From Acidimicrobiales bacterium (GTDB lineage: Bacteria; Actinomycetota; Acidimicrobiia; Acidimicrobiales; DATDAH01), in assembly GCA_016794585.1 (NCBI GenBank), contig JAEUJM010000005.1, positions 1 through 64,000 on the forward strand: 64,000 nt of DNA, given 5' to 3'. Below the pieces are notes generated by a model. It saw nothing but the letters and a program-made list of their open reading frames with translations, searched no databases and had not been told where the DNA came from. Below, in pieces: positions 1 through 64,000 of this stretch. How positions within the stretch are numbered: position 1 is the stretch's first letter; each line of letters opens with the position of its first letter. The position numbers and the translations under genes were made by a program.

Positions 1-122
1 CGGTCGAAGCGCTCGGCGCCGGCCTCGACCTCGCGCACGCGCTCGGCCGTGGCCTGGCCCTCGAAGATCTGGGCGGCGAGGCCTTGGACGGCCTGCTGCT
101 CTTCGGAGAAGGAGAAGTCCAT
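1..122 (-). CDS. Acyl-CoA dehydrogenase, N-terminal fragment (ChsE1/FadE28-like)
   Basis: Only the first 40 or so codons are in the window; the gene continues past the left edge. It begins MDFSFSEEQQAV, the usual N-terminal helix of the acyl-CoA dehydrogenase family. Its ATG overlaps the TGA of the MaoC/DUF35 gene, so it is the last visible gene of a five-gene minus-strand operon. In mycobacteria the steroid side-chain dehydrogenase ChsE1-ChsE2 is a heteromer encoded by adjacent genes, and this gene could be the ChsE1-type partner of the gene at 1069-2256. That pairing is inferred from position; the catalytic part is not visible. Confidence 0.8.
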   Translation of the reverse strand, partial: MDFSFSEEQQAVQGLAAQIFEGQATAERVREVEAGAERFD

Positions 123-1072
123 CACGCGCCTCCGGCGGTCACAGGGTGGAACTGGGGAAGGGAGAGGTCGGGGTCGTGGTCGGCCCACTCGAGCTCGACG
201 GCCATGCCGATCTCGATGTCGTCGGGCTCGATGCCCACGATGTCGGCCACGAGGCGGGTGCCCTCCTCGAGGTCGATGAGCCCGATGGCCAGCGGGTAGT
301 CGAAGGCGGGCAGCTGCGGGTGGTGGTTCACCACGTAGCTGTGGACCGTCCCCCGACCGCTGGCCTCGACGGGCTCCCAGCGCAGGGACTGGCACGAGTG
401 GCACATGGGCCCGGGCGGGTGGCGCAGGTCGCCGCAGTCCGAGCACTTCTGGATGAGGAGCCGGTGCTCCTTGGCCCCCTCGAACCAGAACCGGCTGTCC
501 TGGGTGATGACCGGACGGGGCCGCTTCGGCCGCTCGGCCGGTGCCTCCTTGCGGGCCGCAGGGCGGAACTTGAGGATGCGGAACGTCATGGTCCCGACGA
601 GCTCGCCGTCCTGGTCGCGGTACTCCTGGCGGGTGGTGATGAAGTGGCCGACCCCGAGGGCGGTGGTCTTCTCGGGCGAGACCGACTCGATGAAGCTCGT
701 GAGGGTGAGCCGGTCGCCGGGGCGCAGGTAGCGCCCGTACTCCTGATCGCAGTTGGTGGCGACCACCGAGGTGAACCCGGCCTCGTCGAGCAGGGCCATG
801 AGGTCGTCCTGCGCGCTGCCGCCCTCCGCGGGCGTGGGTCGGAAGCCCCGCATGATCCAGGCCTGGAGCATCACCGGCGGGGCGACGATGCCGCCGTGGA
901 CCGAATTCGCGGCGGCGGCTTCGTCGGTGTAGATCGGCAACTGGTCGTCGACCGCCTCGACCCAGTGACGGATCATGGCCTGGTTGACCTCGTCGGGGGC
1001 GGCCACGGGGGCGCCCACCTGCTGGCCGGCGTAGGACTGGAGCTGCTCGAGAAGCTCCTCGCCGCCGCTCAT
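122..1072 (-). CDS. chsH2: MaoC dehydratase/DUF35 fusion, ChsH2-like steroid enoyl-CoA hydratase subunit
   Basis: 316 residues with two domains. Residues about 1-170 form a MaoC-type hot-dog fold. After an Arg/Pro/Lys-rich linker, residues about 190-316 form a DUF35 domain with a rubredoxin-like zinc knuckle (C210, C213, C224, C227) and an OB fold. This is the architecture of ChsH2, which with ChsH1 hydrates the C22 enoyl-CoA of the steroid side chain and whose DUF35 part docks the Ltp2 aldolase. No ChsH1 or Ltp2 gene is visible; they may lie to the left. The gene overlaps the dehydrogenase genes on both sides by a few bases, so it is translationally coupled. Confidence 0.88.
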   Translation of the reverse strand: MSGGEELLEQLQSYAGQQVGAPVAAPDEVNQAMIRHWVEAVDDQLPIYTDEAAAANSVHGGIVAPPVMLQAWIMRGFRPTPAEGGSAQDDLMALLDEAGFTSVVATNCDQEYGRYLRPGDRLTLTSFIESVSPEKTTALGVGHFITTRQEYRDQDGELVGTMTFRILKFRPAARKEAPAERPKRPRPVITQDSRFWFEGAKEHRLLIQKCSDCGDLRHPPGPMCHSCQSLRWEPVEASGRGTVHSYVVNHHPQLPAFDYPLAIGLIDLEEGTRLVADIVGIEPDDIEIGMAVELEWADHDPDLSLPQFHPVTAGGA

Positions 1073-2256
1073 CGTCGCGACTTCCGGGCCATACCGAGGC
1101 CCATCCAGGCCACGATCTCGCGCTGCACCTCGTTCACGCCGCCTCCGAAGGTGTTGATCTGGTCGGCGCGGGCGGCCCGCTCGAGGCGACCTTTCAGGAC
1201 GGCGCCGGCCGAGCCCTGGCGCAGGTAGCCGGCGGCACCGAGGATGCCGAGCAGCAGGTGGTACACCGCGATGTGGGTCTCGGTGCCGAAGACCTTGGCC
1301 GCCGAGGCGTCGGCGGCGTTGAGGTTGCCGGCGGCCACTGCCGAGGCCAGCTTCCAGTTCAGGAGCTTCATGGCCTCGAGCCGGGCCGCCGCCTCGGCGA
1401 GGTCCCGCTGCACCCAGGGCAGATCGATCATCACCTGGTCGGTGCCGTCGCCCGCCGGGGTTGACGCCGCCCACGCCACGGTGTCCTCGAGGATCTGGTG
1501 GGCCTGGCCACCGCGGGCGGCGAGGCCCACACGCTCGTGGTTGAGCTGGGTGGTGATCATCCGCCAGCCGTCGTTCTCCTGGCCGACCAGGTTGGACACG
1601 GGCACGCGAACGTCGTCGTAGTAGGTGGCCGTCGTGCGGTTCCCGCCCACGGTGGTGATGGGCGTGTACTTGAAGCCGGGGGCGTCGGTCGGCACGAGGA
1701 TGAGCGAGATGCCGGCGTGGGGCTTGGCCTCCGGGTCGGTGCGGCAGGCCAGCCACACCCAGTCGGCGTCGTCGGCGCCCGACGTGTACACCTTGTTGCC
1801 GTTGATGACGTACTCGTCGCCGTCGCGGACGGCCCGGGTGCGCAGCGACGCCAGGTCGGTGCCGGACTCGGGCTCGGTGTAGCCGATGGCGAAGATCACC
1901 TCGCCGGCCAGGATCTCGGGGAGGAACTTGTCCTTGTGCTCCTGGCTCCCGAACGACATGAGGGTGGGGCCCACGGTGTTGAGGGTGACGAACGGGATCG
2001 GCGCCCCGGCCCGCTGCACCTCGTCGAAGAAGACGAACTGGTCCTGCTCGGGTCGGCCCTGGCCGCCGTACTCCTTGGGCCAGCCGAGGCCGAGCCAGCC
2101 GTCCTTGCCCATCTGGCGGACGGTGTCGCGGAACACCTGGCCGCCCTCGCCGGGGCCGCCGAGGCCCTCGCGGACCTCCGGCGTCAACAGCTGGGCGAAG
2201 TAGGCGCGCAGCTCGTCGCGCAGCGCTTCCTGTTCTGGGGTGTAGGTGAGGAACAT
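1069..2256 (-). CDS. chsE2: Acyl-CoA dehydrogenase, ChsE2/FadE29-like
   Basis: 395-residue FAD-dependent acyl-CoA dehydrogenase. It opens MFLTYTPEQEALRDELR, carries the flavin/substrate motif YTEPESGTDLASLRTRAV near residue 130, and ends with TFGGGVNEVQREI, all typical of FadE29/ChsE2 and FadE26/ChsE4. Subunits of this class form an alpha2beta2 enzyme with a second dehydrogenase and desaturate steroid side-chain CoA esters. The immediate neighbour is ChsH2-like, which favours the ChsE2 role (oxidation of the last C3 side-chain unit). The end overlaps the ChsH2-like start by four bases. Exact substrate length is inferred. Confidence 0.87.
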   Translation of the reverse strand: MFLTYTPEQEALRDELRAYFAQLLTPEVREGLGGPGEGGQVFRDTVRQMGKDGWLGLGWPKEYGGQGRPEQDQFVFFDEVQRAGAPIPFVTLNTVGPTLMSFGSQEHKDKFLPEILAGEVIFAIGYTEPESGTDLASLRTRAVRDGDEYVINGNKVYTSGADDADWVWLACRTDPEAKPHAGISLILVPTDAPGFKYTPITTVGGNRTTATYYDDVRVPVSNLVGQENDGWRMITTQLNHERVGLAARGGQAHQILEDTVAWAASTPAGDGTDQVMIDLPWVQRDLAEAAARLEAMKLLNWKLASAVAAGNLNAADASAAKVFGTETHIAVYHLLLGILGAAGYLRQGSAGAVLKGRLERAARADQINTFGGGVNEVQREIVAWMGLGMARKSRR

Positions 2257-2295
2257 GCGGTCGCTCCGGGTCGAGGCGTGGTGCTCAGGGTGCCG

Positions 2296-3504
2296 TCAGG
2301 ACTTTGGCAGGTCGCGGAAGGGCAGTGCCTTGTCGAGGCGGGGTTCGGGTGGCAGCCCGAGCACGCGCTCGCCGAGGACGTTGCGCTGGATCTGGTCGGT
2401 GCCCCCGCCGATGCGGGAGGCCCACTGCATGAGGAAGTACTCCTGCCACACGCCCGCCTGCACGGCGTCGGCGCCGGCGAGCATGCCGCCGGCGCCTTCG
2501 AGGGCGAGGACGAGGTCGGCGTTGCGGGCGAGATGCTGGGAGTAGGCTAGCTTCATGATCGAGCTCTCGGCGCCCGGCGGACGCCCCTGGCTCAGCGCCG
2601 TCTGCACCCGGTAGCCGACGTAGCGGAGGATCTGGAAGCGGGTGTACGACGCCATCAGCTCCTGGCGGACCAGCGGGTCGTCGGCCCGGCCGCACTCCCG
2701 GGCCAGCGCCTCGAGGTGGCCGAAGTTCACGCCGCCGCCACCGCCGATGGCGGTGCGCTCGTTGGCCAGCGTGGTGAGGATGGGACCCCAGCCCTTGTCG
2801 ATCTCGCCGAGCAGGTTGGCGACGGGCACGCGGACGTCGGACAGGAACACCTCGTTGAAGTGCGCCGAGCCGTTGATCTGGTGCAGGGGGCGCACGTCGA
2901 TCCCCGGGGTGCGCATGTCCACCAGCAGGTACGTGATGCCCCGGTGCTTGGGCTGGTCGGGGTCGGTCCGCACGAGGAGGATGCCCCAGTCGCTGTGCTG
3001 CGCGCCCGAGGTCCAGACCTTCTGGCCGTTGACCACGAACTCGTCGCCGTCGAGCACGGCCTTCGTCGAGAGGTTGGCCAGGTCGGAGCCGGCGCCGGGC
3101 TCGCTGAACAGCTGGCACCAGATCTCCTCGCCCCGGAGGATGGGGTCGAGGAAGCGCTCCTTCTGGGCGTCGGTGCCGTGGGCGATGAGCGTGGGGCCGA
3201 CCATGCCGGTGGCCACCATGAACACGCCGGCCTCGACCTCGTAGCGGGCCTGCTCCTGGTTGAAGATCGCCGCCTCGATGGCGGTGGCGCCGCGGCCGCC
3301 GTACTCCTTGGGCCAGGTGAGGCCGGCCCAGCCCCCGTCGTAGAGGGTGCGCTGCCAGCGCTTGCAGCGCTCGACGTGGTCCTCGCCCTGACCGAGATAG
3401 CCGCCCATGCTCGAGCCCTCGTGACGGAGCGTGGCGTGATCGTCCAGCCAGGCGCGGGCCTCGGCCCGGAAGGCGGCCTCGGCCGGAGTGTCGTCGAAGT
3501 CCAT
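2296..3504 (-). CDS. Acyl-CoA dehydrogenase, substrate unknown
   Basis: 402 residues, full length for the family. It starts MDFDDTPAEAAFRAEARAWL, has FSEPGAGSDLANL near residue 120 for the FAD/acyl-CoA site and GGGTDQIQRNVLGERVLGLP near the C-terminus. It belongs to the large actinobacterial clade whose N-terminus reads FRAEARAWL. It is the second gene of the operon that begins with the SDR at 4422 and leads into the ChsE2-like gene, so a role in steroid or other cyclic acyl-CoA oxidation is likely but not shown. Seven bases separate it from the SDR. Confidence 0.85.
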   Translation of the reverse strand: MDFDDTPAEAAFRAEARAWLDDHATLRHEGSSMGGYLGQGEDHVERCKRWQRTLYDGGWAGLTWPKEYGGRGATAIEAAIFNQEQARYEVEAGVFMVATGMVGPTLIAHGTDAQKERFLDPILRGEEIWCQLFSEPGAGSDLANLSTKAVLDGDEFVVNGQKVWTSGAQHSDWGILLVRTDPDQPKHRGITYLLVDMRTPGIDVRPLHQINGSAHFNEVFLSDVRVPVANLLGEIDKGWGPILTTLANERTAIGGGGGVNFGHLEALARECGRADDPLVRQELMASYTRFQILRYVGYRVQTALSQGRPPGAESSIMKLAYSQHLARNADLVLALEGAGGMLAGADAVQAGVWQEYFLMQWASRIGGGTDQIQRNVLGERVLGLPPEPRLDKALPFRDLPKS

Positions 3505-3510
3505 GGGTGG

Positions 3511-4422
3511 CTACTGGCTCCCGTACACCGGGCTGGGGGCGGGCGCCTCGTCGAGCAGCTTCGCGACGGCGTCGCCGACCTCGGCCGGCTCCCAGCGGGC
3601 GCCCTTGTCGACCCGGGGGCCCGAGTGCCAGCCGTCGGCCACGCCGATGATGCCGCCCTCCACCTCGAACACCCGGCCGGTGACGTCGCTCGACTCGGCC
3701 GAGCCCAGCCAGACGACGAGAGGGGCCACGTTCTCGGGCGCCATGGCGTCGAAGGCGCCCTCCTCTGGCGCGGCCATGGTGTCGGCGAACACGGCCTCGG
3801 TCATGCGGGTGCGGGCCGCGGGGGCGATGGCGTTGGCGGTGACGCCGTAGCGGCCCATCTCGGCGGCCTGCACGAGGGTGAGGGCGGCGATGCCGGCTTT
3901 GGCCGCGGAGTAGTTGCCCTGGCCCACGCTGCCCAGGAGGCCGGCGCCGGAGCTGGTGTTGACGATGCGCCCGTCGACCGTCTCTCCGGCCTTGGCCTGC
4001 TCGCGCCAGTAGGCCGAGGCGTGCCGGGACGGGCAGAAGTGGCCCTTCAGGTGGACCCGCATGATGGCGTCCCACTCCTCTTCCGAGGTGCTGACCAGCA
4101 TGCGGTCACGGAGGAACCCGGCGTTGTTGACCACCACGTCGAGGCCACCGAAGGTGTCGATGGCGGTGCGGATGAGGCGCTCGGCCCCGTCCCAGTCGGC
4201 CACGTCGTCGCCGTTTGCCACCGCCTCGCCGCCCATGGCGCGGATGGCGTCGACCACCTCGCCGGCGGGCCCGTCCGAGCTCCCGCTGCCGTCGATGTTG
4301 GCCCCGATGTCGTTGACCACGACCTTGGCGCCCTGGCGGGCGAACTCGAGGGCATGGCCTCGCCCGATGCCGCGTCCGGCACCGGTGATGACCACGATCC
4401 GTCCGTCACAGAGACCGCTCAC
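3511..4422 (-). CDS. SDR dehydrogenase, 17beta-HSD/MFE-2-type hydroxyacyl-CoA dehydrogenase
   Basis: 303 residues. The N-terminus has the cofactor motif TGAGRGIGRGHALEF, followed by VVVNDIG, the signature of the 17beta-hydroxysteroid dehydrogenase 4/Hsd4A-like branch that acts on hydroxyacyl-CoAs or hydroxysteroids. The catalytic residues are visible as NTSSGAG and YSAAK. The GTG at 4422 is preferred over the ATG at 4440: it gives the standard SDR N-terminus, and the ATG would lie inside the operator at 4431-4444. First gene of the operon running to the left edge. The frame stays open far upstream, but that part reads as low-complexity antisense of the SGNH gene. Confidence 0.87.
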   Translation of the reverse strand: MSGLCDGRIVVITGAGRGIGRGHALEFARQGAKVVVNDIGANIDGSGSSDGPAGEVVDAIRAMGGEAVANGDDVADWDGAERLIRTAIDTFGGLDVVVNNAGFLRDRMLVSTSEEEWDAIMRVHLKGHFCPSRHASAYWREQAKAGETVDGRIVNTSSGAGLLGSVGQGNYSAAKAGIAALTLVQAAEMGRYGVTANAIAPAARTRMTEAVFADTMAAPEEGAFDAMAPENVAPLVVWLGSAESSDVTGRVFEVEGGIIGVADGWHSGPRVDKGARWEPAEVGDAVAKLLDEAPAPSPVYGSQ

Positions 4423-4430
4423 GCGCAAAG

Positions 4431-4444
4431 TAGAACACATTCTA
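4431..4444. promoter_or_regulatory. KstR-type operator (7 of 8 fixed bases)
   Basis: TAGAACACATTCTA matches the published KstR box TNNAACNNGTTNNA at all fixed positions except the G of GTT. It is a clean dyad TAGAA-N4-TTCTA. It begins exactly nine bases upstream of the SDR start at 4422 and also sits in front of the rightward SGNH gene at 4505. Confidence 0.7.
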
Positions 4445-4504
4445 TTTTTCCGCGGCAAACGCTGCTTCGAAATCCTGGGCGGCCGCGTCCTATCGTGGCT
4501 CCCC

Positions 4505-5317
4505 ATGCGGCGACCGCCCCTCCTCCTCGTCGCGGCGATCGTGCTCGTGGCCTCATCGGCGACCACGACCGCGGCGGCGCAGGTGGCGCCGACCGTCACG
4601 TCGACGGCGCCGACGACCACGTCCGTACCGTCCGCGACGCCGAGCACCGCCGCTCCTTCCCCGGCGACCAGCACCCCCTCGACCGCAATCCCGACGACCA
4701 CCGCCCCGCCGCCGGCCGCTCCGCCGGTGACCGCCGCGGCGGGCACCACCGAGGCCACGAGCACGGCTCCGAAGGTCCGAGGAGTGGGTGACTCCGTGTT
4801 CCGAAGTGCCGAGTCCAAGGTGACGACCCGGCTGCGACCCGAGTACCGGCCCCGCTTCCGAAGCGTCCTCGGCGCCACCATCGCGGAGATGACGCCCACC
4901 GCACGGGAGATGGCCGGCAACGGGCCCGCGGCGATGGTCCTCGGACTGGGCAACCCGGACATCGCCGAGATGGACGCCGGCCTCAACCCCTATCCCGCCG
5001 CCACCCGGATCCTGGGTGCCACCTTCCACGTGCCCTGCGTGGTCTGGGTGAACGTGAAGGAGCGCGGGGTCAACGCCTTCTACCACCAGCAGTGGGCCCA
5101 GGTCGCCGGGGCCTTCAACGACTGGCTGGTCAACGCCTCGCTCGACGGCCCCGGTCAGGACCTCTACTTCCCCAACCTGCACGTCCTCGACTGGAACCGC
5201 GCCACGGTCGGCCACCCGGGCTGGTTCCTGGCCGACGGCCTCCACCTCAACGAGACCGGCCAGGCCAACTACGCCCGGAAGATCGACCGGTTCCTCAACC
5301 GCGTCTGCCCGCCCTGA
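4505..5317 (+). CDS. Secreted SGNH/GDSL-type hydrolase
   Basis: 270 residues. MRRPPLLLVAAIVLVASSA at the N-terminus is a signal peptide ending near TAAAQ. Residues about 30-95 are a Thr/Pro/Ala/Ser-rich linker suggesting cell-surface exposure. The SGNH core follows: GVGDSVF (nucleophile Ser), GLGNPD in the Asn-block position and DGLHLNETG with the Asp-x-x-His pair close to the C-terminus. The family removes or transfers acyl groups on glycans or lipids; the substrate cannot be read from the sequence. The gene is transcribed away from the KstR-type box at 4431 and may or may not be controlled by it. Confidence 0.8.
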   Translation: MRRPPLLLVAAIVLVASSATTTAAAQVAPTVTSTAPTTTSVPSATPSTAAPSPATSTPSTAIPTTTAPPPAAPPVTAAAGTTEATSTAPKVRGVGDSVFRSAESKVTTRLRPEYRPRFRSVLGATIAEMTPTAREMAGNGPAAMVLGLGNPDIAEMDAGLNPYPAATRILGATFHVPCVVWVNVKERGVNAFYHQQWAQVAGAFNDWLVNASLDGPGQDLYFPNLHVLDWNRATVGHPGWFLADGLHLNETGQANYARKIDRFLNRVCPP

Positions 5318-5344
5318 CGGCGGGCGCGATGCCCGGGATCAGGG
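5312..5344. terminator. Bidirectional terminator-like inverted repeat containing both stop codons
   Basis: CCCTGA (5312-5317) pairs with TCAGGG (5339-5344). Each arm holds the stop codon of one of the two convergent genes. Inside lies a second hairpin, CGGGC/GCCCG around GCGAT (5321-5335). No T-tract follows, as is common in GC-rich actinomycetes. Confidence 0.5.
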
Positions 5345-5917
5345 GGTGTCGCGCAGGAGCAGGCGAGCCGCCTGCTCGAGGTCGTCGCCGACCTGGCCCA
5401 CGGTCAGCCAGCCGTTCACCCATCCGAGGTTGGTGGAGTTCCAGACGTGGGCGAGGACGCGCACGATGCCGTCGCGCTCCGCGTCGGGCAGGTCGGCGAT
5501 GGGCGCGGCCAGCACCCGCATGATGGTGGTGGTCATCTCGCGCTGGCACTCGACCACGGCGGGGTCGCTGGCGGTGACCGCGTTGACGACTGCGGCCGCC
5601 AGCTTCGGCTGCTGCTCCATGCCGCTGGTGACCCCGCGGATCACGGCCACGACCCGGTCCGCGGCGCTGCCCTCGGCCGGCGGCTGGTCGGTGACGCGGG
5701 CCTCGAGCTCCTTCGACCAGTCGACCATGCTCGCGGCGAGCAGGTGGTCCTTGGACGAGAAGTAGCGGTAGATGGTGCCGAGGGCCACGCCGGCGGTGGT
5801 CGCCACGTCGCGCATCTGGACCGCGTCGTAGCCGCCGTCGGCACCCAGTTCCATCGCCGCCGCGATCACGCGCTCGCGGCGCGCGGCCTGGCTGACCGTC
5901 AACGCCTCGGTGTCCAC
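5339..5917 (-). CDS. kstR: TetR-family repressor, KstR-like
   Basis: 192 residues. The helix-turn-helix region GGYDAVQMRDVATTAGVALG followed by TIYRYFSSKDHLL is nearly the same as in mycobacterial KstR, the repressor of cholesterol catabolic genes that is released by steroid-CoA ligands. The C-terminal ligand domain has the HVWNSTNLGWVNGWL segment in the place of the KstR ILAWLTRRA region. The start is GTG 5917; a TTG six bases upstream is also possible, but 5917 puts a KstR-type box at the same distance as in two other operons. The box in its own promoter implies autoregulation. It probably controls the six KstR-type boxes of this window. Confidence 0.85.
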   Translation of the reverse strand: MDTEALTVSQAARRERVIAAAMELGADGGYDAVQMRDVATTAGVALGTIYRYFSSKDHLLAASMVDWSKELEARVTDQPPAEGSAADRVVAVIRGVTSGMEQQPKLAAAVVNAVTASDPAVVECQREMTTTIMRVLAAPIADLPDAERDGIVRVLAHVWNSTNLGWVNGWLTVGQVGDDLEQAARLLLRDTP

Positions 5918-5925
5918 CGCCAAAA

Positions 5926-5939
5926 CAGAACACGTTCTC
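5926..5939. promoter_or_regulatory. KstR-type operator in the kstR promoter
   Basis: CAGAACACGTTCTC keeps the core AAC-N2-GTT and a perfect AGAAC/GTTCT dyad but lacks the outer T and A of the KstR box (6 of 8 fixed bases). It begins nine bases upstream of the GTG of the kstR-like gene, fitting autorepression, and lies about 38 bases before arsC on the other strand. Confidence 0.62.
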
Positions 5940-5976
5940 GTCTCAGGCCGTCAATTGGAGCCACTACGGTCGGCCC

Positions 5977-6336
5977 ATGGCCAGCGACGACGTCGTCATC
6001 TACCACAACCCCTCCTGCAGCAAGTCCCGGTCCGCGCTGGAGATCCTCCAGGAGCGGGGCGCCGAGCCCACGGTGGTGAACTACAAGGCCCATCCCCTCG
6101 ACCGGGCCACCATCGAGCGCATCGTCGAGCTCGTCCCCGACGAGCCCGCGGCCCTCGTCCGGCGGGATCAGAACTTCAAGGAGCTGGGCCTCGACATCGG
6201 CGACTACCAGAGCGCCGACGCGGTGGTCGACCTCCTCAGCGAGCACGGGATCCTCATGGAGCGCCCCGTCATCGTGCGGGGGGACCGGGCCGTGATCGGT
6301 CGCCCGCCCGAGAACGTCCTCGAGCTGCTCGACTGA
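5977..6336 (+). CDS. arsC: ArsC-family (glutaredoxin-type) arsenate reductase
   Basis: 119 residues, normal for the family. The thioredoxin-fold N-terminus carries IYHNPSCSKSR with the catalytic cysteine at residue 14; the arginines in ERPVIVRGDRAVIGRP near residue 95-107 correspond to the oxyanion-binding arginines. The family reduces arsenate to arsenite with glutathione or mycothiol-type thiols. No arsenite pump or ArsR regulator is adjacent, so a physiological role other than arsenic resistance is possible. The promoter region is shared with the kstR-like gene. Confidence 0.88.
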   Translation: MASDDVVIYHNPSCSKSRSALEILQERGAEPTVVNYKAHPLDRATIERIVELVPDEPAALVRRDQNFKELGLDIGDYQSADAVVDLLSEHGILMERPVIVRGDRAVIGRPPENVLELLD

Positions 6337-6350
6337 ACGGCGGCGCCACC

Positions 6351-7280
6351 GTGCCTGTCGATCCTCAGCTCCAGCCGCTGCTCGACCTGCTCGCCAACAG
6401 CGGCGCTCCTTCCATCACCTCCCTCGAGCCCGTGCAGGCCCGGGCGCTGATGGCCGCGATGCGGGCGAACGCCCGCGACGTCGAGGTCCACTCGGTCGCC
6501 GACCACGTCGCACCCGGCCCCGCCGGCGACGTGCCGGTGCGGCTCTACTCCCCCGCCGGCGAGGGGCCCTTCCCACTGCTCGTGTGGATCCACGGCGGTG
6601 GGTGGGTGCTCGGCAGCGTCGACGAGTCCGACCCGGTCGCCCGCGCCCTGTCCGTGGCCGGTGACTGCGCGGTGGCCTCCATCGAGTACCGCCTCGCCCC
6701 CGAGCACCCCTTCCCGGCCGCCCTCGACGACTGCTGGGCGGCCCTGCGCTGGTGCGTCGACCACGCCGCCGAACTGGGGATCGACCCCACCCGGGTGGCC
6801 ATCGGCGGCGACAGCGCCGGCGGCAACCTCGCCACGGTGTGCGCCACGTTGGCACGCGACGCCGGCGGGCCCCCGCTGTGCTTCCAGCTCCTCGTCTACC
6901 CGGTCGTCGACTTCGACGCCACCACCCGCTCGATGGTCGACAACGCCGAGGGCTACCTGCTCTCTCGCGAGGTCATGCAGTGGTTCTACGACCACTACAC
7001 CCACCCCGACCAACGCAGCGACCCTCGGGCTGCGCCCCTGCGGGCCGACGACCTGAGCGGCCTCCCGCCGGCGCTCGTCATCACCGCCGAGTTCGACCCG
7101 CTACGCGACGAGGGCGAGGCGTACGGGCGGCGCCTCGCCGATGCCGGCGTCCCCACCACCGTCTCCCGCTACGACGGCATGATCCACGCCTTCTTCTCGA
7201 TGACGGCCTTCGTCGACCGGGCCCTCGAGGCCGAGGCCGAGGCCGGCGCCGCCCTACGCCGCGCCTTCGGCACCGCCTGA
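6351..7280 (+). CDS. Alpha/beta hydrolase, hormone-sensitive-lipase (Lip) family esterase
   Basis: 309 residues starting with GTG 6351, 15 bases after arsC. The oxyanion motif HGGGW is at 81-85, the nucleophile elbow GDSAGG has Ser155, and Asp249 (AEFDPLRDE) and His279 (GMIHAF) complete the triad. This is the Lip/HSL branch common in actinomycetes, acting on short to medium acyl esters. Proximity to kstR suggests a possible link to sterol ester metabolism, but only by position. Confidence 0.88.
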   Translation: MPVDPQLQPLLDLLANSGAPSITSLEPVQARALMAAMRANARDVEVHSVADHVAPGPAGDVPVRLYSPAGEGPFPLLVWIHGGGWVLGSVDESDPVARALSVAGDCAVASIEYRLAPEHPFPAALDDCWAALRWCVDHAAELGIDPTRVAIGGDSAGGNLATVCATLARDAGGPPLCFQLLVYPVVDFDATTRSMVDNAEGYLLSREVMQWFYDHYTHPDQRSDPRAAPLRADDLSGLPPALVITAEFDPLRDEGEAYGRRLADAGVPTTVSRYDGMIHAFFSMTAFVDRALEAEAEAGAALRRAFGTA

Positions 7281-7294
7281 CCAGGGACGGTCAG
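7277..7294. terminator. Bidirectional terminator-like inverted repeat containing both stop codons
   Basis: CTGACC (7277-7282) and GGTCAG (7289-7294) are perfect arms around a six-base loop. The left arm includes the TGA of the esterase and the right arm the TGA (as TCA) of the convergent LLM gene, so the two genes end only ten bases apart. Confidence 0.45.
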
Positions 7295-8130
7295 ACCAGG
7301 TCGAGGGTGGCGCGGATCTGGTCCAGCACCGGGAGCGCCTCGTCGGCGGGCACCGGCGGCACCCGGAAGACGATCTCGGTGACACCGAGGCCGCGGTAGT
7401 ACTCGATCTTGCCCGGGTCGGGCAGCGAGCCGAAGGGCACGATGGAGAGCTCGGCCGGGTCGCGGCCGGCGTCCTCCATGGCCCGGTGCAGGGCGGGCAG
7501 CGCCTCGCGCAGGCCGGCGCCGCCGATGGGGATCCAGCCGTCGGCGTAGTCGGCGATGGCCTCGAACAGCTTGGGACCGCCCCCGCCGCCGATGAGCAGC
7601 GGCGGGTGCGGCTTCTGCACCGGCTTCGGCCACGACCAGCTCGGCTCGAAGCGCACGTGCTCGCCCGAGAACCCGGCCTCGTCCTGCGTCCACAGCGCCT
7701 TCATGGCGAGCACCTTCTCGCGCACGACCGCCCGGCGCTCCTTGAAGGGCACCCCGTGGTCGGCCATCTCCTCGACGTTCCAGCCGAAGCCGATGCCGAG
7801 GTCGAGGCGCCCACCGGACACGAGGTCGAGCGAGGCGACCTCCTTTGCCATCACGATGGGATCGCGCTGGGCCACGAGGGCGATGCCCGTGCCGACGCGC
7901 AGGCGCTCGGTGGCGCCGACCACCGCGGCCATGGCCACGAAGGGGTCGAGCGAGCGCTTGTACTCCTCGGCCAGCGGCTCACCCGCCGGCGCCGGCGTGC
8001 GCCGGCTGGTGGGGATGTGGGTGTGCTCGGGGAACCAGAGCGAGTCGAGGCCGCGGGCCTCGGCCTCGCGTCCCAGTTGCACCGGCCCGATGGACAGGTC
8101 GGTGGGGAACATGGTGATCCCGAAGCGCAT
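7291..8130 (-). CDS. LLM-class F420-dependent oxidoreductase
   Basis: 279 residues of the bacterial-luciferase-like TIM barrel. Typical stretches are EARGLDSLWFPEHTHIP at the N-terminus and SGGRLDLGIGFGWN near residue 105. Proteins with this N-terminus are usually F420-dependent in actinomycetes. It lies 11 bases downstream of the ChsE5-like gene and so is probably the third gene of the operon controlled by the KstR-type box at 10532. That context suggests oxidation or reduction of a steroid intermediate; the reaction is unknown. Confidence 0.85.
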   Translation of the reverse strand: MRFGITMFPTDLSIGPVQLGREAEARGLDSLWFPEHTHIPTSRRTPAPAGEPLAEEYKRSLDPFVAMAAVVGATERLRVGTGIALVAQRDPIVMAKEVASLDLVSGGRLDLGIGFGWNVEEMADHGVPFKERRAVVREKVLAMKALWTQDEAGFSGEHVRFEPSWSWPKPVQKPHPPLLIGGGGGPKLFEAIADYADGWIPIGGAGLREALPALHRAMEDAGRDPAELSIVPFGSLPDPGKIEYYRGLGVTEIVFRVPPVPADEALPVLDQIRATLDLV

Positions 8131-8141
8131 CGCAGTGTGGG

Positions 8142-9263
8142 TCAGACGGGCTCGTCGGCGAGGATCCGGCCCAGCTCGAGCAGGTGCTGGGTGCCCCCGC
8201 CGAGGGTGAGCTCGATCTGCTTGGCCCAGAGGAAGTAGCGGTGCAGCGGGTAGTCCCGGTCGACGCCCATGCCGCCGTGGAGGTGCTGCGCGGCGTGGAC
8301 CACGCGCTGGCCGCCCTCGGCCGTCCAGAACTTGGCGATGGCCACGGCCTCGGTGGCGGGCAGCCCCTCGGACAGGCGCCAGACGGCCTGCCAGGCGGTG
8401 AGGCGCACGGCCTCGGTGTCGATGTAGGCGTCGGCGGCGCGCTGGCCCACCGCCTGGAAGGTGGCGATGGGACGCTCGAACTGCTCGCGGGTCTTCGTGT
8501 ACTCGGCGGTGAGGCGCAAGGCCTCGGCGCACACGCCCACCGCGGTGATGCAGCCGGCCGCGGTGGCCCGCTCGACCATCCAGTCGACGATGGCGGCACC
8601 GGCCGTGGGATCGCCCAGCACGTCACCGGCGCCCACCACGACACCGTCGAGGTCGAGGCGGGTCTCGGGCTGGCCCGAGGTGGTGATGAGGTCCTCCTGG
8701 GACACGCCGGCGACCGACGGGTCTACGAGGAACACGCCCACGGTGCCGGCGCCGGTGGCGGCGGGCACGAGGATGCGGCTGGCTTGGCGGCCGGCGGGCA
8801 CGCAGAGCTTCGACCCGTCGAGGCGCCACCCGTCGCCCTCGGCGCGGGCCGTGGTGGTGGGCTGGTCGGGGGCGGTGCCGAACTCGACCAAGGCGGCGGT
8901 GAGGATGGTGGTGCCCTCCACGACGCCGGGCAGCAGGGCGTCTTTCTGGGCGTCCGTGCCGAACTCGGCGATGGGCAGGGCACCCAGCACCACGGTGGCG
9001 AGGTACGGGACGGGGGCGGCCGTGCGCCCGATCTGCTCGAGGACGAGGGCGGCCTCGATGAAGCCGAGGCCGGCACCGCCGACCGACTCGGGCAAGGCGA
9101 TGCCGAGGAGGCCGGCCTTGGCGAACTCCGCCCAGGTGCCGGCGTCGTAGGCCTCGCCGCTCTTGTCGAATTCCTTCAGGGCGTCGTTGCCCAGCTGCCC
9201 GTCGAGGATCTGGGCGGCGAGGTCCTTGACCGCGTCCTGCTCTTCGGTGAACGAGAAGTCCAT
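8142..9263 (-). CDS. chsE5: Acyl-CoA dehydrogenase, ChsE5/FadE27-like
   Basis: 373 residues. The C-terminal half AVGQRAADAYIDTEAVRLT, AKFWTAEGGQRVVHAAQ and HGGMGVDRDYPLHRYFLWAK is characteristic of FadE27/ChsE5, the second subunit of the heteromeric dehydrogenase that desaturates the full-length C8 cholesterol side chain as CoA ester. In that enzyme the two subunits share the FAD and active site. It directly follows the ChsE4-like gene, as fadE26-fadE27 do in mycobacteria. ATG 9263 is the only start fitting the N-terminal helix MDFSFTEEQDAV. Confidence 0.9.
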   Translation of the reverse strand: MDFSFTEEQDAVKDLAAQILDGQLGNDALKEFDKSGEAYDAGTWAEFAKAGLLGIALPESVGGAGLGFIEAALVLEQIGRTAAPVPYLATVVLGALPIAEFGTDAQKDALLPGVVEGTTILTAALVEFGTAPDQPTTTARAEGDGWRLDGSKLCVPAGRQASRILVPAATGAGTVGVFLVDPSVAGVSQEDLITTSGQPETRLDLDGVVVGAGDVLGDPTAGAAIVDWMVERATAAGCITAVGVCAEALRLTAEYTKTREQFERPIATFQAVGQRAADAYIDTEAVRLTAWQAVWRLSEGLPATEAVAIAKFWTAEGGQRVVHAAQHLHGGMGVDRDYPLHRYFLWAKQIELTLGGGTQHLLELGRILADEPV

Positions 9264-9319
9264 GGTGGTGTGCGCTCTTTCTTCCGTGCGTTCGTGGGAG
9301 GGCGGGGTGCCGTCGCCGG

Positions 9320-10498
9320 CTACCGGGTGGCCCGGGGCAGGCCGAGGCCGAACATGCCGATCAGGTCGCGCTGCACCTCGTTGGTGCCGCCCCCGAAGGT
9401 GAGGATGATGAGGCTGCGGTACATCATCTCGAGCCGGGACTTCAGCACCGACTCGGCCGACTCGCGCTCGAGGTACGCCTGCTGGCCGATGATCTCCATC
9501 AGCAGGCGGAAGGCCTCGAGGTAGAACTCGGTGCCGAACACCTTGATGGTCGAGGCGTCGGCCACGTCGAGGGGGTGGCCGGCGGTGGCGCCCCAGGCGA
9601 CCTTCCAGTTGATGAGGCGCAGGAACTCGAGCTTGGCGTAGACCCGGGCCAGATTGAGCTGCACCCACTCCTGGTCGATGACCCGGCGCCCGTCGGGCAG
9701 CTTGGTCTGCTGGGCCCAATCGCGGACCTCGGTGATCGAGTTCTCGATCATGCCCGACGAGCAGAGCGTGACCCGCTCGTGGTTCAGCTGGTTGGTGACG
9801 AGGGTCCAGCCGTTGTTCTCACCGCCGACGCAGTTGTCCACCGGGACCCGCACGTCGCTGAAGTACACCTGGTTGATGTCGTGCTCGCTGAGCAGCGACA
9901 TGGGCACGACCTCGATGCCGGGGGTGTCCATGGGCACGATCACCATCGAGATGCCCTTGTGCTTCTTGGCCTCGGGGTTGGTGCGGACCGCCAGCCAGCA
10001 GTAGTCGGCGTCGCTGGCGAGGCTGGTGAAGATCTTCTGGCCGTTGATGACGTACTCGTCGCCGTCGCGCACGGCCTTGGTCTGGAGGGCGGCGAGGTCG
10101 GTGCCGGCGCCCGGCTCGGTGTAGCCGATGCAGAAGAAGATCTCGCCCGCCACGATCTTCGGGAGGAAGAACTCCTTCTGCTCCTGGGTGCCGAAGTTCA
10201 TGATGGTCGGGCCCACGGTGTTGGTGGTGAGCATCGGGACCGGCGCCCCGCAGCGCATGGACTCGTCGAAGAAGATGAACTGCTCGAGCGGCGTGCGGCC
10301 CTGGCCGCCCCACTCCTCGGGCCAGCCGATGCCCAACCAGCCGTCCTTGCCCATCTGGCGGACGACCTCGCGCATCGCGGCGCCGACCCCGTGGCCGTGG
10401 TGCAGTCGTTCCTGGACCTCCGGAGTCAGGAGCTGGGCGTAGTAGTCCCGAAGCTCCTGGCGCAGGGCCAGCTGGTCCTCGTCGTAGCCGACGTACAT
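9320..10498 (-). CDS. chsE4: Acyl-CoA dehydrogenase, ChsE4/FadE26-like
   Basis: 392 residues from ATG 10498. Markers are YTEPGAGTDLAALQTKAV near residue 130, LINWKVAW and ADASTIKVFGTEF in the C-terminal domain, and the end TFGGGTNEVQRDLIG with LGLPRATR, matching FadE26/ChsE4 more closely than FadE29. Together with the ChsE5-like gene it should form the enzyme for the first beta-oxidation step of the cholesterol side chain. The reading frame extends to 10600, but the KstR-type box at 10532-10545 lies in that extension, so the shorter start is preferred. Confidence 0.9.
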   Translation of the reverse strand: MYVGYDEDQLALRQELRDYYAQLLTPEVQERLHHGHGVGAAMREVVRQMGKDGWLGIGWPEEWGGQGRTPLEQFIFFDESMRCGAPVPMLTTNTVGPTIMNFGTQEQKEFFLPKIVAGEIFFCIGYTEPGAGTDLAALQTKAVRDGDEYVINGQKIFTSLASDADYCWLAVRTNPEAKKHKGISMVIVPMDTPGIEVVPMSLLSEHDINQVYFSDVRVPVDNCVGGENNGWTLVTNQLNHERVTLCSSGMIENSITEVRDWAQQTKLPDGRRVIDQEWVQLNLARVYAKLEFLRLINWKVAWGATAGHPLDVADASTIKVFGTEFYLEAFRLLMEIIGQQAYLERESAESVLKSRLEMMYRSLIILTFGGGTNEVQRDLIGMFGLGLPRATR

Positions 10499-10531
10499 GT
10501 GGATCGTCCCCCTGGGGTGGGCGTCGCTCGT

Positions 10532-10545
10532 TGAAACAGGTTCTA
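10532..10545. promoter_or_regulatory. KstR-type operator, full consensus match
   Basis: TGAAACAGGTTCTA fits TNNAACNNGTTNNA at all eight fixed positions. It is 34 bases upstream of the ChsE4-like start. The mycobacterial fadE26-fadE27 operon is a known KstR target, so box and genes agree. Confidence 0.8.
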
Positions 10546-10618
10546 GTTTGGCCCGACCGCGGACGGCTGTCGATCCGGACGGGCAGGGCGGGTGGGTCAC
10601 CCCGGGGGGCCGCGGCCG

Positions 10619-11929
10619 TCAGATGCTGTCGACGCCCATGAAGAACAGCACGACCACGATCAGGAGCAGGGCGAGCAGGCCCCAGATCAGGCCGAGCGCC
10701 TGCGAGAGCCCGGACCCCGCCGTGGCCAGCGCGGCCACCACCAACGACCCCGACACCGGCACCCAGCGATGTGGCGGTCGCGGCTCGCGCTCCTGCTGCC
10801 AGACCCGCACCACGGCGGCGACCACGACCAGCACCCCGATCACGAGCACGATGGGCAGGAAGTCGGCGTTCCAGGCGAACACCCCACCGGCGACGGCCAC
10901 GACCCCACCCACGATCCACCGCGTGGCGAGATCGGGGACGAGGTGGGGCTCGCCGGACGGCGTGGGCTCGGACGGGGGCCCGGTCGGGACCGCGACGGTC
11001 GGGGCGTCGGGGGGCCCGACCGCGGTGCCCGCCTCGTCCGACGGGGGTGCGGGGGGTGCGGGCGTCGCGGCCCCCGGCGGCGCCTGCACCCAGGTGCGCT
11101 CGAGCACCTGGGTCAGCGCCGCGTCGGCGGGGACCCCGAGCCGGGTGGCGAGCGCCTCGGCCGTCGGGCGCCGTCCCGGATCGGGGTCGAGGGCCTGCAC
11201 GACCAGGGCCCGCAACCAGTCCGGGACCCCGTCGAGGTCGAGCTCGCCGCGGGCAGCCCGCACCTGGATCACCTCGGGCCGACTCCCGGACACGGGCGGG
11301 CGGCCGGTGGCGGCGAAGACCAGCACCGCTCCCCACGCCCAGACGTCACTGGCCGCGGTGTGGCGGTCGTCGCCGAGCTGCTCGGGGGCCATCCACGCCG
11401 GCGTCCCGAGCACCATGCCGGTGCGGGTCAGCGTCGTGGTGTCGTCGAACCAGGCGATGCCGAAGTCGACCACCCGGGGCCCGTCGGGGCCGAGCAGCAC
11501 GTTGGACGGCGTGAGGTCGCGGTGGACGACGCCGGCGGCGTGGATGTCCGCAAGGGCCCGGGCGAGCCCGGCGGCGAGCGCGTGCAGGTCCACCCCGCTC
11601 CGAGCGTCCCGGAGGGTCGGCCCCTGCACGTACTCGGTGGCGATCCAGGGCTGGGGGGCCTGGAGGTTGGCGTCGAGCACCCGGGCCACCGACCGGCCGT
11701 GCACCCGGCGCACGGCATCGAGCTCACGGGCGAAGCGGCGACGGAACCCTTCGTCGGCCTGGAGCTCTGGGCGCAGCACCTTGACGGCGACCTCGGCGAC
11801 CGAGGCGCCGGGGCGCTCGTCCACGCCGAGGTACACCTCGCCCATGCCGCCGCTACCGAGCGGACGGAGCACCCGGTACGGGCCGATGCGGGCGGGGCCC
11901 GCCGCCTCCACTCCCCCGCGCTCCCCCAT
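10619..11929 (-). CDS. Membrane-anchored serine/threonine protein kinase (PknB-like)
   Basis: 436 residues. The kinase domain is complete: glycine loop LGSGGMGEVYLG (24-35), Lys50 in VAVK, HRDLTPSN with Asp138, DFG at 155-157 and APE near 181. After residue 275 comes a Pro/Ala/Thr-rich linker of about 70 residues, then three or four hydrophobic segments (about 345-435) ending FFMGVDSI. There is no PASTA or other extracellular sensor, so it may sense through the membrane part or a partner. It is separate from the steroid operon next door by more than 120 bases. Its substrate is unknown. Confidence 0.88.
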   Translation of the reverse strand: MGERGGVEAAGPARIGPYRVLRPLGSGGMGEVYLGVDERPGASVAEVAVKVLRPELQADEGFRRRFARELDAVRRVHGRSVARVLDANLQAPQPWIATEYVQGPTLRDARSGVDLHALAAGLARALADIHAAGVVHRDLTPSNVLLGPDGPRVVDFGIAWFDDTTTLTRTGMVLGTPAWMAPEQLGDDRHTAASDVWAWGAVLVFAATGRPPVSGSRPEVIQVRAARGELDLDGVPDWLRALVVQALDPDPGRRPTAEALATRLGVPADAALTQVLERTWVQAPPGAATPAPPAPPSDEAGTAVGPPDAPTVAVPTGPPSEPTPSGEPHLVPDLATRWIVGGVVAVAGGVFAWNADFLPIVLVIGVLVVVAAVVRVWQQEREPRPPHRWVPVSGSLVVAALATAGSGLSQALGLIWGLLALLLIVVVLFFMGVDSI

Positions 11930-11990
11930 GACCCCATCGTCGCAGGTATTCGGTGGTGGGCGGCGGCCCCGGCGGACGAAACTGCCCGCC

Positions 11991-12617
11991 ATGACTGCTG
12001 CGTTCACCACCGGGTTCGGCCTCGGCTTCCTCGTCGCCGCCCAGGTGGGGCCGGTGTGGCTCCTGTGCGCCCGCTCGGTCCTGAGGAGGCGCGTGGCCAC
12101 CGGCCTGGCCATCGGTGCCGCCGCTGCTCTGGTCGACACCGCCTACGCCGCCCTCGGCATCGCCGGCGCCGCCAGCCTCCTCGAGATCGCCGGCCTGCGC
12201 ATCGGCCTCGGCCTCGTGGGCGCGGCCTTCCTCGTCTATCTCGGCAGCCGCACCGTCTGGCAGGGCCTCCGGGCGCGGACCGGCATGGAGACCCTCGAGG
12301 AGGTGGCCGACCCCCGCAAGGCCTTCCTCACCGGCCTCGCCGCCACCGCCGCCAACCCCTCCACCATCATCTCCTGGGCCGCCATCTTCACCGCCGCCCA
12401 CACCGCCGACGTGGCCACGTCCGCCCCCAGCGCCGGCGCCATGCTCCTCGCCATCGGCCTCGGCTCGTTCTCGTGGTTCCTGATCCTGTCGCTGGCGTCC
12501 GGTGCCCTCGGCGCCCGGCTGGGCGAGCGGGTCCAGCGCCCCGTCGACGTCCTGTCCGGCCTCGCCCTCGCCGGCTTCGGCGCCTACCTCGGCTGGTCCA
12601 CCCTCCGCGACGCCTGA
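11991..12617 (+). CDS. LysE/RhtB-family exporter
   Basis: 208 residues with about six hydrophobic helices. The N-terminal FTTGFGLGFLVAAQVGPVWL matches the first helix of LysE-type amino-acid/metabolite exporters, which have a G-x-x-x-GP motif here. AATAANPSTIISW in the middle is the conserved N-P helix of the family. It starts 61 bases from the divergent kinase gene. Substrate cannot be predicted. Confidence 0.85.
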   Translation: MTAAFTTGFGLGFLVAAQVGPVWLLCARSVLRRRVATGLAIGAAAALVDTAYAALGIAGAASLLEIAGLRIGLGLVGAAFLVYLGSRTVWQGLRARTGMETLEEVADPRKAFLTGLAATAANPSTIISWAAIFTAAHTADVATSAPSAGAMLLAIGLGSFSWFLILSLASGALGARLGERVQRPVDVLSGLALAGFGAYLGWSTLRDA

Positions 12618-12657
12618 ACCCGTTCCCGCAGGCTCCTCTCCGGCGATCCGTCAGGCG
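12611..12657. terminator. Inverted repeat around two convergent stop codons
   Basis: CGCCTGA (12611-12617) pairs with TCAGGCG (12651-12657), seven perfect base pairs. The arms hold the TGA of the LysE gene and the TGA of the convergent protease gene. The 33-base loop contains no clear second stem. Confidence 0.4.
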
Positions 12658-13832
12658 GGGCCGTGGTCGGGCAGGGGCTCGGGTGGGCCGAAGCGGGTGG
12701 CCTCGTCGTAGCGGCCGGCTCGCAACAGCAGTTGGCGCAGGGCCTGACGGCCACGCGGCGCGGCCTCGGCACGCGAAGCGATGAGGCGGTCGACCACGTC
12801 GTCGAGCAGACCCTCGCCGGCGAGGCGGCGCACGTAGGCCGGCGGCGGGAGCAGGCAGTCCTCGGCCACCCAGTCGTCGACGGTGAGGTTGATGCGGTCG
12901 GCACGGCTGACCATCTGCGGGTCGGCGAGGACGCACTGGAGGTGACCGCTGGCCTCACGCTGGTCGGGCATGCGCCCGAGGGCCCGACGAGCGTCGTCAT
13001 CCTCGCCGCGGGCGACGTGGGCCCACGCCCCGACCTCGACCGCGACGGCTCGCAGGTCCAGCGCCTTGGCCTGAGGCAGGGCGTCGTTCACGAGGGCGAG
13101 TGCGGTGTCGGGGTCGTCCTGCGAGAGCGCGGCGTAGGCACGGCGGACCTCGTCGCCCACCCGGGCCGCGCGTCGATCGGCCAGCGCTCGCCAGTTGGTG
13201 GCCAGGAAGAACACCGCGAACATGCCGGCGAAGAGCATCCCGCTGCGCAGGGCGAAGAGCCCGGCGGCGCCGGCCACCACGATCGACACGACTCGGGCGG
13301 GCACCTCGCCCTGGTCGCCGGTCAGGAAGTCGAGCACCTCCTTGGTGACGTTGCCGCCGTCGAGCGGGAGGATGGGCAGCAGGTTCACGAGCGACCAGGC
13401 CACGTTCACCCACACCACCGAGAGCAGCACCAGCTCGACCTCGAAGGACGGGCGCTCGAGGGTGCGCGACAGCCACACCGCGGGCACCCCGAGCAGGAAC
13501 AGTCCTGAGAGCGGGCCGGCCAGGTCGACCCCGATGCGCTTCGCCCGGGAGTGGATGGCGCCGGCCGGGATGGTGAGTCCACCCAGGCCGTGCAGGACGA
13601 TCCGTGAGGAGACGCCCGAAAGACGCATGGCCACGGCGTGGCCGAGCTCGTGGACGAGGACGGACACGAACACCACGACGATCCAGATGGCCACGCCCTT
13701 CACGGTGCCGAGGCTGGCCCCCAGGAGCGCCGCCACGAGGAAGAACCCGAGCTCGATGCGCACCGGCACGTCGCCCAGGCGCAGGTGCAGGGCCCAGCCC
13801 TCCGAGTGCTCCGCCGGCGCGGTGGTGGCCAC
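12651..13832 (-). CDS. Site-2-protease-family zinc metalloprotease with helical C-terminal domain
   Basis: 393 residues from GTG 13832. The membrane zinc site is HELGH (61-65) in the second hydrophobic helix, with LPILPLDGG near residue 155 giving the third ligand. About five transmembrane helices are followed by a soluble, TPR-like Ala/Leu/Arg-rich helical domain from about 225. It is of the M50B type without a CBS or PDZ domain. Such proteases cleave membrane anti-sigma factors or similar proteins; no anti-sigma gene is nearby. The KstR-type box at 13858 is 26 bases before its start. Confidence 0.87.
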   Translation of the reverse strand: MATTAPAEHSEGWALHLRLGDVPVRIELGFFLVAALLGASLGTVKGVAIWIVVVFVSVLVHELGHAVAMRLSGVSSRIVLHGLGGLTIPAGAIHSRAKRIGVDLAGPLSGLFLLGVPAVWLSRTLERPSFEVELVLLSVVWVNVAWSLVNLLPILPLDGGNVTKEVLDFLTGDQGEVPARVVSIVVAGAAGLFALRSGMLFAGMFAVFFLATNWRALADRRAARVGDEVRRAYAALSQDDPDTALALVNDALPQAKALDLRAVAVEVGAWAHVARGEDDDARRALGRMPDQREASGHLQCVLADPQMVSRADRINLTVDDWVAEDCLLPPPAYVRRLAGEGLLDDVVDRLIASRAEAAPRGRQALRQLLLRAGRYDEATRFGPPEPLPDHGPA

Positions 13833-13857
13833 CCTCCCGAGGCTATTGACCGGAGTC

Positions 13858-13871
13858 GAGAACGGGTTCTA
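13858..13871. promoter_or_regulatory. KstR-type operator (7 of 8 fixed bases)
   Basis: GAGAACGGGTTCTA has AAC-N2-GTT and the final A of the KstR box and misses only the first T. It lies between divergent genes: 26 bases from the protease start and 91 bases before the LLM start at 13963. Confidence 0.66.
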
Positions 13872-13889
13872 GTTTGGCGGTCGATATTG

Positions 13890-13919
13890 CAACCGCTTGT
13901 TTGCTATCGCGAACGGTTG
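13890..13919. promoter_or_regulatory. Nested palindrome, possible IclR-family operator
   Basis: Inner repeat GTTTGC-TATC-GCGAAC (13899-13914, one mismatch between arms) is framed by CAACC and GGTTG (13890-13894 and 13915-13919). IclR-type regulators often bind 15-16-base palindromes of the GTTCGC/GCGAAC kind, and an IclR gene is third in the operon that starts 44 bases downstream. Assignment is by position and shape only. Confidence 0.45.
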
Positions 13920-13962
13920 TGCATCCGACGAACCCGCACCGCGACCCACCGAGGGGATCCTG

Positions 13963-15132
13963 ATGAAGCTGGACATGCTGTACGAGATCGACTGCCCGAA
14001 GCCCTGGGACGCCGGGCCGCACCCCTACGGCCAGCGGGCCGCGGAGCAGAAGTCGTACCGAGAGGCCATCGAGCAGATCAAGCTGGCCGACACCCTCGGC
14101 TACAACACCGTGTGGGTGGTCGAGCACCACTTCCGCGAGGGCCGTTCGCACTGCCCCGCCTCCGAGGTCCTGCTCGGCGGCCTGGCCACGGTGACCGAGA
14201 ACATCAAGATGGGCTTCGGCGTCACCCTGACCCCCTTCGGCTTCATCAACCCCGCCCGCATCGCCGAGAAGGTCGCCACCGTCGACATCCTCTCCAACGG
14301 TCGCGTCGAGTGGGGCACGGGTCGCTCCACCCCCATGGAGCAGACCGCGTTCCACGTCGACCGCGAGCAGAGCCGCTCGGACTGGAAGGAAGCCATCGAG
14401 ATCGTCACCGGCATGTGGCGTGACGAGTACTTCGAGTACGAGAGCGAGCGCTTCTCGTTCCCCAAGCGCATGGTCACCCCCAAGCCCGTCCAGGACCCGC
14501 ACCCGCCGGTCTGGATGGCCGCCACCTCCGCCGAGTCCGCCGCCGTCGCCGGCTCACTCGGCCTGGGCCTCTTGTCGTTCACGATCATGCAGCCCATCGA
14601 GCTCATGGCCAAGGCCATCGAGAACTACCGCACCGCCCAGGTGAACAACAACCCGCTCACCAAGGTCGTCAACAACCGGGTCGCCGCGTACACGCTGGTG
14701 CACTGCGAAGACGAGGCCAACTTCGAGAAGAACAAGGTCTGGGAGTCGGTCGCCTGGTGGTACCAGAACCTCGCCCAGTTCACCATCGACTGGGAGTTCC
14801 CCCTCACCCCGCAGGAGGAGGTGGACCGCATCTTCCCGCTGATGAAGCCGCTGAAGGAGGGGCACGTCCCCGTCGAGGCGTTCGACAAGGGCGACATGAT
14901 CGTCATCGGTGACGCCGAGAAGTGCTTCGAGAAGATGCGCCACTACGCCGACCTCGGCTGCGACTCGCTGATCTGCTACTCGCAGTTCGGCTACCTGCCG
15001 CACGAGTCGATCATGGAGACCATCGAGACCATCGGGAAGGAAGTCCTCCCCGAGATCGAGGCCTACGTGCCGCCGGACGACTCTCCCGCGGCCAAGTTCA
15101 AGGCCATTTCCGAGGGCCGGGTCGAGAGCTGA
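13963..15132 (+). CDS. LLM-class flavin-dependent oxidoreductase
   Basis: 389 residues, longer than the F420-type LLM proteins of the window. MKLDMLYEIDCPKPW, VVEHHFREGRSHCPASEVLL and NGRVEWGTGRSTPMEQTAF mark the luciferase-like family; its relatives include alkanal and dioxane-type monooxygenases as well as F420 enzymes. ATG 13963 is chosen because GAGGGG stands seven bases before it. First gene of an LLM-SGNH-IclR-SnoaL operon controlled by a KstR-type box and perhaps an IclR site. Reaction unknown. Confidence 0.83.
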   Translation: MKLDMLYEIDCPKPWDAGPHPYGQRAAEQKSYREAIEQIKLADTLGYNTVWVVEHHFREGRSHCPASEVLLGGLATVTENIKMGFGVTLTPFGFINPARIAEKVATVDILSNGRVEWGTGRSTPMEQTAFHVDREQSRSDWKEAIEIVTGMWRDEYFEYESERFSFPKRMVTPKPVQDPHPPVWMAATSAESAAVAGSLGLGLLSFTIMQPIELMAKAIENYRTAQVNNNPLTKVVNNRVAAYTLVHCEDEANFEKNKVWESVAWWYQNLAQFTIDWEFPLTPQEEVDRIFPLMKPLKEGHVPVEAFDKGDMIVIGDAEKCFEKMRHYADLGCDSLICYSQFGYLPHESIMETIETIGKEVLPEIEAYVPPDDSPAAKFKAISEGRVES

Positions 15133-15135
15133 ACC

Positions 15136-16143
15136 ATGGCTGACGCCACGGGCCGCCCCGAGCAGCCCGAGCCGTACCTCCGGGGCGCCCCCTTCCCTGC
15201 GGGAGGGGGCGTCCCGTACCCCCGGGCCAAGCCCGAGGTGCCCCTGATGCGGGTGCCCATGGACACCTGGACCATGGCCAAGGTGCCCGCCGGCGTGCGC
15301 CTCGAGCTCACCGGCGACGCCGCCGAGATCGAGGTCGACTACGCCACCGAGCAGGCCGCCTTCGGCTACCTGGGCGGCGGCGAGGGCGGCGAGTTCACGG
15401 TGTGGGACGGCGACGAGGTGCTCGCGTCGATCCAGGCCGAGGTCGGCGAGGGCACGGTGCGCCTGCCCGGGCCCGCCGCCCGCGACCGCCTGGTGGTGCA
15501 TCTGCCCGAGCGCATGATGCCCACGGTCCACGAGGTGCGGGCCGTGGACGGCACGATCGAGCCCGGCCCCGCCCTGCCCCGCTGGATCGCCTACGGCGAC
15601 TCCATCACCGAGGGCTGGACGGTCACCACCCCCGGCGCCTCCTGGTCGATGGTGGCGGCCCGCCGCCACGGCCTCGACGTCACCAACATGGGCTACAGCG
15701 GCTCGGCGCGGGGCGAGATCCCGAGCGCCGAGGAGATCGCCGCCCTGCCCGCGGACGTCATCACCCTGGCCCACGGCACCAACTGCTGGACCCGCATCCC
15801 GTTCTCGGTGGGCATGTTCCGCGAGGGCCTGATCGCCTTCGTCGACATCGTCCGCCAGGGACACCCCGACACGCCCATCGTGGCGGTGAGCCCCATCACC
15901 CGGCCCGACGCGGAGGCCACCCCGAACCGCCTGGGGGCGACGCTGGTCGACCTGCGGGCCGTGTTCGAGGACGTCGTGAACGAGCGCATCGCCGGCGGCG
16001 ACACCCGGCTCTCGCTCGTCGAGGGCTTCCCCCTCGTCACCCCCGACCAGCTCGACGACGGCATCCACCCCGGCGACGCCGGCCACGCGGCCATGGCCGC
16101 GGCCATCGGCCCCGCCGTGGCGGCCGTCGCCGGCACCGCCTGA
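15136..16143 (+). CDS. SGNH/GDSL hydrolase, cytosolic
   Basis: 335 residues, no signal peptide. An N-terminal beta-rich domain (about 1-140) precedes the hydrolase domain with YGDSITEGW (Ser nucleophile), NMGYSGSARGE (Gly block), HGTNCW (Asn block) and DGIHPGDAGH (Asp/His). This two-domain layout is seen in sugar-ester and lipid acyl-esterases. It starts just after the LLM stop, so the two are probably co-translated; a shared substrate such as an ester or lactone formed by the LLM enzyme is conceivable but inferred. Confidence 0.83.
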   Translation: MADATGRPEQPEPYLRGAPFPAGGGVPYPRAKPEVPLMRVPMDTWTMAKVPAGVRLELTGDAAEIEVDYATEQAAFGYLGGGEGGEFTVWDGDEVLASIQAEVGEGTVRLPGPAARDRLVVHLPERMMPTVHEVRAVDGTIEPGPALPRWIAYGDSITEGWTVTTPGASWSMVAARRHGLDVTNMGYSGSARGEIPSAEEIAALPADVITLAHGTNCWTRIPFSVGMFREGLIAFVDIVRQGHPDTPIVAVSPITRPDAEATPNRLGATLVDLRAVFEDVVNERIAGGDTRLSLVEGFPLVTPDQLDDGIHPGDAGHAAMAAAIGPAVAAVAGTA

Positions 16144-16153
16144 GGTCACCCCG

Positions 16154-17041
16154 GTGGCGCGGCCGTCGCCCGCGGTGGAGCGCACCACCGCGATCCTCGA
16201 CTTCCTCGCCGCGCACCCCAACGAGCCCTGGACCCTCTCCGAGCTGGCCCGGCGCCTCGACCTCAACAAGGCCACCGCCCACGCCCTCCTGTCGGCGCTG
16301 ACCGACGCCGGCTACCTGGTGCGCCACCCGATCCGCAAGGACTACGCCCTGGGGCCGGCGCTGATCGGCGTGGGCCGGGCCGCGCTGGCGCAATTCCCGG
16401 TCGTCGACTTCGCCCGCCCCGAGATGCGGCGTCTCGCCGCCGACACCGGCCTCGAGTGCCTGGCCACCGCCTCGGTCGACGGCGACATGGTGATCCTCGA
16501 GCAGGTCGGCACCCCCCGTCCTCTCACCGTCAGCGTGGCGGTGGGCCAGCGGGTGCCGATCGCCCCGCCCTTCGGCACCGCCTTCGTGGCGTGGGAGACC
16601 CCCGTCGAGGTCGAGCGCTGGCTCGCCCGCTCGGGCTCACCGGTCTCCGACACCGAGCGGGCCCGCTACGACGCCGCCCTGGCCGCCGTCCGCGAGCGGG
16701 GCTACTCGGTCACCCTCGACGCCGACGCCCACGCCCGCTTCACCCGCGCCACGGCGACCGGCGACGGCGGCGTCGCCTCCCGCGACGAGGTGGGCGCGCT
16801 CGTGGACGAGCTCGGCCACCAGGACTACCTGCTCATCGACCTCGACCCGGACGAGACGTACCGGGTCAACCACGTCGCCGCCCCGGTCTTCGACGCCGAC
16901 GGCCATGTGACCGTGCTGCTCGCCCTCATCGGCTTCCGCGGACGGGTCACCGGTGCCGAGGTCGCCGCCCTCGCCGAGCGCCTCGTGGCCGGCGCCACCG
17001 CGGTCACCCAGTCCGTCCACGGCCGGGTTCCGGCGGCGTGA
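16154..17041 (+). CDS. IclR-family transcriptional regulator
   Basis: 295 residues from GTG 16154. The winged helix covers about 5-65, with TLSELARRLDLNKATAHALL as recognition region, followed by the IclR ligand domain (LECLATASVDGDMVILEQVG, PFGTAFVAWE). It lies inside the operon 13963-17562, so it is likely a local regulator answering to a substrate of the LLM/SGNH enzymes; the palindrome at 13890-13919 is a candidate site. Confidence 0.88.
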   Translation: MARPSPAVERTTAILDFLAAHPNEPWTLSELARRLDLNKATAHALLSALTDAGYLVRHPIRKDYALGPALIGVGRAALAQFPVVDFARPEMRRLAADTGLECLATASVDGDMVILEQVGTPRPLTVSVAVGQRVPIAPPFGTAFVAWETPVEVERWLARSGSPVSDTERARYDAALAAVRERGYSVTLDADAHARFTRATATGDGGVASRDEVGALVDELGHQDYLLIDLDPDETYRVNHVAAPVFDADGHVTVLLALIGFRGRVTGAEVAALAERLVAGATAVTQSVHGRVPAA

Positions 17042-17562
17042 GCGGGCTGACCCCCGACGACCTCGTCGCCATCGAGGAGATCCGCGACCTCGCCCTGCGC
17101 TACGCCCTCGCGGTCGACCGACGTGACCTCGACGCCCTCGTCGCCCTGTTCGTGGACGACGTCGACGCAGGGCCCCACGGCGTCGGACGTGAGGCGCTGA
17201 AGGCGTCGTTCGCCGAGAGCCTGCGGGCCGTCGGCGTCACGATGCTGTTCGTGGGCAACCACCTCGTCGAGCTCGACGCCGACGATCCCGACCGGGCGCG
17301 AGGCACCGTCTACTGCCTCGGGAGGATCCAGGCCGACCCGGGCAGCGCCCGGATGATCGAGCACGCCATCCAGTACTCCGACCGCTACGAGCGCCGCGAT
17401 GGCGAGTGGCAGTTCGTGGGCCGCAAGCACGAGCTCTTCTGGGGCGTCGAGCTCGACGAGCGGCCCCTGGCCCAGCCGCCGGCGCACTGGCCCGCCAACC
17501 AGGTCGGCGTGGGGACCATCCCCCACCGCTACGGGTCCTGGCAACGCTTCTGGGGCGACTGA
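17038..17562 (+). CDS. SnoaL-like/NTF2-fold protein
   Basis: 174 residues; the GTG overlaps the IclR stop (GTGA). EIRDLALRYALAVDRRDLDALVALF is the standard N-terminal helix of SnoaL-like domains, and ERRDGEWQFVGRKHE gives the last strands. Members include polyketide cyclases, steroid delta-isomerase-like enzymes and catalytically silent binding proteins. The place at the end of a catabolic operon fits an isomerase, lyase or dehydratase role, which is not proven. Confidence 0.8.
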   Translation: MSGLTPDDLVAIEEIRDLALRYALAVDRRDLDALVALFVDDVDAGPHGVGREALKASFAESLRAVGVTMLFVGNHLVELDADDPDRARGTVYCLGRIQADPGSARMIEHAIQYSDRYERRDGEWQFVGRKHELFWGVELDERPLAQPPAHWPANQVGVGTIPHRYGSWQRFWGD

Positions 17563-17570
17563 CTGCGGGC

Positions 17571-17945
17571 CTAGATCGCCCGCACGGAGACTCGAACGGC
17601 GTGCGCCGCGAGCGCCCGGATGTCCGCCTCGTCGCCGGTGTACACCGTTCCGTCCGGCTCGGCGGCCGCCACCACGATGGCGTCGACGGCCGACCCTCGA
17701 CCCGCACGCCGTCGCAGCTCGGCGGCCCGCCGCGCCCGAGCCAGCGGTAGCTCGATCTCGATCTTGCAGCCCTTCAGGAACCGGTTGGTCCGGGCGTCAC
17801 CCCTCAGGTCTCCCCGCAGGCACTCGACCAGCACCGGCGACGGCACCACGGGTGGCCACTCGTGGGCGCGCCGCATCACGGCGAGCAGCGCCGCGGAACG
17901 CCTCGAGCGCTCGGCGAGCAGCGAGACGGCGCCGCTGTCGAGCAC
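17571..17945 (-). CDS. VapC-like PIN-domain toxin
   Basis: About 124 residues. The acidic PIN residues are Asp3 (LDSGAV), Glu41 (VECLRGD), Asp88 (AVDAIVVAA) and Asp105 (TGDEADI), so the ribonuclease site looks intact. GTG 17945 is the first standard start; a CTG two codons earlier would restore the more usual IVLDSG beginning. It follows the antitoxin gene by about nine bases. VapC toxins cleave tRNA or rRNA and are held silent by VapB. Confidence 0.82.
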   Translation of the reverse strand: MLDSGAVSLLAERSRRSAALLAVMRRAHEWPPVVPSPVLVECLRGDLRGDARTNRFLKGCKIEIELPLARARRAAELRRRAGRGSAVDAIVVAAAEPDGTVYTGDEADIRALAAHAVRVSVRAI

Positions 17946-17954
17946 GATCAGCGC

Positions 17955-18200
17955 TCAGCCCGCCTTGTCGATGCGACCCGCATCCCCACGGACGATGGCC
18001 TCGGCCCACGCAACGTCCGCCGGCGACGGGTCACCGACCTCCTCGATCAGTTCGACGAGGTACTCGTCGGCGGCCTCGACGATCGCCTGGCGCTCGAGCT
18101 CGGCGCGAACCGCAGCCTGGAGCAGCTCGGACGCGGGCAGCTTGCGGGCCTTCACCTCGTCGTAGAGGTCGTCGGGCAGGTACACCTGCATCCGCGGCAT
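17955..18200 (-). CDS. VapB-like antitoxin
   Basis: 81 residues from ATG 18200 (ATG 18212 and 18191 are alternatives). MPRMQVYLPDDLYDEVKARK is a ribbon-helix-helix N-terminus, with an acidic C-terminal tail (EYLVELIEEVGDPSPAD) that would wrap the toxin. Located directly before the PIN gene, as usual for vapBC. Confidence 0.75.
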   Translation of the reverse strand: MPRMQVYLPDDLYDEVKARKLPASELLQAAVRAELERQAIVEAADEYLVELIEEVGDPSPADVAWAEAIVRGDAGRIDKAG

Positions 18201-18248
18201 ACGCCTGACCATACGCCTACGCGAGGCGGGCGGCAACGGACGTGCCGA

Positions 18249-19184
18249 CTACGAGCGCTCGGTGCGGGTGATGAACTCGTGGAGGTGCTGGGCGAGGACG
18301 AGGGGCTGGTCGCCCTGGATGCTGTGGCCGGCATCGGGCACGACGATGACCTCGGCGTCGGGCTGGCGGCGCTGGAGCTCCACGACGTCCTCGTCGCCGA
18401 CGACGCCGGAGTTGGCGCCCCGCAGGAGCAGCAGCGGCGAGTCCACCGCGTCGACCGCCTCCCAGAGGTTGGTGAAGTCGGCCATGCGGCTGGCGTCGTC
18501 GCCGCCGGCGGCGTTCCAGTCCCGGACGGCGTCGTAGCGCCACGACCAGGTGCCGTCGGGGTTCTCCTTGGCGTTGTGGAGGACGCCGCGGCGCAGGGAG
18601 GACTCGGAGCGGGTGGGGTTGTGCTCGATCGTGCGGGAGAGGATCTCGTCGAAGCTGGCGAAGGTCTCGGGCCCGCTGATGAAGGTGACGATGGGCTCGG
18701 CCTTGGCGTGGTCGGTGCCCGGGGTGACGTCGACCACGGCGAGGCGCTCGACCAGGTACGGGTGGGTGGCGGCCAGGCAGAGCGACGTGAGCCCGCCGAG
18801 GGACATACCCACCACAAGGTCGGCGTCGGGCGCAAGGGCGCCGACGACCTTGGCGAGGTCGGCGGCCATCATCGGGGGCCAGTAGGCGTGGTCGTCGCGC
18901 CAGTCCGAGTGACCGTGGCCGGGGAGGTCGACGGCGAGGGCGGGCCGGTCGAGCGCCAGCGCCACCGTGTCCCATGTGTGGGCGTTCTGGGCGCCGCCGT
19001 GGATGAGGACGACCTCGGGGTCGCCGTCTCCCCACTTGAGGGCGCTCACCCGGCGACCGGCGGCGTCCACCTCGAGGAACACCCGCTCCACGACCACGTC
19101 GCCCGGGTGGGGCAGGCCCACCTCCGACGCGTTCTCGTGCAGCATCCCGAACTCGTCGTACCCGGGGTTGTAGCTCTCGCTCAT
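18249..19184 (-). CDS. Alpha/beta-fold hydrolase
   Basis: 311 residues. LIHGGAQNAHTWD is the oxyanion strand, VVGMSLGGLTS the nucleophile elbow, LLLLRGANSGVV the acid-loop region and VVPDAGHSIQGDQP the catalytic His. The family includes C-C bond hydrolases and esterases; the gene follows an SDR by only ten bases, so the two probably share a pathway. Not the HsaD branch as far as the motifs show. Substrate unknown. Confidence 0.85.
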   Translation of the reverse strand: MSESYNPGYDEFGMLHENASEVGLPHPGDVVVERVFLEVDAAGRRVSALKWGDGDPEVVLIHGGAQNAHTWDTVALALDRPALAVDLPGHGHSDWRDDHAYWPPMMAADLAKVVGALAPDADLVVGMSLGGLTSLCLAATHPYLVERLAVVDVTPGTDHAKAEPIVTFISGPETFASFDEILSRTIEHNPTRSESSLRRGVLHNAKENPDGTWSWRYDAVRDWNAAGGDDASRMADFTNLWEAVDAVDSPLLLLRGANSGVVGDEDVVELQRRQPDAEVIVVPDAGHSIQGDQPLVLAQHLHEFITRTERS

Positions 19185-19194
19185 CTCGTGCCCC

Positions 19195-20058
19195 CTAGCC
19201 CTCGTCCGCCACGACGCCGCGCAGCCCCTCGGCCCCGAACAGGGGCTCGAAGAACGAGCTGAAGTCCGGGCCCCGGCGCAGGCTGTGCCCGCCGTCGACC
19301 TGCAGGGTCTGACCCGTCACCCACGTCGAGTCGGGGCCGGCGAAGAACATCGCCGCGCCGGCGCAGTCCTCCACCGTGCCCACCCGGGAGATGGGCATCT
19401 GCGAGAGGTAGTCGTCGAGCACCGGGCTGCCGGAGGTGACGGCGTCCATCAGCTCGGTGTCGATGATCCCGGGGGCGATGGCGTTGACCCGCACGTTGGA
19501 CGGGCCGAGCTCGTCGGCGGCCATGGCCACGAGCTGCTCGATGCCCGCCTTGGACGGGCCGTAGGCCCCGAACCATCGGTGGGTCAGCGATCCCGCGATC
19601 GACGACACGGCGATGAAGGAGCCGCCACCGCCCCGCACCATGACCGGCCCGACGTGCTTCAGGGTGAGGAAGGTGCCGGTGAGGTTCAGGTCGACGGTCT
19701 GGCGCCACAAGTCCACGTCGATCGAGTGCACCGGCCCGGCGGTCAGCGAGCCGCCGGCCGAGGTCAGGACGATGTCGAGCCCGCCGGTCGGCTCGCACGC
19801 CTTGGCTACCGCCGCCGCGACCTGGGCCTCGTCGGTCACGTCGGTGGAGATCGACGTGACGGTCACGCCCTCGGCGGCGCCGGCCTCGATCTCGGCCACC
19901 GCGGCGGCGAGGCGCTCCTCGCTGCGGCCGCAGATGGTGACGTGGGCGCCCTCGGCGGCGAAGCGCGCCGCACACCCGAGCCCGATGCCGCTGCCGCCAC
20001 CCGTGACGAGGGCCGCCTTGCCCCTGATGCCTGCCGATCCGTGGTCGCTGTTGGTCAC
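19195..20058 (-). CDS. SDR-family oxidoreductase
   Basis: 287 residues from GTG 20058. TGGGSGIGLGCAARF binds the cofactor, SSIAGSLTHRWFGAYGPSKA carries Ser-Tyr-Lys and VNAIAPGIIDTE is the usual dimer-helix region. The C-terminal 25 residues (RRGPDFSSFFEPLFGAEG) are an extension not common to all SDRs. It is divergent from the DyP gene with 32 bases between starts and co-directional with the hydrolase behind it. Confidence 0.85.
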   Translation of the reverse strand: MTNSDHGSAGIRGKAALVTGGGSGIGLGCAARFAAEGAHVTICGRSEERLAAAVAEIEAGAAEGVTVTSISTDVTDEAQVAAAVAKACEPTGGLDIVLTSAGGSLTAGPVHSIDVDLWRQTVDLNLTGTFLTLKHVGPVMVRGGGGSFIAVSSIAGSLTHRWFGAYGPSKAGIEQLVAMAADELGPSNVRVNAIAPGIIDTELMDAVTSGSPVLDDYLSQMPISRVGTVEDCAGAAMFFAGPDSTWVTGQTLQVDGGHSLRRGPDFSSFFEPLFGAEGLRGVVADEG

Positions 20059-20090
20059 GGGAGCACGTTAGAAGAACTAGAAAGCGCCCC

Positions 20091-21014
20091 ATGCCTCAAC
20101 CGCAACCCGCTGTGTTCGCGGAGGGAACCCAGGCCCACTGGTTCCTCCACTACCGCCTGAGCGAGGGCGCCGACCTCGGCGCCGTCCGCGCCGCCGTCTC
20201 CACCGTCCGCGGCGAGGCCGCCGGCATCACGCCGACCGACGCCGTCAACCTGGCCGTCGGCTTCGGCCCCGACCTGCTGGCCCGCCTGGCCCCCGACGAG
20301 GTGCCCGAGGGCTTCCACCCCTTCACCCAGGTGGGGGCAGAGCCCGGCCCGGTGGCGGTCGCCACCCAGGAGGACCTCTTCCTCTGGGCCCACAGCAACC
20401 GCATCGACCGGAACTTCGACGTGGCGCGGGCGGCCCGGCGCGCACTCGACGGCCTGGCCACGCTGGCCCGCGAGACGGTGTCGTGGGTGTGGCACGACAA
20501 CCGCGACCTCACCGGCTTCATCGACGGCACCGCCAACCCGCCGGTCGAGGAGGCCCGTGAGCTCGCCGTCGTGGCCGACGGCCCGGGCGCCGGCGGCAGC
20601 TTCGTCATCACCCAGCGCTACCTCCACGACCTCGACCGCTTCCACGCCTTGGACCTCGCCGCCCAGGAGGCGGCCGTCGGGCGCACGAAGGCCGACAGCG
20701 TCGAGCTCGAGGACAAGCCGGCCGACGCCCACATCTCCCGGGTGGAGATCGAGGACGAGGACGGCGAGGAGATCGAGATCTACCGCCGCTCCGTCCCCTA
20801 CGGGAACAGCGAGGAGTTCGGCCTCTACTTCATCGCCTTCAACGACGAGCTCGAGACCTTCGACCGGATGCTGGCCAACATGTACGGGACCTCCGGCGAC
20901 GGCGTCCACGACCGCCTCATGGACTTCGTCCGCCCGGTCAGCGGCGCCTACTACTTCGTGCCCAGCGTCGAGACCCTCAACGAGCTGGCGCCGACGCCCG
21001 ACCGCGAGGATTGA
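20091..21014 (+). CDS. DyP-type heme peroxidase
   Basis: 307 residues without a Tat or Sec signal, so cytosolic or packaged in an encapsulin shell (no shell gene is seen). GFIDGTANP around Asp145 is the GxxDG distal motif; His214 (ADAHISR) is the proximal heme ligand. The family oxidises dyes, phenolics or porphyrin-type substrates with H2O2. The start is 32 bases from the divergent SDR. Confidence 0.9.
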   Translation: MPQPQPAVFAEGTQAHWFLHYRLSEGADLGAVRAAVSTVRGEAAGITPTDAVNLAVGFGPDLLARLAPDEVPEGFHPFTQVGAEPGPVAVATQEDLFLWAHSNRIDRNFDVARAARRALDGLATLARETVSWVWHDNRDLTGFIDGTANPPVEEARELAVVADGPGAGGSFVITQRYLHDLDRFHALDLAAQEAAVGRTKADSVELEDKPADAHISRVEIEDEDGEEIEIYRRSVPYGNSEEFGLYFIAFNDELETFDRMLANMYGTSGDGVHDRLMDFVRPVSGAYYFVPSVETLNELAPTPDRED

Positions 21015-21030
21015 GCAGCCGACGGGAGTC

Positions 21031-21347
21031 TCAGGAGCTCGGTGTCCGTCCCGCCCAGTACACGGGTCGCCGGCGGTCGTGGGCGACAGCCAGGACGTCG
21101 ACGACATCGACGACCACCCGGTACGCCAGGTGGTACGGAAAGCCCCTGACCGGAGCTCGACGGAACGTGTGAGCACCCGGGGTCGAGATCAGCGATCCCG
21201 CCTCCGGCCATCGGCTCAGCATGGCGGCCGCCGCTGCAACGCATCCACGAACTGGACCCCGAGTCCCGAGCTCCGTTCGTCGTACCAACGCGCCGCTTCG
21301 TCGAGCTCCTGTAGTGCAGGAGGCGCGATCCGAACGGTGTATGTCAC
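21031..21347 (-). pseudogene. ParE/RelE-type toxin split by a frameshift
   Basis: From GTG 21347 one frame gives TVRIAPPALQELDEAARWYDE and GVQFVDALQ, the usual ParE N-terminus, then stops after about 43 codons. The continuation LSRWPEAG, RRAPVRGFPYHLAYRV and VLAVAHDRRRPVYW, the usual ParE C-terminus, lies in another frame to 21031. The switch is in the run of GGC/GCC repeats near 21225-21235 and equals one lost base. Either a natural null toxin or a sequencing error in a GC repeat. Confidence 0.75.
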
Positions 21348-21571
21348 ACCGTCAGGTTGGCTCGTACCTGGTCGAGGGCGGCGTCCAACGGGACCCCTTG
21401 CTCCTCACCTGCGTCGAGCCGAGCGGCTCGGCGCACGAGCTCGGCATCCCAGGCTCGACGAAGCTCATCCTCGTCCAACATCTGTGAGACATCGTGACTG
21501 GCCAGGAGCTCGGCAGCCAGTTCGGCCCGCGCCGGCTCGGGCAGAGCGAGCGGCCCCATCGCGAATCGCAT
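21344..21571 (-). CDS. Addiction-module antitoxin (ParD/RelB-like)
   Basis: 75 residues from ATG 21571 (ATG 21559 is possible; the frame opens further to 21646). ALPEPARAELAAELLAS and AWDAELVRRAARLDAGEEQG match the short helical antitoxins that pair with ParE/RelE toxins. Its stop overlaps the toxin start (GTGTGA). Confidence 0.72.
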   Translation of the reverse strand: MRFAMGPLALPEPARAELAAELLASHDVSQMLDEDELRRAWDAELVRRAARLDAGEEQGVPLDAALDQVRANLTV

Positions 21572-21664
21572 CGGTCGCCATGGCCCGATCGTCCCGGGGC
21601 ACCGAGTTGCGCGACCGCCGCGGACACTGATGTAGATCACTGGCACCCAGCAACTGGCCTCGGC

Positions 21665-22627
21665 TCAGACGAGCGCCGCCATGGCTTCGGCGTGCATGTC
21701 GCCGCTGCCGAACACCGTGTCCAACACGAAGGCGCGCTTCAGGTAGAGGTGGGCGTCCACCTCCCAGGTGAAGCCCATGCCGCCGTGGACCTGGATGCAG
21801 GCCTTGCCGTTGGCGATGCCCGCCTCGCCGGCGATGAGCTTGGCGCCGTGGGCGGCGCGGTCCGGGTCGCCGACCGACGGGTCGTCGAGGGTGACGCCGG
21901 CGGCGTAGACCGCGGCGCGGGCCACCTCGGCCCGGGTGAGCATGTCGGCGAGGATGTGCTTCACGGCCTGGAAGGTGCCGATGGGCTTGCCGAACTGCTC
22001 GCGCTCCTTGGCGTAGGCGGTGCCGAGCTCGACGGTGGCGCCGGCGATGCCCAGGAGCTGGGCGGCGGCGAGCACCGAGCCCTCGAGGCGCCAACGGGCG
22101 GCATCCTCGGGGCCGCCGATGGCCTCGCCCGCGGGCAGGTCGGCCACGACGTGCAGCGGCGTCAGCGGGTCGAGGGGGTGGCCCACGGGCTCACCCGAGA
22201 TGGCCCCCGACTCGATGAGGTGCAGGCCCTCGTCGTCGACGGCCACGAGGGCGTCGAGGGCGTCGAGGTGCTCGACCAGGATCGGGTGGGCGGGGCGCTC
22301 GACCAGGCCCACGATCCGGTCACCCGACACGGCCCCATCGACCAGGCCGGCGGCCAGGTGGGTGGCGAGGATCGGACCGGGCACGACCGCCCGGCCCAGC
22401 TCCTCGAAGACCAGCACGGCCTCGGTCATGCCCAGACCGACGCCGCCGTCGGCCTCGGGCAGGCGCAGGCCGAACACGCCGGTGTCGGCCAGCTCGCGCC
22501 AGCGGCCCCGGTCGACGCCGGCGCTGGCCTCCAGGCCCCGCACCGTCTCCATGTCGAAGCGGCCGGCGCAGAAGCTGCGGATGCCCCCCTGGAGGGCGGC
22601 CTCGTCCTCGTTCAGATCGAAGTCCAC
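21665..22627 (-). CDS. Acyl-CoA dehydrogenase, short partner-type subunit
   Basis: 320 residues, shorter than the 375-400 usual for catalytic members. It starts MDFDLNEDEAALQGGIRSFC and ends KACIQVHGGMGFTWEVDAHLYLKR. The middle TEPxxGSD flavin motif is absent. In heteromeric steroid dehydrogenases one subunit is reduced in this way, so it is probably the partner of the gene at 22641-23831, which it follows by 13 bases. Confidence 0.85.
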   Translation of the reverse strand: MDFDLNEDEAALQGGIRSFCAGRFDMETVRGLEASAGVDRGRWRELADTGVFGLRLPEADGGVGLGMTEAVLVFEELGRAVVPGPILATHLAAGLVDGAVSGDRIVGLVERPAHPILVEHLDALDALVAVDDEGLHLIESGAISGEPVGHPLDPLTPLHVVADLPAGEAIGGPEDAARWRLEGSVLAAAQLLGIAGATVELGTAYAKEREQFGKPIGTFQAVKHILADMLTRAEVARAAVYAAGVTLDDPSVGDPDRAAHGAKLIAGEAGIANGKACIQVHGGMGFTWEVDAHLYLKRAFVLDTVFGSGDMHAEAMAALV

Positions 22628-22640
22628 GTCGTCGCCTCCG

Positions 22641-23831
22641 CTACCGGTCCTTGGGGAGGCCGAGGATGCGCTCGGCCACGATGTTGCGCTGGATCTGGGT
22701 GGTGCCCGCCGCGATGGAGATCGAGATGGCGTGCAGCAGGCCCTCGACGTGGGGGCGGTTGCTCATGCCGGCCACGTCGTCGACGGCCAGGCCGGCCCGC
22801 TCGAAGACCCGTTCGCCGAGCAGGCCGAGGCGGTGCCGCACCTCCGAGTAGTGCAGCTTGAACACCGAGCCGCCCGGACCGGGCACACCGGTGCGCGACG
22901 CCTGGGTGACGTTGCGCTTGACCAGCGCCCACAGGGCGTCGAGGTCGGCGGCGGCCTGGCCGATGTCCCGGCGCAGGCCGGCGTCGTCCCACGCCGTGCC
23001 CGAGCCCCGGGTGATCTGCTTGGCCGCGGCGGCGAGCTGCTCGACGAGCTGCATCGAGGCCAGCATCTCGCTCACGAAGGCGGTGCCCCGCTCGAAGCTG
23101 AAGGTGACCATGGCCACCCGCCAGCCGTCGTTCTCGTCGCCGACCCGGTTGGCCACCGGCACCCGCACGTCGTCGAGGAACACCTCGCTGAACTCGTCCG
23201 AGCCGGCGATGGTGCGCAGCGGGCGGATGTCGATGCCCGGGGTGTCCATGGGCAGCATCAGCCAGGTGATGCCCTTGTGCTTTGGGGCGTCGGGGTCGGT
23301 GCGCACGAGGAGCTCGCAGTAGTCCGCCACCTGGGCGTTCGACGTCCAGATCTTCGACCCGTTGATGACGTACTCGTCGCCGTCACGGACGGCCCGGGTG
23401 CGCAGCGAGGCGAGGTCCGAACCGGCCTGCGGCTCGGAGAACCCCTGGCACCACACCTCGTCGCCCCGGAGGATGGCGGGCAGGTGGGCCGCCTTCTGCT
23501 CCGGGGTGGCCTCGGTCACGATGGTCGGGCCGGCGTGGAGGAGGGCCACGAACATGACGCCCACGTAGGGGGCGTTGCGGCGCTCGGTCTCCTCCAGGAA
23601 GATCAGGTGCTCGGCCGGCGAGGCGCCACGGCCCCCGACCTCCTTCGGCCAGTTGATGCCGGCGTAGCCCTGGTCGAACAGCATCCGCTGCCAGGCCGTG
23701 TCGTAGGCCCGGCGGGCCTCCCAGTCGTTCTGGTCGGCGGGCGGCGGGCCGACGGTGGGCAGCACCTCGTCCAACCACTCGACCAACTCGGCCCGGAAGG
23801 CCTCTTCTTCGTCCGAGTAACGCAGGTCCAC
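22641..23831 (-). CDS. Acyl-CoA dehydrogenase, catalytic-type subunit
   Basis: 396 residues from GTG 23831. FSEPQAGSDLASLRTRAV near residue 130 and the end AGTTQIQRNIVAERILGLP are family signatures. Start of a two-gene operon with the shorter dehydrogenase. The palindrome CTGACG-N3-CGTCAG lies 23 bases upstream, the same site found before the ring-degradation operons, so its substrate may be a bicyclic or ring-opened steroid CoA ester (inference). Confidence 0.86.
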   Translation of the reverse strand: MDLRYSDEEEAFRAELVEWLDEVLPTVGPPPADQNDWEARRAYDTAWQRMLFDQGYAGINWPKEVGGRGASPAEHLIFLEETERRNAPYVGVMFVALLHAGPTIVTEATPEQKAAHLPAILRGDEVWCQGFSEPQAGSDLASLRTRAVRDGDEYVINGSKIWTSNAQVADYCELLVRTDPDAPKHKGITWLMLPMDTPGIDIRPLRTIAGSDEFSEVFLDDVRVPVANRVGDENDGWRVAMVTFSFERGTAFVSEMLASMQLVEQLAAAAKQITRGSGTAWDDAGLRRDIGQAAADLDALWALVKRNVTQASRTGVPGPGGSVFKLHYSEVRHRLGLLGERVFERAGLAVDDVAGMSNRPHVEGLLHAISISIAAGTTQIQRNIVAERILGLPKDR

Positions 23832-23853
23832 GGGCGGCGAGTGTACGGACGAT

Positions 23854-23868
23854 CTGACGGCCCGTCAG
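23854..23868. promoter_or_regulatory. CTGACG-N3-CGTCAG operator
   Basis: CTGACGGCCCGTCAG: perfect six-base arms around GCC, and the symmetry extends three more bases on each side (GAT/ATC), so 21 bases are palindromic except the centre. Placed 23 bases before the dehydrogenase start at 23831. Confidence 0.65.
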
Positions 23869-23890
23869 ATCCTGCCCGCCTCCGCCTGGA

Positions 23891-24799
23891 TCAGCGGGGG
23901 AAGGCGCCGGCGATGGCGTCGAGGCCCTCGCCGATCTCCGCCACGGTGCTGGCTCCGGGAGGGACGTTGGTGGAGAAGGAGGTCACGCCGGCCTCGACCA
24001 GCGCCGCCACCCGGTCGGCCGTGGCCGCGGCGTCGATGGCGCCGTCGGCGTCGCGCTTGAGGGGCAGGCCCACCCGGATGCCGAGCTCGGCCGGGTCGCG
24101 GCCGGCGGCGACGAAGGCCTCTCGCAGGACGGCCGACTCGGCCACCACGTCGTCGGGGCGCATGCGCCCCAACGGCAGCCAGCCGTCGCCCTGCTCGGCG
24201 AGGCGGGCCGCCAGCTTCGGCGTGGGCTTGGCCCCGAACCAGATCGGCAGTCGCTCCTGCGCCGGCGCCGGCTCGCACCAGATCTCCGCGAAGGACACGG
24301 TCGGCGAGTCGAACGACACGGGCTCGCCCCGGCCCGCCCAGAGCGCCCGGCAGGCCCGGATGGTGTCGTCGTGGCGGCTCCAGCGCCGCTCCCACGGCAC
24401 GCCGGCGGCGGCGTACTCCTCGCGCTGCCAGCCCAGGCCGACGCCGAGGTCCACGCGACCACCGGAGAGGTTGTCGAGGGTGGCCACGGTCTTGGCCAGC
24501 AGCACCGCGGGCCGCAGCGGCGTGATGAGCACGCCGGTGCCCAGGCGCACGGTGCTGGTGGCGCCGGCGATGGCCGCGAGCGTGGTCAGCGGCTCGATCC
24601 AGGGATCGCCGGGCGGGAAGGGGAAGTCGCCGTACGGATAGGGCTCGACGTTGGCGCTCATCACCACGTGGTCGGGCAGGACCACCTGGTCGAACCCGGC
24701 CGCCTCGGCGCGCTGGGCCACCTCGACGATGACCCGGTGGTCGGCGCCGAACGTGCGGTGCAGGCCGGCGATGGTGAGCGAGAGGGTGGGCGTGCTCAT
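23891..24799 (-). CDS. LLM-class F420-dependent oxidoreductase
   Basis: 302 residues from ATG 24799 (a GTG nine bases earlier is possible). GFDQVVLPDHVVMSANVEPYP, SGGRVDLGVGLGWQREEYAA and the C-terminal barrel strands are those of the F420-dependent LLM family. It is the last gene of the FadD3-like/ADH/SDR/LLM operon (minus strand). Reaction unknown. Confidence 0.85.
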   Translation of the reverse strand: MSTPTLSLTIAGLHRTFGADHRVIVEVAQRAEAAGFDQVVLPDHVVMSANVEPYPYGDFPFPPGDPWIEPLTTLAAIAGATSTVRLGTGVLITPLRPAVLLAKTVATLDNLSGGRVDLGVGLGWQREEYAAAGVPWERRWSRHDDTIRACRALWAGRGEPVSFDSPTVSFAEIWCEPAPAQERLPIWFGAKPTPKLAARLAEQGDGWLPLGRMRPDDVVAESAVLREAFVAAGRDPAELGIRVGLPLKRDADGAIDAAATADRVAALVEAGVTSFSTNVPPGASTVAEIGEGLDAIAGAFPR

Positions 24800-24818
24800 C
24801 GGGCCCACCCTCCCGCGC

Positions 24819-25640
24819 TCAGCACGTGATGCCGCCGTCGAGGGGGACGATCGAGCCGGTCATGTACCGGGCCTCGTCCGACACCATGTAGGCGAACAGC
24901 CCCGCCATCTCCTCGGGCTTCGAGGCGCCCATCGGGGTCATCATCTTGCGGATCTTCTTGTAGTCGCCGCCCTCGGGCAGCTCCACGAAGGAGTGGATGA
25001 TGGGCGTGTCCACGCCACCCGGGCAGATCGCGTTGCAGCGGACGTTGCGGTCCTTGTACTCCTCGGCGATGGCCTTGGTGAGCTGGATCACGCCACCCTT
25101 CGAGGCGCAGTACGCCGCGCTGTAGGGCTGGCCGAACAGGCCGGCGCTCGACGAGGTGTTCACGATCACGCCGCCGCCCTGCTCCAGCATGTGGGGCAGC
25201 ACGAAGCGGATCATGTAGGCCGAGCCGTTGAGGTTGACGGCCACGATCTTGTCGAACTGGGCCGTGTCCATCTCGTGGGTGTTGGCGAAGGTGCCGATGC
25301 CGGCGATGTTGCACAGGGCGTCGACCCGGCCGTAGGCCTCGACGGCCGCGGCCACCGTGGCCTCGCAGTCGGCCGCCGACGAGACGTCACAGGCGACGCC
25401 GATGGCGGTGCCACCGGCCTCGGTGATGTCGGCGGCGGTCTTCTCCGCGGTCTCGGCGAACAGGTCGACGCAGACGACCGACCCGGCCTCGGCCGCGAGG
25501 CGCTTGGCCGTGGCCTGCCCGATGCCCGAGCCGGCGCCGGTGACGATGGCCACCTTGCCCCGGGCCCGCGGCAGGACGTCGAGGGCCTCGTGGTCGGGGC
25601 CCTTCTCACTCGTGCTGGTCCACTGCGATGCGTCGGCCAT
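24819..25640 (-). CDS. SDR-family oxidoreductase
   Basis: 273 residues. TGAGSGIGQATAKRLAAEAG binds NAD(P), NTSSSAGLFGQPYSAAYCASKG carries Ser-Tyr-Lys, and ARYMTGSIVPLDGGITC is the conserved end. ATG 25640 shares a base with the TGA of the upstream dehydrogenase (TGATG), so the two are coupled. Likely to oxidise a ring or side-chain hydroxyl in the pathway started by the FadD3-like ligase; substrate inferred from context only. Confidence 0.85.
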   Translation of the reverse strand: MADASQWTSTSEKGPDHEALDVLPRARGKVAIVTGAGSGIGQATAKRLAAEAGSVVCVDLFAETAEKTAADITEAGGTAIGVACDVSSAADCEATVAAAVEAYGRVDALCNIAGIGTFANTHEMDTAQFDKIVAVNLNGSAYMIRFVLPHMLEQGGGVIVNTSSSAGLFGQPYSAAYCASKGGVIQLTKAIAEEYKDRNVRCNAICPGGVDTPIIHSFVELPEGGDYKKIRKMMTPMGASKPEEMAGLFAYMVSDEARYMTGSIVPLDGGITC

Positions 25641-26707
25641 CAGTAGGTCAGGACTCCTCGGGCCAGACGGCCCGCGTGCATGTCCTCGACCACCTCGGCG
25701 AAGGACTCCATCGGATAGGTCTTGGACACCAGCTCGTCGAGCTTGAGCTTGCCGTCCAGGTAGAGCTGCACCAGCAGCGGGATGTCGTGGTGCGGGCGGG
25801 CGCCGCCGTAGCGGCAGCCGCGAACGCCCCGGTCGATGTGGGTGAGGTGCGTGATGGGCACCTCCATCTTCGCGGTGGGGGCGGGCACGCCGATGATCAC
25901 GCAGTTGCCGCCCCAGTCGAGGGCCTTGACCGCGTCGCCCACGACGGCCGGGTGGCCGACGCACTCGAACGACCAGTCGACGCCGCCCTTGACGAGCTGC
26001 TGGATCTGCTCGACGGAGCCGCCGTCGCTGGCGTCGACGAAGTCGGTGGCGCCGAACTCCATGGCGAGCTCCTTCTTGGATGCCATCGTGTCGACGGCGA
26101 TGATCCGCGAGGCGTCGCAGAGCTTGGCCGCCTGGATCACGTTGAGGCCGATGCCGCCCACGCCGAACACCGCCACGGTCTGGCCATGGGTGACGTCGGC
26201 GGTGTTGAGCACCGCGCCGGCGCCGGTGATGACGCCGCAGCCGATGAGGCAGGCCGACTGGAGCGGGATGTCCTTGCTGACCTTCACGGCCTGCACCTGG
26301 TCGACCACGGTCACGTCGGTGAAGACCGAGGTGGCGGCGAAGTTGTAGGCGGGCTCACCGCCCACGGTGAAGGGCTGGCTCATCACGCCGAAGCTGCGCC
26401 GGCAACGGGTGGGGAAGCCGGTGTTGCAGGCCGAGCACTGGCCGCAGTACTTGAGCGTGGACAGCACCACGTGGTCGCCCACCTTGAGCTTGGTGACCTC
26501 GCTGCCCACCTCCTCGACCACGCCGGCGCCCTCGTGGCCCATCACCAGCGGCGTGGGGAACGGGATGCTGCCGTCGAGCACGCTGAGGTCGCTGTGGCAG
26601 ACCCCGGCGTTGACGATGCGGATGGCGACGTCGGTGGGCCCGGGCGGGCGCACCTCGACGTCGGTGCGGACGGCCGGCGCCGTCCCGTCGTACACGATGC
26701 CCCTCAC
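25640..26707 (-). CDS. Zinc-dependent alcohol dehydrogenase (MDR family)
   Basis: 355 residues from GTG 26707. Catalytic zinc ligands are in NAGVCHSDLS and GHEGAG; structural zinc is bound by the four cysteines of CGQCSACNTGFPTRC. GVGGIGLNVIQAAKL is the NAD site. This is the class III-like actinobacterial branch that includes NAD- and NDMA-type enzymes. It follows the FadD3-like gene with an 87-base gap filled by the leader repeat at 26718-26781. Oxidation of an alcohol group in steroid breakdown is plausible. Confidence 0.87.
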   Translation of the reverse strand: MRGIVYDGTAPAVRTDVEVRPPGPTDVAIRIVNAGVCHSDLSVLDGSIPFPTPLVMGHEGAGVVEEVGSEVTKLKVGDHVVLSTLKYCGQCSACNTGFPTRCRRSFGVMSQPFTVGGEPAYNFAATSVFTDVTVVDQVQAVKVSKDIPLQSACLIGCGVITGAGAVLNTADVTHGQTVAVFGVGGIGLNVIQAAKLCDASRIIAVDTMASKKELAMEFGATDFVDASDGGSVEQIQQLVKGGVDWSFECVGHPAVVGDAVKALDWGGNCVIIGVPAPTAKMEVPITHLTHIDRGVRGCRYGGARPHHDIPLLVQLYLDGKLKLDELVSKTYPMESFAEVVEDMHAGRLARGVLTY

Positions 26708-26717
26708 GTTGTGCCTC

Positions 26718-26781
26718 CTTCGTCGGCACCCCTTCGGGATCCGACACTCATCGGCCCCGCTGCTCCGCTTCGTTGCGCAGC
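26718..26781 (-). repeat. Two-hairpin leader repeat, copy A
   Basis: 64-base GC-rich element. In minus-strand sense it begins GCTGCGCAAC, closes a first hairpin with GCAGC, has a second small hairpin TCCCGAAGGGG, and ends GACGAAG immediately before the GGAGG that serves the alcohol dehydrogenase start at 26707. It aligns base for base with 59511-59574. Confidence 0.7.
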
Positions 26782-26794
26782 CTCGGGACCTGCT

Positions 26795-28393
26795 TCACGG
26801 ATGTGCTTGGGCTGCCCGTTCGCGCAGCTCGAATTTCAGGACCTTGCCGCTGGCGTTGAGCGGCAGCTCGTCCACCACCTCGACGAACTTGGGCACCTTG
26901 TAGTTGGCCATGTTGGCCCGTGCCCACTCGATGACCCCGGTGGGGTCGAGGTCGGCGCCGGCGCGGGGGATCACGTAGGCCAGCACCACCTCACCGAAGC
27001 GCTCGTCGGGCACCCCCACCACCGCGGCCTGGGCGATGCCGCCGTGGCCGAGGAGCAGGTTCTCCACCTCGGCGGGATAGATGTTCTCGCCGCCGCGGAT
27101 GATCATGTCCTTCTTGCGGTCGGTGATGTCGAGGTAGCCGCGGTCGTCCATCACCCCGATGTCGCCGGTGTGCAGCCAGCCGTCGGCGTCGATGGCCTCG
27201 GCGGTCTGCTCGGGGTCCTCGAAGTAGCCGAGCATGACGTTGTAGCCCCGCACCACGACCTCGCCGGGCTCGCCGCGGGGCACCTCGCTGCCGGCGTCGT
27301 CGACCACCTGCACCTCGACGTCGGGGATGGCCCGGCCCGAGGTGTTGGCGATGGTCTCGGGGTCGTCCTCGGGGCGGCAGATCGTCGCGGTGCCGGTGCA
27401 CTCGGTGAGCCCGTACGCGGTGAGGATGGTCCGGAACGTCAGCTCGGTGCGCATGCGCTTGATCATCTCGACCGGGACCGCGGCGGCGCCGGTGACGGCG
27501 AGGCGCAGGCTGGACAGGTCGTACCGGTCGCGGTCGGGGTGCTCGAGGATGGCCATGTAGAGCGTGGGGGCGCCGGGGAGCATCGAGATGCGCTCCTTCT
27601 CGACGTTGCGCAGCACCTCGTCGACGTCGAACACGGCCTGGGGGACGATGGTGGCCCCCCGCATGAGCGCGGCCATCCAGCCCGCCTTGTAGCCGAAGGT
27701 GTGGAAGAAGGGCATGACCACGAGGTAGCGGTCGCCCTCGGCGAGGCCCACGAACGACGACCACGTCTCGAACACCCGCAGCGTCTGCGCGTGCGTGACC
27801 ATCACACCCTTGGGGCGGCCGGTGGTGCCCGAGGTGAAGATGATGTCGGAGAGGTCGTCCGGTCGGACCGCGGCGGTGCGGGCCGAGGCCTCGGCCGGGT
27901 CGATCGAGCCACCGGCCTCGAGGTAGTGCTCCCAGGTCTCGGTGCCCTCTGGGGCGTCCCCACGGAGCACGACGATCTTGTCCAGGGCGGGCAGGGCCGC
28001 GCCGGCGCCGCGCAGCATGGCCACGTAGTCGGTGCCGAGGAAGCCGTTGACGGTGAAGAGCACCTTGGCGCCCGACTTCTCGAGCACGTAGGCGGCCTCG
28101 CCGCCCTTGAAGCGGGTGTTGACGGGCACCAGCACCCCGCCGGCGCCCAACAGGCCGAGGGCGGCGACGATCCACTCCCAGACGTTCGGGGCCCAGATGG
28201 CGACCCGGTCACCGGGCTCGATGCCGGCGGCGATGGCGGCCCGGGTCGAGTGCTCGACCCGCTCGGCGAGCTGGGCGTACGAGAGGCGCAGGTCGCCGTC
28301 GACCAGGGCCTCGGCGTCACCGAAGCGTGCGACCCCACTGGGCACCAGCCCCGGGATCGTGCCCCACGTCTGCCACCCCTCGTCGCTGCTCAT
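26795..28393 (-). CDS. fadD3: Acyl-CoA synthetase, FadD3-like
   Basis: 532 residues. The ATP-binding P-loop SDIIFTSGTTGRPKG is at about 182-196; the stretches FFHTFGYKAGWMAALMRGAT, LPGAPTLYMAILEHPDRDRY, LTAYGLTECTG and the catalytic Lys in NASGKVLKFELRE follow. Internal motifs are those of FadD3, which activates HIP, the two-ring propionate left after A/B-ring removal. ATG 28393 is preferred to GTG 28402. Transcribed with an alcohol dehydrogenase, an SDR and an LLM oxidoreductase; a CTGACG-type operator lies 21 bases upstream. Substrate is by family resemblance. Confidence 0.85.
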   Translation of the reverse strand: MSSDEGWQTWGTIPGLVPSGVARFGDAEALVDGDLRLSYAQLAERVEHSTRAAIAAGIEPGDRVAIWAPNVWEWIVAALGLLGAGGVLVPVNTRFKGGEAAYVLEKSGAKVLFTVNGFLGTDYVAMLRGAGAALPALDKIVVLRGDAPEGTETWEHYLEAGGSIDPAEASARTAAVRPDDLSDIIFTSGTTGRPKGVMVTHAQTLRVFETWSSFVGLAEGDRYLVVMPFFHTFGYKAGWMAALMRGATIVPQAVFDVDEVLRNVEKERISMLPGAPTLYMAILEHPDRDRYDLSSLRLAVTGAAAVPVEMIKRMRTELTFRTILTAYGLTECTGTATICRPEDDPETIANTSGRAIPDVEVQVVDDAGSEVPRGEPGEVVVRGYNVMLGYFEDPEQTAEAIDADGWLHTGDIGVMDDRGYLDITDRKKDMIIRGGENIYPAEVENLLLGHGGIAQAAVVGVPDERFGEVVLAYVIPRAGADLDPTGVIEWARANMANYKVPKFVEVVDELPLNASGKVLKFELRERAAQAHP

Positions 28394-28413
28394 GTCCCCC
28401 ACTCCACCGGAAT

Positions 28414-28428
28414 CTGACAGGGCGTCAG
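28414..28428. promoter_or_regulatory. CTGACG-N3-CGTCAG operator, one mismatch
   Basis: CTGACAGGGCGTCAG keeps the CTGAC/GTCAG arms; the sixth base of the left arm is A in place of G. It lies 21 bases before the FadD3-like start. Confidence 0.58.
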
Positions 28429-28509
28429 GTTAGCCCCAGCGCCCCACCCCGCCCGAAGCCCGCCGGCGTCGCCGAGGCGACGGCGCCGACGCGGCGGCAA
28501 CGATGCCCG

Positions 28510-29076
28510 TCAGGCCCGGGGCCCGGTGATGAAGGCCTCCCACGCCTCCATCGCCGCTTCGGCATCCATGGCGCGGACCTCGTCCTCGTCGCGGCCCGCC
28601 GTATGAACGAGTCGCTCGACGAGCCACTGCGGCACCGGTTCGACTGCCGGCTCGCGTGCGGCCGAGCCCACGGCGCTCACCGTCCGGCCCAGCAGGTCGA
28701 TGACGTCGGCCAGCGCCTGGGTCCGGGGGTTGTCCGGCAGGTCGGCCACCCGGCCCTCCATCTCCGCGTAGATGGCTGCGTGGGCTCGGGCCCCGACCGC
28801 CCAGACCTCGGCGACCTCGACGACGACGCGGCCGAGGTCGTCAGTGGTGGTCCGCCACACGATGCGCCAGTGCCGATCGCCGATGGTCAGCTTCCGGAAG
28901 CCCACCAGCGCCCCGAGGAGCGGGTCCCCCGCGTTCGGGTCCCGTTCGAGGAGGAGCATCTTCTTCAGGACCTGGCGCACGACCTGCGGGTCGATGCGGA
29001 CGAGGCGAACGAGGTCGTCGACGGCGGCGTCGATCAGTCGGACGTAGGAGCGCGTCCGATCCGCACCGCCGTCCAC
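28510..29076 (-). CDS. RelE/ParE-like toxin with a C-terminal extension
   Basis: 188 residues, about twice the length of simple RelE/ParE toxins. Residues about 1-105 have the RelE-type pattern (VVRQVLKKMLLLERDPNAGDPL, KLTIGDRHWRIVWRT, VEVAEVWAVGARAHAAIYAEM). The remaining 80 residues are helical, acidic and of unknown role. GTG 29076 is eight bases after the antitoxin stop. It may inhibit translation or gyrase, depending on subfamily. Confidence 0.7.
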   Translation of the reverse strand: MDGGADRTRSYVRLIDAAVDDLVRLVRIDPQVVRQVLKKMLLLERDPNAGDPLLGALVGFRKLTIGDRHWRIVWRTTTDDLGRVVVEVAEVWAVGARAHAAIYAEMEGRVADLPDNPRTQALADVIDLLGRTVSAVGSAAREPAVEPVPQWLVERLVHTAGRDEDEVRAMDAEAAMEAWEAFITGPRA

Positions 29077-29083
29077 CTCGTGC

Positions 29084-29413
29084 TCAGTCGACGCCGGCAG
29101 CGAGGTCCGCGTCGAGCTCGGCCTCCAGCTCGGCCCGATCGAACCCGAGCGAGGCGATCACGTCGTCGAGCGACGTGCGGCGGCCGCCGTCGGTCGCGAG
29201 ACGGGACAGGACGAGCGCGGCGCTGCGCAGATCGGCCTCCAGATCGGCCAGCGCCTCGAGCCGCTGCATGCCCACGATGGCCGCCATCGGCCGACCGTGG
29301 CGCTCGACCACGACGTCTCGACCCTCGTGCGCGCCACGCACGATCGCGCTCACCCCACGCTCCGCCGCCTGCGTGACCGAGAGGGTCTCCGCCGAACTCG
29401 ACACAAGGACCAT
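29084..29413 (-). CDS. Phd/YefM-type antitoxin
   Basis: 109 residues. VTQAAERGVSAIVRGAHEGRDVVVERHGRPMAAIVGMQRLEAL is recognised in parts as the Phd/YefM fold that binds DNA and the toxin (prevent-host-death family). The acidic C-terminus DRAELEAELDADLAAG would neutralise the neighbour toxin. First gene of a two-gene module. Confidence 0.75.
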   Translation of the reverse strand: MVLVSSSAETLSVTQAAERGVSAIVRGAHEGRDVVVERHGRPMAAIVGMQRLEALADLEADLRSAALVLSRLATDGGRRTSLDDVIASLGFDRAELEAELDADLAAGVD

Positions 29414-29464
29414 GATCAGACCGTACAGATTTCTGCACAGTTTAGCAATGGCCCTGCGTCCGGC

Positions 29465-30244
29465 TCAGGCGAACCAGTGGCCGGCGTTGACGTCGAGGGA
29501 CTGGCCCGTGACGACCCGACTGAGGTCCGAAGCGAAGAACACCACCGAGTCGGCGATCTCGGCCGATGTAGGCAGGTGGTGCAGGCAGGTCTCGCTCGCC
29601 ACCTGGTCGTACTTCTCCTCGGCGGTGATGCCCTCCTGCTCGGCCAGGAAACGGAAGTACCACTCCACCGAGTCGCCCCAGATGTAGCCCGGCAGCACCG
29701 AGTTCACCCGGATGCCGTACGGGCCGACTTCGCGGGCGAGGGTCTGCACGGCGGTGAGCAGCGCGGACTTGGCGGCGGCGTAGATGCCGAACTCGGGCTG
29801 GATGCGCCGGGCCGACATCGAGTTGATGAACACGATCGAGCCCTTGCCCTGCTCCTTCATGGCGGGGAGCACGGCCTTGGTCATCTGGATCGTGCCGAAG
29901 ACATTGACCTCGAAGCCCTTGCGCCACGTCTTCATGTCGTTGTCCTCGATGGTCTCGAGGGGCGGCTGGACGAAGGCGTTGTTGACCAGCACGTCCACGT
30001 GGCCGAACTTGTCGACCGCCGCCTTGGCCAGGGCGTGGCACTGGTCCTCGACGGTGATGTCGGTCGGCACGCACAGGGCCCGCCGACCGAGCGCCTCGAC
30101 CTCGGCGGCGACAGACTCGAGCTTGCCCGGGGTCCGGGCGGCGAGCACCACGTCGGCGCCCTCGCGGGCGAAGGCGAGCGAGATGTCCCGCCCCATGCCG
30201 GGGCCGACCCCGGAGACGATGGCGACGCGGTCTTGGAGGAGCAT
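29465..30244 (-). CDS. SDR-family oxidoreductase
   Basis: 259 residues. The cofactor motif is GVGPGMGRDISLAF, slightly unusual in having Pro in the glycine-rich turn; NSMSARRIQPEFGIYAAAKS carries Ser-Tyr-Lys and VNSVLPGYIWGDSVEWYF the substrate loop. A monocistronic gene divergent from the LLM gene at 30366, with a 44-base palindromic repeat between them. Substrate unknown. Confidence 0.84.
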   Translation of the reverse strand: MLLQDRVAIVSGVGPGMGRDISLAFAREGADVVLAARTPGKLESVAAEVEALGRRALCVPTDITVEDQCHALAKAAVDKFGHVDVLVNNAFVQPPLETIEDNDMKTWRKGFEVNVFGTIQMTKAVLPAMKEQGKGSIVFINSMSARRIQPEFGIYAAAKSALLTAVQTLAREVGPYGIRVNSVLPGYIWGDSVEWYFRFLAEQEGITAEEKYDQVASETCLHHLPTSAEIADSVVFFASDLSRVVTGQSLDVNAGHWFA

Positions 30245-30280
30245 CGGGTGATCCTGGCACGCGCACGAGGCCTGACCGTT

Positions 30281-30324
30281 CTGGCTCCCGATTCGATCGC
30301 CCTGGCGGTCGAATCGGGAGCCAG
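30281..30324. repeat. 44-base palindromic repeat, copy 1
   Basis: Starts CTGGCTCCCGATTCGA and ends TCGAATCGGGAGCCAG: 16-base perfect arms, inner TCGCC/GGCGG nearly paired. It lies between divergent genes, so it cannot simply be a terminator. Two more copies are at 39514 and 40999. Confidence 0.8.
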
Positions 30325-30365
30325 TTCGGCCGGAGGGCAGGACCCGGCGCCACTACGTTGACGCC

Positions 30366-31283
30366 ATGGCCTCGATCGTCCCCGCCGGGCAGCTCGTCTA
30401 CGGCATGCAGCTGCCCATCCAGTCCCAGAGCCGGATCTACGTCGAGCCGTGGGAGCTCGAGGCCGGCGCCCCCGAGCTCGCCGCCGTGGCCCGCAAGGCC
30501 GACGCCACCGGCTTCTTCTACATCGCCGTGTGCGACCACGTGACCCTCCCGGCCGAGCAGGCCGAGCGCATGGGCGACGTCTGGTACGACACCGTCGCCA
30601 CGCTCGGCTGGCTGGCCGGCATCACCGAGCACGTCCGCCTCCTCTCGCACGTCTACGTCGCCGCCTACCGCCATCCCCTCGTCACCGCCAAGGCCTTCAG
30701 CACCCTCGACGAGCTCTCCGGCGGCCGCGCGATCCTCGGCGTGGGCGCCGGCCACGTCGAGCCCGAGTTCGAGCGGCTGGGGGTGGACTTCGCCGGCCGG
30801 GGCGCCGCCACCGACGAGGCCGTCGACGTGCTGCGCTCGGTCTTCGACGGCACCTACCCCGACGCCGGCGTCGGTCCCCGCCCGCGCCAGGAGCACCTGC
30901 CCATCTGGATCGGCGGGTCGTCCAAGCCGGCGTTGCGCCGGGCCGGAGCGCGCGGCGACGGCTGGCTGCCCCAGGGCACGCCCAAGAAGGACATGCCCGA
31001 CTCGATCGCCTACCTGCGCGAGGCCCGGGCCGCCGCCGGGCGGGCCGACGACCCCATCGACATCGGGGCCATCACCGGCATCTACTACGTCGGCGAGCCC
31101 ACGTGGGACGTCGGATCCTGGACCACCACCGGATCGGGCGAGGCCATCGCCGAGCAGATCCGGGGCTTCGCCGGGCTCGGCGTGAACCACGCCCAGATCC
31201 GCTTCCGCAGCCGCTCCCTCGACGAGCTGCTCGACCAGATGGAGCGCTTCCACGCCGAGGTGGCGCCCCACCTCAACGGCTGA
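30366..31283 (+). CDS. LLM-class F420-dependent oxidoreductase
   Basis: 305 residues. ATGFFYIAVCDHVTLP, SGGRAILGVGAGHVEPEFERLG and LPIWIGGSSKPALRRAGARGD are typical LLM/F420 features. It is followed by a small VOC protein. It has no KstR- or CTGACG-type box; its promoter region carries the 44-base palindrome. Reaction unknown. Confidence 0.85.
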   Translation: MASIVPAGQLVYGMQLPIQSQSRIYVEPWELEAGAPELAAVARKADATGFFYIAVCDHVTLPAEQAERMGDVWYDTVATLGWLAGITEHVRLLSHVYVAAYRHPLVTAKAFSTLDELSGGRAILGVGAGHVEPEFERLGVDFAGRGAATDEAVDVLRSVFDGTYPDAGVGPRPRQEHLPIWIGGSSKPALRRAGARGDGWLPQGTPKKDMPDSIAYLREARAAAGRADDPIDIGAITGIYYVGEPTWDVGSWTTTGSGEAIAEQIRGFAGLGVNHAQIRFRSRSLDELLDQMERFHAEVAPHLNG

Positions 31284-31302
31284 GGCCGGGACGGTCGAGT
31301 CG

Positions 31303-31692
31303 ATGGAGGTCCTGTCCAGCCGGGTGCTGATCGCCCCGACCGACTTCGAGCGCTCGGCGGCCTTCTACGAGGCCACCCTCGGCCTGCGCATCTACCGCGA
31401 GTACGGGGTCGCCGGCCGGCGCACCGGCGTCGTGTTCTTCCTCGGCGGCGGCCACCTCGAGCTGAGCCGCTCGGGCAGCACCGCGGCGCAGGGCGTGGTG
31501 ACCCTGTGGCTCCAGGTCCCCGACGTGGCCGCCGAGCACGAGCGCCTGGCGGCCGCCGGCGTCCCCATCACCGACCCGCCACAGCGCATGCCCTGGGGCC
31601 TGATCGAGATGTGGGCCACCGACCCCGACGGCCACCGCCTCTGCCTCGTCGAGGTACCGCCCGAGCACCCGATCCGCCGGCGCATCGAGTGA
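31303..31692 (+). CDS. VOC-family (glyoxalase/dioxygenase-fold) protein
   Basis: 129 residues. VLIAPTDFERSAAFYEATLGL opens the first beta-alpha-beta module, HLELSRSG holds the first-module Glu position and MWATDPDGHRLCLVE the second-module metal residue. One VOC unit pair, as in glyoxalase I-like or small extradiol-like proteins. It follows the LLM gene by 19 bases, suggesting co-transcription. Confidence 0.83.
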   Translation: MEVLSSRVLIAPTDFERSAAFYEATLGLRIYREYGVAGRRTGVVFFLGGGHLELSRSGSTAAQGVVTLWLQVPDVAAEHERLAAAGVPITDPPQRMPWGLIEMWATDPDGHRLCLVEVPPEHPIRRRIE

Positions 31693-31726
31693 CCTCCCGG
31701 CACGCGGCGACCGCCACCGACTGACC

Positions 31727-33079
31727 ATGAAGGCACGCTTTCGCGGGATGCAGCGCCTGGCCGACCACCCGGCGCGCTTCGTCGTCATCGCCTTCGCGAT
31801 CGCGATCGCCGTCGGGACCGGCCTGCTGTGGTTGCCGTGGTCGTCCCCGGCAGGTGCGCGTCTGAGCCCCCTCGACGCCCTGTTCACCGCGACCAGCGCG
31901 GTCTGCGTCACCGGGCTGTCCGTGGTCGACACCGGGCAGGGGCTCACCGGCTTCGGCCAGGCCGTGCTGGTGGTCCTGGCGCAGCTCGGCGGCTTGGGCC
32001 TCATGACCATCGCCTCGCTGATCGCGCTCCTGCTTTCCCGCCGGCTCGGCTTGCGCATGTCCCTCGTCACGACCACCGAGCGCTCGACCCTGCAACTCGG
32101 TGACGTGCGGCGGGTCCTCTGGGGCGTCGCCATGGTGACGGTCCTCGTCGAAGTGGCCTTGGCGGCCATCCTCGCCCTGCGGTTCGCCATCACCTACGGC
32201 TACGGCCCCGGCAAGGCCATCTGGTACGGCGTCTTCCACTCGGTGATGACCTTCAACAACGCGGGCTTCTCGCTCTACCCGGACTCGCTGAACCAGTTCG
32301 CGACGGATGTGGTGATCACCGGCCCGGTGATGGTCGGGATCGTCATCGGCGGGCTGGGCTTTCCGGTACTCGTCGATCTCTACGTGCAGCGCCGATCCGG
32401 ACGGCGGCTGTCGATGCACTCACGACTCACGCTGGTCGGCACCGCCATCTTGCTGGTGGCCGGTCTCGCGATGGTCCTCGCCTTCGAGTGGTCGAACCCC
32501 GCCACCCTGGGCCCGATGGAGGTTCCCGAGAAGGCCTGGGTGGCGACCTTCGGCTCGGTGGCGCCACGCACCGCGGGATTCCACACGATCAGCCCGGTGG
32601 ACATGACCGATCAGGCCAACCTCGGGACCACGTTCCTCATGTTCATCGGTGCCGGCAGCGCGGGGACCAGCGGCGGCATCAAAGTCGGCACGTTCTTCCT
32701 GCTCGGCCTCGTGATCCTCGCCGAACTGCGCGGGAGCCGGGACGTGGTCGCGTTCGGGCGTCGCATCCCCGAGGCCATCCAACGCCAGGCGTTGACGGTC
32801 GCCCTGCTGAGCGTCGGAGTCGTGGCCGTCACCACCACCGTCCTGATGGCGGTGACCCACCTGCGGTTGACCGACGTCGCCTACGAGGCGGTCTCGGCCT
32901 TCGGGACCGTCGGGCTCAGCACCGGCATCACCCCTGAGTTGCCGGCACCGGGCAAGCTGCTGCTGGTCGCGGTGATGTTGATCGGCCGGGTGGGTCCCGT
33001 CACACTCTTCACCGCCCTCGTCCTGCGCCAGCGGGCGGGAGCGATCCGCAACCCCGAGGAGGCTCCCCTCATTGGCTAG
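31727..33079 (+). CDS. TrkH/KtrB-family potassium uptake channel subunit
   Basis: 450 residues with eight to ten membrane segments. The four selectivity-filter repeats are visible: TSAVCVTGLSV, MTFNNAGFSLY, VAPRTAGFHT and AFGTVGLSTG, each with its central Gly. GAGSAGTSGGIKVGTF is the conserved gate region between the third and fourth units. It forms with the RCK protein encoded directly downstream a Ktr/Trk-type K+ transporter. Not linked to steroid genes. Confidence 0.92.
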   Translation: MKARFRGMQRLADHPARFVVIAFAIAIAVGTGLLWLPWSSPAGARLSPLDALFTATSAVCVTGLSVVDTGQGLTGFGQAVLVVLAQLGGLGLMTIASLIALLLSRRLGLRMSLVTTTERSTLQLGDVRRVLWGVAMVTVLVEVALAAILALRFAITYGYGPGKAIWYGVFHSVMTFNNAGFSLYPDSLNQFATDVVITGPVMVGIVIGGLGFPVLVDLYVQRRSGRRLSMHSRLTLVGTAILLVAGLAMVLAFEWSNPATLGPMEVPEKAWVATFGSVAPRTAGFHTISPVDMTDQANLGTTFLMFIGAGSAGTSGGIKVGTFFLLGLVILAELRGSRDVVAFGRRIPEAIQRQALTVALLSVGVVAVTTTVLMAVTHLRLTDVAYEAVSAFGTVGLSTGITPELPAPGKLLLVAVMLIGRVGPVTLFTALVLRQRAGAIRNPEEAPLIG

Positions 33080-33737
33080 GCGAAACCGCGGCGAGACGAT
33101 CCTGGTGGTTGGCCTCGGCCGGTTCGGCTCCGCGGTCGCGCTCGAGCTCGAGGACCTCGGCCACGAGGTGCTCATCATCGACGCCTCCGAGGAGGCGGTG
33201 CAGCGCTACGCATCGCTCGTCACCCACGCGGTCCAGGGCGACGCCACCGATCCAGACGTCTTGAGCAACCTGGGCGTCCCCGACCTGACGCACGCCGTCG
33301 TGGCCATCGGCGACGACATCGAGTCGAGCATCCTCGCCACTGCCGCCATCTCGGACCTCGGCGTGCCCAACGTCTGGGCCAAGGCGGTGACTGCGTCGCA
33401 CGCCAGCATCCTCGAACGTGTGGGCGCCGACCACGTCGTCTTCCCCGAGGCGGACATGGGCCGGCGCATCGCCCACCGCGTCACCGGCCAGATCATCGAC
33501 TACATCCAGGTCGACGAGGACTTCGCCCTGGTGGAGACGGGGCCACCGGCGAAGCACCTGGGCAAGACCTTGCAGGAGGCCCAGCTGCGGGCCGCCTACG
33601 ACGTGACCGTGGTGTCGGTGAAGCCCCTCGGCGGCCACTTCACCTACGCCACGCCGGACACCCGACTCGACGAGGGGTCCGTCCTGTTGGTCGCGGGTCG
33701 CAACGAGGCGGTCGAGCGCTTCGCCCGCAGCACCTGA
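33072..33737 (+). CDS. TrkA/KtrA-type RCK regulatory subunit
   Basis: 221 residues from TTG 33072, inside the last codons of the TrkH-type gene, so translation is coupled. The N-domain has VVGLGRFGSAVALELEDLGHEVLIID for NAD(H)/ATP nucleotide binding; from about residue 140 an RCK_C domain follows (VETGPPAKHLGKTLQEAQLR). One RCK pair, as in KtrA, and not the doubled form of enteric TrkA. Confidence 0.9.
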   Translation: MARRNRGETILVVGLGRFGSAVALELEDLGHEVLIIDASEEAVQRYASLVTHAVQGDATDPDVLSNLGVPDLTHAVVAIGDDIESSILATAAISDLGVPNVWAKAVTASHASILERVGADHVVFPEADMGRRIAHRVTGQIIDYIQVDEDFALVETGPPAKHLGKTLQEAQLRAAYDVTVVSVKPLGGHFTYATPDTRLDEGSVLLVAGRNEAVERFARST

Positions 33738-33751
33738 GCGGCCGGTCAGGT
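33732..33751. terminator. Bidirectional terminator-like inverted repeat containing both stop codons
   Basis: ACCTGA (33732-33737) and TCAGGT (33746-33751) are perfect arms with CGGCCG in the loop. The arms contain the stop codons of the RCK gene and of the convergent LLM gene. Confidence 0.42.
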
Positions 33752-34864
33752 CGGCGCGGCGGCGTCGCGCATGCGAGTGGTGCGGTGGACCGGGTCCTTG
33801 TCGAACTGCGGCAGGACCTCCTTGGCGAACAGCTCGATCGAACCCTGCACGATCTCGAGCGGGAGCATGTTGACACCGAACACGAGCTGGTCGGCACCGG
33901 TGTCCGCGAAGGACTGGACGCCCCGGGCGCACTCCTCGGGCGTGCCCGCCGGCAGCATCCCCGCCTCGATGCCCGCGTCGAGCAGCTCGGGCGAGATCTC
34001 GGGGAGCACCTCGGGCCACGGGGGCACCCCGGGCGGACGGGGGAAGGTGTCGAGGTAGCGGTAGACGTTGCTCTGGAAGTACCCGCCGCCGGCCTTGCGG
34101 AACCAGTCCCGGGCCTCTTGGCCGTCCTCCATGCAGAGCATGGTGCTGACCAGGGTGACGTTGTCGTTCACGTACCCGCCGACCGGGTCGGCGTCCTGGA
34201 TGGCCTCCTTGTAGGCCTCGACCATCGGGGTGAGGGCCTGAGGCTCACGGAAGGTGAAGCCGAGGGCCCCGAGGCCGAGCTTGCCCGCCTTGGCGAAGGT
34301 CTCGGGGCTGCCGCAGGCCACCCACATCGGCGGGTGGGGCGCCTTCCACGGCTTGGGCAGCACGTTGCGCTCGGGCATCGAGAAGAACTTGCCGTCGAAG
34401 GAGTACGTCTCCTGCGCCCACATCTTCTTGAACTCGGGCATCACCTCGTCCCACATCTCGCGGGTGAGCTCGGGGTCGGTGATGCCGAAGCCGGCCTGCT
34501 CGGTGGTGGACGAGCCGCGCCCGGTGCCGAACTCGAAGCGGCCGTCGCTGAGGTGGTCGAGCATGGCGACCCGCTCGGCGATGCGGGCGGGGTGGTTGAC
34601 CGGCGGGGTGACGTTGAAGATGCCCGAACCGACGTGGATGAAGTCGGTGACCGCGGCCATGTAGCCCAGCCACGACTCGTTGGCGGACAGGTGCGAGTAC
34701 TCGTCGAGGAAGTGGTGCTCGCTCGCCCAGACGTACTTGAACCGGTTGCGGTCGGCCGTCTTCACCAGTTCGATCTCGTAGAGGAACCGGTTGTGCTCCG
34801 CGTGCGGATCCTCGTCCCGGTAGTACTTCGGGACGTGGGTCTGGGTGAAGAGGCCGAACTCCAT
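33746..34864 (-). CDS. LLM-class flavin/F420-dependent oxidoreductase
   Basis: 372 residues, of the longer LLM type like the gene at 13963. MEFGLFTQTHVPKYY, VWASEHHFLDEYSHLSANESW and DGRFEFGTGRGSSTTEQAGF mark the barrel; the GTGRGSST turn parallels GTGRSTPM of 13963-15132. A KstR-type box begins nine bases before the ATG, so it is likely a member of the KstR regulon. A monooxygenase or dehydrogenase role in sterol breakdown is plausible; the reaction cannot be named. Confidence 0.85.
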   Translation of the reverse strand: MEFGLFTQTHVPKYYRDEDPHAEHNRFLYEIELVKTADRNRFKYVWASEHHFLDEYSHLSANESWLGYMAAVTDFIHVGSGIFNVTPPVNHPARIAERVAMLDHLSDGRFEFGTGRGSSTTEQAGFGITDPELTREMWDEVMPEFKKMWAQETYSFDGKFFSMPERNVLPKPWKAPHPPMWVACGSPETFAKAGKLGLGALGFTFREPQALTPMVEAYKEAIQDADPVGGYVNDNVTLVSTMLCMEDGQEARDWFRKAGGGYFQSNVYRYLDTFPRPPGVPPWPEVLPEISPELLDAGIEAGMLPAGTPEECARGVQSFADTGADQLVFGVNMLPLEIVQGSIELFAKEVLPQFDKDPVHRTTRMRDAAAPT

Positions 34865-34872
34865 CGGAAAAC

Positions 34873-34886
34873 GGTAACAGGTTCTA
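34873..34886. promoter_or_regulatory. KstR-type operator (7 of 8 fixed bases)
   Basis: GGTAACAGGTTCTA has AAC-N2-GTT-N2-A of the KstR box and lacks only the first T. It begins nine bases upstream of the LLM ATG at 34864. Confidence 0.68.
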
Positions 34887-34891
34887 TCGAA

Positions 34892-34907
34892 CTGGACAGG
34901 CGTCCAG
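34892..34907. promoter_or_regulatory. Second palindrome beside the KstR-type box
   Basis: CTGGAC-AGGC-GTCCAG, perfect six-base arms around four bases, five bases beyond the KstR-type box. TetR-like in geometry but different from both other box families. It could bind another regulator of the LLM gene. Confidence 0.42.
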
Positions 34908-34948
34908 ATCCGGTGTCCGGCTCAGCCCGCCGGCGTCAGAAGGGCCAC

Positions 34949-35764
34949 TCAGAACGGCATCGCGGCGCCGCCGTTGGGGCGCACGATCTGGCCGGTCATG
35001 AACGACGAGGCGTCAGAGGCGAGGTAGACGACGGCGAAGGCGATGTCGTCGGGTTGGCCCACACGGCGCAGGGCCACGCCCTTGCTCATCCGCTTCTCCA
35101 CTTCGGCCTTCAGGTCGGGGTCGACGTTGCCCTCGGCGTCGGTGAAGTTGCGGGTGGTCATCTCGCTGATGATGAAACCGGGGGCGATGGCGTTCACCCG
35201 CACGCCGGCGGGGCCGACCTCGCGGGCCAGCACGCGGGTGAGCTGGGCCAGCGCCGCCTTGCTCATGCCGTACCCGGCGAGGTTGGGTGCGGGCGCGTCG
35301 ATGGCGGCGGAGACCATGTTGATGATCGACCCGCTCCCCTGCCCGACCATGTGGCGAGCGGCGGCCTGGCACCCGAAGAACGGGCCCTTCAGGTTGACCC
35401 CGAGGATCTTGTCGAACTCGTCCTCACTGATGGCGTCGACCGGGTTGGTGATGATGATCCCGGCGATGTTGGCCATGACGTCGAGACGGCCGTGGCGCTC
35501 GACCGTGTCGGCCACGAGCGCCTCGACCGCCTCGCGGTCGGTGACGTCGACGGTCACCGCGTCGGCGAGCTCGCCCCGGTGGCGGATGCGGCCACGGGTG
35601 TCCTCGGCGCCGTCGCCGTCGAGGTCGGCACACACGACACTGGCCCCGGCCTCGGCGAGGCGCAGCGCGCTGGCCCGGCCGATGCCACTGCCGGCGCCGG
35701 TCACGATGGCCACCCGCCCGGTGAGGTCGTAGGCGGCGGCGAGACTGTCGGGAGTCGTGGTCAT
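34949..35764 (-). CDS. SDR-family oxidoreductase
   Basis: 271 residues. TGAGSGIGRASALRLAEAG is the cofactor site; NMVSAAIDAPAPNLAGYGMSKA has Ser-Tyr-Lys. The final MTGQIVRPNGGAAMPF differs from the usual VDGG end. Its ATG shares the last base of the TGA of the SDR at 35764-36564; the two SDRs form an operon and may catalyse successive oxidations or form a heteromer. Confidence 0.85.
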   Translation of the reverse strand: MTTTPDSLAAAYDLTGRVAIVTGAGSGIGRASALRLAEAGASVVCADLDGDGAEDTRGRIRHRGELADAVTVDVTDREAVEALVADTVERHGRLDVMANIAGIIITNPVDAISEDEFDKILGVNLKGPFFGCQAAARHMVGQGSGSIINMVSAAIDAPAPNLAGYGMSKAALAQLTRVLAREVGPAGVRVNAIAPGFIISEMTTRNFTDAEGNVDPDLKAEVEKRMSKGVALRRVGQPDDIAFAVVYLASDASSFMTGQIVRPNGGAAMPF

Positions 35765-36564
35765 CAGAAGTCCATGGGGTAGGGGAACTTCACGCCCACG
35801 CCGCCGTCGACCACGAGGGTCTGGCCGTTGACGTAGGACGAGAGGGGCGACGAGAGGAAGAGCAGGGCCGAGGCGATGTCCTCGGGCAGGGCGACGCGAC
35901 GCAACGGGGTGTTCTCGATGTTCTTGTTGCGGCCCTCCTCGCCGACGTAGGCCGACACCCTGGGCGTCCAGACCATGCCGGGGGCGACGGCGTTGATGCG
36001 CAGGTTCTTGGGGCCGAGCTCGACCGCACCCGAGCGCACCAGGGACATGAGACCGGCCTTGGCCACGCCATAGGCGGCGTGCAGCGGCGCCGAGCTGATG
36101 CCCGACACCGAGGCCACGAAGGTCATCACGCCGCCGCCGGTCTCGGCCATGCACTTCCCGCCGACCTGCATGGCGAGGTAGGCGTGGCGCAGCACGATGT
36201 TCTGGTGCCACTCCCACAGGTCGTCGTCGATGTCGAGCAGGCCCATGTACTGGGCCATGCCGATGATGTCGACGAAGCCGTCGACCTTCCCGCCGAAGGT
36301 GTCCTTGGCCTCGGCGAAGAGGCGCTCGACGTCCTCGCGGCTGGTGCAGTCACCCGACCACGGGGTGCCGCCCACCTCGCCGGCGATGTCAGCGGCGAGG
36401 TCGGGGTCGAGGTCGACGGTGACCACGTTGGCCCCCACCGAGGCGAGGGCGTGGCTGGCCTGGCGGCCGATGCCCTGGCCGGCGCCGAGGACGATGTAGC
36501 CCTTGCCGTCGAGCCGCAGGCGGCTGGGGTAGTCGGGGACCTCGGTGTCGTCGGTGCGCGTCAT
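35764..36564 (-). CDS. SDR-family oxidoreductase
   Basis: 266 residues. The glycine motif is GAGQGIGRQASHALAS; VSGISSAPLHAAYGVAKAG holds the catalytic Ser-Tyr-Lys; ends SYVNGQTLVVDGGVGVKFP. The NNAG motif is replaced by VDIIGMAQY, a variation found in some hydroxysteroid dehydrogenase-like SDRs. First gene of the SDR pair; no regulatory box was seen in the 24-base gap to the divergent AlkD gene. Confidence 0.84.
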   Translation of the reverse strand: MTRTDDTEVPDYPSRLRLDGKGYIVLGAGQGIGRQASHALASVGANVVTVDLDPDLAADIAGEVGGTPWSGDCTSREDVERLFAEAKDTFGGKVDGFVDIIGMAQYMGLLDIDDDLWEWHQNIVLRHAYLAMQVGGKCMAETGGGVMTFVASVSGISSAPLHAAYGVAKAGLMSLVRSGAVELGPKNLRINAVAPGMVWTPRVSAYVGEEGRNKNIENTPLRRVALPEDIASALLFLSSPLSSYVNGQTLVVDGGVGVKFPYPMDF

Positions 36565-36588
36565 GGCTCGGGATAGTAGGACGAGGGC

Positions 36589-37419
36589 GTGACCCCGACC
36601 GACGGAGCTGCCGCGGAGGCGCTCTTGGCGCCGCCGACGGCGCTCGCCGACGAGGTCGTGGCCCGATGGCAGGCGGCCTTCGAGCCGGCGGCGGATCCCG
36701 AGCGGGCGGGTCCCATGACCGCCTACATGAAGGGTCACTTCCCCTTCCTCGGCATCACCACGCCGCAGCGCCGCGCGCTCGCCCGGTCTGCGGTCGCCGG
36801 CCTGCCGGCCCCCGAGGAGGCCGATGTGATGGCGGTCGCGGCGGCCGCTTGGGCGCTCGACCCGCGCGAGTACCAGTACGCCGCCGTGGACTACGCGGTG
36901 CGCTGGGTGCGGCGCTGCTCCCCCGACTTCCTGCCCGTGGCGGAGCGCCTCGTCTCGACCAAGTCGTGGTGGGACACGGTCGATCTGCTCGCCGCCAACG
37001 TGGTCGGCCCGCTGGTGGCGGCCACGCCGGCGCTGCGGGCGGACATGGACCGCTGGCTCGTGTCCGACGACCTGTGGCTGGCCCGCTCGGCCATCCTCCA
37101 CCAGCTGAGGTGGAAGGCCGACACCGACGACGACTGGCTCTTCGCCGCCTGCCTGGCGCGTGCCGCCGACACCGACTTCTTCCTGCGCAAGGCCATCGGC
37201 TGGGCGCTGCGGGAGTACACGAAGACCGACGCCGCCGCCGTTCGCCGCTTCGTGGCCGACCACGACGCCGAGCTGTCCGGCCTGTCCAAGCGCGAGGCGC
37301 TGAAGTGGCTCGACCGGCGGGCCGCCCGCGGCGACGCCGCCGTCGACGACGAGGTGGAGGCGAGCGCGTCCGGAATCCGGAAGCTGTCGCCTCCACCTTC
37401 AGCAGCGGTGAGCGCATGA
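36589..37419 (+). CDS. alkD: AlkD-family DNA alkylation repair protein
   Basis: 276 residues from GTG 36589. HEAT-like helical repeats with the conserved YQYAAVDY, STKSWWDTVDLLAANVVG and FFLRKAIGWALREYTKTDA stretches identify AlkD/AlkC glycosylases, which excise positively charged alkylated bases (3mA, 7mG). The Trp pair in KSWWDTVD and the Asp of WDTVD are the base-excision residues of the family. It overlaps the next gene by four bases. Confidence 0.9.
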   Translation: MTPTDGAAAEALLAPPTALADEVVARWQAAFEPAADPERAGPMTAYMKGHFPFLGITTPQRRALARSAVAGLPAPEEADVMAVAAAAWALDPREYQYAAVDYAVRWVRRCSPDFLPVAERLVSTKSWWDTVDLLAANVVGPLVAATPALRADMDRWLVSDDLWLARSAILHQLRWKADTDDDWLFAACLARAADTDFFLRKAIGWALREYTKTDAAAVRRFVADHDAELSGLSKREALKWLDRRAARGDAAVDDEVEASASGIRKLSPPPSAAVSA

Positions 37420-38264
37420 GCCCGGCGTCGTTCTTCCGGCCCGACAAGTGGCCGCGCACGCCGGCGCAGTTCTTCGAGGCGGCGGCGTCCATCCCCCTCA
37501 CGCCGGCCGAGTGGCGCGACGCCGCCGACGAGGTTCGCCGCTCGCCGTCGCGCATGTTCCTCGACATGGTGCAGTCCGTGGCCCGCAGCGTCGCCGGTCG
37601 CGAACTGGAGATCCGCACCGGCGACTCGGACGTCACCCTCGTGCTCGACGACGTCACCTACGACCACGACCCGCCCGTCGTGCCGTGGATCCCCGGCAAC
37701 GAGCTCGAGGTGGTCGACGAGATCGACATCGCCGTCTCCACCGTGCGGTGGGACGCCGGCCAGATCGACACCCTGCGCATCGGGGTGCGCAACGTCACCC
37801 TCGACCCCGGCGTCGTGGCCACGGTCTACGCCCGGCCCGTCGAGCTCGAGGGCGAGATCGGCCAGGCCACCTTCGACGAGTGGCTGCGCTCGGCCGGCGC
37901 CGCCTTCGACATCGTCCTCGACGGCGAGGGAACCGCCACCGCCCACCCCCACGACTGGCGGCGGTGGGGCGTGCGGGCCCAGGTCGCCCCCGTCCTCGAA
38001 AGCGAGCAGATCCACGTCGACGTGCTGCGGGTCTGGGTCGGCCCCTTCAGCTTCCGACGCCTCCGCTGGGTACCCGACCGCCACACCATCGACCTGCCCA
38101 CCTTCGACCGCGGCCTCACCGTCATCGGCCTGTCGATCTCCCCCGGCGTCGTGCGCGTCAGGGGCCACATTCCCGAGTGGCGAGAGAAGGTCCACGTCGA
38201 CCAGGTCCTGCGCGCCGCCGGCGTCGTCGGCAACCACGTCATCTTCGACCGCGACCCCGCCTGA
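37416..38264 (+). CDS. Hypothetical protein, beta-rich, possibly LmeA/DUF2993-like
   Basis: 282 residues; ATG 37416 overlaps the AlkD stop (ATGA). Residues about 60-280 are beta-strand-rich with alternating hydrophobic positions (LEVVDEIDIAVSTVRW, LRIGVRNVTLDPGV, IGLSISPGVVRVRGHI), recalling lipid-binding beta-barrel domains such as DUF2993. No signal peptide and no recognised catalytic motif. Function not known; co-translation with AlkD may be accidental. Confidence 0.68.
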   Translation: MSPASFFRPDKWPRTPAQFFEAAASIPLTPAEWRDAADEVRRSPSRMFLDMVQSVARSVAGRELEIRTGDSDVTLVLDDVTYDHDPPVVPWIPGNELEVVDEIDIAVSTVRWDAGQIDTLRIGVRNVTLDPGVVATVYARPVELEGEIGQATFDEWLRSAGAAFDIVLDGEGTATAHPHDWRRWGVRAQVAPVLESEQIHVDVLRVWVGPFSFRRLRWVPDRHTIDLPTFDRGLTVIGLSISPGVVRVRGHIPEWREKVHVDQVLRAAGVVGNHVIFDRDPA

Positions 38265-38268
38265 GGCG

Positions 38269-38291
38269 ACGCCGCCAGCTGACGGCGGCGT
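38269..38291. terminator. GC hairpin after the hypothetical gene
   Basis: ACGCCGCC (38269-38276) pairs perfectly with GGCGGCGT (38284-38291) around a seven-base loop, five bases after a stop codon and 27 bases before the next start. No T-tract. Confidence 0.45.
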
Positions 38292-38317
38292 GGCCACGCG
38301 CCGCTAGCGTCGCCGGG

Positions 38318-39466
38318 ATGGAGCGCACGATCTTCGAGGACGAGCACGAGCAGTTCCGGGCGTCGTTCCGGCGGTGGGTGGAGGCGGAGATCGTCCCCCA
38401 CTACCTGGACTGGGAGAAGGACGGCATCGTCCCCCGTGAGGTGTTCGCCAAGGCGGGCGAGCACGGGTTCCTGGGGATGTCGATCCCCGAGGAGTACGGC
38501 GGCGGAGGCGTCGACGACTTCCGCTACAACCTCGTCATCGGCGAGGAGGTGCAGGCCGCCGGCGTGGGGTCGAGCGGGCTGGGGATCACCCTGCACAACG
38601 ACATCTGCCTGCCCTACTTCCTCGCCTACTGCACCGACGAGCAGAAGGCCCGCTGGCTGCCCGGCATCGCCTCGGGCGAGCTCATCACCGCCATCGCCAT
38701 GACCGAGCCGGGCATCGGCAGCGACCTCGCCTCGATGTCCACGAGCGCCATCAAGGACGGCGACCACTACGTCGTCAACGGCTCCAAGACCTTCATCACC
38801 AACGGCATCAACGCCGACCTCGTCATCACCGCGGTGAAGACCGACCCCAGCCAGAAGCACCGGGGCATGAGCCTGCTCGTGCTGGAACGGGGCATGGACG
38901 GCTTCGAGCGGGGGCGCAACCTCGAGAAGGTCGGCCTGCACGCCCAGGACACCGCCGAGCTGTTCTTCACCGACGTCCACGTGCCCGTCACCAACCTGCT
39001 CGGCGAGGAAGGCCAAGGCTTCGTGCACCTCGTGCACAACCTGCCGCAGGAGCGCCTTTCCATCGCCGCCGCCGGCGTATCCGCCGCCCGGGCCGCGCTC
39101 GGCTGGACGCTCGAGTACGCCAAGACCCGCCAGGCCTTCGGCCAGCCCGTCGGCAGCTTCCAGAACAGCCGCTTCGTGCTGGCCGAGGTCGCCACCGAGG
39201 TCGAGGTGGGCCAGGCCTACGTCGACCGCTGTATCGAGGGGCTGAACGCCGGCACCCTCAGCGCCGAGGAGGCGGCCATGGCCAAGTGGTGGTGCACCGA
39301 GCTGCAGAAGCGGGTGGTGGACAAGTGCGTCCAGCTCCACGGCGGCTATGGCTACATGCTCGAGTACCCCATCGCCCGGGCCTACGCCGATGCCCGCATC
39401 ACCACCATCTACGGGGGCACCACCGAGATCATGAAGGAGATCATCGGCCGCTCCCTCGGCGTCTGA
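38318..39466 (+). CDS. Acyl-CoA dehydrogenase, long-chain/isovaleryl-type
   Basis: 382 residues. AMTEPGIGSDLASMSTSAI near residue 130, KTFITNGINADLVITAVKTD and YGYMLEYPIARAYADARITTIYGGTTEIMKEI mark a normal homotetrameric dehydrogenase of the long-chain or glutaryl/isovaleryl branch, different from the heteromeric steroid-type genes around. ATG 38318. Monocistronic. A role in ordinary fatty-acid or branched-chain oxidation is likely. Confidence 0.88.
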   Translation: MERTIFEDEHEQFRASFRRWVEAEIVPHYLDWEKDGIVPREVFAKAGEHGFLGMSIPEEYGGGGVDDFRYNLVIGEEVQAAGVGSSGLGITLHNDICLPYFLAYCTDEQKARWLPGIASGELITAIAMTEPGIGSDLASMSTSAIKDGDHYVVNGSKTFITNGINADLVITAVKTDPSQKHRGMSLLVLERGMDGFERGRNLEKVGLHAQDTAELFFTDVHVPVTNLLGEEGQGFVHLVHNLPQERLSIAAAGVSAARAALGWTLEYAKTRQAFGQPVGSFQNSRFVLAEVATEVEVGQAYVDRCIEGLNAGTLSAEEAAMAKWWCTELQKRVVDKCVQLHGGYGYMLEYPIARAYADARITTIYGGTTEIMKEIIGRSLGV

Positions 39467-39513
39467 CCGTCGGTCCGCCGATCGCCCGTCGGGTCACCGA
39501 GACCTCGTTCGTT

Positions 39514-39557
39514 CTGGCTCCCGATTCGGCCGTGATGGCGATCGAATCGGGGGCCAG
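39514..39557. repeat. 44-base palindromic repeat, copy 2
   Basis: Starts CTGGCTCCCGATTCG and ends CGAATCGGGGGCCAG; 14 of 15 arm bases pair. The centre (14 bases) differs from the other copies. It lies between the convergent ends of the dehydrogenase and the SDR. Confidence 0.8.
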
Positions 39558-39576
39558 AAGCACGAGACCGGTGTGG

Positions 39577-40440
39577 TCAGAGGCGGCGGTCGACGCGGCG
39601 GGTCATGTAGCCGAGCACCGCGGTGCCCACGGGCGGGCACCAGCGGTCGGCGTACCAGAGCGTCTTCGCCGCCGCGGGCGCCACGATGATGGACTTGTTG
39701 GCGGCCACGAGCTCGAGGGCCCGGCGGGCCACGCCGTCCGGGGGGACGGGCTTCTGGCCCACGATGGCCAGGAAGTCCCGACCGGAGATCTCCTGCGCCG
39801 ACGTCGGCGGCAGCCCTGGCGGCCCGGAGACGTCCAGCAACGGGGTGTCCACCGGCCCCGGGCAGAAGACGCTGACCTTCACGCCATGCAGCGCCGCCTC
39901 GGGGCGCAGCGCCCGCGACAGCCCGACCACTCCGAACTTCGAGGTCGAGTAGGCGGTGAGGAAGGGCGGCGGCGACAGGCCGGCACCCGACGCGGTGTTG
40001 ACGATGTGGCCGTGCCCCTGCTCGATCATGCGCGGGTAGGCGGCGAGCACGCCGTTGACCACACCACCCAGGTTCACGTCGAGGACGCGGTCCCAGTGGG
40101 CCGCGGTCATCTCGTGGGTGGGCCCACCGAGGGACACGCCGGCGTTGTTGAAGAGCAGGTCGAGCGTGCCGTCCCGCTCGATCACCTCGTCCACCAGGGC
40201 CGCGAACGCAGAGCCGTCGGAGACGTCGAGGCTGCGGCCGACCACCGCATCGCCGAGCTCGGCGGCCGTTCGCTCGGCCGCGTCACCGTCGACGTCGGCC
40301 AGCACGACCTTCGCTCCCAGCTCGGCCAGCCGCTCGCCGAGCGCCCGACCGATGCCCGACGCGCCGCCGGTGACGATGGCGGTCCGTCCCCGGAACGCCG
40401 CCGTCTCGCTGCGGGCCCGCCGCTCGGATCGTCTCCCCAC
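39577..40440 (-). CDS. SDR-family oxidoreductase
   Basis: 287 residues from GTG 40440. TGGASGIGRALGERLAELG binds the cofactor, NTASGAGLSPPPFLTAYSTSKF carries Ser-Tyr-Lys. The C-terminal half is longer than in simple SDRs (PDGVARRALELVAANKSII, ending in GYMTRRVDRRL) as in the actinobacterial SDRs that act on bulky lipophilic alcohols. Monocistronic, flanked by a 44-base repeat downstream. Confidence 0.83.
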   Translation of the reverse strand: MGRRSERRARSETAAFRGRTAIVTGGASGIGRALGERLAELGAKVVLADVDGDAAERTAAELGDAVVGRSLDVSDGSAFAALVDEVIERDGTLDLLFNNAGVSLGGPTHEMTAAHWDRVLDVNLGGVVNGVLAAYPRMIEQGHGHIVNTASGAGLSPPPFLTAYSTSKFGVVGLSRALRPEAALHGVKVSVFCPGPVDTPLLDVSGPPGLPPTSAQEISGRDFLAIVGQKPVPPDGVARRALELVAANKSIIVAPAAAKTLWYADRWCPPVGTAVLGYMTRRVDRRL

Positions 40441-40498
40441 CCCCGCACGCTACGCCGACGGCGGGGTGAGGACCTCCCGATCGGGGTAGAGGGAGGAT

Positions 40499-40981
40499 AT
40501 GGATACCGAGATCATCCGCAACGACGACGGCAGCCTGGTGGTGCCGGTGGAGCCCGACCGCCACGTGGTGGAGGACCTGATCGAGGCCGGCGAGGACAAG
40601 GACGAGGCTCGCGCCGCCGACGCGGCGGCGACCACGAGGGTGCTGCACCCGGGCGAGGGTGGTTACGACGAGGCCCTCGCCGAGTGGGACCGCCAGCAGA
40701 ACCCGGATCGTGAGGCGGCGGTGTCGACCGCCAGCGGCCGTGAGGAGGCGATGGCCGTGGTGCACGCCGTGGCCGAGTCCGAGGACCACGACGTGGCCGC
40801 CGCCGTCGCCGAGGTCGACGACCCCGAGGCCAGCGCCGAAGCCCTGCGCCACGTGCTCGTGGGTGGCGTGCACGCCGTCGAGGACTTCGCCGGCGAGGTG
40901 GCCGAGGCGGAGGGCGGCGAGCCCCTTCCGCCCCATGAGGCCACCAAGATCATCGGCGAAGTGCTGGCCGAGCTCGACTGA
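40499..40981 (+). CDS. Acidic hypothetical protein
   Basis: 160 residues, rich in Glu, Asp and Ala and poor in hydrophobic core; no Cys, signal or membrane segment. AGAGGGAGG stands just before ATG 40499, supporting translation. MDTEIIRNDDGSLVVPVEPD looks like an ordered strand; the rest is predicted helical. No family recognised. Confidence 0.68.
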   Translation: MDTEIIRNDDGSLVVPVEPDRHVVEDLIEAGEDKDEARAADAAATTRVLHPGEGGYDEALAEWDRQQNPDREAAVSTASGREEAMAVVHAVAESEDHDVAAAVAEVDDPEASAEALRHVLVGGVHAVEDFAGEVAEAEGGEPLPPHEATKIIGEVLAELD

Positions 40982-40998
40982 GTCGGCGCACGACCGAA

Positions 40999-41042
40999 CT
41001 GGCTCCCGATTCGATCGCCCTGGCGATCGAATCGGGAGCCAG
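40999..41042. repeat. 44-base palindromic repeat, copy 3
   Basis: Differs from copy 1 by one centre base; here the arms are complete (CTGGCTCCCGATTCGATCGCC and its complement around CT). It lies between the convergent ends of the acidic protein gene and the dehydrogenase at 41057. Confidence 0.8.
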
Positions 41043-41056
41043 AACGCGTCAGAGCG

Positions 41057-42097
41057 CTAGAGAACGGCGGCGGCGACCCGGCGACGGTGCCAGGCGGCGT
41101 CGCCCCACTGGCCGGCGAGCGCCCACGCCCGCTTCATCCAGAGGTGGAGGTCGTACTCGAACGTGTAGCCGATGGCGCCGTGCACCTGGAGCGACGTCCT
41201 CGCGGCGAACGCGGCCGCCTCGGCGGCGTAGGACTTCGCCATCGACACGTGGGTGGCCCGCTCTCGGGCGTCGACCGCACCGCCGCGGCCGGCGACCGTC
41301 CAGGCCGCCCGATAGACCATCGGACGGGCGAACTCGAGGCGCAGCTTGGTGTCGGCAAGGTGGTGCTTCACGGCCTGGAACCCGCCGATGGGCTGGCCGA
41401 ACTGCTCGCGGGCGGTGGCGTACTCGACGGTGACGTCGAGCAGCTGCTGGGTGACCCCGAGCAGCATCGCCGACACGCCGAGGACCCCACGGTCGAAGGC
41501 GGCGGCGAGGGCGACGGCGGCTTCGTGCCCCGAGGCCAGGAGGGTGTCGGGCGTCGGCGACCACTCGACGCGGGCGATGCGCCGGGCGCGGTCGACCGAG
41601 CGCTGAGAGGCCACGGCGGCGTCGGCCCACGGCACCGCGTGCAGCTCACCGTCGCGCTCGAGCAGCAGCAGCTCGGCGGTGGCGCCCTCGGAGACGTAGA
41701 CGTCCCGCTCGAAGCCGACCGTGACCACGCCGTCGCCGGCGGCGATCTTGGGCAGCCACTCGGACGCGGCGGCCCCGCCATTGCCCGCGCTGAGATCGGC
41801 CAGGAGCGGGGCGGCGACGGCGACCGTCTCGACGAGGGGCTCGGGCAGGCAGAACCGCCCGGCCTCCTCCAGGAGCAGCACGAGGTCGAGCTCGTCCATG
41901 CCGAGGCCGCCGAAGGCCTCTGGCGTGGTCAGGCCCAGCACCCCCATGTCGGCGAGCTGCGCCCAGCGGGACTCCGAGCGGCCGGGGCCGTCCGACTCCC
42001 ATGCGTCACGCACTGCGTCCGGCGGGCACTCCTTGTCGAGCAGGTCGCGGACGGCCTCCTGGAACAGGCGCTGGTCCGCAGAGAACGAGAAGTCCAT
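41057..42097 (-). CDS. Acyl-CoA dehydrogenase, partner-type (FadE32-like position)
   Basis: 346 residues. MDFSFSADQRLFQEAVRDLL at the start, GQPIGGFQAVKHHLADTKLRLE and SLQVHGAIGYTFEYDLHLWM at the end. The central TEPxxGSD motif is missing (GFERDVYVSEGATA stands there), as in partner subunits of heteromeric dehydrogenases. It is ten bases behind the FadE31-like gene; in mycobacteria FadE31, FadE32 and FadE33 cooperate in the ring-C/D pathway. The FadE32 label is by position only. Confidence 0.84.
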   Translation of the reverse strand: MDFSFSADQRLFQEAVRDLLDKECPPDAVRDAWESDGPGRSESRWAQLADMGVLGLTTPEAFGGLGMDELDLVLLLEEAGRFCLPEPLVETVAVAAPLLADLSAGNGGAAASEWLPKIAAGDGVVTVGFERDVYVSEGATAELLLLERDGELHAVPWADAAVASQRSVDRARRIARVEWSPTPDTLLASGHEAAVALAAAFDRGVLGVSAMLLGVTQQLLDVTVEYATAREQFGQPIGGFQAVKHHLADTKLRLEFARPMVYRAAWTVAGRGGAVDARERATHVSMAKSYAAEAAAFAARTSLQVHGAIGYTFEYDLHLWMKRAWALAGQWGDAAWHRRRVAAAVL

Positions 42098-42107
42098 CAG
42101 ACGGCCC

Positions 42108-43292
42108 TCACTTGACCCTCGGGAGGCCGAGCACCCGCTCGGCGACGACGTTGCGCTGGATCTCGTTGGTGCCGGCATAGATGGGCCCGGCAAGCGAGAA
42201 GAGGAAGCCGTCCATCCAGCGGCCGTGGTCGACCGCCTCGTCGGCGTCGATGTCGAGCTCGGCGAGCTGGCCCAGCAGGGCGAGAGCGGTTTCGTGCAGG
42301 CGCACGTCCAGCTCGCTCCAGAAGATCTTGTTGAGGCTGGCCTCGGGCCCCATCGTGCCGCCGCCCATCAGGGCGGTGACGGCCTGGAAGGTGTAGAGCC
42401 GGTAGGCGTCGGCGTCCATCCAGCAGCGGACGACGTCGTCGGCCAGGCGGGGGTCGAGCGACAGCGGCCCGCCCCCGACCTCGCCGGACACGCAGCGGCG
42501 GTACAGGTCGAGCAGGCGGTCGGCGGTGGCCATGAAGCGGCCCGGGCTGCGCAGGGAGAGGCCCCGCTCGGATGAGGCGGTGGCCATGGCCACGGCCCAG
42601 CCCTGGTTGACGCCTCCGAGCACGTCGCGCTCGTGCACCCGCACGTCCTCGAAGAACACCTCGGCGAAGGCCTCGTCGTCGTGGAGGCCACCGACGGAGC
42701 GGACGGTCACGCCTTCGGCGTCGAGCGGCACCAGGAAGTACGTGAGGCCCCGGTGGCGGGTGGCCTCCGGGTCGGTGCGGAAGAGGCCGAACAGGTAGTC
42801 GCAGAACACCGCCCGGGTGGACCACGTCTTCTGGCCGTTGAGCACCCAGTGGTCGCCGTCCTGGCGGGCGCGGCTGGTGAGGCCGGCGAGGTCGCTGCCG
42901 GCGTTGGGCTCGCTCCAGCCCTGGGCCCAGGTCTTGGCGCCCGACGCCATGTCGCGCAGGTACCGATCCCGCTGGTCCTGGGTGCCGTGCTCGAACAGCG
43001 TCGGCGCGAGCAGGAAGATGCCGTTCTGGGTGACCCGTCCCGGGGCGCCCGACCGGTAGTACTCCTCCTCGAAGATCAGCCACTCCATGAGGTCGGCCTC
43101 GCGCCCGCCGTACTCCTCGGGCCAGGACACGACGGCCCAGCGGGCGTCGAACAGCTTGCGCTCCCACTCGAGGTGCTGCCGGTAGCCCTCGGCGGTGTTC
43201 ATGGAGGCGAGGCCCGACGGCACGTTGGCCTCGAGCCACACCCGGGCCTCGGCCCGGAACGCCTCGTGCTGCGGCGAGAAGGTCAGGTCCAC
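42108..43292 (-). CDS. fadE31: Acyl-CoA dehydrogenase, FadE31-like
   Basis: 394 residues from GTG 43292. MDLTFSPQHEAFRAEARVWL, WPEEYGGREADLMEWLIFEE, WAQGWSEPNAGSDLAGL and GPIYAGTNEIQRNVVAERVL agree with FadE31 of the KstR2 regulon, including the phrase SSERGLSLRSPGRF, which FadE31 also has in similar form. FadE31 acts late in HIP breakdown after ring opening. The CTGACG-type operator is 12 bases upstream. Confidence 0.86.
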   Translation of the reverse strand: MDLTFSPQHEAFRAEARVWLEANVPSGLASMNTAEGYRQHLEWERKLFDARWAVVSWPEEYGGREADLMEWLIFEEEYYRSGAPGRVTQNGIFLLAPTLFEHGTQDQRDRYLRDMASGAKTWAQGWSEPNAGSDLAGLTSRARQDGDHWVLNGQKTWSTRAVFCDYLFGLFRTDPEATRHRGLTYFLVPLDAEGVTVRSVGGLHDDEAFAEVFFEDVRVHERDVLGGVNQGWAVAMATASSERGLSLRSPGRFMATADRLLDLYRRCVSGEVGGGPLSLDPRLADDVVRCWMDADAYRLYTFQAVTALMGGGTMGPEASLNKIFWSELDVRLHETALALLGQLAELDIDADEAVDHGRWMDGFLFSLAGPIYAGTNEIQRNVVAERVLGLPRVK

Positions 43293-43303
43293 GGGGGCGA
43301 AGC

Positions 43304-43318
43304 CTGACGCCTCGTCAG
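43304..43318. promoter_or_regulatory. CTGACG-N3-CGTCAG operator
   Basis: CTGACGCCTCGTCAG, perfect arms. It lies 12 bases before the FadE31-like GTG and about 120 bases before the divergent DUF35 gene, so it may serve both directions. Confidence 0.65.
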
Positions 43319-43362
43319 ATTCGGTGCAACCTCACCGGTACGCTCTCGAGATGGACACTGAC

Positions 43363-43430
43363 GCTGCGCAGCGGAGCGGAGCAGCCGCACAGATTCGACA
43401 CGGATCCCGAAGGGGCGCCGAGGGACGAGG
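43363..43430 (+). repeat. Two-hairpin leader repeat, copy B
   Basis: 68 bases beginning GCTGCGCAGCGGAGCGGAGC and ending CGCCGAGGGACGAGG, with the same GGATCCCGAAGGGG core as the other copies. It ends six bases before the GTG of the DUF35 gene (43437), in the same orientation. Confidence 0.7.
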
Positions 43431-43436
43431 CGCAAG

Positions 43437-43862
43437 GTGAATCGCCTGCCGGCCATCGAGGGCTGGTTCACCATGGACGCCGACCAGCCCCACCTGCTCG
43501 GGTCGAAGTGCACCGCCTGCGGCACCTACGCCTTCCCCGCCGCCTCGCACTTCTGCGGCAACCCGGCCTGCGCCGGCACCGAGTTCGACACCGTCGAGCT
43601 CAGCCGCACCGGCACGGTCTGGTCCTTCACGGACAACCGCTACCAGCCGCCCGAGCCCTACATCTCGCCCGACCCCTTCGAGCCCTACGTGATCGCCGCG
43701 GTGCAGCTCGCCGAGGAGGGCCTCGTGATCCTGGGCCAGCTGACCGCCGGCTCGACCACCGCCGACGTGGCCGTCGGCGACCAGGTCGAGCTGGTGCTCG
43801 AGCCCCTGTACGAGGACGACGAGGCCGAGCACCTCGTCTGGAAGTGGAAGGTGGTCCGATGA
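43437..43862 (+). CDS. DUF35/OB-fold protein, partner of the thiolase-like gene
   Basis: 141 residues. A zinc knuckle with C25, C28, C40 and C45 leads into an OB fold (TGTVWSFTDNRYQPPEPYIS, LTAGSTTADVAVGDQVEL). DUF35 proteins bind thiolase-like proteins and position acyl-CoA; with Ltp2 they form a steroid aldolase. The stop overlaps the ATG of the thiolase-like gene (ATGA), so a 1:1 complex is likely. Start GTG 43437; ATG 43473 would remove only the N-terminal helix. Confidence 0.83.
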   Translation: MNRLPAIEGWFTMDADQPHLLGSKCTACGTYAFPAASHFCGNPACAGTEFDTVELSRTGTVWSFTDNRYQPPEPYISPDPFEPYVIAAVQLAEEGLVILGQLTAGSTTADVAVGDQVELVLEPLYEDDEAEHLVWKWKVVR

Positions 43863-45046
43863 GCAACGAGATCGCGATCCTGGGTGCGGGCATGCACCCG
43901 TGGGGCAAGTGGGGGCGCAACTTCGTCGAGTACGGCATCGCCGCCGCCAACGACGCCCTCGCCGACGCCGGCCTGCAGTGGTCCGACATCCAGTACGTCT
44001 CCGGCGCCGACACGATGCGCAACGGCTACCCCGGCTACGTCGCGGGCGCGACCTTCGCCCAGGCCCTGGGCTGGACGGGCGCCCGGGTGTCGAGCTGCTA
44101 CGCCGCCTGCGCGTCCGGCGCCACGGCCCTCAACATCGCCCGGGCCCAGATCCTCGCCGGCCTGTGCGACGTCGCCCTCGTGGTCGGCGCCGACACCACC
44201 CCCAAGGGCTTCCTCGCCCCGAACAAGGGCGAGCGCCAGGACGACCCCGACTGGCTGCGCTTCCGCCTCATCGGCGCCACCAACCCGACCTACTTCGCCC
44301 TCTACGCCCGCCGGCGCATGGCGCTGTACGGCGCCACCCAGGAGGACTTCGCCAAGGTCAAGGTGAAGAACGCCCGCCACGGCCTGGCCAACCCCTACGC
44401 CCGCTTCCGCAAGGAGGTCAGTGTGGAGGACGTGCTGGAGTCCCCGGTCGTGGCCGACCCACTCCACCTGCTCGACATCTGTGCCACCAGTGACGGCGGC
44501 GCCGCCCTGGTGGTGTCGAGCCTGGACTTCGCCCGCAAGCACGCCAGCAGCTTCGTGAAGGTGGCGGCGGTCTCGACGGTCACGCCGACGTATCCGAACA
44601 CCGTGATCGAGATGCCCAACTTCGCCACCGACTCGTCCGCGGTGGCGGCCGAGCCGGCGCTGCCGTTCCGCGACGCCATCGCCGCCGCCGCCTACGAGGA
44701 GGCCGGCATCGGCCCCGAGGACGTCAACGTGGTCGAGGCCTACGACCTGTCGTCGGCCCTCGAGCTCGACTGGTACGAGAACATCGGGCTCTGCAAGGAG
44801 GGTGAGGCCGAGCGCCTCCTCAACGACGGCGACACCTCGTTGGGCGGCCGCGTGCCGGTCAACCCGAGCGGCGGCCTGGCCTGCTTCGGCGAGGCCGTTC
44901 CCGCCCAGGCCATCGCCCAGGTCTGCGAGCTGACGTGGCAGCTCCGGGGCCAGGCCACCGGCCGCCAGGTCGAGGGCGCCACGGTCGGCGTCACCGTCAA
45001 CCAGGGCCTGTTCGGCCACGGCTCGTCCGTGATCGTCACCCGCTAG
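43859..45046 (+). CDS. Thiolase-like protein (Ltp/SCP2-thiolase type), possible aldolase
   Basis: 395 residues of thiolase fold. SSCYAACASGATALNIA holds the nucleophile Cys84. The usual GHPxGATG histidine segment is changed: after NPSGGLACFG comes EAVPAQA, so the His of the thiolase site is absent; a late GHGSS carries another His. DUF35-dependent Ltp proteins are retro-aldolases that release propionyl-CoA or similar from steroid side chains. The gene pair resembles the DUF35/Ltp3/Ltp4 locus of mycobacteria. Thiolysis is less likely than aldol cleavage; inference. Confidence 0.82.
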   Translation: MSNEIAILGAGMHPWGKWGRNFVEYGIAAANDALADAGLQWSDIQYVSGADTMRNGYPGYVAGATFAQALGWTGARVSSCYAACASGATALNIARAQILAGLCDVALVVGADTTPKGFLAPNKGERQDDPDWLRFRLIGATNPTYFALYARRRMALYGATQEDFAKVKVKNARHGLANPYARFRKEVSVEDVLESPVVADPLHLLDICATSDGGAALVVSSLDFARKHASSFVKVAAVSTVTPTYPNTVIEMPNFATDSSAVAAEPALPFRDAIAAAAYEEAGIGPEDVNVVEAYDLSSALELDWYENIGLCKEGEAERLLNDGDTSLGGRVPVNPSGGLACFGEAVPAQAIAQVCELTWQLRGQATGRQVEGATVGVTVNQGLFGHGSSVIVTR

Positions 45047-45064
45047 CCACCCACCCCCACCGAA

Positions 45065-45107
45065 CTCGACGCAATAGCTGTCGGAAAGCGACAGTCATTG
45101 CGTCGAG
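45065..45107. repeat. 43-base perfect-ended palindrome
   Basis: CTCGACGCAAT and CTGTCG pair with CGACAG and ATTGCGTCGAG around GAAAG; only two internal bases (AG/TC) fail to pair. It fills the gap between the thiolase-like and FadA6-like genes on the same strand, so it may be an attenuator, a partial terminator, or a mobile palindromic element of the same size class as the 44-base repeats. Confidence 0.72.
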
Positions 45108-45150
45108 AACGAACGAATCGCACGAGATCCGAGCACCAGGAGCAACTGAC

Positions 45151-46305
45151 ATGGCCGAGGCCTACATCATCGACGCAGTGCGCACCCCCGTTGGCAAGCG
45201 GGGCGGCGGGCTCAGCGAGGCCCACCCCGCCGACCTCGGCGCCCACGTGCTGAACGGCATCTTCGAGCGGGTCGACGTCGACCCCGCCGCCGTGGAGGAC
45301 GTCTACTTCGGCTGCGTCGACGCCATCGGCCCGCAGGCCGGCGACATCGCCCGCACCGCCTGGCTGGCCGCCGGCCTCCCCGAGGAGATCCCCGGCACCA
45401 CCATCGACCGCCAGTGCGGCTCGTCGCAGCAGGCCGTGCACTTCGCCGCCCAGGCAGTGATGAGCGGCACCAACGACCTGATCATGACCGGCGGCGTGCA
45501 GAACATGTCGATGATCCCCATCGCCTCCGCCATGACCGTGGCCGAGCAGTTCGGCTTCACCGACCCGTTCTCCGGCAGCGAGGGCTGGGTCAAGCGCTAC
45601 GGCGACCAGGAGGTCAGCCAGTTCCGCGGCGCCGAGCTCATCGCCGAGAAGTGGGACATCAGCCGTGAGGACATGGAGGCGTTCGCCCTCGAGAGCCACG
45701 AGCGGGCGCTGACGGCCATCGACGAGGGCCGCTTCGAGCGCGAGATCCTGCCCTACGGCGAGATCACCACCGACGAGGGCCCTCGCCGGGGCACCACCCT
45801 CGAGAAGATGGCCGGACTGCGCACGCTGGTCGAGGGCGGGCGCCTCACCGCCGCCGTGTCGAGCCAGATCTCCGACGCCGCCACCGCCATGCTCATCGCC
45901 TCCGAGAAGGCGGTCGAGGAGCACGGCCTGAAGCCCCGGGCCCGCATCCACCACCTCTCGGTGCGGGGCGCCGACCCGATCTTCATGCTGTCGGCGCCGA
46001 TCCCGGCCACGGAGTACGCCCTCGCCAAGGCGGGCATGACCATCGACGACATCGACCTCGTCGAGATCAACGAGGCCTTCGCCTCGGTGGTGCTGGCGTG
46101 GCAGAAGGAGACCGGCGCCGACCTGGCCAAGGTCAACGTCAACGGCGGCGCCATCGCCCTGGGCCACCCCCTCGGCGCCACCGGCGTGCGCCTGATGACC
46201 ACCCTGCTCAACGAGCTCGAGCGCACCGGCGGCCGTTACGGCCTCCAGACCATGTGCGAGGGCGGCGGGCAGGCCAACGTCACCATCATCGAGCGCCTGG
46301 ACTGA
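45151..46305 (+). CDS. fadA6: Acetyl-CoA acyltransferase (thiolase), FadA6-like
   Basis: 384 residues with all catalytic parts: Cys89 in DRQCGSSQQA, GGAIALGHPLGATG with the His, and QTMCEGGGQANV with the second Cys. GGVQNMSMIPIASAMT and QFRGAELIAEKWDIS are close to FadA6, the thiolase that cleaves the ring-opened HIP product in steroid C/D-ring breakdown. AGGAG eight bases before ATG 45151 supports the start. It lies just downstream of the DUF35/thiolase-like pair and upstream of the convergent TetR gene. Confidence 0.88.
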   Translation: MAEAYIIDAVRTPVGKRGGGLSEAHPADLGAHVLNGIFERVDVDPAAVEDVYFGCVDAIGPQAGDIARTAWLAAGLPEEIPGTTIDRQCGSSQQAVHFAAQAVMSGTNDLIMTGGVQNMSMIPIASAMTVAEQFGFTDPFSGSEGWVKRYGDQEVSQFRGAELIAEKWDISREDMEAFALESHERALTAIDEGRFEREILPYGEITTDEGPRRGTTLEKMAGLRTLVEGGRLTAAVSSQISDAATAMLIASEKAVEEHGLKPRARIHHLSVRGADPIFMLSAPIPATEYALAKAGMTIDDIDLVEINEAFASVVLAWQKETGADLAKVNVNGGAIALGHPLGATGVRLMTTLLNELERTGGRYGLQTMCEGGGQANVTIIERLD

Positions 46306-46330
46306 GCGTCCCCGGCCCGGGCTGCGTCCG

Positions 46331-47089
46331 TCAGGCGTCGTCCGCCGACGCCGGCAACGAGGCACGGAGCTCGTCGAGGAAGTCGGCGAAGGTGGCGTCG
46401 CTGCCCCGCGGGCGGCTGAAGGCCGGCAGGAGTGCCACGAGCGCAGCCCCGAGGAGCGTCCAGGCCGCGTCGGCCTCCTCGTCGGTCGCGGGGTTCGCAG
46501 CCGTCGTCGTCGGGACCGAACCCGGGTCGGCCGAGTCCCGGACCGCGAGTCCGTCGCCGATCGCCGCCAGCAGCGCCGCGAGCGAGTCGTAGGTGAAGGG
46601 CGGGCGGACCTCGAGGCCGTAGGCCGAGAAGGCGGCCTCGTAGAAGGTCGCCCACTGCGCCCCCACGGTGCGGAAGTGCTCTGTGACACGCGGGGTGATG
46701 TCCGGGTCGGCCGCCGACCACATGGCCATCAACACCCGCAGGTCGGCACTCGACCGCAGGCGCTCGAATTCGGCTGATGCACCGACCCGGATGACCTCGT
46801 CGAGCGGCCCGGCGAACACCGGCGCCTCGGACGGCGGCTCGAAGCGGGCGGGAGCGAAGACCTCGTCGAGCAGGTCGTCCCGGTAGTCGTCCTGGCTGTC
46901 CCAGTAGTGGTACAGGGCCCCCACCGACACCCCGGCGCGCTCGGCCACGTCGGTCAGGCGGATGTGCTCGAGCGGCGGCCCGGCGGGTTGCTCGTGGGCC
47001 AGCGAGCGACCGGCGTCGAGCAGCGCACGTCGGCCTTCTTCCGAGTTGCGTCGGGCCCGCCGTCGCCTGCGCTCCGCCACGGGTACCAC
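46331..47089 (-). CDS. TetR-family transcriptional regulator
   Basis: 252 residues from GTG 47089 (GTG 47080 is possible). RLTDVAERAGVSVGALYHYWDSQDDYRDDLLDEV is recognised in parts as a TetR helix-turn-helix (about 45-80); the N-terminal tail is Arg-rich. It does not resemble KstR or KstR2. The palindrome CATAGAA-N2-TTCTATG lies 29 bases upstream and is probably its own operator. Likely targets: itself and the small divergent gene; possibly the FadA6-like gene convergent with it. Confidence 0.82.
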   Translation of the reverse strand: MVPVAERRRRRARRNSEEGRRALLDAGRSLAHEQPAGPPLEHIRLTDVAERAGVSVGALYHYWDSQDDYRDDLLDEVFAPARFEPPSEAPVFAGPLDEVIRVGASAEFERLRSSADLRVLMAMWSAADPDITPRVTEHFRTVGAQWATFYEAAFSAYGLEVRPPFTYDSLAALLAAIGDGLAVRDSADPGSVPTTTAANPATDEEADAAWTLLGAALVALLPAFSRPRGSDATFADFLDELRASLPASADDA

Positions 47090-47117
47090 GGTAGGCGAAC
47101 CGGCCGTTGACCTTCCA

Positions 47118-47133
47118 CATAGAACCTTCTATG
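47118..47133. promoter_or_regulatory. TetR operator (CATAGAA-N2-TTCTATG)
   Basis: Perfect seven-base arms around CC, between the divergent TetR gene (start 47089) and the small gene at 47173. It shares TAGAA/TTCTA half-sites with the KstR-type box but the centre is two bases shorter, so it is not counted as KstR-type. Confidence 0.6.
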
Positions 47134-47172
47134 TTCTCGGTTTCTGGAACTGGCAGACGAGGAGTCGAAGCC

Positions 47173-47421
47173 ATGGGCGGAACCCCCGAACCTCGCGACG
47201 AGCGCCGGCGGGCGTCGCGTCCCGATCCGATCCCGGTCTCCCGGGAGACGCTCCGTGAGCACCTCGCGGACCTCGACGAGGCCTACGAGTCGCTCCGGAC
47301 CACGGCCGACCCCCGGGCGCGCCAACTCCTCGAGGACGTGCTGGGCTCGCTCCAGGCCGTGGTGTTCGACCACCTGCCGCCTGGCGAGGGCCCTGCGGAC
47401 TCGACCGGCCACGCGGCCTGA
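47173..47421 (+). CDS. Small hypothetical protein
   Basis: 82 residues. A polar, Arg/Glu-rich N-terminal tail is followed by a helix pair (LREHLADLDEAYESLRTTAD, ARQLLEDVLGSLQAVVFDHL). AGGAG at 47160-47164, eight bases before the ATG, supports expression. Divergent from the TetR gene and sharing its operator. No family recognised. Confidence 0.6.
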   Translation: MGGTPEPRDERRRASRPDPIPVSRETLREHLADLDEAYESLRTTADPRARQLLEDVLGSLQAVVFDHLPPGEGPADSTGHAA

Positions 47422-47459
47422 GTCGAACGGCGGTCGGGCGGGGGCCGGGTCGGCTCAGG
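47417..47459. terminator. Inverted repeat around two convergent stop codons
   Basis: CCTGAG (47417-47422) pairs with CTCAGG (47454-47459). The arms hold the TGA of the small gene and the TGA of the IpdC-like gene. Confidence 0.38.
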
Positions 47460-48537
47460 GGCAGAGGCGGCCGCGGGCCTGCTCGGCCTCGGCCACGATG
47501 CGCTGCACCAGCTCGTCCACCGTCGGGAGGTCGTCGATCATGCCGACCACCTGACCGCTCGACATCACGCCGAGGTCGGGCCGGCCGTCGACCATCGAGG
47601 CCTTGAGCAACATCGGGGTGTTGGCGGCCATGATCACCTGGCTCCAGCTCAGCTCCTGGGAGCGGTGCATGGCCACGCCCTCACGGATGATCTGACTCCA
47701 CGGGGTGCCCGACAGCTTCTTGAAGCGCAGGGCGTTGCTGACCGCCCGGGGCAGCGACGTGACGGGGCCCGTGCGGTCGAGGGCCTCGGTGAACTCGGTG
47801 CGCAGCACCCGGTGGGGCACGCCGTCGACCTGAGTGGTGCGCAGCGTGTCGTTCACGCCCTTGCCCAGGTACACCTGCTTCACGTCGTCGCCCACAGGTG
47901 AGTCCGACGTGAGCAGGAAGCGGGTACCCATGGCGATGCCGGCGGCGCCGTAGGCCAGTGCCGCCACCAGCCCCCGGCCGTCGAAGTAGCCGCCGGCGGC
48001 GATGACGGGCAGGTCCACCGCGTCGACCACCTGGGGCAGCAGCAGGGAGGTGGGGACGTCGCCGGTGTGGCCACCGCCCTCCCCGCCCTGGACGAGCACG
48101 GCGTCGACGCCCCACTCGGCCACCTTCTCGGCGTGGCGCTTCGCCCCGATGGAGGGCATCACCACCACGCCGGCGTCCTTCAGCTTCTTGATGAGGTCGG
48201 GTTTCGGCGCGAGAGCGAACGATCCGACCTTCACGCCCTCCTTGATGAGCAGGTCGATGCGGTCGCCGGCGTCGGGCGCGTCGGACCGCAGGTTCACGCC
48301 GAAGGGCCGGTCGGTCTGCTCCTTCACCTCACGGATTGCTCCGACCAGCTGGTCGTAGTCCATGGTGGCGGCGGCGAGGATGCCGAGGATGCCGGCGTTG
48401 GCCGAAGCGGCCACGAGGCGCGGCCCGGCCACCCAGCCCATGCCGGTCTGCACGATGGGGTACCGCACCCCCACCAGGTCGCAGAACCGGGTGTGGAAGG
48501 GCGAAGGGGAAACCGGGGAAGCGGAGGCCTCGCTCAC
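47455..48537 (-). CDS. ipdC: Nitronate monooxygenase-family flavoprotein, IpdC-like
   Basis: 360 residues. YPIVQTGMGWVAGPRLVAAS, GGEGGGHTGDVPTSLLLPQV, AAGGYFDGRGL and GIAMGTRFLLTSDS are FMN-barrel features shared with IpdC, a flavin-dependent oxidoreductase of the HIP pathway; the late WSQVIMAANTPMLLKASMVDG is also IpdC-like. GTG 48537 overlaps the IpdB-like stop (GTGA). Last of the EchA20-IpdA-IpdB-IpdC-like operon. Confidence 0.87.
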   Translation of the reverse strand: MSEASASPVSPSPFHTRFCDLVGVRYPIVQTGMGWVAGPRLVAASANAGILGILAAATMDYDQLVGAIREVKEQTDRPFGVNLRSDAPDAGDRIDLLIKEGVKVGSFALAPKPDLIKKLKDAGVVVMPSIGAKRHAEKVAEWGVDAVLVQGGEGGGHTGDVPTSLLLPQVVDAVDLPVIAAGGYFDGRGLVAALAYGAAGIAMGTRFLLTSDSPVGDDVKQVYLGKGVNDTLRTTQVDGVPHRVLRTEFTEALDRTGPVTSLPRAVSNALRFKKLSGTPWSQIIREGVAMHRSQELSWSQVIMAANTPMLLKASMVDGRPDLGVMSSGQVVGMIDDLPTVDELVQRIVAEAEQARGRLCP

Positions 48538-49337
48538 TCGGGCTCCTTGACCTCTTTGGCCAGGAGGCCGTTGGGGTCGATCACCTCGTGGATGAGCTGC
48601 TGCTCCTCCACCGTCGGCGGCCGGGACTCGGGCACGTCGTCGGGGACGACGAGTTCGAAGCCGGTGGCCTCGATCACCTCGTCCACCGTCACGCCAGGGT
48701 GCACGGAGCGCAGTCGCATCGTGTGGTCGGGCGTCTCGAAGTCGAACACGCCGAGGTTGGACACCACCCGGCGGATCTCGTGGAAGCGGGCGGAGTCACC
48801 CGGCAGCGCCGCCGCCCGGTCATAGCCCACGCCCGACACGTAGTCGACCTTCTCGACGAACGAGCGGGTTCCGTGGTTGGGCACCCAGTACGAGCAGGTG
48901 TGGTTGATGGTGTTGCCGGGGGCACCCCGAACGCCGAGCAGCTGCGCCTTGGGCTGGCGCCAGTCGCCGATGCAGGCGATGTTCATGTTGCCGTACCGGT
49001 CGATCTGGCTCGGGCCCATGATGATGTGGCGCCGGCCGGGCCAGACCGCCACGTCGAAGATCGACGCGAAGGGCAGCCATCCCTCGACCAGCTTGTCCTC
49101 GAAGGGCACGGCCACCCCGACGGGCAGGGTGTTGGCCACGAGCAGGGCCTCGGTGTCGGTCATCACAAGGTCGGGCTCGAAGGTGGCCCGGGCCAGGCGG
49201 CCGGCTATCACGGGCACGTTGCCGATGGGGTTGCCGAGGATCTCGCCGTCGCCCCGGAACACGTCGGCCAGGGCGGCCACGCAGACCTCACCCCGGGTGA
49301 AGGTCTCGGCGGGTGCGGAGGTGGTCACGTCGCTCAC
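48534..49337 (-). CDS. ipdB: CoA-transferase-family beta subunit, IpdB-like
   Basis: 267 residues from GTG 49337. EVCVAALADVFRGDGEIL, DTEALLVANTLP, MGPSQIDRYGNMNIACIGDW and VVSNLGVFDF are family I CoA-transferase beta features. In IpdAB the fold has become a hydrolase that opens the last steroid ring (COCHEA-CoA). GTG overlaps the IpdA-like stop by four bases, so the two subunits are made together. Confidence 0.87.
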   Translation of the reverse strand: MSDVTTSAPAETFTRGEVCVAALADVFRGDGEILGNPIGNVPVIAGRLARATFEPDLVMTDTEALLVANTLPVGVAVPFEDKLVEGWLPFASIFDVAVWPGRRHIIMGPSQIDRYGNMNIACIGDWRQPKAQLLGVRGAPGNTINHTCSYWVPNHGTRSFVEKVDYVSGVGYDRAAALPGDSARFHEIRRVVSNLGVFDFETPDHTMRLRSVHPGVTVDEVIEATGFELVVPDDVPESRPPTVEEQQLIHEVIDPNGLLAKEVKEPE

Positions 49338-50188
49338 TGGTCGCGCTCCTTCACGGCTCGCTGGTAGTCCGCCTCGCTCACGTCGAGGTAGCGGGCCTTG
49401 AACTCGAGCCACTTGTCCTCGTCACCCGCGGTGGCCACGTACTCACGCTGGAAGGCCTCGTCGCGCCCGTAGTCGGGGGCGCACAGCGTGAAGTGGGCGC
49501 CGCCAGGGGCCTCGACGACGCCGTCGACCATGAGGCGGTTGAGGCGCAGGCTCTGGATGGGACCCTCCTTCAGGAAGTCCTCGGTCTCGACGATGCGCTC
49601 GCACGACACGTAGCGCTTGTCGGCGGCGAGGCAGAAGTGGTCGTCGTAGAACGGGTCGGGCCCCAGGTACTGGGCGTTTCCGCCCTGGTCGGCCCGGTTC
49701 ATGTGCACGAGGGCGACGTCGAGGTGCAGCGCGGGCATGGCCACGTACTGCTCGGCGTCCTCGTAGGGGGACGTGACCAGCTTCAGGCGGGGATTGGACT
49801 CGAGCAGGTCCGTGCCGAGGCCCACCCGGGTGGGCAGGAACGACACCCGCTGGGCCGCCGCCCGCAGGCCCAGGACGAACATGCCCTCGTCGTACTCCTC
49901 CGCCTCGACCGTGCCGTTCTGGCGGGCGGCCCGGAAATGGGGCTCCAGCGGGATCGAGTCGAGCGACACGAAGCCGTAGACGATCTTGCGCGCCTGGCCG
50001 CTCTTGCAGAGCAGGCCCACGTCGGGGCCGCCGTAGGAGACGATGGTCAGGTCCTTCAGCGACGACCGCAGGATGGCGCGCACGAAGGCCATCGGCTTGC
50101 GCCGCGACCCCCACCCCGCGATCCCGATGGTCATCCCGTCGGACAGCTCGGACACGACCTCGTCGATGGTCATGCGCTTGTCGGGCAT
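49334..50188 (-). CDS. ipdA: CoA-transferase-family alpha subunit, IpdA-like
   Basis: 284 residues. MTIGIAGWGSRRKPMAFVRA (Gly-rich CoA-binding loop), YGGPDVGLLCKSGQARKIVYG, LVHMNRADQGGNAQYLGPDPF and FTLCAPDYGRDEAFQREYV follow the IpdA subunit. With IpdB it hydrolyses the C ring of the ring-D-opened steroid CoA ester. Fifteen bases after the EchA20-like gene. Confidence 0.87.
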   Translation of the reverse strand: MPDKRMTIDEVVSELSDGMTIGIAGWGSRRKPMAFVRAILRSSLKDLTIVSYGGPDVGLLCKSGQARKIVYGFVSLDSIPLEPHFRAARQNGTVEAEEYDEGMFVLGLRAAAQRVSFLPTRVGLGTDLLESNPRLKLVTSPYEDAEQYVAMPALHLDVALVHMNRADQGGNAQYLGPDPFYDDHFCLAADKRYVSCERIVETEDFLKEGPIQSLRLNRLMVDGVVEAPGGAHFTLCAPDYGRDEAFQREYVATAGDEDKWLEFKARYLDVSEADYQRAVKERDQ

Positions 50189-50203
50189 GGGTGTCAGCGC
50201 TCC

Positions 50204-50965
50204 CTACTGGTCGAAGTCGGCGTCGCGCTTGTCGACGAACGCCTGGCGGGCCTCGTCGGCCACACCCGAGAGGTTGAGCTCGAACGTGAAGCCCTGCTCG
50301 AAGCGGTAGCTGCGCTTCACGTCGATGGGGTCGATGCCGTTGAGGGACTCCTTGGCCGCCCGGACCACGGTGGGGCTCTTGGCCGCGATGTCGCGGGCCA
50401 CGGCGAAGGCGGCGTCGCGCAGTTCGGCCTGCGGCACCACCTGGAGGACCGAGCCGAAGTGGTGCAGCTCGGCCGCCGTGGCGGTGGCGCTCGTGTAGAC
50501 CATGGCCCGCATCTTGTGCTGGGGCACCAGGCGGGCGAGGTGGGTGGCGGCGCCCAGCGCCCCCCGGTCCACCTCGGGCAGCCCGAAGGTGGCGTCCTCG
50601 GCGGCGATGATGATGTCCGCGTTGCCCACGAGGCCGATGCCGCCGCCGAGGCAGAAGCCGTTCACGGCGGCGATGACGGGCACCGCGCAGTCGTACACGG
50701 CGGCGAACGCGGCATAGCAGCCCCGGTTGGCGCCGATGAGCGCGTCGTAGCCCTCGGTGGCCTGCATCTCCTTGATGTCGACGCCGGCGTTGAAGCCCCG
50801 GCCCTCGGCGCGCAACACGACGGCGCGCACCGCGCGGTCGGCGCTGGCGCGGTCACAGAGCTCGGCGACCTCGAACCACCCGGCGACGGTCAGGGCGTTG
50901 ACCGGTGGGTTGTCCATGACGATCTCGGCGATGCCGAGGTCGTCGACCTGGTAGCTGTTCCCCAC
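50204..50965 (-). CDS. echA20: Enoyl-CoA hydratase/isomerase family, EchA20-like ring hydrolase
   Basis: 253 residues from GTG 50965. FNAGVDIKEMQATEGYDALI, ANRGCYAAFAAVYDCAVPVI, NGFCLGGGIGLVGNADIIIA and GLPEVDRGALGAATHLARLV are nearly those of EchA20, which hydrolyses ring D of the HIEC-CoA intermediate. First gene of the IpdABC-like operon, preceded by the CTGACG-type operator. Same gene order as in mycobacteria. Confidence 0.9.
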   Translation of the reverse strand: MGNSYQVDDLGIAEIVMDNPPVNALTVAGWFEVAELCDRASADRAVRAVVLRAEGRGFNAGVDIKEMQATEGYDALIGANRGCYAAFAAVYDCAVPVIAAVNGFCLGGGIGLVGNADIIIAAEDATFGLPEVDRGALGAATHLARLVPQHKMRAMVYTSATATAAELHHFGSVLQVVPQAELRDAAFAVARDIAAKSPTVVRAAKESLNGIDPIDVKRSYRFEQGFTFELNLSGVADEARQAFVDKRDADFDQ

Positions 50966-51016
50966 CGATGCCTCCTGTGCGTGCCGGGCCGCACGCGAGC
51001 GCGCGGCCCGGCGGAT

Positions 51017-51031
51017 CTGACGGACCGTCAG
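51017..51031. promoter_or_regulatory. CTGACG-N3-CGTCAG operator
   Basis: CTGACGGACCGTCAG, perfect arms, 52 bases before the EchA20-like start and about 84 bases before the divergent SDR start, so probably shared. Confidence 0.67.
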
Positions 51032-51114
51032 ACCGTACGGCCGGGGCTGCGGCCTCCGCTAGTTCCCGATGGGCGGATGGGCCGGACGCGCAGGGTTCCG
51101 GTAGCTTCCGGGCC

Positions 51115-51897
51115 GTGCCTGCACCAGGGGACCTCCTCGACTTCACCGGACGCGTCGTCCTCGTGACCGGCGGGGCCCGTGGCGTCGGTCGGGGCATCGC
51201 CGAGCGCTTCCTCGCCGCCGGCGCCGACGTGGCCATCTGCGGGCGGAACGAGCCCGAGGACGGGCCCGAGGTCGACGGGCGGCGTCCGATGTTCGTGGCC
51301 GCCGACGTGCGCGAGCCCGAGCAGGTCGACGCTCTGGTGGCGGCGATCGTCGAGCGCCACGGCCGCCTCGACGCCGTGGTGAACAACGCCGGCGGCTCGC
51401 CCGCCGCGGAGGCCGCCAGCGCCTCCCCCCGCTTCACCACCTCGATCGTGGCCCTCAACCTGCTGGCTGTCATCCACGTGTCACAGGCCGCCAACCGGGT
51501 CATGCAGGACCAGGACGACGGCGGCGCCATCGTGAACATCACCAGCGTCAGCGCGCTGCGCCCCTCCCCGGGCACCGCGGCCTACAGCGCGGCCAAGGCC
51601 GGGGTCATCGGGTTCACCCGCAGCGTGGCCCAGGAGTGGGCCCCGAAGGTCCGGGTCAACTGCGTGACCGGCGGCATGATCGAGACCGAGCAGTCCCACC
51701 TCTTCTACGGCGACGACGCCGGTATCGCCCGTGTGGCTGCCACCGTCCCCCTGGGCCGCCTGGCCACGCCGGCTGACATCGGCGACGCCTGCGTGTTCCT
51801 GGCCTCGCCGCTGGCGTCCTACATCAGCGGCGCCAACCTGGTGGTCGACGCCGCCGGCGAGCGCCCCCCGTTCCTCGAGGCCGCGTCGGCGGGCTGA
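51115..51897 (+). CDS. SDR-family oxidoreductase, divergent from the EchA20-like operon
   Basis: 260 residues from GTG 51115. TGGARGVGRGIAERFLAAG is the cofactor site, NNAGGSPAAEA the second motif, SVSALRPSPGTAAYSAAKAG carries Ser-Tyr-Lys. In mycobacteria an SDR gene is divergent from echA20 at the same place, and both are in the KstR2 regulon. Here the shared gap carries one CTGACG-type operator. Confidence 0.85.
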   Translation: MPAPGDLLDFTGRVVLVTGGARGVGRGIAERFLAAGADVAICGRNEPEDGPEVDGRRPMFVAADVREPEQVDALVAAIVERHGRLDAVVNNAGGSPAAEAASASPRFTTSIVALNLLAVIHVSQAANRVMQDQDDGGAIVNITSVSALRPSPGTAAYSAAKAGVIGFTRSVAQEWAPKVRVNCVTGGMIETEQSHLFYGDDAGIARVAATVPLGRLATPADIGDACVFLASPLASYISGANLVVDAAGERPPFLEAASAG

Positions 51898-51930
51898 CCG
51901 TCGGTGCGGCCGGGTCGGACGGCCGGCTGA

Positions 51931-52320
51931 TCAGGCCGAGGGCGCGGACGGCGCCGACGACGACGCACGGGTGCCCAGGAACACGGACAGGCCGAAGATG
52001 GCCACGCCCAACGGAACGTGCCATGCGGCCGCCTCCGCGGTCTCCCGCCCGACATAGCCGAGGCCGGTCTGGGCGAAGAGGGCCGCCACGAGGACGGCGG
52101 ACCAGAGCAGGCGGATGCGATCGGCGCGACCTACGGCGGCCAGCACGACGAGTGCCAGGCCCAGGACGAACGAGGCGTTGCCCATGAAGCCGTGGACGCG
52201 GATCGACCAGTCCCCGAAGAGGGCCTGGCCGGCCACGACGGCCTGGGCCAGGACGAGTGCGGCCAGCACCTCGGCGACCACCCGGTGGGCGCGCCCGATG
52301 CCCGCCTCGGCGGGAGCCAA
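51931..52320 (-). CDS. Small membrane protein
   Basis: 129 residues with four hydrophobic helices (about 18-38, 48-68, 73-90, 98-118). Start TTG 52320 is the first possible codon of the frame. IRVHGFMGNASFVLGLALV and AAAWHVPLGVAIFGL contain His residues placed like those of small heme/quinone-linked or DUF420-like proteins, but no firm family is recognised. Confidence 0.65.
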   Translation of the reverse strand: MAPAEAGIGRAHRVVAEVLAALVLAQAVVAGQALFGDWSIRVHGFMGNASFVLGLALVVLAAVGRADRIRLLWSAVLVAALFAQTGLGYVGRETAEAAAWHVPLGVAIFGLSVFLGTRASSSAPSAPSA

Positions 52321-52328
52321 CGTGTCCG

Positions 52329-52553
52329 CTACTTGTAGCGGTAGGTGAGGCGGCCGCGCGAGGTGTCGTAGGCCGAGACCTCGATCTGCACGCGGTCGCC
52401 GGGGAGCACGCGGATGCGGGCCCGGCGCATCTTGCCGGAGATGTGCCCGAGGACCTCGTGGCCCGACTCGAGCTGCACCCGGAACATGCCGTTGGGAAGC
52501 GCCTCGGTGGCGATCCCCTCGGTGACGATGACGTCGTCTTTCTGCCTGGCCAC
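52329..52553 (-). CDS. infA: Translation initiation factor IF-1
   Basis: 74 residues from GTG 52553, the size of IF-1. [37 protein letters not shown] and [16 protein letters not shown] are the S1-like OB fold. AGGAG five bases before the start is a good ribosome-binding site. IF-1 is usually in the secY/rpmJ/rpsM cluster; here no ribosomal gene is beside it. Confidence 0.93.
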
Positions 52554-52687
52554 TGATCTCCTACTGGTGTGGTGGTGCGAGGGGCGAAATGCCCGACGTT
52601 CCAGCATAGGGCGTGAACGACGCCCCGCCCTCGTCGGGACCCTGTCGCGGCAGCGTGGTACGGGTGGCCGCCCTAAGCTCGGCGGCC

Positions 52688-53107
52688 ATGGCCGACGACT
52701 ACCTCGAGCACCTGCGGGCCGTCCCGCTGTTCTCGAACTGCACGAACGCGGATCTCGCCGCCATCGCCGCCGCGGTGGACGAGATCGAGGTCGAGGCCGG
52801 ACGCGTGCTGGTGACCGAAGGCGAGATGGGCAAGGAGGCCTTCGTGATCGTGTCCGGCGAGGCAACGGTCTCGCGTGACGGCACCAACGTGGCCACCATC
52901 GGGCCGGGCGCCCCCTTCGGGGAGATGGCCCTCGTCGACCGGTCGCCCCGCAACGCCACCGTCACCGCGGTCACCGCGATGCGGCTGCTGGTGCTCGGCC
53001 AACGCGAGTTCGTGGGCCTGATGGACAGCTCACCCGGCTTCGCCCGCACCATCCTCGCCGCCCTCGCGGCGCGGCTTCGGGCCAAGGACCTCGCTCTTTA
53101 CGGGTGA
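52688..53107 (+). CDS. Cyclic-nucleotide-binding-domain protein
   Basis: 139 residues, a single [24 protein letters not shown] starts the beta roll; [19 protein letters not shown] is the phosphate-binding cassette with its Arg. No DNA-binding or kinase domain follows, so it works as a stand-alone sensor or binds a partner. Divergent from infA. Confidence 0.85.
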
Positions 53108-53116
53108 CTCGGTGGG

Positions 53117-53130
53117 GCCACCCCCGTGGC
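53117..53130. terminator. Hairpin between convergent genes
   Basis: GCCAC-CCCC-GTGGC, nine bases after the CNBD stop and before the convergent gene end at 53155. Confidence 0.35.
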
Positions 53131-53154
53131 TCGACGGGTCCTGTCGCCCCGGTG

Positions 53155-54240
53155 CTACGAGGCTTCGGCGGTGCGGGCGAGGCCGGCGCCGCGCTCGATC
53201 GCCTCGAGATCGGCACGTTCGCCGTCGCTGAGGGCCTCGCCCTGCTCGAGGCGGTCGCTGGCGGCCTGGAGCGCCGCCGCCGCCCGGAAGGTGGCCAGCA
53301 CGACCGCCGTCCCGGGCGTGCCGCCGGGCACCGAGGCACCCCGCAGCGCCGTGCTGCCGTCGTCGCCCTGGAGCAGGGCCAGGGCCCGGCGCTCGCCGTC
53401 GACCTCGGTCTCGCTGGCGTAGCGGAACATGCGGCCGCAGTCGATGGCCTTGAGCAGGGCGGTGGCGACGGCTTCGACCCGACCCGTGGCCCAGGCGTGG
53501 GCCTGGCGGGGGCCGTTGGGGGTGGCCAGGCGCACCGCCGCCTCGGCGCCCATGGCGGCCTCGGCGAAGCGGATCTGGAACTCGGGCACGTAGAGCGGCT
53601 CGTCGTGGTGCTCGGAGAGCTGGTGGATGCTGGCGCCGAGGCTGGTGCAGAAGGCCTCGACCGCGGCGATCTCGGGCGGTCCGAGCAGGCCACGGCGGCG
53701 ACCGACGGCGTAGATCCCGCTGCTGGCCCAGCCGGCGGTGGCCACGGTGGTACCGACGTAGCCCGCGGCCTCGAAGGGGCCGGACTGGCCCTTGCGGAGG
53801 CGCCGCCCGAGCAGGTCGCACAGCTCGAAGCCGTCGGAGGGCTCGAACGAGGAGAACGAGGGAGAGCGGAGCGTGAGGCGGGGGCGCTCCGTGCGCCCCT
53901 GGTGCAGGTAGGCGCACAGGTCGAGCGGCATGGAGGAGCCGAGGCCGTCGAGCAGGGCCCGGACCAGGTCGGCCCCGAGGTCGTCGGCGTCGGTGTCGCC
54001 GCCGTGGCCCAGCGTGGGCGGTGTGAGCAGCTCGGGCCCGTCGTCCTCGGGTGCGGCGGGCGCGGTCGACCCGGACGCTTCGGGGATCAGGCTGGCGAGG
54101 CCACCGCGGCGGGGCTTCTCGACCGCGGTGGCGGCGAGGATGGCGGCGAGGCCCTTGCCGAGGCCGCTCTGGGGCTCGTCCTCGACAGCGGTGGCGGCCC
54201 GGTCCTCCTCCAACTCGAGCGTGAGCGTCTCGGGCGCCAT
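53155..54240 (-). CDS. Hypothetical protein, possibly GAF-like
   Basis: 361 residues from ATG 54240. An N-terminal low-complexity acidic/Ala region (1-100) contains SGLGKGLAAIL, a motif reminiscent of ParB N-termini and hence of partner-binding peptides. A folded domain (about 100-260) has strands like a GAF or chaperone-type sensor (GQSGPFEAAGYVGTTVATAG). The C-terminal 100 residues are helical. No definite family. Confidence 0.65.
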   Translation of the reverse strand: MAPETLTLELEEDRAATAVEDEPQSGLGKGLAAILAATAVEKPRRGGLASLIPEASGSTAPAAPEDDGPELLTPPTLGHGGDTDADDLGADLVRALLDGLGSSMPLDLCAYLHQGRTERPRLTLRSPSFSSFEPSDGFELCDLLGRRLRKGQSGPFEAAGYVGTTVATAGWASSGIYAVGRRRGLLGPPEIAAVEAFCTSLGASIHQLSEHHDEPLYVPEFQIRFAEAAMGAEAAVRLATPNGPRQAHAWATGRVEAVATALLKAIDCGRMFRYASETEVDGERRALALLQGDDGSTALRGASVPGGTPGTAVVLATFRAAAALQAASDRLEQGEALSDGERADLEAIERGAGLARTAEAS

Positions 54241-54347
54241 GGGGACCAGAATCCCACCTCGCGCCACGAAAGTGGGTGATGGTCACCGGCCGCGCGATCG
54301 TCGCGCGCCTTGAGGGACGAGGAGCCGGTCCTGCTCGCGGTTGACGT

Positions 54348-54411
54348 GGCGGAGCGGAGCGGAGCCGCGCCGAGGCCGAACCGGATGCCGAAGGCGCTCC
54401 GAGGGACGAGG
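54348..54411 (+). repeat. Two-hairpin leader repeat, copy C
   Basis: 64 bases beginning GGCGGAGCGGAGCGGAGCCG and ending CGCTCCGAGGGACGAGG. It lies between the IpdF-like gene end and the next gene and is not directly before a start codon in its orientation. A fragment GAGGGACGAGGAGCC recurs at 54312-54326. Confidence 0.6.
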
Positions 54412-54419
54412 AGCCAGTG

Positions 54420-55226
54420 TCAGGGGTGCTGCGAGGAGACCGAGAGGACCTCGCCGGTGAGGTAGGTCGAGTAGTCGCTCGCCAGGAAGACGATGACGTT
54501 GGCGATCTCCCACGGCTCGGCCGAGCGGCCGAAGGCCTCCTGCCGGGTCAGGTCGTCGAGCAGCTCGTCGGTGGTGACCTTGGCCAGGAAGGGGTGCATC
54601 ACCAGGCTGGGCGACACGGCGTTGACGCGCACGCCGTAGGGCGCCGCGTCCATGGCGGCGCAGCGGGTGAGGGCCATCACACCGGCCTTGGCCGCGGCGT
54701 AGTGGGCCTGGCCCTCCTGGGCGCGCCAGCCCACCACCGAGGCGTTGTTCACGATGACCCCCGTGCCACGGGCGGTCATGTGGCGGAGGGCGGCGCGGGT
54801 GGCGCGGAAGGTGCCGTTGAGGGTGACGTCGAGCACGCTCGACCACTGCTCGTCGGTCATCTCCATGATCGAGGCGGTACCGCCGAGGCCGGCGTTGTTG
54901 ACCAGGACGTCGAGCGCGCCGTGGGCGTCGACGGTGGCGTCGATGAGCCCTTGGACGTGGTCCTCCCGGGTGACGTCGCAGGGGATGGCGAGGGGGCGAG
55001 CGCCGGCCACCGACGAGAGCTCGTCGGCGGCCTCGGCGAGGCGGCGTTCGTGGCGGTCGCTGATCACCACGGTGGCGCCCTCTTCGGCGCACCGCTTGGC
55101 CGTGGCGAAGCCGATGCCGGTGCCGGCGGCGGCGGTCACGAGGACGACCTTGCCGGCCAGCAGGCCGTGCGCCGGCGGCTCGGGCGGAGCGGCCGGGGGT
55201 GTGGCGGGAGCGTCGGGCGGGGTCAT
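54420..55226 (-). CDS. ipdF: SDR hydroxyacyl-CoA dehydrogenase, IpdF-like
   Basis: 268 residues; the first 20 are a Pro/Ala tail. VTAAAGTGIGFATAKRCAEE, VVISDRHERRLAEAADEL, VNNAGLGGTASIMEMTDEQW and VVGWRAQEGQAHYAAAKAGV agree with IpdF, the dehydrogenase that oxidises the 5-hydroxyl of the HIC-CoA intermediate. The end GEVLSVSSQHP is also like IpdF. It follows the FadE30-like gene by 23 bases, the order known from mycobacteria. Confidence 0.88.
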   Translation of the reverse strand: MTPPDAPATPPAAPPEPPAHGLLAGKVVLVTAAAGTGIGFATAKRCAEEGATVVISDRHERRLAEAADELSSVAGARPLAIPCDVTREDHVQGLIDATVDAHGALDVLVNNAGLGGTASIMEMTDEQWSSVLDVTLNGTFRATRAALRHMTARGTGVIVNNASVVGWRAQEGQAHYAAAKAGVMALTRCAAMDAAPYGVRVNAVSPSLVMHPFLAKVTTDELLDDLTRQEAFGRSAEPWEIANVIVFLASDYSTYLTGEVLSVSSQHP

Positions 55227-55249
55227 CGGAGACTCGTCATGGCTGCGGG

Positions 55250-56455
55250 TCACACCTTGGGTTCGGGAGGGAGGCCGAGCACCCGCTCGCCGATGATGTT
55301 GCGCTGGATCTGGTTTGAACCGGCGTAGATCGTGTCGGAGCGGGTGAACAGGAACAGGCGCTGGAAGGCGGTGAGGGCGTCCTCGTAGGCCGCGCCTTCG
55401 CCGCCGTCGGTGGCGAGGGTTGCTTCGGCACCGAGCACGTCCATGGCCAGCTCGCCGAGGTTGCGGTGCCAGGTGGCCCAGAAGAGCTTGTTGATGCTGG
55501 CCTCGGGCCCCGGCTCGCCGCCGTGGGCGTCGATCGCCGACAAGGTGCGCATGGCGGTGAAGCGCATCAGCCGGAGGCCGATCCACGCGTCGACGATGCG
55601 CTGGCGGATGGCCGGCCGCTCGAGGGCGCCGTTGGCCCGGGCGGCGTCGATGACCCGCTCGAGCTCGGCCTGGAAGCCGAGCTGCTGGCCGAAGGTGGAG
55701 GTGCCCCGCTCGAACGCGAGCGTGCCCATGGCCACGCGCCAGCCGCCGTTCACCTCACCGACGAGGTTCGCCGTCGAGGTGCGGGCGCCGTCGAAGAACA
55801 CCTCGTTGAACTCGGACGAGCCGGTGACCTGCACGATGGGGCGGATGTCGACGCCGTCCTGGCGCATCGGGCAGAGCAGGTAGGAGATGCCCTTGTGCTT
55901 GGGGGCGTCGCGATCGGTGCGGCAGAGCACGAAGACCCAGTCGGCCCAATGGGCCAGCGACGTCCAGACCTTCTGGCCGGAGATGACCCACTCGTCACCG
56001 TCGAGCTCGGCCTTGGTGCCCACGTTGGCGAGGTCCGAGCCGGCGTTGGGCTCGGAGTAGCCCTGGCACCACAGCTCTTCACCCGAGGCGATCTTGGGCA
56101 GGAAGCGCTGCTGCTGCTCGGCGGTGCCGAAGGCGATGATGGTGGGGCCGACAAGGGTCTCGCCGATGTGGCCCACCCGGGCGGGCGCGCCGGCGCGGGC
56201 GTACTCCTCGTGCCAGATCACCTGCTGCATGAGGGTGAGGCCCCGACCCCCGTGCTCCTTCGGCCAGGCGAGGCAGGTCCAGCCGTCGGCGCCGAGGCGG
56301 CGCTCCCAGGCGAGGCGCTCCTCGAACATCTCGTGCTCGTAGCCGGGGCCGCCCACGCCGCGCACCCCGGCGAAGTCGCCCGAGAGCTGCGTCTCGAGGT
56401 ACTCGCGGACCTCGGCGCGGAAGGTCTCCTCTTCCTGGCTGAACTGCAGGTCCAC
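55250..56455 (-). CDS. fadE30: Acyl-CoA dehydrogenase, FadE30-like
   Basis: 401 residues from GTG 56455. VRGVGGPGYEHEMFEERLAW, WCQGYSEPNAGSDLANVGTK, QKVWTSLAHWADWVFVL and HRNLGELAMDVLG agree with FadE30, the first dehydrogenase of HIP-CoA beta-oxidation. Ends IYAGSNQIQRNIIGERVLGL. Transcribed with the IpdF-like gene and preceded by a CTGACG-type operator. Confidence 0.9.
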   Translation of the reverse strand: MDLQFSQEEETFRAEVREYLETQLSGDFAGVRGVGGPGYEHEMFEERLAWERRLGADGWTCLAWPKEHGGRGLTLMQQVIWHEEYARAGAPARVGHIGETLVGPTIIAFGTAEQQQRFLPKIASGEELWCQGYSEPNAGSDLANVGTKAELDGDEWVISGQKVWTSLAHWADWVFVLCRTDRDAPKHKGISYLLCPMRQDGVDIRPIVQVTGSSEFNEVFFDGARTSTANLVGEVNGGWRVAMGTLAFERGTSTFGQQLGFQAELERVIDAARANGALERPAIRQRIVDAWIGLRLMRFTAMRTLSAIDAHGGEPGPEASINKLFWATWHRNLGELAMDVLGAEATLATDGGEGAAYEDALTAFQRLFLFTRSDTIYAGSNQIQRNIIGERVLGLPPEPKV

Positions 56456-56503
56456 GGTGGTCGCTGGGCTCCTGGGGACGGAGGCGCAGGGCGCTCCGGA
56501 GAT

Positions 56504-56518
56504 CTGACGGGTCGTCAG
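56504..56518. promoter_or_regulatory. CTGACG-N3-CGTCAG operator
   Basis: CTGACGGGTCGTCAG, perfect arms, 49 bases before the FadE30-like start and 58 bases after the end of the upstream SDR. Confidence 0.66.
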
Positions 56519-56575
56519 GACCCTACTTGCGCGCCGTCGGCGAGGGCAGATCCGGGCGCCCGCGCCCGCCCCCGA

Positions 56576-57382
56576 TCAGCTCGCCGGCTGGTCCTCGGGC
56601 AGACCGGGGTCCCAGCTCACGCCGTTGATGTGGCTGCCACCGTCGACGAAGAGCGTGTTGCCGGTCAAGTAGCGGCTGTCGTCGCCGGCGAGGAAGACCG
56701 CCACGCCGCCGATGTCCGCCTCGGGGTCGCCCATCCGCCCCATGGGGTTCATGGCCAGCAGCTCCGCGGCGTTCTCCGGGGCGAACTGCTGGAACATCTC
56801 GTAGGCGGGCGTGACCGCCGCCGGGCAGATCACGTTGACCCGGATGGCGTGGCGGGCCCACTCACGGGCGGCGCTGCGGCTGAAGGCACGGACGGCCTCC
56901 TTCGCGGTGTTGTACTCGACGGTGTACAGGTGGGCGTTGACCCCGTTGAGCGAGCACAGGTTGACGATGGAGCCGCCGCCGCGTTCGCGCAGGATCGGGA
57001 AGCAGGCCTGCATGCCCCAGTAGGCCCCCCAGAAGCCGACCTTCAGGCCCCGCTCGATCTCCTCGTCGTCCTTCCACTCGATGCGCCCGAACCCGCCGCC
57101 GCCCCAGGCGTTGTTGACGAGCACGTCCACCCCACCCCACCGTGCCTGCGCCGTGGAGACCATGGAGCGCACGTCCTCCTTCACCGCGACGTCGGTGCGG
57201 GTCCACTCCGCGTCGACCCCGAAGTCGTCGCGCAGCTCGGTGGCGGCGCGCTCGGCCGACTCCGGGTTGAGCTCCGCCACGAGCACCGAGGCGCCGGCGC
57301 CGGCCAGCCGGCGGGCGATGCCCCGACCGATGCCCTGACCCGCCCCCGTCACGATGGCCACCTTGCCGTCGAGCGTTCCCAT
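56576..57382 (-). CDS. SDR-family oxidoreductase
   Basis: 268 residues. TGAGQGIGRGIARRLAGAG is the cofactor site; the NNAG motif is NNAWGGGGFG; SLNGVNAHLYTVEYNTAKEA carries Ser-Tyr-Lys. FVDGGSHINGVSWDP is the end. It is transcribed toward the FadE30-like operon but is separated from it by the operator, so it is a distinct unit. Substrate unknown. Confidence 0.84.
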   Translation of the reverse strand: MGTLDGKVAIVTGAGQGIGRGIARRLAGAGASVLVAELNPESAERAATELRDDFGVDAEWTRTDVAVKEDVRSMVSTAQARWGGVDVLVNNAWGGGGFGRIEWKDDEEIERGLKVGFWGAYWGMQACFPILRERGGGSIVNLCSLNGVNAHLYTVEYNTAKEAVRAFSRSAAREWARHAIRVNVICPAAVTPAYEMFQQFAPENAAELLAMNPMGRMGDPEADIGGVAVFLAGDDSRYLTGNTLFVDGGSHINGVSWDPGLPEDQPAS

Positions 57383-57460
57383 GTGTCCCCCTCCCCCGCT
57401 GAGCGGAGGTCTCGATCGTCCGGCCGCGCCTTTCGGGCCGACGGGGACCATGATGGCCCG

Positions 57461-57994
57461 ATGGCAGAGCTCCTCCTGGCCTCCTGGCAGTCCGGCGCCC
57501 TCGACCTCCCCGCGGGCCTCCGCCTGGTGGTGGCCGACCCCGGCGGCGAGGGTGGGGTCGCCGCGGTGGCCTGGCTGCACGCCGAGCCCGAGTGGGTGGG
57601 CGGCGGCGTCGACGTCTACGCCGCCGAGGCCCACGAGCAGTGGGACGACCTCGCCGGGCACCCGGAGGTGGTGCAACTGGTCTTCGTGCGCCGCCACCCG
57701 GACCTCACCCACGACCAGTTCGTCGAGCACTGGACCACGGTCCACACCCCTCTCGCCCGGGCCCACCACCCCGGCCTGGCCCGGTACGTGCAGCACGTGA
57801 TCACCGACGCGCTCACGCCCGGGGCCCCCGCCTTCGACGGGATGGCCGAGCTGGCCTTCGCCACGCGCGACGACCAGCGCGAGCGGATGTACGGCTCGGA
57901 CGAGGGTCGCGCGGCCATCGCCGCCGACGTCGCCACCTTCCTCGACCTGCCCGCCGGGCGCCGCCTGATCGGCACCGACCTGGCGCTCCCGTAA
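57461..57994 (+). CDS. EthD-domain protein
   Basis: 177 residues. FVRRHPDLTHDQFVEHWTTV, HTPLARAHHPGLARYVQHVI and MYGSDEGRAAIAADVATF are the EthD ferredoxin-like barrel, found in helper proteins of oxygenases and in some cyclases. One domain plus an N-terminal beta-rich part. Nine bases before the thioesterase gene, probably in one operon with it. Confidence 0.82.
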   Translation: MAELLLASWQSGALDLPAGLRLVVADPGGEGGVAAVAWLHAEPEWVGGGVDVYAAEAHEQWDDLAGHPEVVQLVFVRRHPDLTHDQFVEHWTTVHTPLARAHHPGLARYVQHVITDALTPGAPAFDGMAELAFATRDDQRERMYGSDEGRAAIAADVATFLDLPAGRRLIGTDLALP

Positions 57995-58003
57995 CCTCGG
58001 CCC

Positions 58004-58687
58004 ATGCCCGAGCAACCCGAGTGGTCGGACGAGCCCATGCTCCCGGCCGACGCCCGCCAACTCTGGGCCGGTGGCCCCGCCCCTGACGCGGGGCCCCGCC
58101 TGCGCAAGCACGAGCTCGTGCGCCAGGCCAAGCGCATCATCGAGGCCGTGGCGCTGCTCGACATCGAGGACAGCCAGGACGACGAGCTCGTCAGCCTGAT
58201 CACGACGGCGATGGGATTGGCCGACGAGCTGGATGCCCACCCCTCCCTGCGCCGCAAGGGCGGGATGTCCACCGCGGGCGGCGAGGACGGGGTCCTGGTC
58301 GAGCGCAGCGGCATCAGCGGGCGCAGCAACCCCCTGGCCCCGCCGCTGTTCATCGACATGACCGACGACGAGATCACCCGCGGCCACGCGATCTGGACCG
58401 ACGCCTACGAAGGCCCCACCCACAGCCTCCACGGTGGCTTCGTGGCTGCCGCGTTCGACGACCTCCTCGGCTGCGCGCAGATGGCCAGTGGCTACGCCGG
58501 CTTCACCGGCACCCTGACGGTGCGCATGATCCTCCCCACGCCCTTGAACCGGCGCATCGACTACGAGGCGGGGGTGCGCAGCGTCGAGGGCCGCAAGATC
58601 CTCTGCTGGGGCACGGCCAAGGACGGCGACAGCCTGCTGGCCGAGGCCGAGTGCCTCTTCATCCGCCCGAAGAGCGGGCTCAGCTAG
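58004..58687 (+). CDS. Hot-dog-fold thioesterase (PaaI-like)
   Basis: 227 residues. The hot-dog helix HSLHGGFVAAAFDDLLG carries the HGG motif with the Asp of the active site; TGTLTVRMILPTPLNR and ECLFIRP are the following strands. An N-terminal helical region of about 90 residues is extra. It likely hydrolyses acyl-CoA esters from the steroid pathway or frees CoA. It ends close to the convergent EchA19-like gene. Confidence 0.83.
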   Translation: MPEQPEWSDEPMLPADARQLWAGGPAPDAGPRLRKHELVRQAKRIIEAVALLDIEDSQDDELVSLITTAMGLADELDAHPSLRRKGGMSTAGGEDGVLVERSGISGRSNPLAPPLFIDMTDDEITRGHAIWTDAYEGPTHSLHGGFVAAAFDDLLGCAQMASGYAGFTGTLTVRMILPTPLNRRIDYEAGVRSVEGRKILCWGTAKDGDSLLAEAECLFIRPKSGLS

Positions 58688-58690
58688 CCC

Positions 58691-59494
58691 CTACTTGCGC
58701 TGGAAGTTGGCGGGGCGCTTCTCCTTGAAGGCCTTCGCCCCCTCCTTGGCGTCCTCGGTGCCGAAGATGGGCCAGCCGATCTCGAGCTCGTGGGCGAGGC
58801 CGTCCTCTTCGGACATGCCCTCGGTCTCGCGCACCGACCGCTTGATGGCCTCGACCGCCAGGGGGCCGCACTCCCCGATCACGCCGGCGATCTCCTTGGC
58901 CTTCGCGAGGGCCTGGCCGTCGGGCACGACGTGGCCGACGAGGCCGTAGCGCAGCGCCTCCTCGGCGGTCATCGAGCGGGCCGACAGCAACATGTCCATG
59001 GCCACGGTGAAGGGGATCTGGCGGCGCAGGCGCACGGTCGAACCGCCGAGGGGGAACAGCCCCCGCTTGGCCTCGAACACGCCGAAGGTGGCGCTCTCGC
59101 CCGCCACCCGGATGTCCGTGGCCTGGAGGATCTCGGTGCCGCCGGCCACCGCGTAGCCCTCGACCGCGGCGATCAGCGGCTTCTTCGGCTGGTAGTGGCG
59201 CAGCAGCGCCTTCCAGTGCAGGTCGGGGTCGTCGGCCATGCGCTGCTGGTACTTCTCGTCGCTCTGGTCGCCGCCGGCGAAGGCCTTGAGGTCCATGCCG
59301 GTGCAGAAGTCCCCGCCGGCGCCGGTGAGGATGATGCAGCGCACGCGGTCGTCCTCGTCCGCCTCGACCCACGCGTCGGCCATCCCCACGAGCATCGGGA
59401 GGCTGAGGGCGTTCTTGGCCTCCGGGCGGTTCATGGTGACGACCATGGTCGAGCCGTCGAGCTCGACCGTCAGGTTCTCGGTTCCGGACTTCAT
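58691..59494 (-). CDS. echA19: Enoyl-CoA hydratase, EchA19-like
   Basis: 267 residues. MNRPEAKNALSLPMLVGM, ILTGAGGDFCTGMDLKAF, AVAGGTEILQATDIRVAGES and IGHVVPDGQALAKA-like segments (GLVGHVVPDGQALAKAKEIA) agree with EchA19, which hydrates the C8 enoyl-CoA side chain of cholesterol after FadD19/ChsE4-E5. The catalytic Glu positions are in FEAKRGLFPLGG. It is divergent from the FadD19-like gene, as in mycobacteria, with a KstR-type box in the gap. Confidence 0.9.
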   Translation of the reverse strand: MKSGTENLTVELDGSTMVVTMNRPEAKNALSLPMLVGMADAWVEADEDDRVRCIILTGAGGDFCTGMDLKAFAGGDQSDEKYQQRMADDPDLHWKALLRHYQPKKPLIAAVEGYAVAGGTEILQATDIRVAGESATFGVFEAKRGLFPLGGSTVRLRRQIPFTVAMDMLLSARSMTAEEALRYGLVGHVVPDGQALAKAKEIAGVIGECGPLAVEAIKRSVRETEGMSEEDGLAHELEIGWPIFGTEDAKEGAKAFKEKRPANFQRK

Positions 59495-59510
59495 GCTGGC
59501 TTTGCGACTC

Positions 59511-59574
59511 CTTCGTCGTCGCCCCTTCGGGACCCGACGCTCGCTCCTCTCGCTGCGCCGCTTCGCGGCGCAAC
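59511..59574 (-). repeat. Two-hairpin leader repeat, copy D
   Basis: 64 bases, minus-strand sense GTTGCGCCGC-GAA-GCGGCGCAGC as a near-complete first hairpin, then GGTCCCGAAGGGG and the end GACGAAG next to GGAG before the EchA19-like start (59494). It is the best-paired copy. Confidence 0.72.
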
Positions 59575-59596
59575 GTGACTACGGACGCGGGGAATC

Positions 59597-59610
59597 TAGA
59601 ACAGATTCCA
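59597..59610. promoter_or_regulatory. KstR-type operator (7 of 8 fixed bases)
   Basis: TAGAACAGATTCCA has the T, AAC, TT and final A of the KstR box; only the G of GTT is A. It lies between the divergent EchA19-like and FadD19-like genes, 24 bases before the latter; this gene pair is a KstR target in mycobacteria. Confidence 0.72.
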
Positions 59611-59633
59611 GTTTTCAGGGATACTGCCCGCTC

Positions 59634-61265
59634 ATGGAGTTCAACCTGGCCGACCTGTTCGAGAACGCTGCCGACGCCTTCGGTGACCGCGAGTACCTGG
59701 TGGCCGACGGCGAGCGCCGCACGTACGCCGAGATGGAGGCGCGCGCCAACCGCCTCGCGCACCACCTGGCCGCGCAGGGGGTGGCCCCCGGTGACCACGT
59801 GGGCATCTACGCCTACAACTCGGTCGAGTGGGTCGAGACCCTGTGGGCCGTGTTCAAACTGCGGGCGGTCTGGATCAACATCAACTACCGCTACGTCGAG
59901 GACGAGCTCGCCTATCTGTTCGGCAACGCCGACCTGAAGGCCCTCGTGTTCGCCCGGGAGTTCGCCCCCCGGGTGCGCAACGTGATCGACAACCTCCCGC
60001 TGCTCCAGCACTCGATCGTCCTGGAGGACGGCAGCGGCGCCGATCTCGACGGCCTCGAGGCCATCCCCTTCGAGGAGGCCCTGGCGGGCGGCTCGCCCGA
60101 GCGCGACTTCGGGCCCCGCTCGCCCGACGACCACTACATCCTCTACACCGGCGGCACCACGGGCATGCCGAAGGGCGTGGTCTGGCGCCACGAGGACGTC
60201 TTCATGGCCCTCGGCGGCGGCATCGACCCCTACACCAGCGAGAAGGTGACCCGCCCTGAGGAGATGGTCGAGAAGGGCGTCGCCGCCGGCGGCCAGCTCA
60301 CCTTCTTCCCCATCGCCCCGCTCATGCACGGCGCCACCCAGTGGGGCGTGATGGGCCAGAGCTTCACCGGCAACAAGGTGATCCTGTGCGCCAAGTTCGA
60401 CCCCGCCGAGGTGTGGCGGACCGTGGCCGAGGAGAAGGTCAACCTCATGATGATCACGGGCGACGCCATGGGCCGGCCCCTGATCGAGGAGCTCGAGGCG
60501 CACCGCGACCGGTACGACCCGTCGTCGCTCTTCGCGCTCACCAGCAGCGCGGCCATCTTCTCGAGCGCGGTGAAGGACAAGTTCTTCGACCAGCTCCCCG
60601 ACCTCGTCATCACCGACGCCATCGGGTCCTCCGAGAGCGGCAACAACGGGATGGCCGTGATCACCAAGGGCAACACCAAGATGGCGGGCGGCCCGACCGT
60701 CAGCACCATCAAGGGCGCCTTCGTCCTCGACGAGCACCTCGTCCCCCTCGAGCCGGGCACCGGGGTCATGGGCAAGGTGGCGCGGTCGGGCAACATCCCG
60801 GTCGGGTACTACAACGACCCCGTCAAGACCGCGGAGACCTTCGTCACCGGGCCCGACGGCACCCGCTACGCGATGCCGGGTGACTTCGCCTACCTCGAGG
60901 CCGACGGCACCATCACCTTGCTCGGCCGGGGCTCGGTGTCCATCAACTCGGGCGGCGAGAAGATCTTCCCCGAGGAGGTCGAAGGGGCGGTCAAGTCCCA
61001 CCCCGACGTGTTCGATGCCGTCGTCGTCGGCGTGGCCGACGACCGCTGGGGACAGCGCGTGGCTGCGGTCGTCCAGCTCCGCGAGGGCGCCGCGCCCGGC
61101 CTGGCCGACATCCAGGACCACTGCCGCACCAAGATCGCGGGCTACAAGGTGCCCCGTCAGCTCCATGCGGTCACCACCATGCAGCGCTCGCCGAGCGGCA
61201 AGGCCGACTACCGCTGGGCCCAGTCGGTGGCGGCCGGGGAGATCGAGTCGACCCAGATCGGCTGA
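59634..61265 (+). CDS. fadD19: Steroid side-chain acyl-CoA synthetase, FadD19-like
   Basis: 543 residues. YILYTGGTTGMPKGVVWRHE at about 164-183 is the ATP/AMP motif; FPIAPLMHGATQWGVMG, LMMITGDAMGRPLIEEL, GSSESGNNGM and GRGSVSINSGGEKIFPEEVE follow, and SPSGKADYRWA holds the catalytic Lys. This agrees with FadD19, which activates C24/C27 steroid acids of the cholesterol side chain. Divergent from EchA19-like. Confidence 0.9.
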   Translation: MEFNLADLFENAADAFGDREYLVADGERRTYAEMEARANRLAHHLAAQGVAPGDHVGIYAYNSVEWVETLWAVFKLRAVWININYRYVEDELAYLFGNADLKALVFAREFAPRVRNVIDNLPLLQHSIVLEDGSGADLDGLEAIPFEEALAGGSPERDFGPRSPDDHYILYTGGTTGMPKGVVWRHEDVFMALGGGIDPYTSEKVTRPEEMVEKGVAAGGQLTFFPIAPLMHGATQWGVMGQSFTGNKVILCAKFDPAEVWRTVAEEKVNLMMITGDAMGRPLIEELEAHRDRYDPSSLFALTSSAAIFSSAVKDKFFDQLPDLVITDAIGSSESGNNGMAVITKGNTKMAGGPTVSTIKGAFVLDEHLVPLEPGTGVMGKVARSGNIPVGYYNDPVKTAETFVTGPDGTRYAMPGDFAYLEADGTITLLGRGSVSINSGGEKIFPEEVEGAVKSHPDVFDAVVVGVADDRWGQRVAAVVQLREGAAPGLADIQDHCRTKIAGYKVPRQLHAVTTMQRSPSGKADYRWAQSVAAGEIESTQIG

Positions 61266-61302
61266 CCGTGCCGGCCGGTCGGGTCCCGGCGCCCGGCGTC
61301 AG
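61262..61302. terminator. Inverted repeat around two convergent stop codons
   Basis: CTGAC (61262-61266) pairs with GTCAG (61298-61302). The arms include the stops of the FadD19-like gene and the convergent lipoprotein gene, with a GC-rich loop that has internal GGCC/GGCC symmetry. Confidence 0.35.
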
Positions 61303-62354
61303 GGGGTCTCGGTGACCACTCTGGCGTCGCATTCGCCGGCGGCGCTGAACTGGAGGTCGCGGCGCTGGGCGGCGAAGCGTCCGCCACAGGTGGCGCCCCA
61401 GTTCTCGTAGTCCGTGTTGAGCTCGCTGCGGTAGAAGAGCTCGTCGCAGCCCTTCATCGACCCGGCCGCACACTCCTCCACCAGGCCGTCGAGGCGCTCG
61501 GAGTCGCCGAGGCGCCCGGGCGAGGGCGCCGCCTCCGCGCTCACCGGGTCGTTGAAACGCAGGTCGCACAAGGGCTGGACGCGCTCGACGAGGTCGACCA
61601 ACCGCCCGCCACAGGTCTGGGCGTACGTCTCGTAGCTCGTGCCGCGGTCGCTGGACGCGTAGAGCTCGTCGCACGAGCTGAGGCGGGCCGCGAAGCACTC
61701 CTGGGCGAGGAGGTCGAGCTCGGCGTCGCCGCTCACCCCGGTGGGTGGGCGGCCCCCGGGGACACCGTCGTAGCCCGCGCAGGCGTTGGGACGGGTGTCC
61801 GCGGACCGGTACCCGCAGGTGATGCCGTAGCTGGCGTACTCCGTGCCCTGGGGCGCGAGGCGATACAGCGTGTCGCACGCCTCGGTGCCACCCAGTGCAC
61901 CGCACTGCTCGGCGATGCGATCGAGCGAGGGCGAGTCGCCGGACGGCAGCGTCCCTCCCGCCGCGGGGACGTGGTCGGCGCTCCGCAGACGACAGTTGGG
62001 TGCGACACCCTCCGCCGGCGGTGGGTTGAGGCGACCGCCGCAGGAGAACGCGTAGGCGGCGTAGGCCGAGGCCGGGGCGCCCCGCTGGTAGAGGTCGTCG
62101 CAGGCGCGCAGGTCGCCGTCGAAGCAGGTGGTGGCGAGCGCGTCCTGGACCTCGTCCCCGCCGAGGGCGTCGGCCGGCGCGGGGGGTCCGAGGGCCTGCG
62201 ACAGGTCGGCCGCGATGATGGGCCCACCCACGAACGGGAGCGCCTCGGGGGCCACCTCGTCGCTCGCCCCGGCACAGGCCGCGGCGACGAGGGTCAAGAG
62301 CAGCGCCACCGGCGCCAACGACCGCCGGGCGCGGCTTGGACGGGCACCCACCAC
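61299..62354 (-). CDS. Secreted protein with a fourfold cysteine module
   Basis: 351 residues. The signal peptide SLAPVALLLTLVAAACAGAS ends in a weak lipobox with Cys about residue 27. Four copies of a module follow, each with Cys, then CDxLY (or CDELF), a Tyr-x-x-Tyr/Trp stretch and CGGR or CGYR: about residues 77, 151, 222 and 293. Such modules occur in actinobacterial envelope proteins of unknown role. The cysteines probably form disulfides outside the membrane. Confidence 0.72.
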   Translation of the reverse strand: MVGARPSRARRSLAPVALLLTLVAAACAGASDEVAPEALPFVGGPIIAADLSQALGPPAPADALGGDEVQDALATTCFDGDLRACDDLYQRGAPASAYAAYAFSCGGRLNPPPAEGVAPNCRLRSADHVPAAGGTLPSGDSPSLDRIAEQCGALGGTEACDTLYRLAPQGTEYASYGITCGYRSADTRPNACAGYDGVPGGRPPTGVSGDAELDLLAQECFAARLSSCDELYASSDRGTSYETYAQTCGGRLVDLVERVQPLCDLRFNDPVSAEAAPSPGRLGDSERLDGLVEECAAGSMKGCDELFYRSELNTDYENWGATCGGRFAAQRRDLQFSAAGECDARVVTETP

Positions 62355-62459
62355 GGCGGGTCACGCTACTCGCCGGGCGGCGGACGGCCTCGACACCGCC
62401 GCTCGGCCGGCCGGGTGGGCGGCCCGACGCTTCCACGCCGGCTCGTTAGGATCCCGCCC

Positions 62460-63041
62460 GTGGGTCCCGAGGCTCCGGCGGCACGTCGGCCATCGCGCGT
62501 CTGGTTCGCGGCGCCTGCCCTCGTGCTGCTCGCTTCGCTCGCGGTCGCAGTGACCCTCGTGGGCCAGGAGTCCAACCAGGTCGAGGACCGCATCCAGCGC
62601 TTCGAGCGCGCCGGCGCCCCGGGGCAGGCCGAGCTCGAGTTCGACCGCGCCGGCGAGTACCTGCTCTACGTCGAGGGCCCCGTCACGCCCAACAGCTACA
62701 TCGACCCGAACGAGATCATCCTCCTCCCCGACGAGCCGGGCAGCCGACGCACCACCCTGCGCCGCTTCCAGAGCTTCGTCACCTACACCGACCCGTCGGG
62801 GATCGGTGGCCACGCCGAGTTCACGTTCACCGTCCCCGAACCCGGGCCGTACCACCTGAAGGTGCGGTGGTCCCCCGAGGACATCAACGGCGTGGCCGTC
62901 GGCCCGTACGTCTACGAGGGGGCCAACGGGCCCGTGCGCAAGGCCTTCGGCATCGCCCTGCTGGGCCTCCTGGTCGCGCTCGCGCTCACCGCCGCGCTGG
63001 TGGTGGCCCGCCGGCGCAGCGCCCGGGGGGTGGCACCGTGA
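62460..63041 (+). CDS. Membrane protein with N- and C-terminal anchors
   Basis: 193 residues from GTG 62460. A first helix (about 14-36) and a last helix (about 165-187) bracket a beta-rich extracytoplasmic domain (AELEFDRAGEYLLYVEGPVT, HAEFTFTVPEPGPYHLKVRW). It overlaps the next gene by four bases (GTGA). No family recognised; perhaps a partner of the polymerase-like protein downstream. Confidence 0.65.
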   Translation: MGPEAPAARRPSRVWFAAPALVLLASLAVAVTLVGQESNQVEDRIQRFERAGAPGQAELEFDRAGEYLLYVEGPVTPNSYIDPNEIILLPDEPGSRRTTLRRFQSFVTYTDPSGIGGHAEFTFTVPEPGPYHLKVRWSPEDINGVAVGPYVYEGANGPVRKAFGIALLGLLVALALTAALVVARRRSARGVAP

Positions 63042-64000
63042 ACGCCGCCCAGCGGACCCTCCGCAACGTCCGGCGATCGGGCTCACGCGGGACGCGCGAG
63101 GTGCAGCGATGGGGTCGACGGGCCCAGCGCGAGGCACGCCACCTGTTCCTCCGGGCCCGGCGCGAGGTGCGTCCGCTCGAGCGGGAGCTCCGCGCCTTCC
63201 CTCGCCGTGCGTCGAGGACGTCGCAGGCGTGGCTCGTCGACGCCGGCCGTGACCTGCGCCACGGCGACCTGCGCGCCGTCGCACTGCTGCTGCTCGTCGT
63301 CACCTTCGCCCTGCTCCCCCTCCAGAACGTTCGCCTCACCGCCGGCGTGGCCGTCGCCGACCTCGTCCTCGTCGTGGCGGCCGGCGTGGCCCTGGTGTCC
63401 CGGCACGAGCGACCGAAATCGTCCCCGCTGCCGGCCCTGGTCCGCAACGGCATCGTCCTGATGGCCCTCGGCGGATTCGTCGGACTGGTCTTCGCCGACG
63501 AGGCCGTGGTGAGCGCCAAGCTCCTGGTCCGCCTGCTGGCGGTGGCCGCATTGGCGGCCGTGGCCATCATCCGCGTCGCCCCGTCGGGCCGGGAAGCCCG
63601 CCGCCTCCTCGTCGCCTTCGTGGTCGTGGGCGCCATCTCGGGCCTCGTGAGCGCGCTCGGCGATGTCACCGGAGCGCCGTTCCTCGATCGCTCGACGTTC
63701 GGCGACCGCGCCGTCGGCCTCACCGTGGTCCCGTACCCGCTCCTCGACTACTTCCGGGGTACCACGGCGGCGGCGGAGTCCATCGCCACCAACCCCAACC
63801 TCTTCGGCGGCGTGTCGGCGGTCGGCGGCGCGCTGGCCGTCATCCTGCTCATCGAAGCCACGGGCTGGCGGGCGCGACTCGTGCTCGGCGCGGCCGCTGC
63901 GGGCCTGTTCCTCGGCGTCCTCTTCTCGGGCTCGCGGAGCGCGCTGCTCGCCCTGCTCGTCGGATGCGTCCCGGCGGTGTGGCGCCTGATCCGCCGCGGC
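63038..64000 (+). CDS. O-antigen ligase/polymerase-like membrane protein, partial
   Basis: Runs off the right edge. After an Arg-rich N-terminal tail of about 75 residues come repeated hydrophobic helices. IATNPNLFGGVSAVGGALAV and LFSGSRSALLALLVG match the O-antigen ligase (WaaL/Wzy-type) family, which has an N-x-x-G and an S-x-S-R-x-A motif. GTG 63038 overlaps the previous stop. The full length and topology cannot be judged here. Confidence 0.68.
   Translation, partial: MNAAQRTLRNVRRSGSRGTREVQRWGRRAQREARHLFLRARREVRPLERELRAFPRRASRTSQAWLVDAGRDLRHGDLRAVALLLLVVTFALLPLQNVRLTAGVAVADLVLVVAAGVALVSRHERPKSSPLPALVRNGIVLMALGGFVGLVFADEAVVSAKLLVRLLAVAALAAVAIIRVAPSGREARRLLVAFVVVGAISGLVSALGDVTGAPFLDRSTFGDRAVGLTVVPYPLLDYFRGTTAAAESIATNPNLFGGVSAVGGALAVILLIEATGWRARLVLGAAAAGLFLGVLFSGSRSALLALLVGCVPAVWRLIRRG

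Follow-up and report, generated by a model that had tools for sequence, protein, structure and literature searches.

A conserved DUF35/thiolase-fold pair of the PRK06059 family as a probable enzyme of steroid ring C/D catabolism and a possible hydratase-free alternative to ScdN

A gene pair of an Acidimicrobiales bacterium encodes a DUF35 protein and a thiolase-fold protein of the PRK06059 family. The pair probably provides a C-C-cleaving enzyme of HIP catabolism that acts at the delta2-MOODA-CoA stage and makes the hydratase ScdN dispensable. In the available text of Crowe et al. (2017; PMC5380842), the fate of delta2-MOODA-CoA is called unclear and the final cuts of the steroid skeleton are only proposed; the route put forward is beta-oxidation of delta2-MOODA-CoA to 2-methyl-beta-ketoadipyl-CoA and then to propionyl-CoA and succinyl-CoA. 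ScdN is described as a hydratase acting after ring C cleavage (PMC13101464, available text), and the Rhodococcus jostii hydratase RHA1_RS22405, tabulated with ScdN, is numbered next to FadE31 (PMC8399759, available text).

The window, the whole stretch of 64,000 nucleotides that was analysed, carries the pair on its forward strand. The DUF35 gene (43437-43862, GTG start) encodes a 141-aa subunit with a zinc ribbon and an OB fold. Its product scores above the cut-offs of Pfam zf-ChsH2 and OB_ChsH2_C, contains four cysteines (Cys25, Cys28, Cys40, and Cys45), and has 6ok1_B, 7pxp_A, and 6esq_E as solved relatives. The gene of the 395-aa thiolase-fold subunit (43859-45046) overlaps it by 4 bp, ATGA, which is in keeping with the translational coupling proposed in an earlier, sequence-only reading. 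A DUF35 match was present in 98 of the 100 loci examined; with gene starts picked by script, the exact 4-bp overlap occurred in 52, and another overlap in 25, of the 98 loci with both genes in order. The thiolase-fold product is a member of NCBIfam PRK06059 (NF004715, 'lipid-transfer protein'; 719.4 bits, cut-off 424). The family record gives no reaction, and no function was found for the family in the openly readable main text of the literature searched. The pair is not peculiar to this lineage, as had been supposed, for at least 576 encoding stretches were found in genome contigs.

In the window's genome, 15 places match the thiolase-fold protein, itself included, and the next best is 38% identical. 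A 38% identical paralogue (L002:1501-2646, forward strand) has a DUF35-like match upstream (34%), an active site that differs again (GCATA, QDTD, and GEPIGASG), and no NCBIfam match at 1e-75 or better. An Ltp2-family paralogue of the same genome (L004:1444-2622, reverse strand) has YDAF where Ltp2 has YDHF. At L064:19459-21094 (forward strand), a second thiolase-like gene and then an apparent DUF35 gene lie about 8 kb from the PRK06059 pair.

The active site of the thiolase-fold subunit was compared residue by residue with those of solved enzymes. Cys84 (codon 44108-44110, forward strand), at the position of the thiolase nucleophile, lies in the motif AACASG. Tyr295 (codon 44741-44743, forward strand) begins the motif YDLS, where thiolases have HD[CA]F, TcLtp2 has YDHF, and CtSal has YDCY. 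GEAVPAQA (residues 344-351, including Glu345; 44888-44911, forward strand) replaces GHPxGATG. The earlier observation that Cys84 is kept while GHPxGATG is replaced holds against the solved thiolases compared, in which Cys is accompanied by HD[CA]F and GHP (GHA in 6esq). The nucleophilic Cys (C[AS]SG-type) of SCP2-type and DUF35-linked thiolases is thus present, and HD[CA]F and the His of GHP are not; the suspicion that this is no ordinary thiolase, and that it has a DUF35 partner, is supported. TcLtp2 has Gly at the Cys84 position with YDHF and GEAY, CtSal has Gly with YDCY and GQ, and the PRK06059 family combines Cys, YDLS, and GEA. The published numbering gives Tyr294 and Tyr344 for TcLtp2 and Tyr302, Gln347, Gln352, and Gly89 for CtSal (PMC12329534, available text); our residue extraction reproduced the two TcLtp2 residues and, when set to Tyr302, the remaining three of CtSal. 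By this comparison, PRK06059 joins a thiolase nucleophile and an aldolase Tyr with the acid of neither side, and its active site matches neither thiolases (no HDCF or GHP) nor the Ltp2/Sal aldolases (no Cys, other acids).

These residues are strictly conserved. In an alignment of 40 orthologues with record titles from several phyla (A2), Cys84, Tyr295-Asp-Leu-Ser, and Gly-Glu345-Ala were invariant; in an alignment of 16 rows (A1), Cys84, Tyr295, Asp296, Leu297, and Glu345 were invariant and Ala stood at 298 in one row. Since Cys84, Tyr295, Asp296, Leu297, and Glu345 are invariant in 40/40 and 16/16 and the DUF35 gene is kept almost throughout (98/100 loci), chance or a local mutation is excluded. 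A degenerate copy was likewise rejected on the invariance in 40/40. The sequence-only reading had not noted that YDLS replaces HDCF, that the family is widely distributed, or that it complements ScdN in the manner described below.

The Ltp2-ChsH2 (DUF35) aldolase (6ok1) resembles the pair in its DUF35 partner, the Tyr of the YD motif, and the loss of GHP, and its Tyr294, the base of the YDHF motif, aligns with Tyr295. However, where Ltp2 has Gly, His296, and the acid Tyr344, the window protein has Cys84, Leu297, and no Tyr in residues 341-350, the exact column of Tyr344 being uncertain. The Sal-Shy (DUF35) aldolase (9myr) shares the DUF35 partner and has Tyr302, but it has Gly for Cys84 and catalytic Cys304 where the window protein has Leu297. 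The suggestion of an Ltp2-family protein was not supported: the score on the PRK07855 model was 149.4 bits against a cut-off of 469, Cys84 stands where Ltp2 and Sal have Gly, and their catalytic acids are absent. Benzoylsuccinyl-CoA thiolase BbsAB (7pxp) also pairs DUF35 with a thiolase fold and has Cys at the nucleophile position, but BbsB has HDAF and GHP instead of YDLS and GEA, and its model (NF053628) gave the window protein 185.5 bits against a cut-off of 750. SCP2-thiolase type 1 (6hsj/6hrv), the best PDB sequence match (229 bits for the profile), keeps HDCF and GHP, whereas the window protein has lost both.

An AlphaFold2 model of the thiolase-fold subunit reached a pLDDT of 81 and a pTM of 0.87, with low-confidence loops at residues 55-59, 115-140, and 245-259. 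The top VIA-align match of the model was BbsB (Z 51.9, rmsd 2.0, 366 residues), followed by a DUF35-linked archaeal thiolase (Z 50.9) and SCP2-thiolase (Z 50.1); the aldolases Ltp2 and Sal scored 44.9 and 42.7. By Foldseek, SCP2-thiolase ranked highest, followed by BbsB. A tree was built from 27 rows; its Ltp4 row is invalid (wrong frame) and its root is to be disregarded. The Ltp2 and Sal rows formed a clade with 4u4e supported 100/100, and PRK06059 fell outside this clade. Orthology to Ltp3 or Ltp4 was considered and rejected: PRK07937 and a PRK08313-type gene together fit the ltp4/ltp3 pair, and PRK06059 is neither. PRK07937 was found in 58 of the 81 genomes of the second family sampled below and adjoins a PRK08313-type gene in L156-L161, among the matches listed (6 of the 20 loci fetched); an adjacent ltp4/ltp3 pair is tabulated in the available text of PMC7807495.

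The genes around the pair are of the HIP type, in agreement with the ring C/D neighbourhood and with the position between FadE31-like and FadA6-like genes recognized earlier, the FadE31-like gene being divergent. On the reverse strand lie a FadE32/IpdE2-like acyl-CoA dehydrogenase gene (41057-42100; best NCBIfam match IpdE2, 150.3 bits, below the cut-off of 450) and the FadE31-like acyl-CoA dehydrogenase gene (42108-43292; labelled from gene order), whose product is 55-64% identical to the best matches in 58 Mycobacteriaceae-type genomes. The FadA6-like thiolase gene follows the pair on the forward strand (45151-46305; PRK07801, 722.5 bits, cut-off 591; FadA6 label by context). Reverse-strand genes for an IpdC-like protein (47455-48537; FabK model 237.5 bits, below the cut-off of 453; its label taken from the gene order of Vibrio pVa1 and Novosphingobium pNL2), for IpdB and IpdA (48534-50188), and for an EchA20-like ring-D hydrolase (50204-50965; PRK07938, 424 bits, cut-off 260; EchA20 label by context) come next. 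IpdA matches plasmid proteins at 48-64%, several of them annotated as CoA-transferase; the IpdB label comes from adjacency and from proteins encoded beside IpdA in other loci, which it matches at 51-66%. The window also holds a FadD3 gene (26795-28402; 766 bits, cut-off 657) and an IpdF-like gene. Between the pair and fadA6, 45047-45150 (104 bases) folds as RNA at -37.6 kcal/mol (z -5.68) and includes a strong, near-perfect hairpin (45065-45107, forward strand; 18 pairs, one mismatch) with no obvious T run, which may be a terminator, an operator, or an attenuator.

Carriage of PRK06059 went with IpdA in 49 of 49 carriers of two genome samples. In the window's order, 23 of 59 genomes carry PRK06059 (including G024, with the gene split over contigs), and all 23 have an IpdA orthologue (E 1e-80 or better), which 25 genomes carry. 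In the second family, that of Rhodococcus sp. JCM 9791 (Mycobacteriaceae-type), 26 of 81 carry PRK06059, again all with IpdA, and 59 are IpdA-positive. IpdA matches 31-39% identical with E above 1e-50 were left out as non-orthologous (G030, G038, G039, G055, and G056, and second matches in G007 and G042). IpdA was also present in all seven named carriers that were examined one by one, of which one belongs to the second sample as well. The five of the 81 genomes with two IpdA matches (G074, G090, G104, G123, and G142) are all PRK06059-positive.

Gene neighbourhoods were compared over 80 named loci, the best 80 of at least 576 encoding stretches. At least one of six core HIP genes (IpdA, IpdB, IpdC, EchA20, FadE31, and FadA6, at 45% identity or more) occurred in the fetched stretch of 39, and at least three in 28; fadE32-DUF35-thiolase-fadA6 stood in a row in 9. 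No core HIP gene was found in the fetched stretches of the 19 Nocardioides- and Actinomadura-type loci, and HIP genes lay beside the pair in 39 of the other 61. In these 61, the neighbour families reaching 13 loci or more were the DUF35 partner and HIP genes, and the next reached 10. For the solitary pair of 20 Mycobacteriaceae-type loci, the DUF35 partner was the only conserved neighbour.

Operon comparison set the pair against ScdN, a name given here by operon position with no identity to the TA441 protein implied. Vibrio alfacsensis pVa1 and Novosphingobium aromaticivorans pNL2 have the order ipdA-ipdB-hydratase-ipdC-echA20-fadE31-fadE32-fadA6, the gene names being assigned in this analysis to annotated products. 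Two MAG loci, L089 (titled Spirochaeta) and L111 (titled Deltaproteobacteria), have the same row except that the hydratase is missing and the DUF35 and thiolase-fold genes follow the second dehydrogenase gene, ahead of fadA6. Proteobacterial operons carry ScdN, whereas otherwise similar ones elsewhere lack it and carry the pair between fadE32 and fadA6. ScdN, crotonase-like and not homologous to the pair, probably belongs to the same pathway stage.

The two genes are distributed in a complementary manner. With the Novosphingobium protein as query (orthologues at 240 bits or more, other crotonases at 222 or less), ScdN only was found in 34 of the 84 IpdA-positive genomes, both genes in 16, PRK06059 only in 33, and neither in 1, so one or the other was present in 83/84. 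The corresponding numbers were 33, 15, 11, and 0 for the 59 of the second family, and 1 (G004), 1 (G011), 22, and 1 (G007, IpdA match partial) for the window's order. 'Both' includes G059, with a partial ScdN (53%, residues 137-294) beside its FadE31, and 'PRK06059 only' includes G079 on weak evidence (no FadE31 match at the limit used). Fisher p was 5.9e-10 for the 84 genomes and 2.8e-5 for the 59, both blind to relatedness. On a FadE31 tree (58 proteins) standing in for the species tree, not all of whose branches are well supported, the minimum number of changes was 7 for ScdN and 8 for PRK06059. An independent-pairs test yielded only 3-4 supported pairs, and none of them ran against the association (sign test p 0.5-1); relatedness may therefore underlie the pattern.

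Loss of ScdN leaves FadE31 and IpdA in place: in the second family, FadE31 remains in 10 of the 11 PRK06059-only genomes, without ScdN beside it, and ScdN lies beside FadE31 in 33/33 PRK06059-negative genomes (among the 58 with a FadE31 match). No ScdN-like gene occurred in the 80 PRK06059 loci (best 80 of at least 576). Fifty named genomes were chosen from these 80, isolates being taken first, other phyla second, and Acidimicrobiia last; IpdA was tested in seven of them, and at least G059 and probably G175, which has the same match coordinates as G037, also belong to the two samples. Eight of the fifty carried ScdN, six intact, one with an internal stop, and one partial. In a plasmid collection (1e-60), 29 of 32 IpdA records also carried ScdN; the others were a small Tsukamurella plasmid, a second Sphingobium herbicidovorans plasmid, and an 11.85-Mb Nonomuraea gerenzanensis record. 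This last has a PRK06059-like match at 68% identity, the sole one in the collection to reach 60% (39% for the runner-up). Many PRK06059-only genomes have crotonases that share 39-50% identity with ScdN and could do the hydration there; such crotonases also occur in IpdA-negative genomes. Tsukamurella tyrosinosolvens plasmid 4 (L208, 86.6 kb) carries at 11162-14674 an enoyl-CoA hydratase family gene and two CoA-transferase genes (ipdAB-like), and a nitronate monooxygenase gene (IpdC-like), beside a steroid 3-ketoacyl-CoA thiolase and a P450.

Operators were searched with consensus sequences that we take to be those of KstR and KstR2. KstR-like sites (up to 2 mismatches) lay upstream of the pair in 9/9 Nocardioides and 11/20 Mycobacteriaceae-type loci; among random windows drawn from these loci, 1.8% and 2.6% contained one. 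Of the Actinomadura-type loci 2/10 had such a site, and of the other loci 3/59. The available text of PMC7807495 and PMC5380842 assigns the HIP genes of Mycobacteriaceae-type bacteria to KstR2, so KstR operators before a solitary pair point to an earlier, perhaps side-chain, step. The sites may reflect such an early-pathway role, or the general steroid repressor may only have taken control of a solitary acquired gene. No KstR-like site lies upstream of the pair in the window. Elsewhere in the window, KstR-like matches (up to 2 mismatches) occur at 4431, 5926, 10532, 13858, and 59597, five against 0.16 expected, and a KstR-like TetR gene lies at 5339-5923 (125.9 bits, below the cut-off of 280). 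A KstR2-type operator before the pair was not adopted: within 2 mismatches, one was found in 2/20 Mycobacteriaceae-type (control 13%), 3/10 Actinomadura-type (10%), and 13/59 other loci (19%), with Nocardioides somewhat high at 5/9 (14.5%). The sole near match to KstR2 in the window, at 29868, is far from the pair. One of the 20 Mycobacteriaceae-type loci (L136) has a perfect KstR2-type palindrome at -38 before the DUF35 gene.

The role outlined above, taken together with the mechanism that we infer for substrate, bond, and residues, is put forward tentatively, at somewhat short of an even chance. The pair would act after FadE31 and FadE32, at the delta2-MOODA-CoA stage. This 5-oxo-2-enoyl-CoA can be regarded as a vinylogous beta-ketoacyl thioester, in which, with a carbanion at C4, conjugation would extend from the C5 ketone via C2=C3 to the thioester. 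Cys84 would attack the C5 ketone and the C4-C5 bond would break, the electrons passing to the C2=C3 bond and on to the thioester, with Tyr295 and Glu345 steering in place of the usual His residues. CoA would then release succinyl-CoA, and 2-pentenoyl-CoA would give acetyl-CoA and propionyl-CoA by ordinary beta-oxidation. Because C4-C5 thiolysis would yield succinyl-CoA and pentenoyl-CoA, the three end products would be the same as those of the ScdN route, and a thiolase-fold enzyme in place of a hydratase makes sense if it needs no hydrated substrate. In our reading, EchA20, whose reaction has been published as a reverse Dieckmann cyclization, opens ring D of HIEC-CoA at a position that is vinylogous in the same way. 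Cys84 and, in the model, the nearest folds (BbsB, the archaeal enzyme, and SCP2-thiolase) lie on the thiolase side. Against this reading, Tyr295 recalls aldolases, not thiolases, and 16 of 84 genomes have both genes. Our literature search found no vinylogous thiolase in print, and to our knowledge none is known.

The new C-C cleavage suggested from sequence remains plausible at this poorly assigned step, and the retro-aldol form of it is possible but not preferred. In that form, which we consider rather unlikely, another hydratase would make 3-hydroxy-MOODA-CoA (or another beta-hydroxyacyl-CoA of the pathway), the pair would cut it with Tyr295 as base, and the cleavage would pull an unfavourable hydration. 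Tyr295 does align with the catalytic bases Tyr294 of TcLtp2 and Tyr302 of CtSal. Ltp2, too, lacks GHP, and its GEAY is similar to GEAV. A DUF35 partner is present, and two acyl-CoA dehydrogenase genes adjoin the pair, as in the igr operon. Yet Cys84 is invariant where both characterised aldolases have Gly, and neither residue 297 nor the stretch 341-350 offers a counterpart of the acids Tyr344 (TcLtp2) and Cys304 (CtSal). The family also lies outside the Ltp2 and Sal clade, these aldolases are lower as folds (Z 44.9 and 42.7 vs 51.9), and among the neighbours of the pair in the 61 loci outside Nocardioides and Actinomadura, EchA20 is the only recurrent hydratase.

Conventional thiolysis of 2-methyl-3-oxoadipyl-CoA, which we hold to be quite unlikely, would accord with the retention of Cys84 and with the nearest solved relatives, BbsB and SCP2-thiolase, which act on alpha-branched substrates. 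But these keep the motifs that the pair has lost (HDAF and GHP in BbsB, HDCF and GHP in SCP2-thiolase), and hydration of delta2-MOODA-CoA would still be required, which leaves the complementarity with ScdN unexplained. Also in its favour, the step concerned is only proposed in the literature (PMC5380842, available text). A sterol side-chain enzyme of the KstR regulon (e.g., for a further C-C cleavage in branched side chains) that sits only incidentally in the HIP operons of some phyla would suit the KstR-like operators of Nocardioides and of some Mycobacteriaceae-type loci. The HIP genes in 39/61 loci and the complementarity with ScdN argue against it, and the ltp3/ltp4 position appears, from gene order in the loci listed, to be held by PRK08313 and PRK07937; we regard it as decidedly unlikely. 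A CoA ester-binding homologue that is catalytically weak or regulatory, suggested by the loss of the usual catalytic His residues, is barely credible given the strictness of Cys84, Tyr295, and Glu345 in 40/40 orthologues of several phyla.

Vinylogous thiolysis remains the mechanism that we prefer. That a Cys84/Tyr295/Glu345 vinylogous thiolase with DUF35 cleaves C4-C5, as a hydratase-free second end to steroid catabolism in several phyla, is possible, but we would not call it probable; if true, it would be a new reaction for the thiolase superfamily. The family name 'lipid-transfer protein' calls for caution, for PRK06059 is probably a catabolic enzyme. A conserved pair that seems to stand in for ScdN is a testable candidate for the last cuts of the steroid skeleton, and the presence of the pair or of ScdN predicts which organisms use which ending. 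A known family, PRK06059, thereby gains a likely pathway position and possibly a new reaction.
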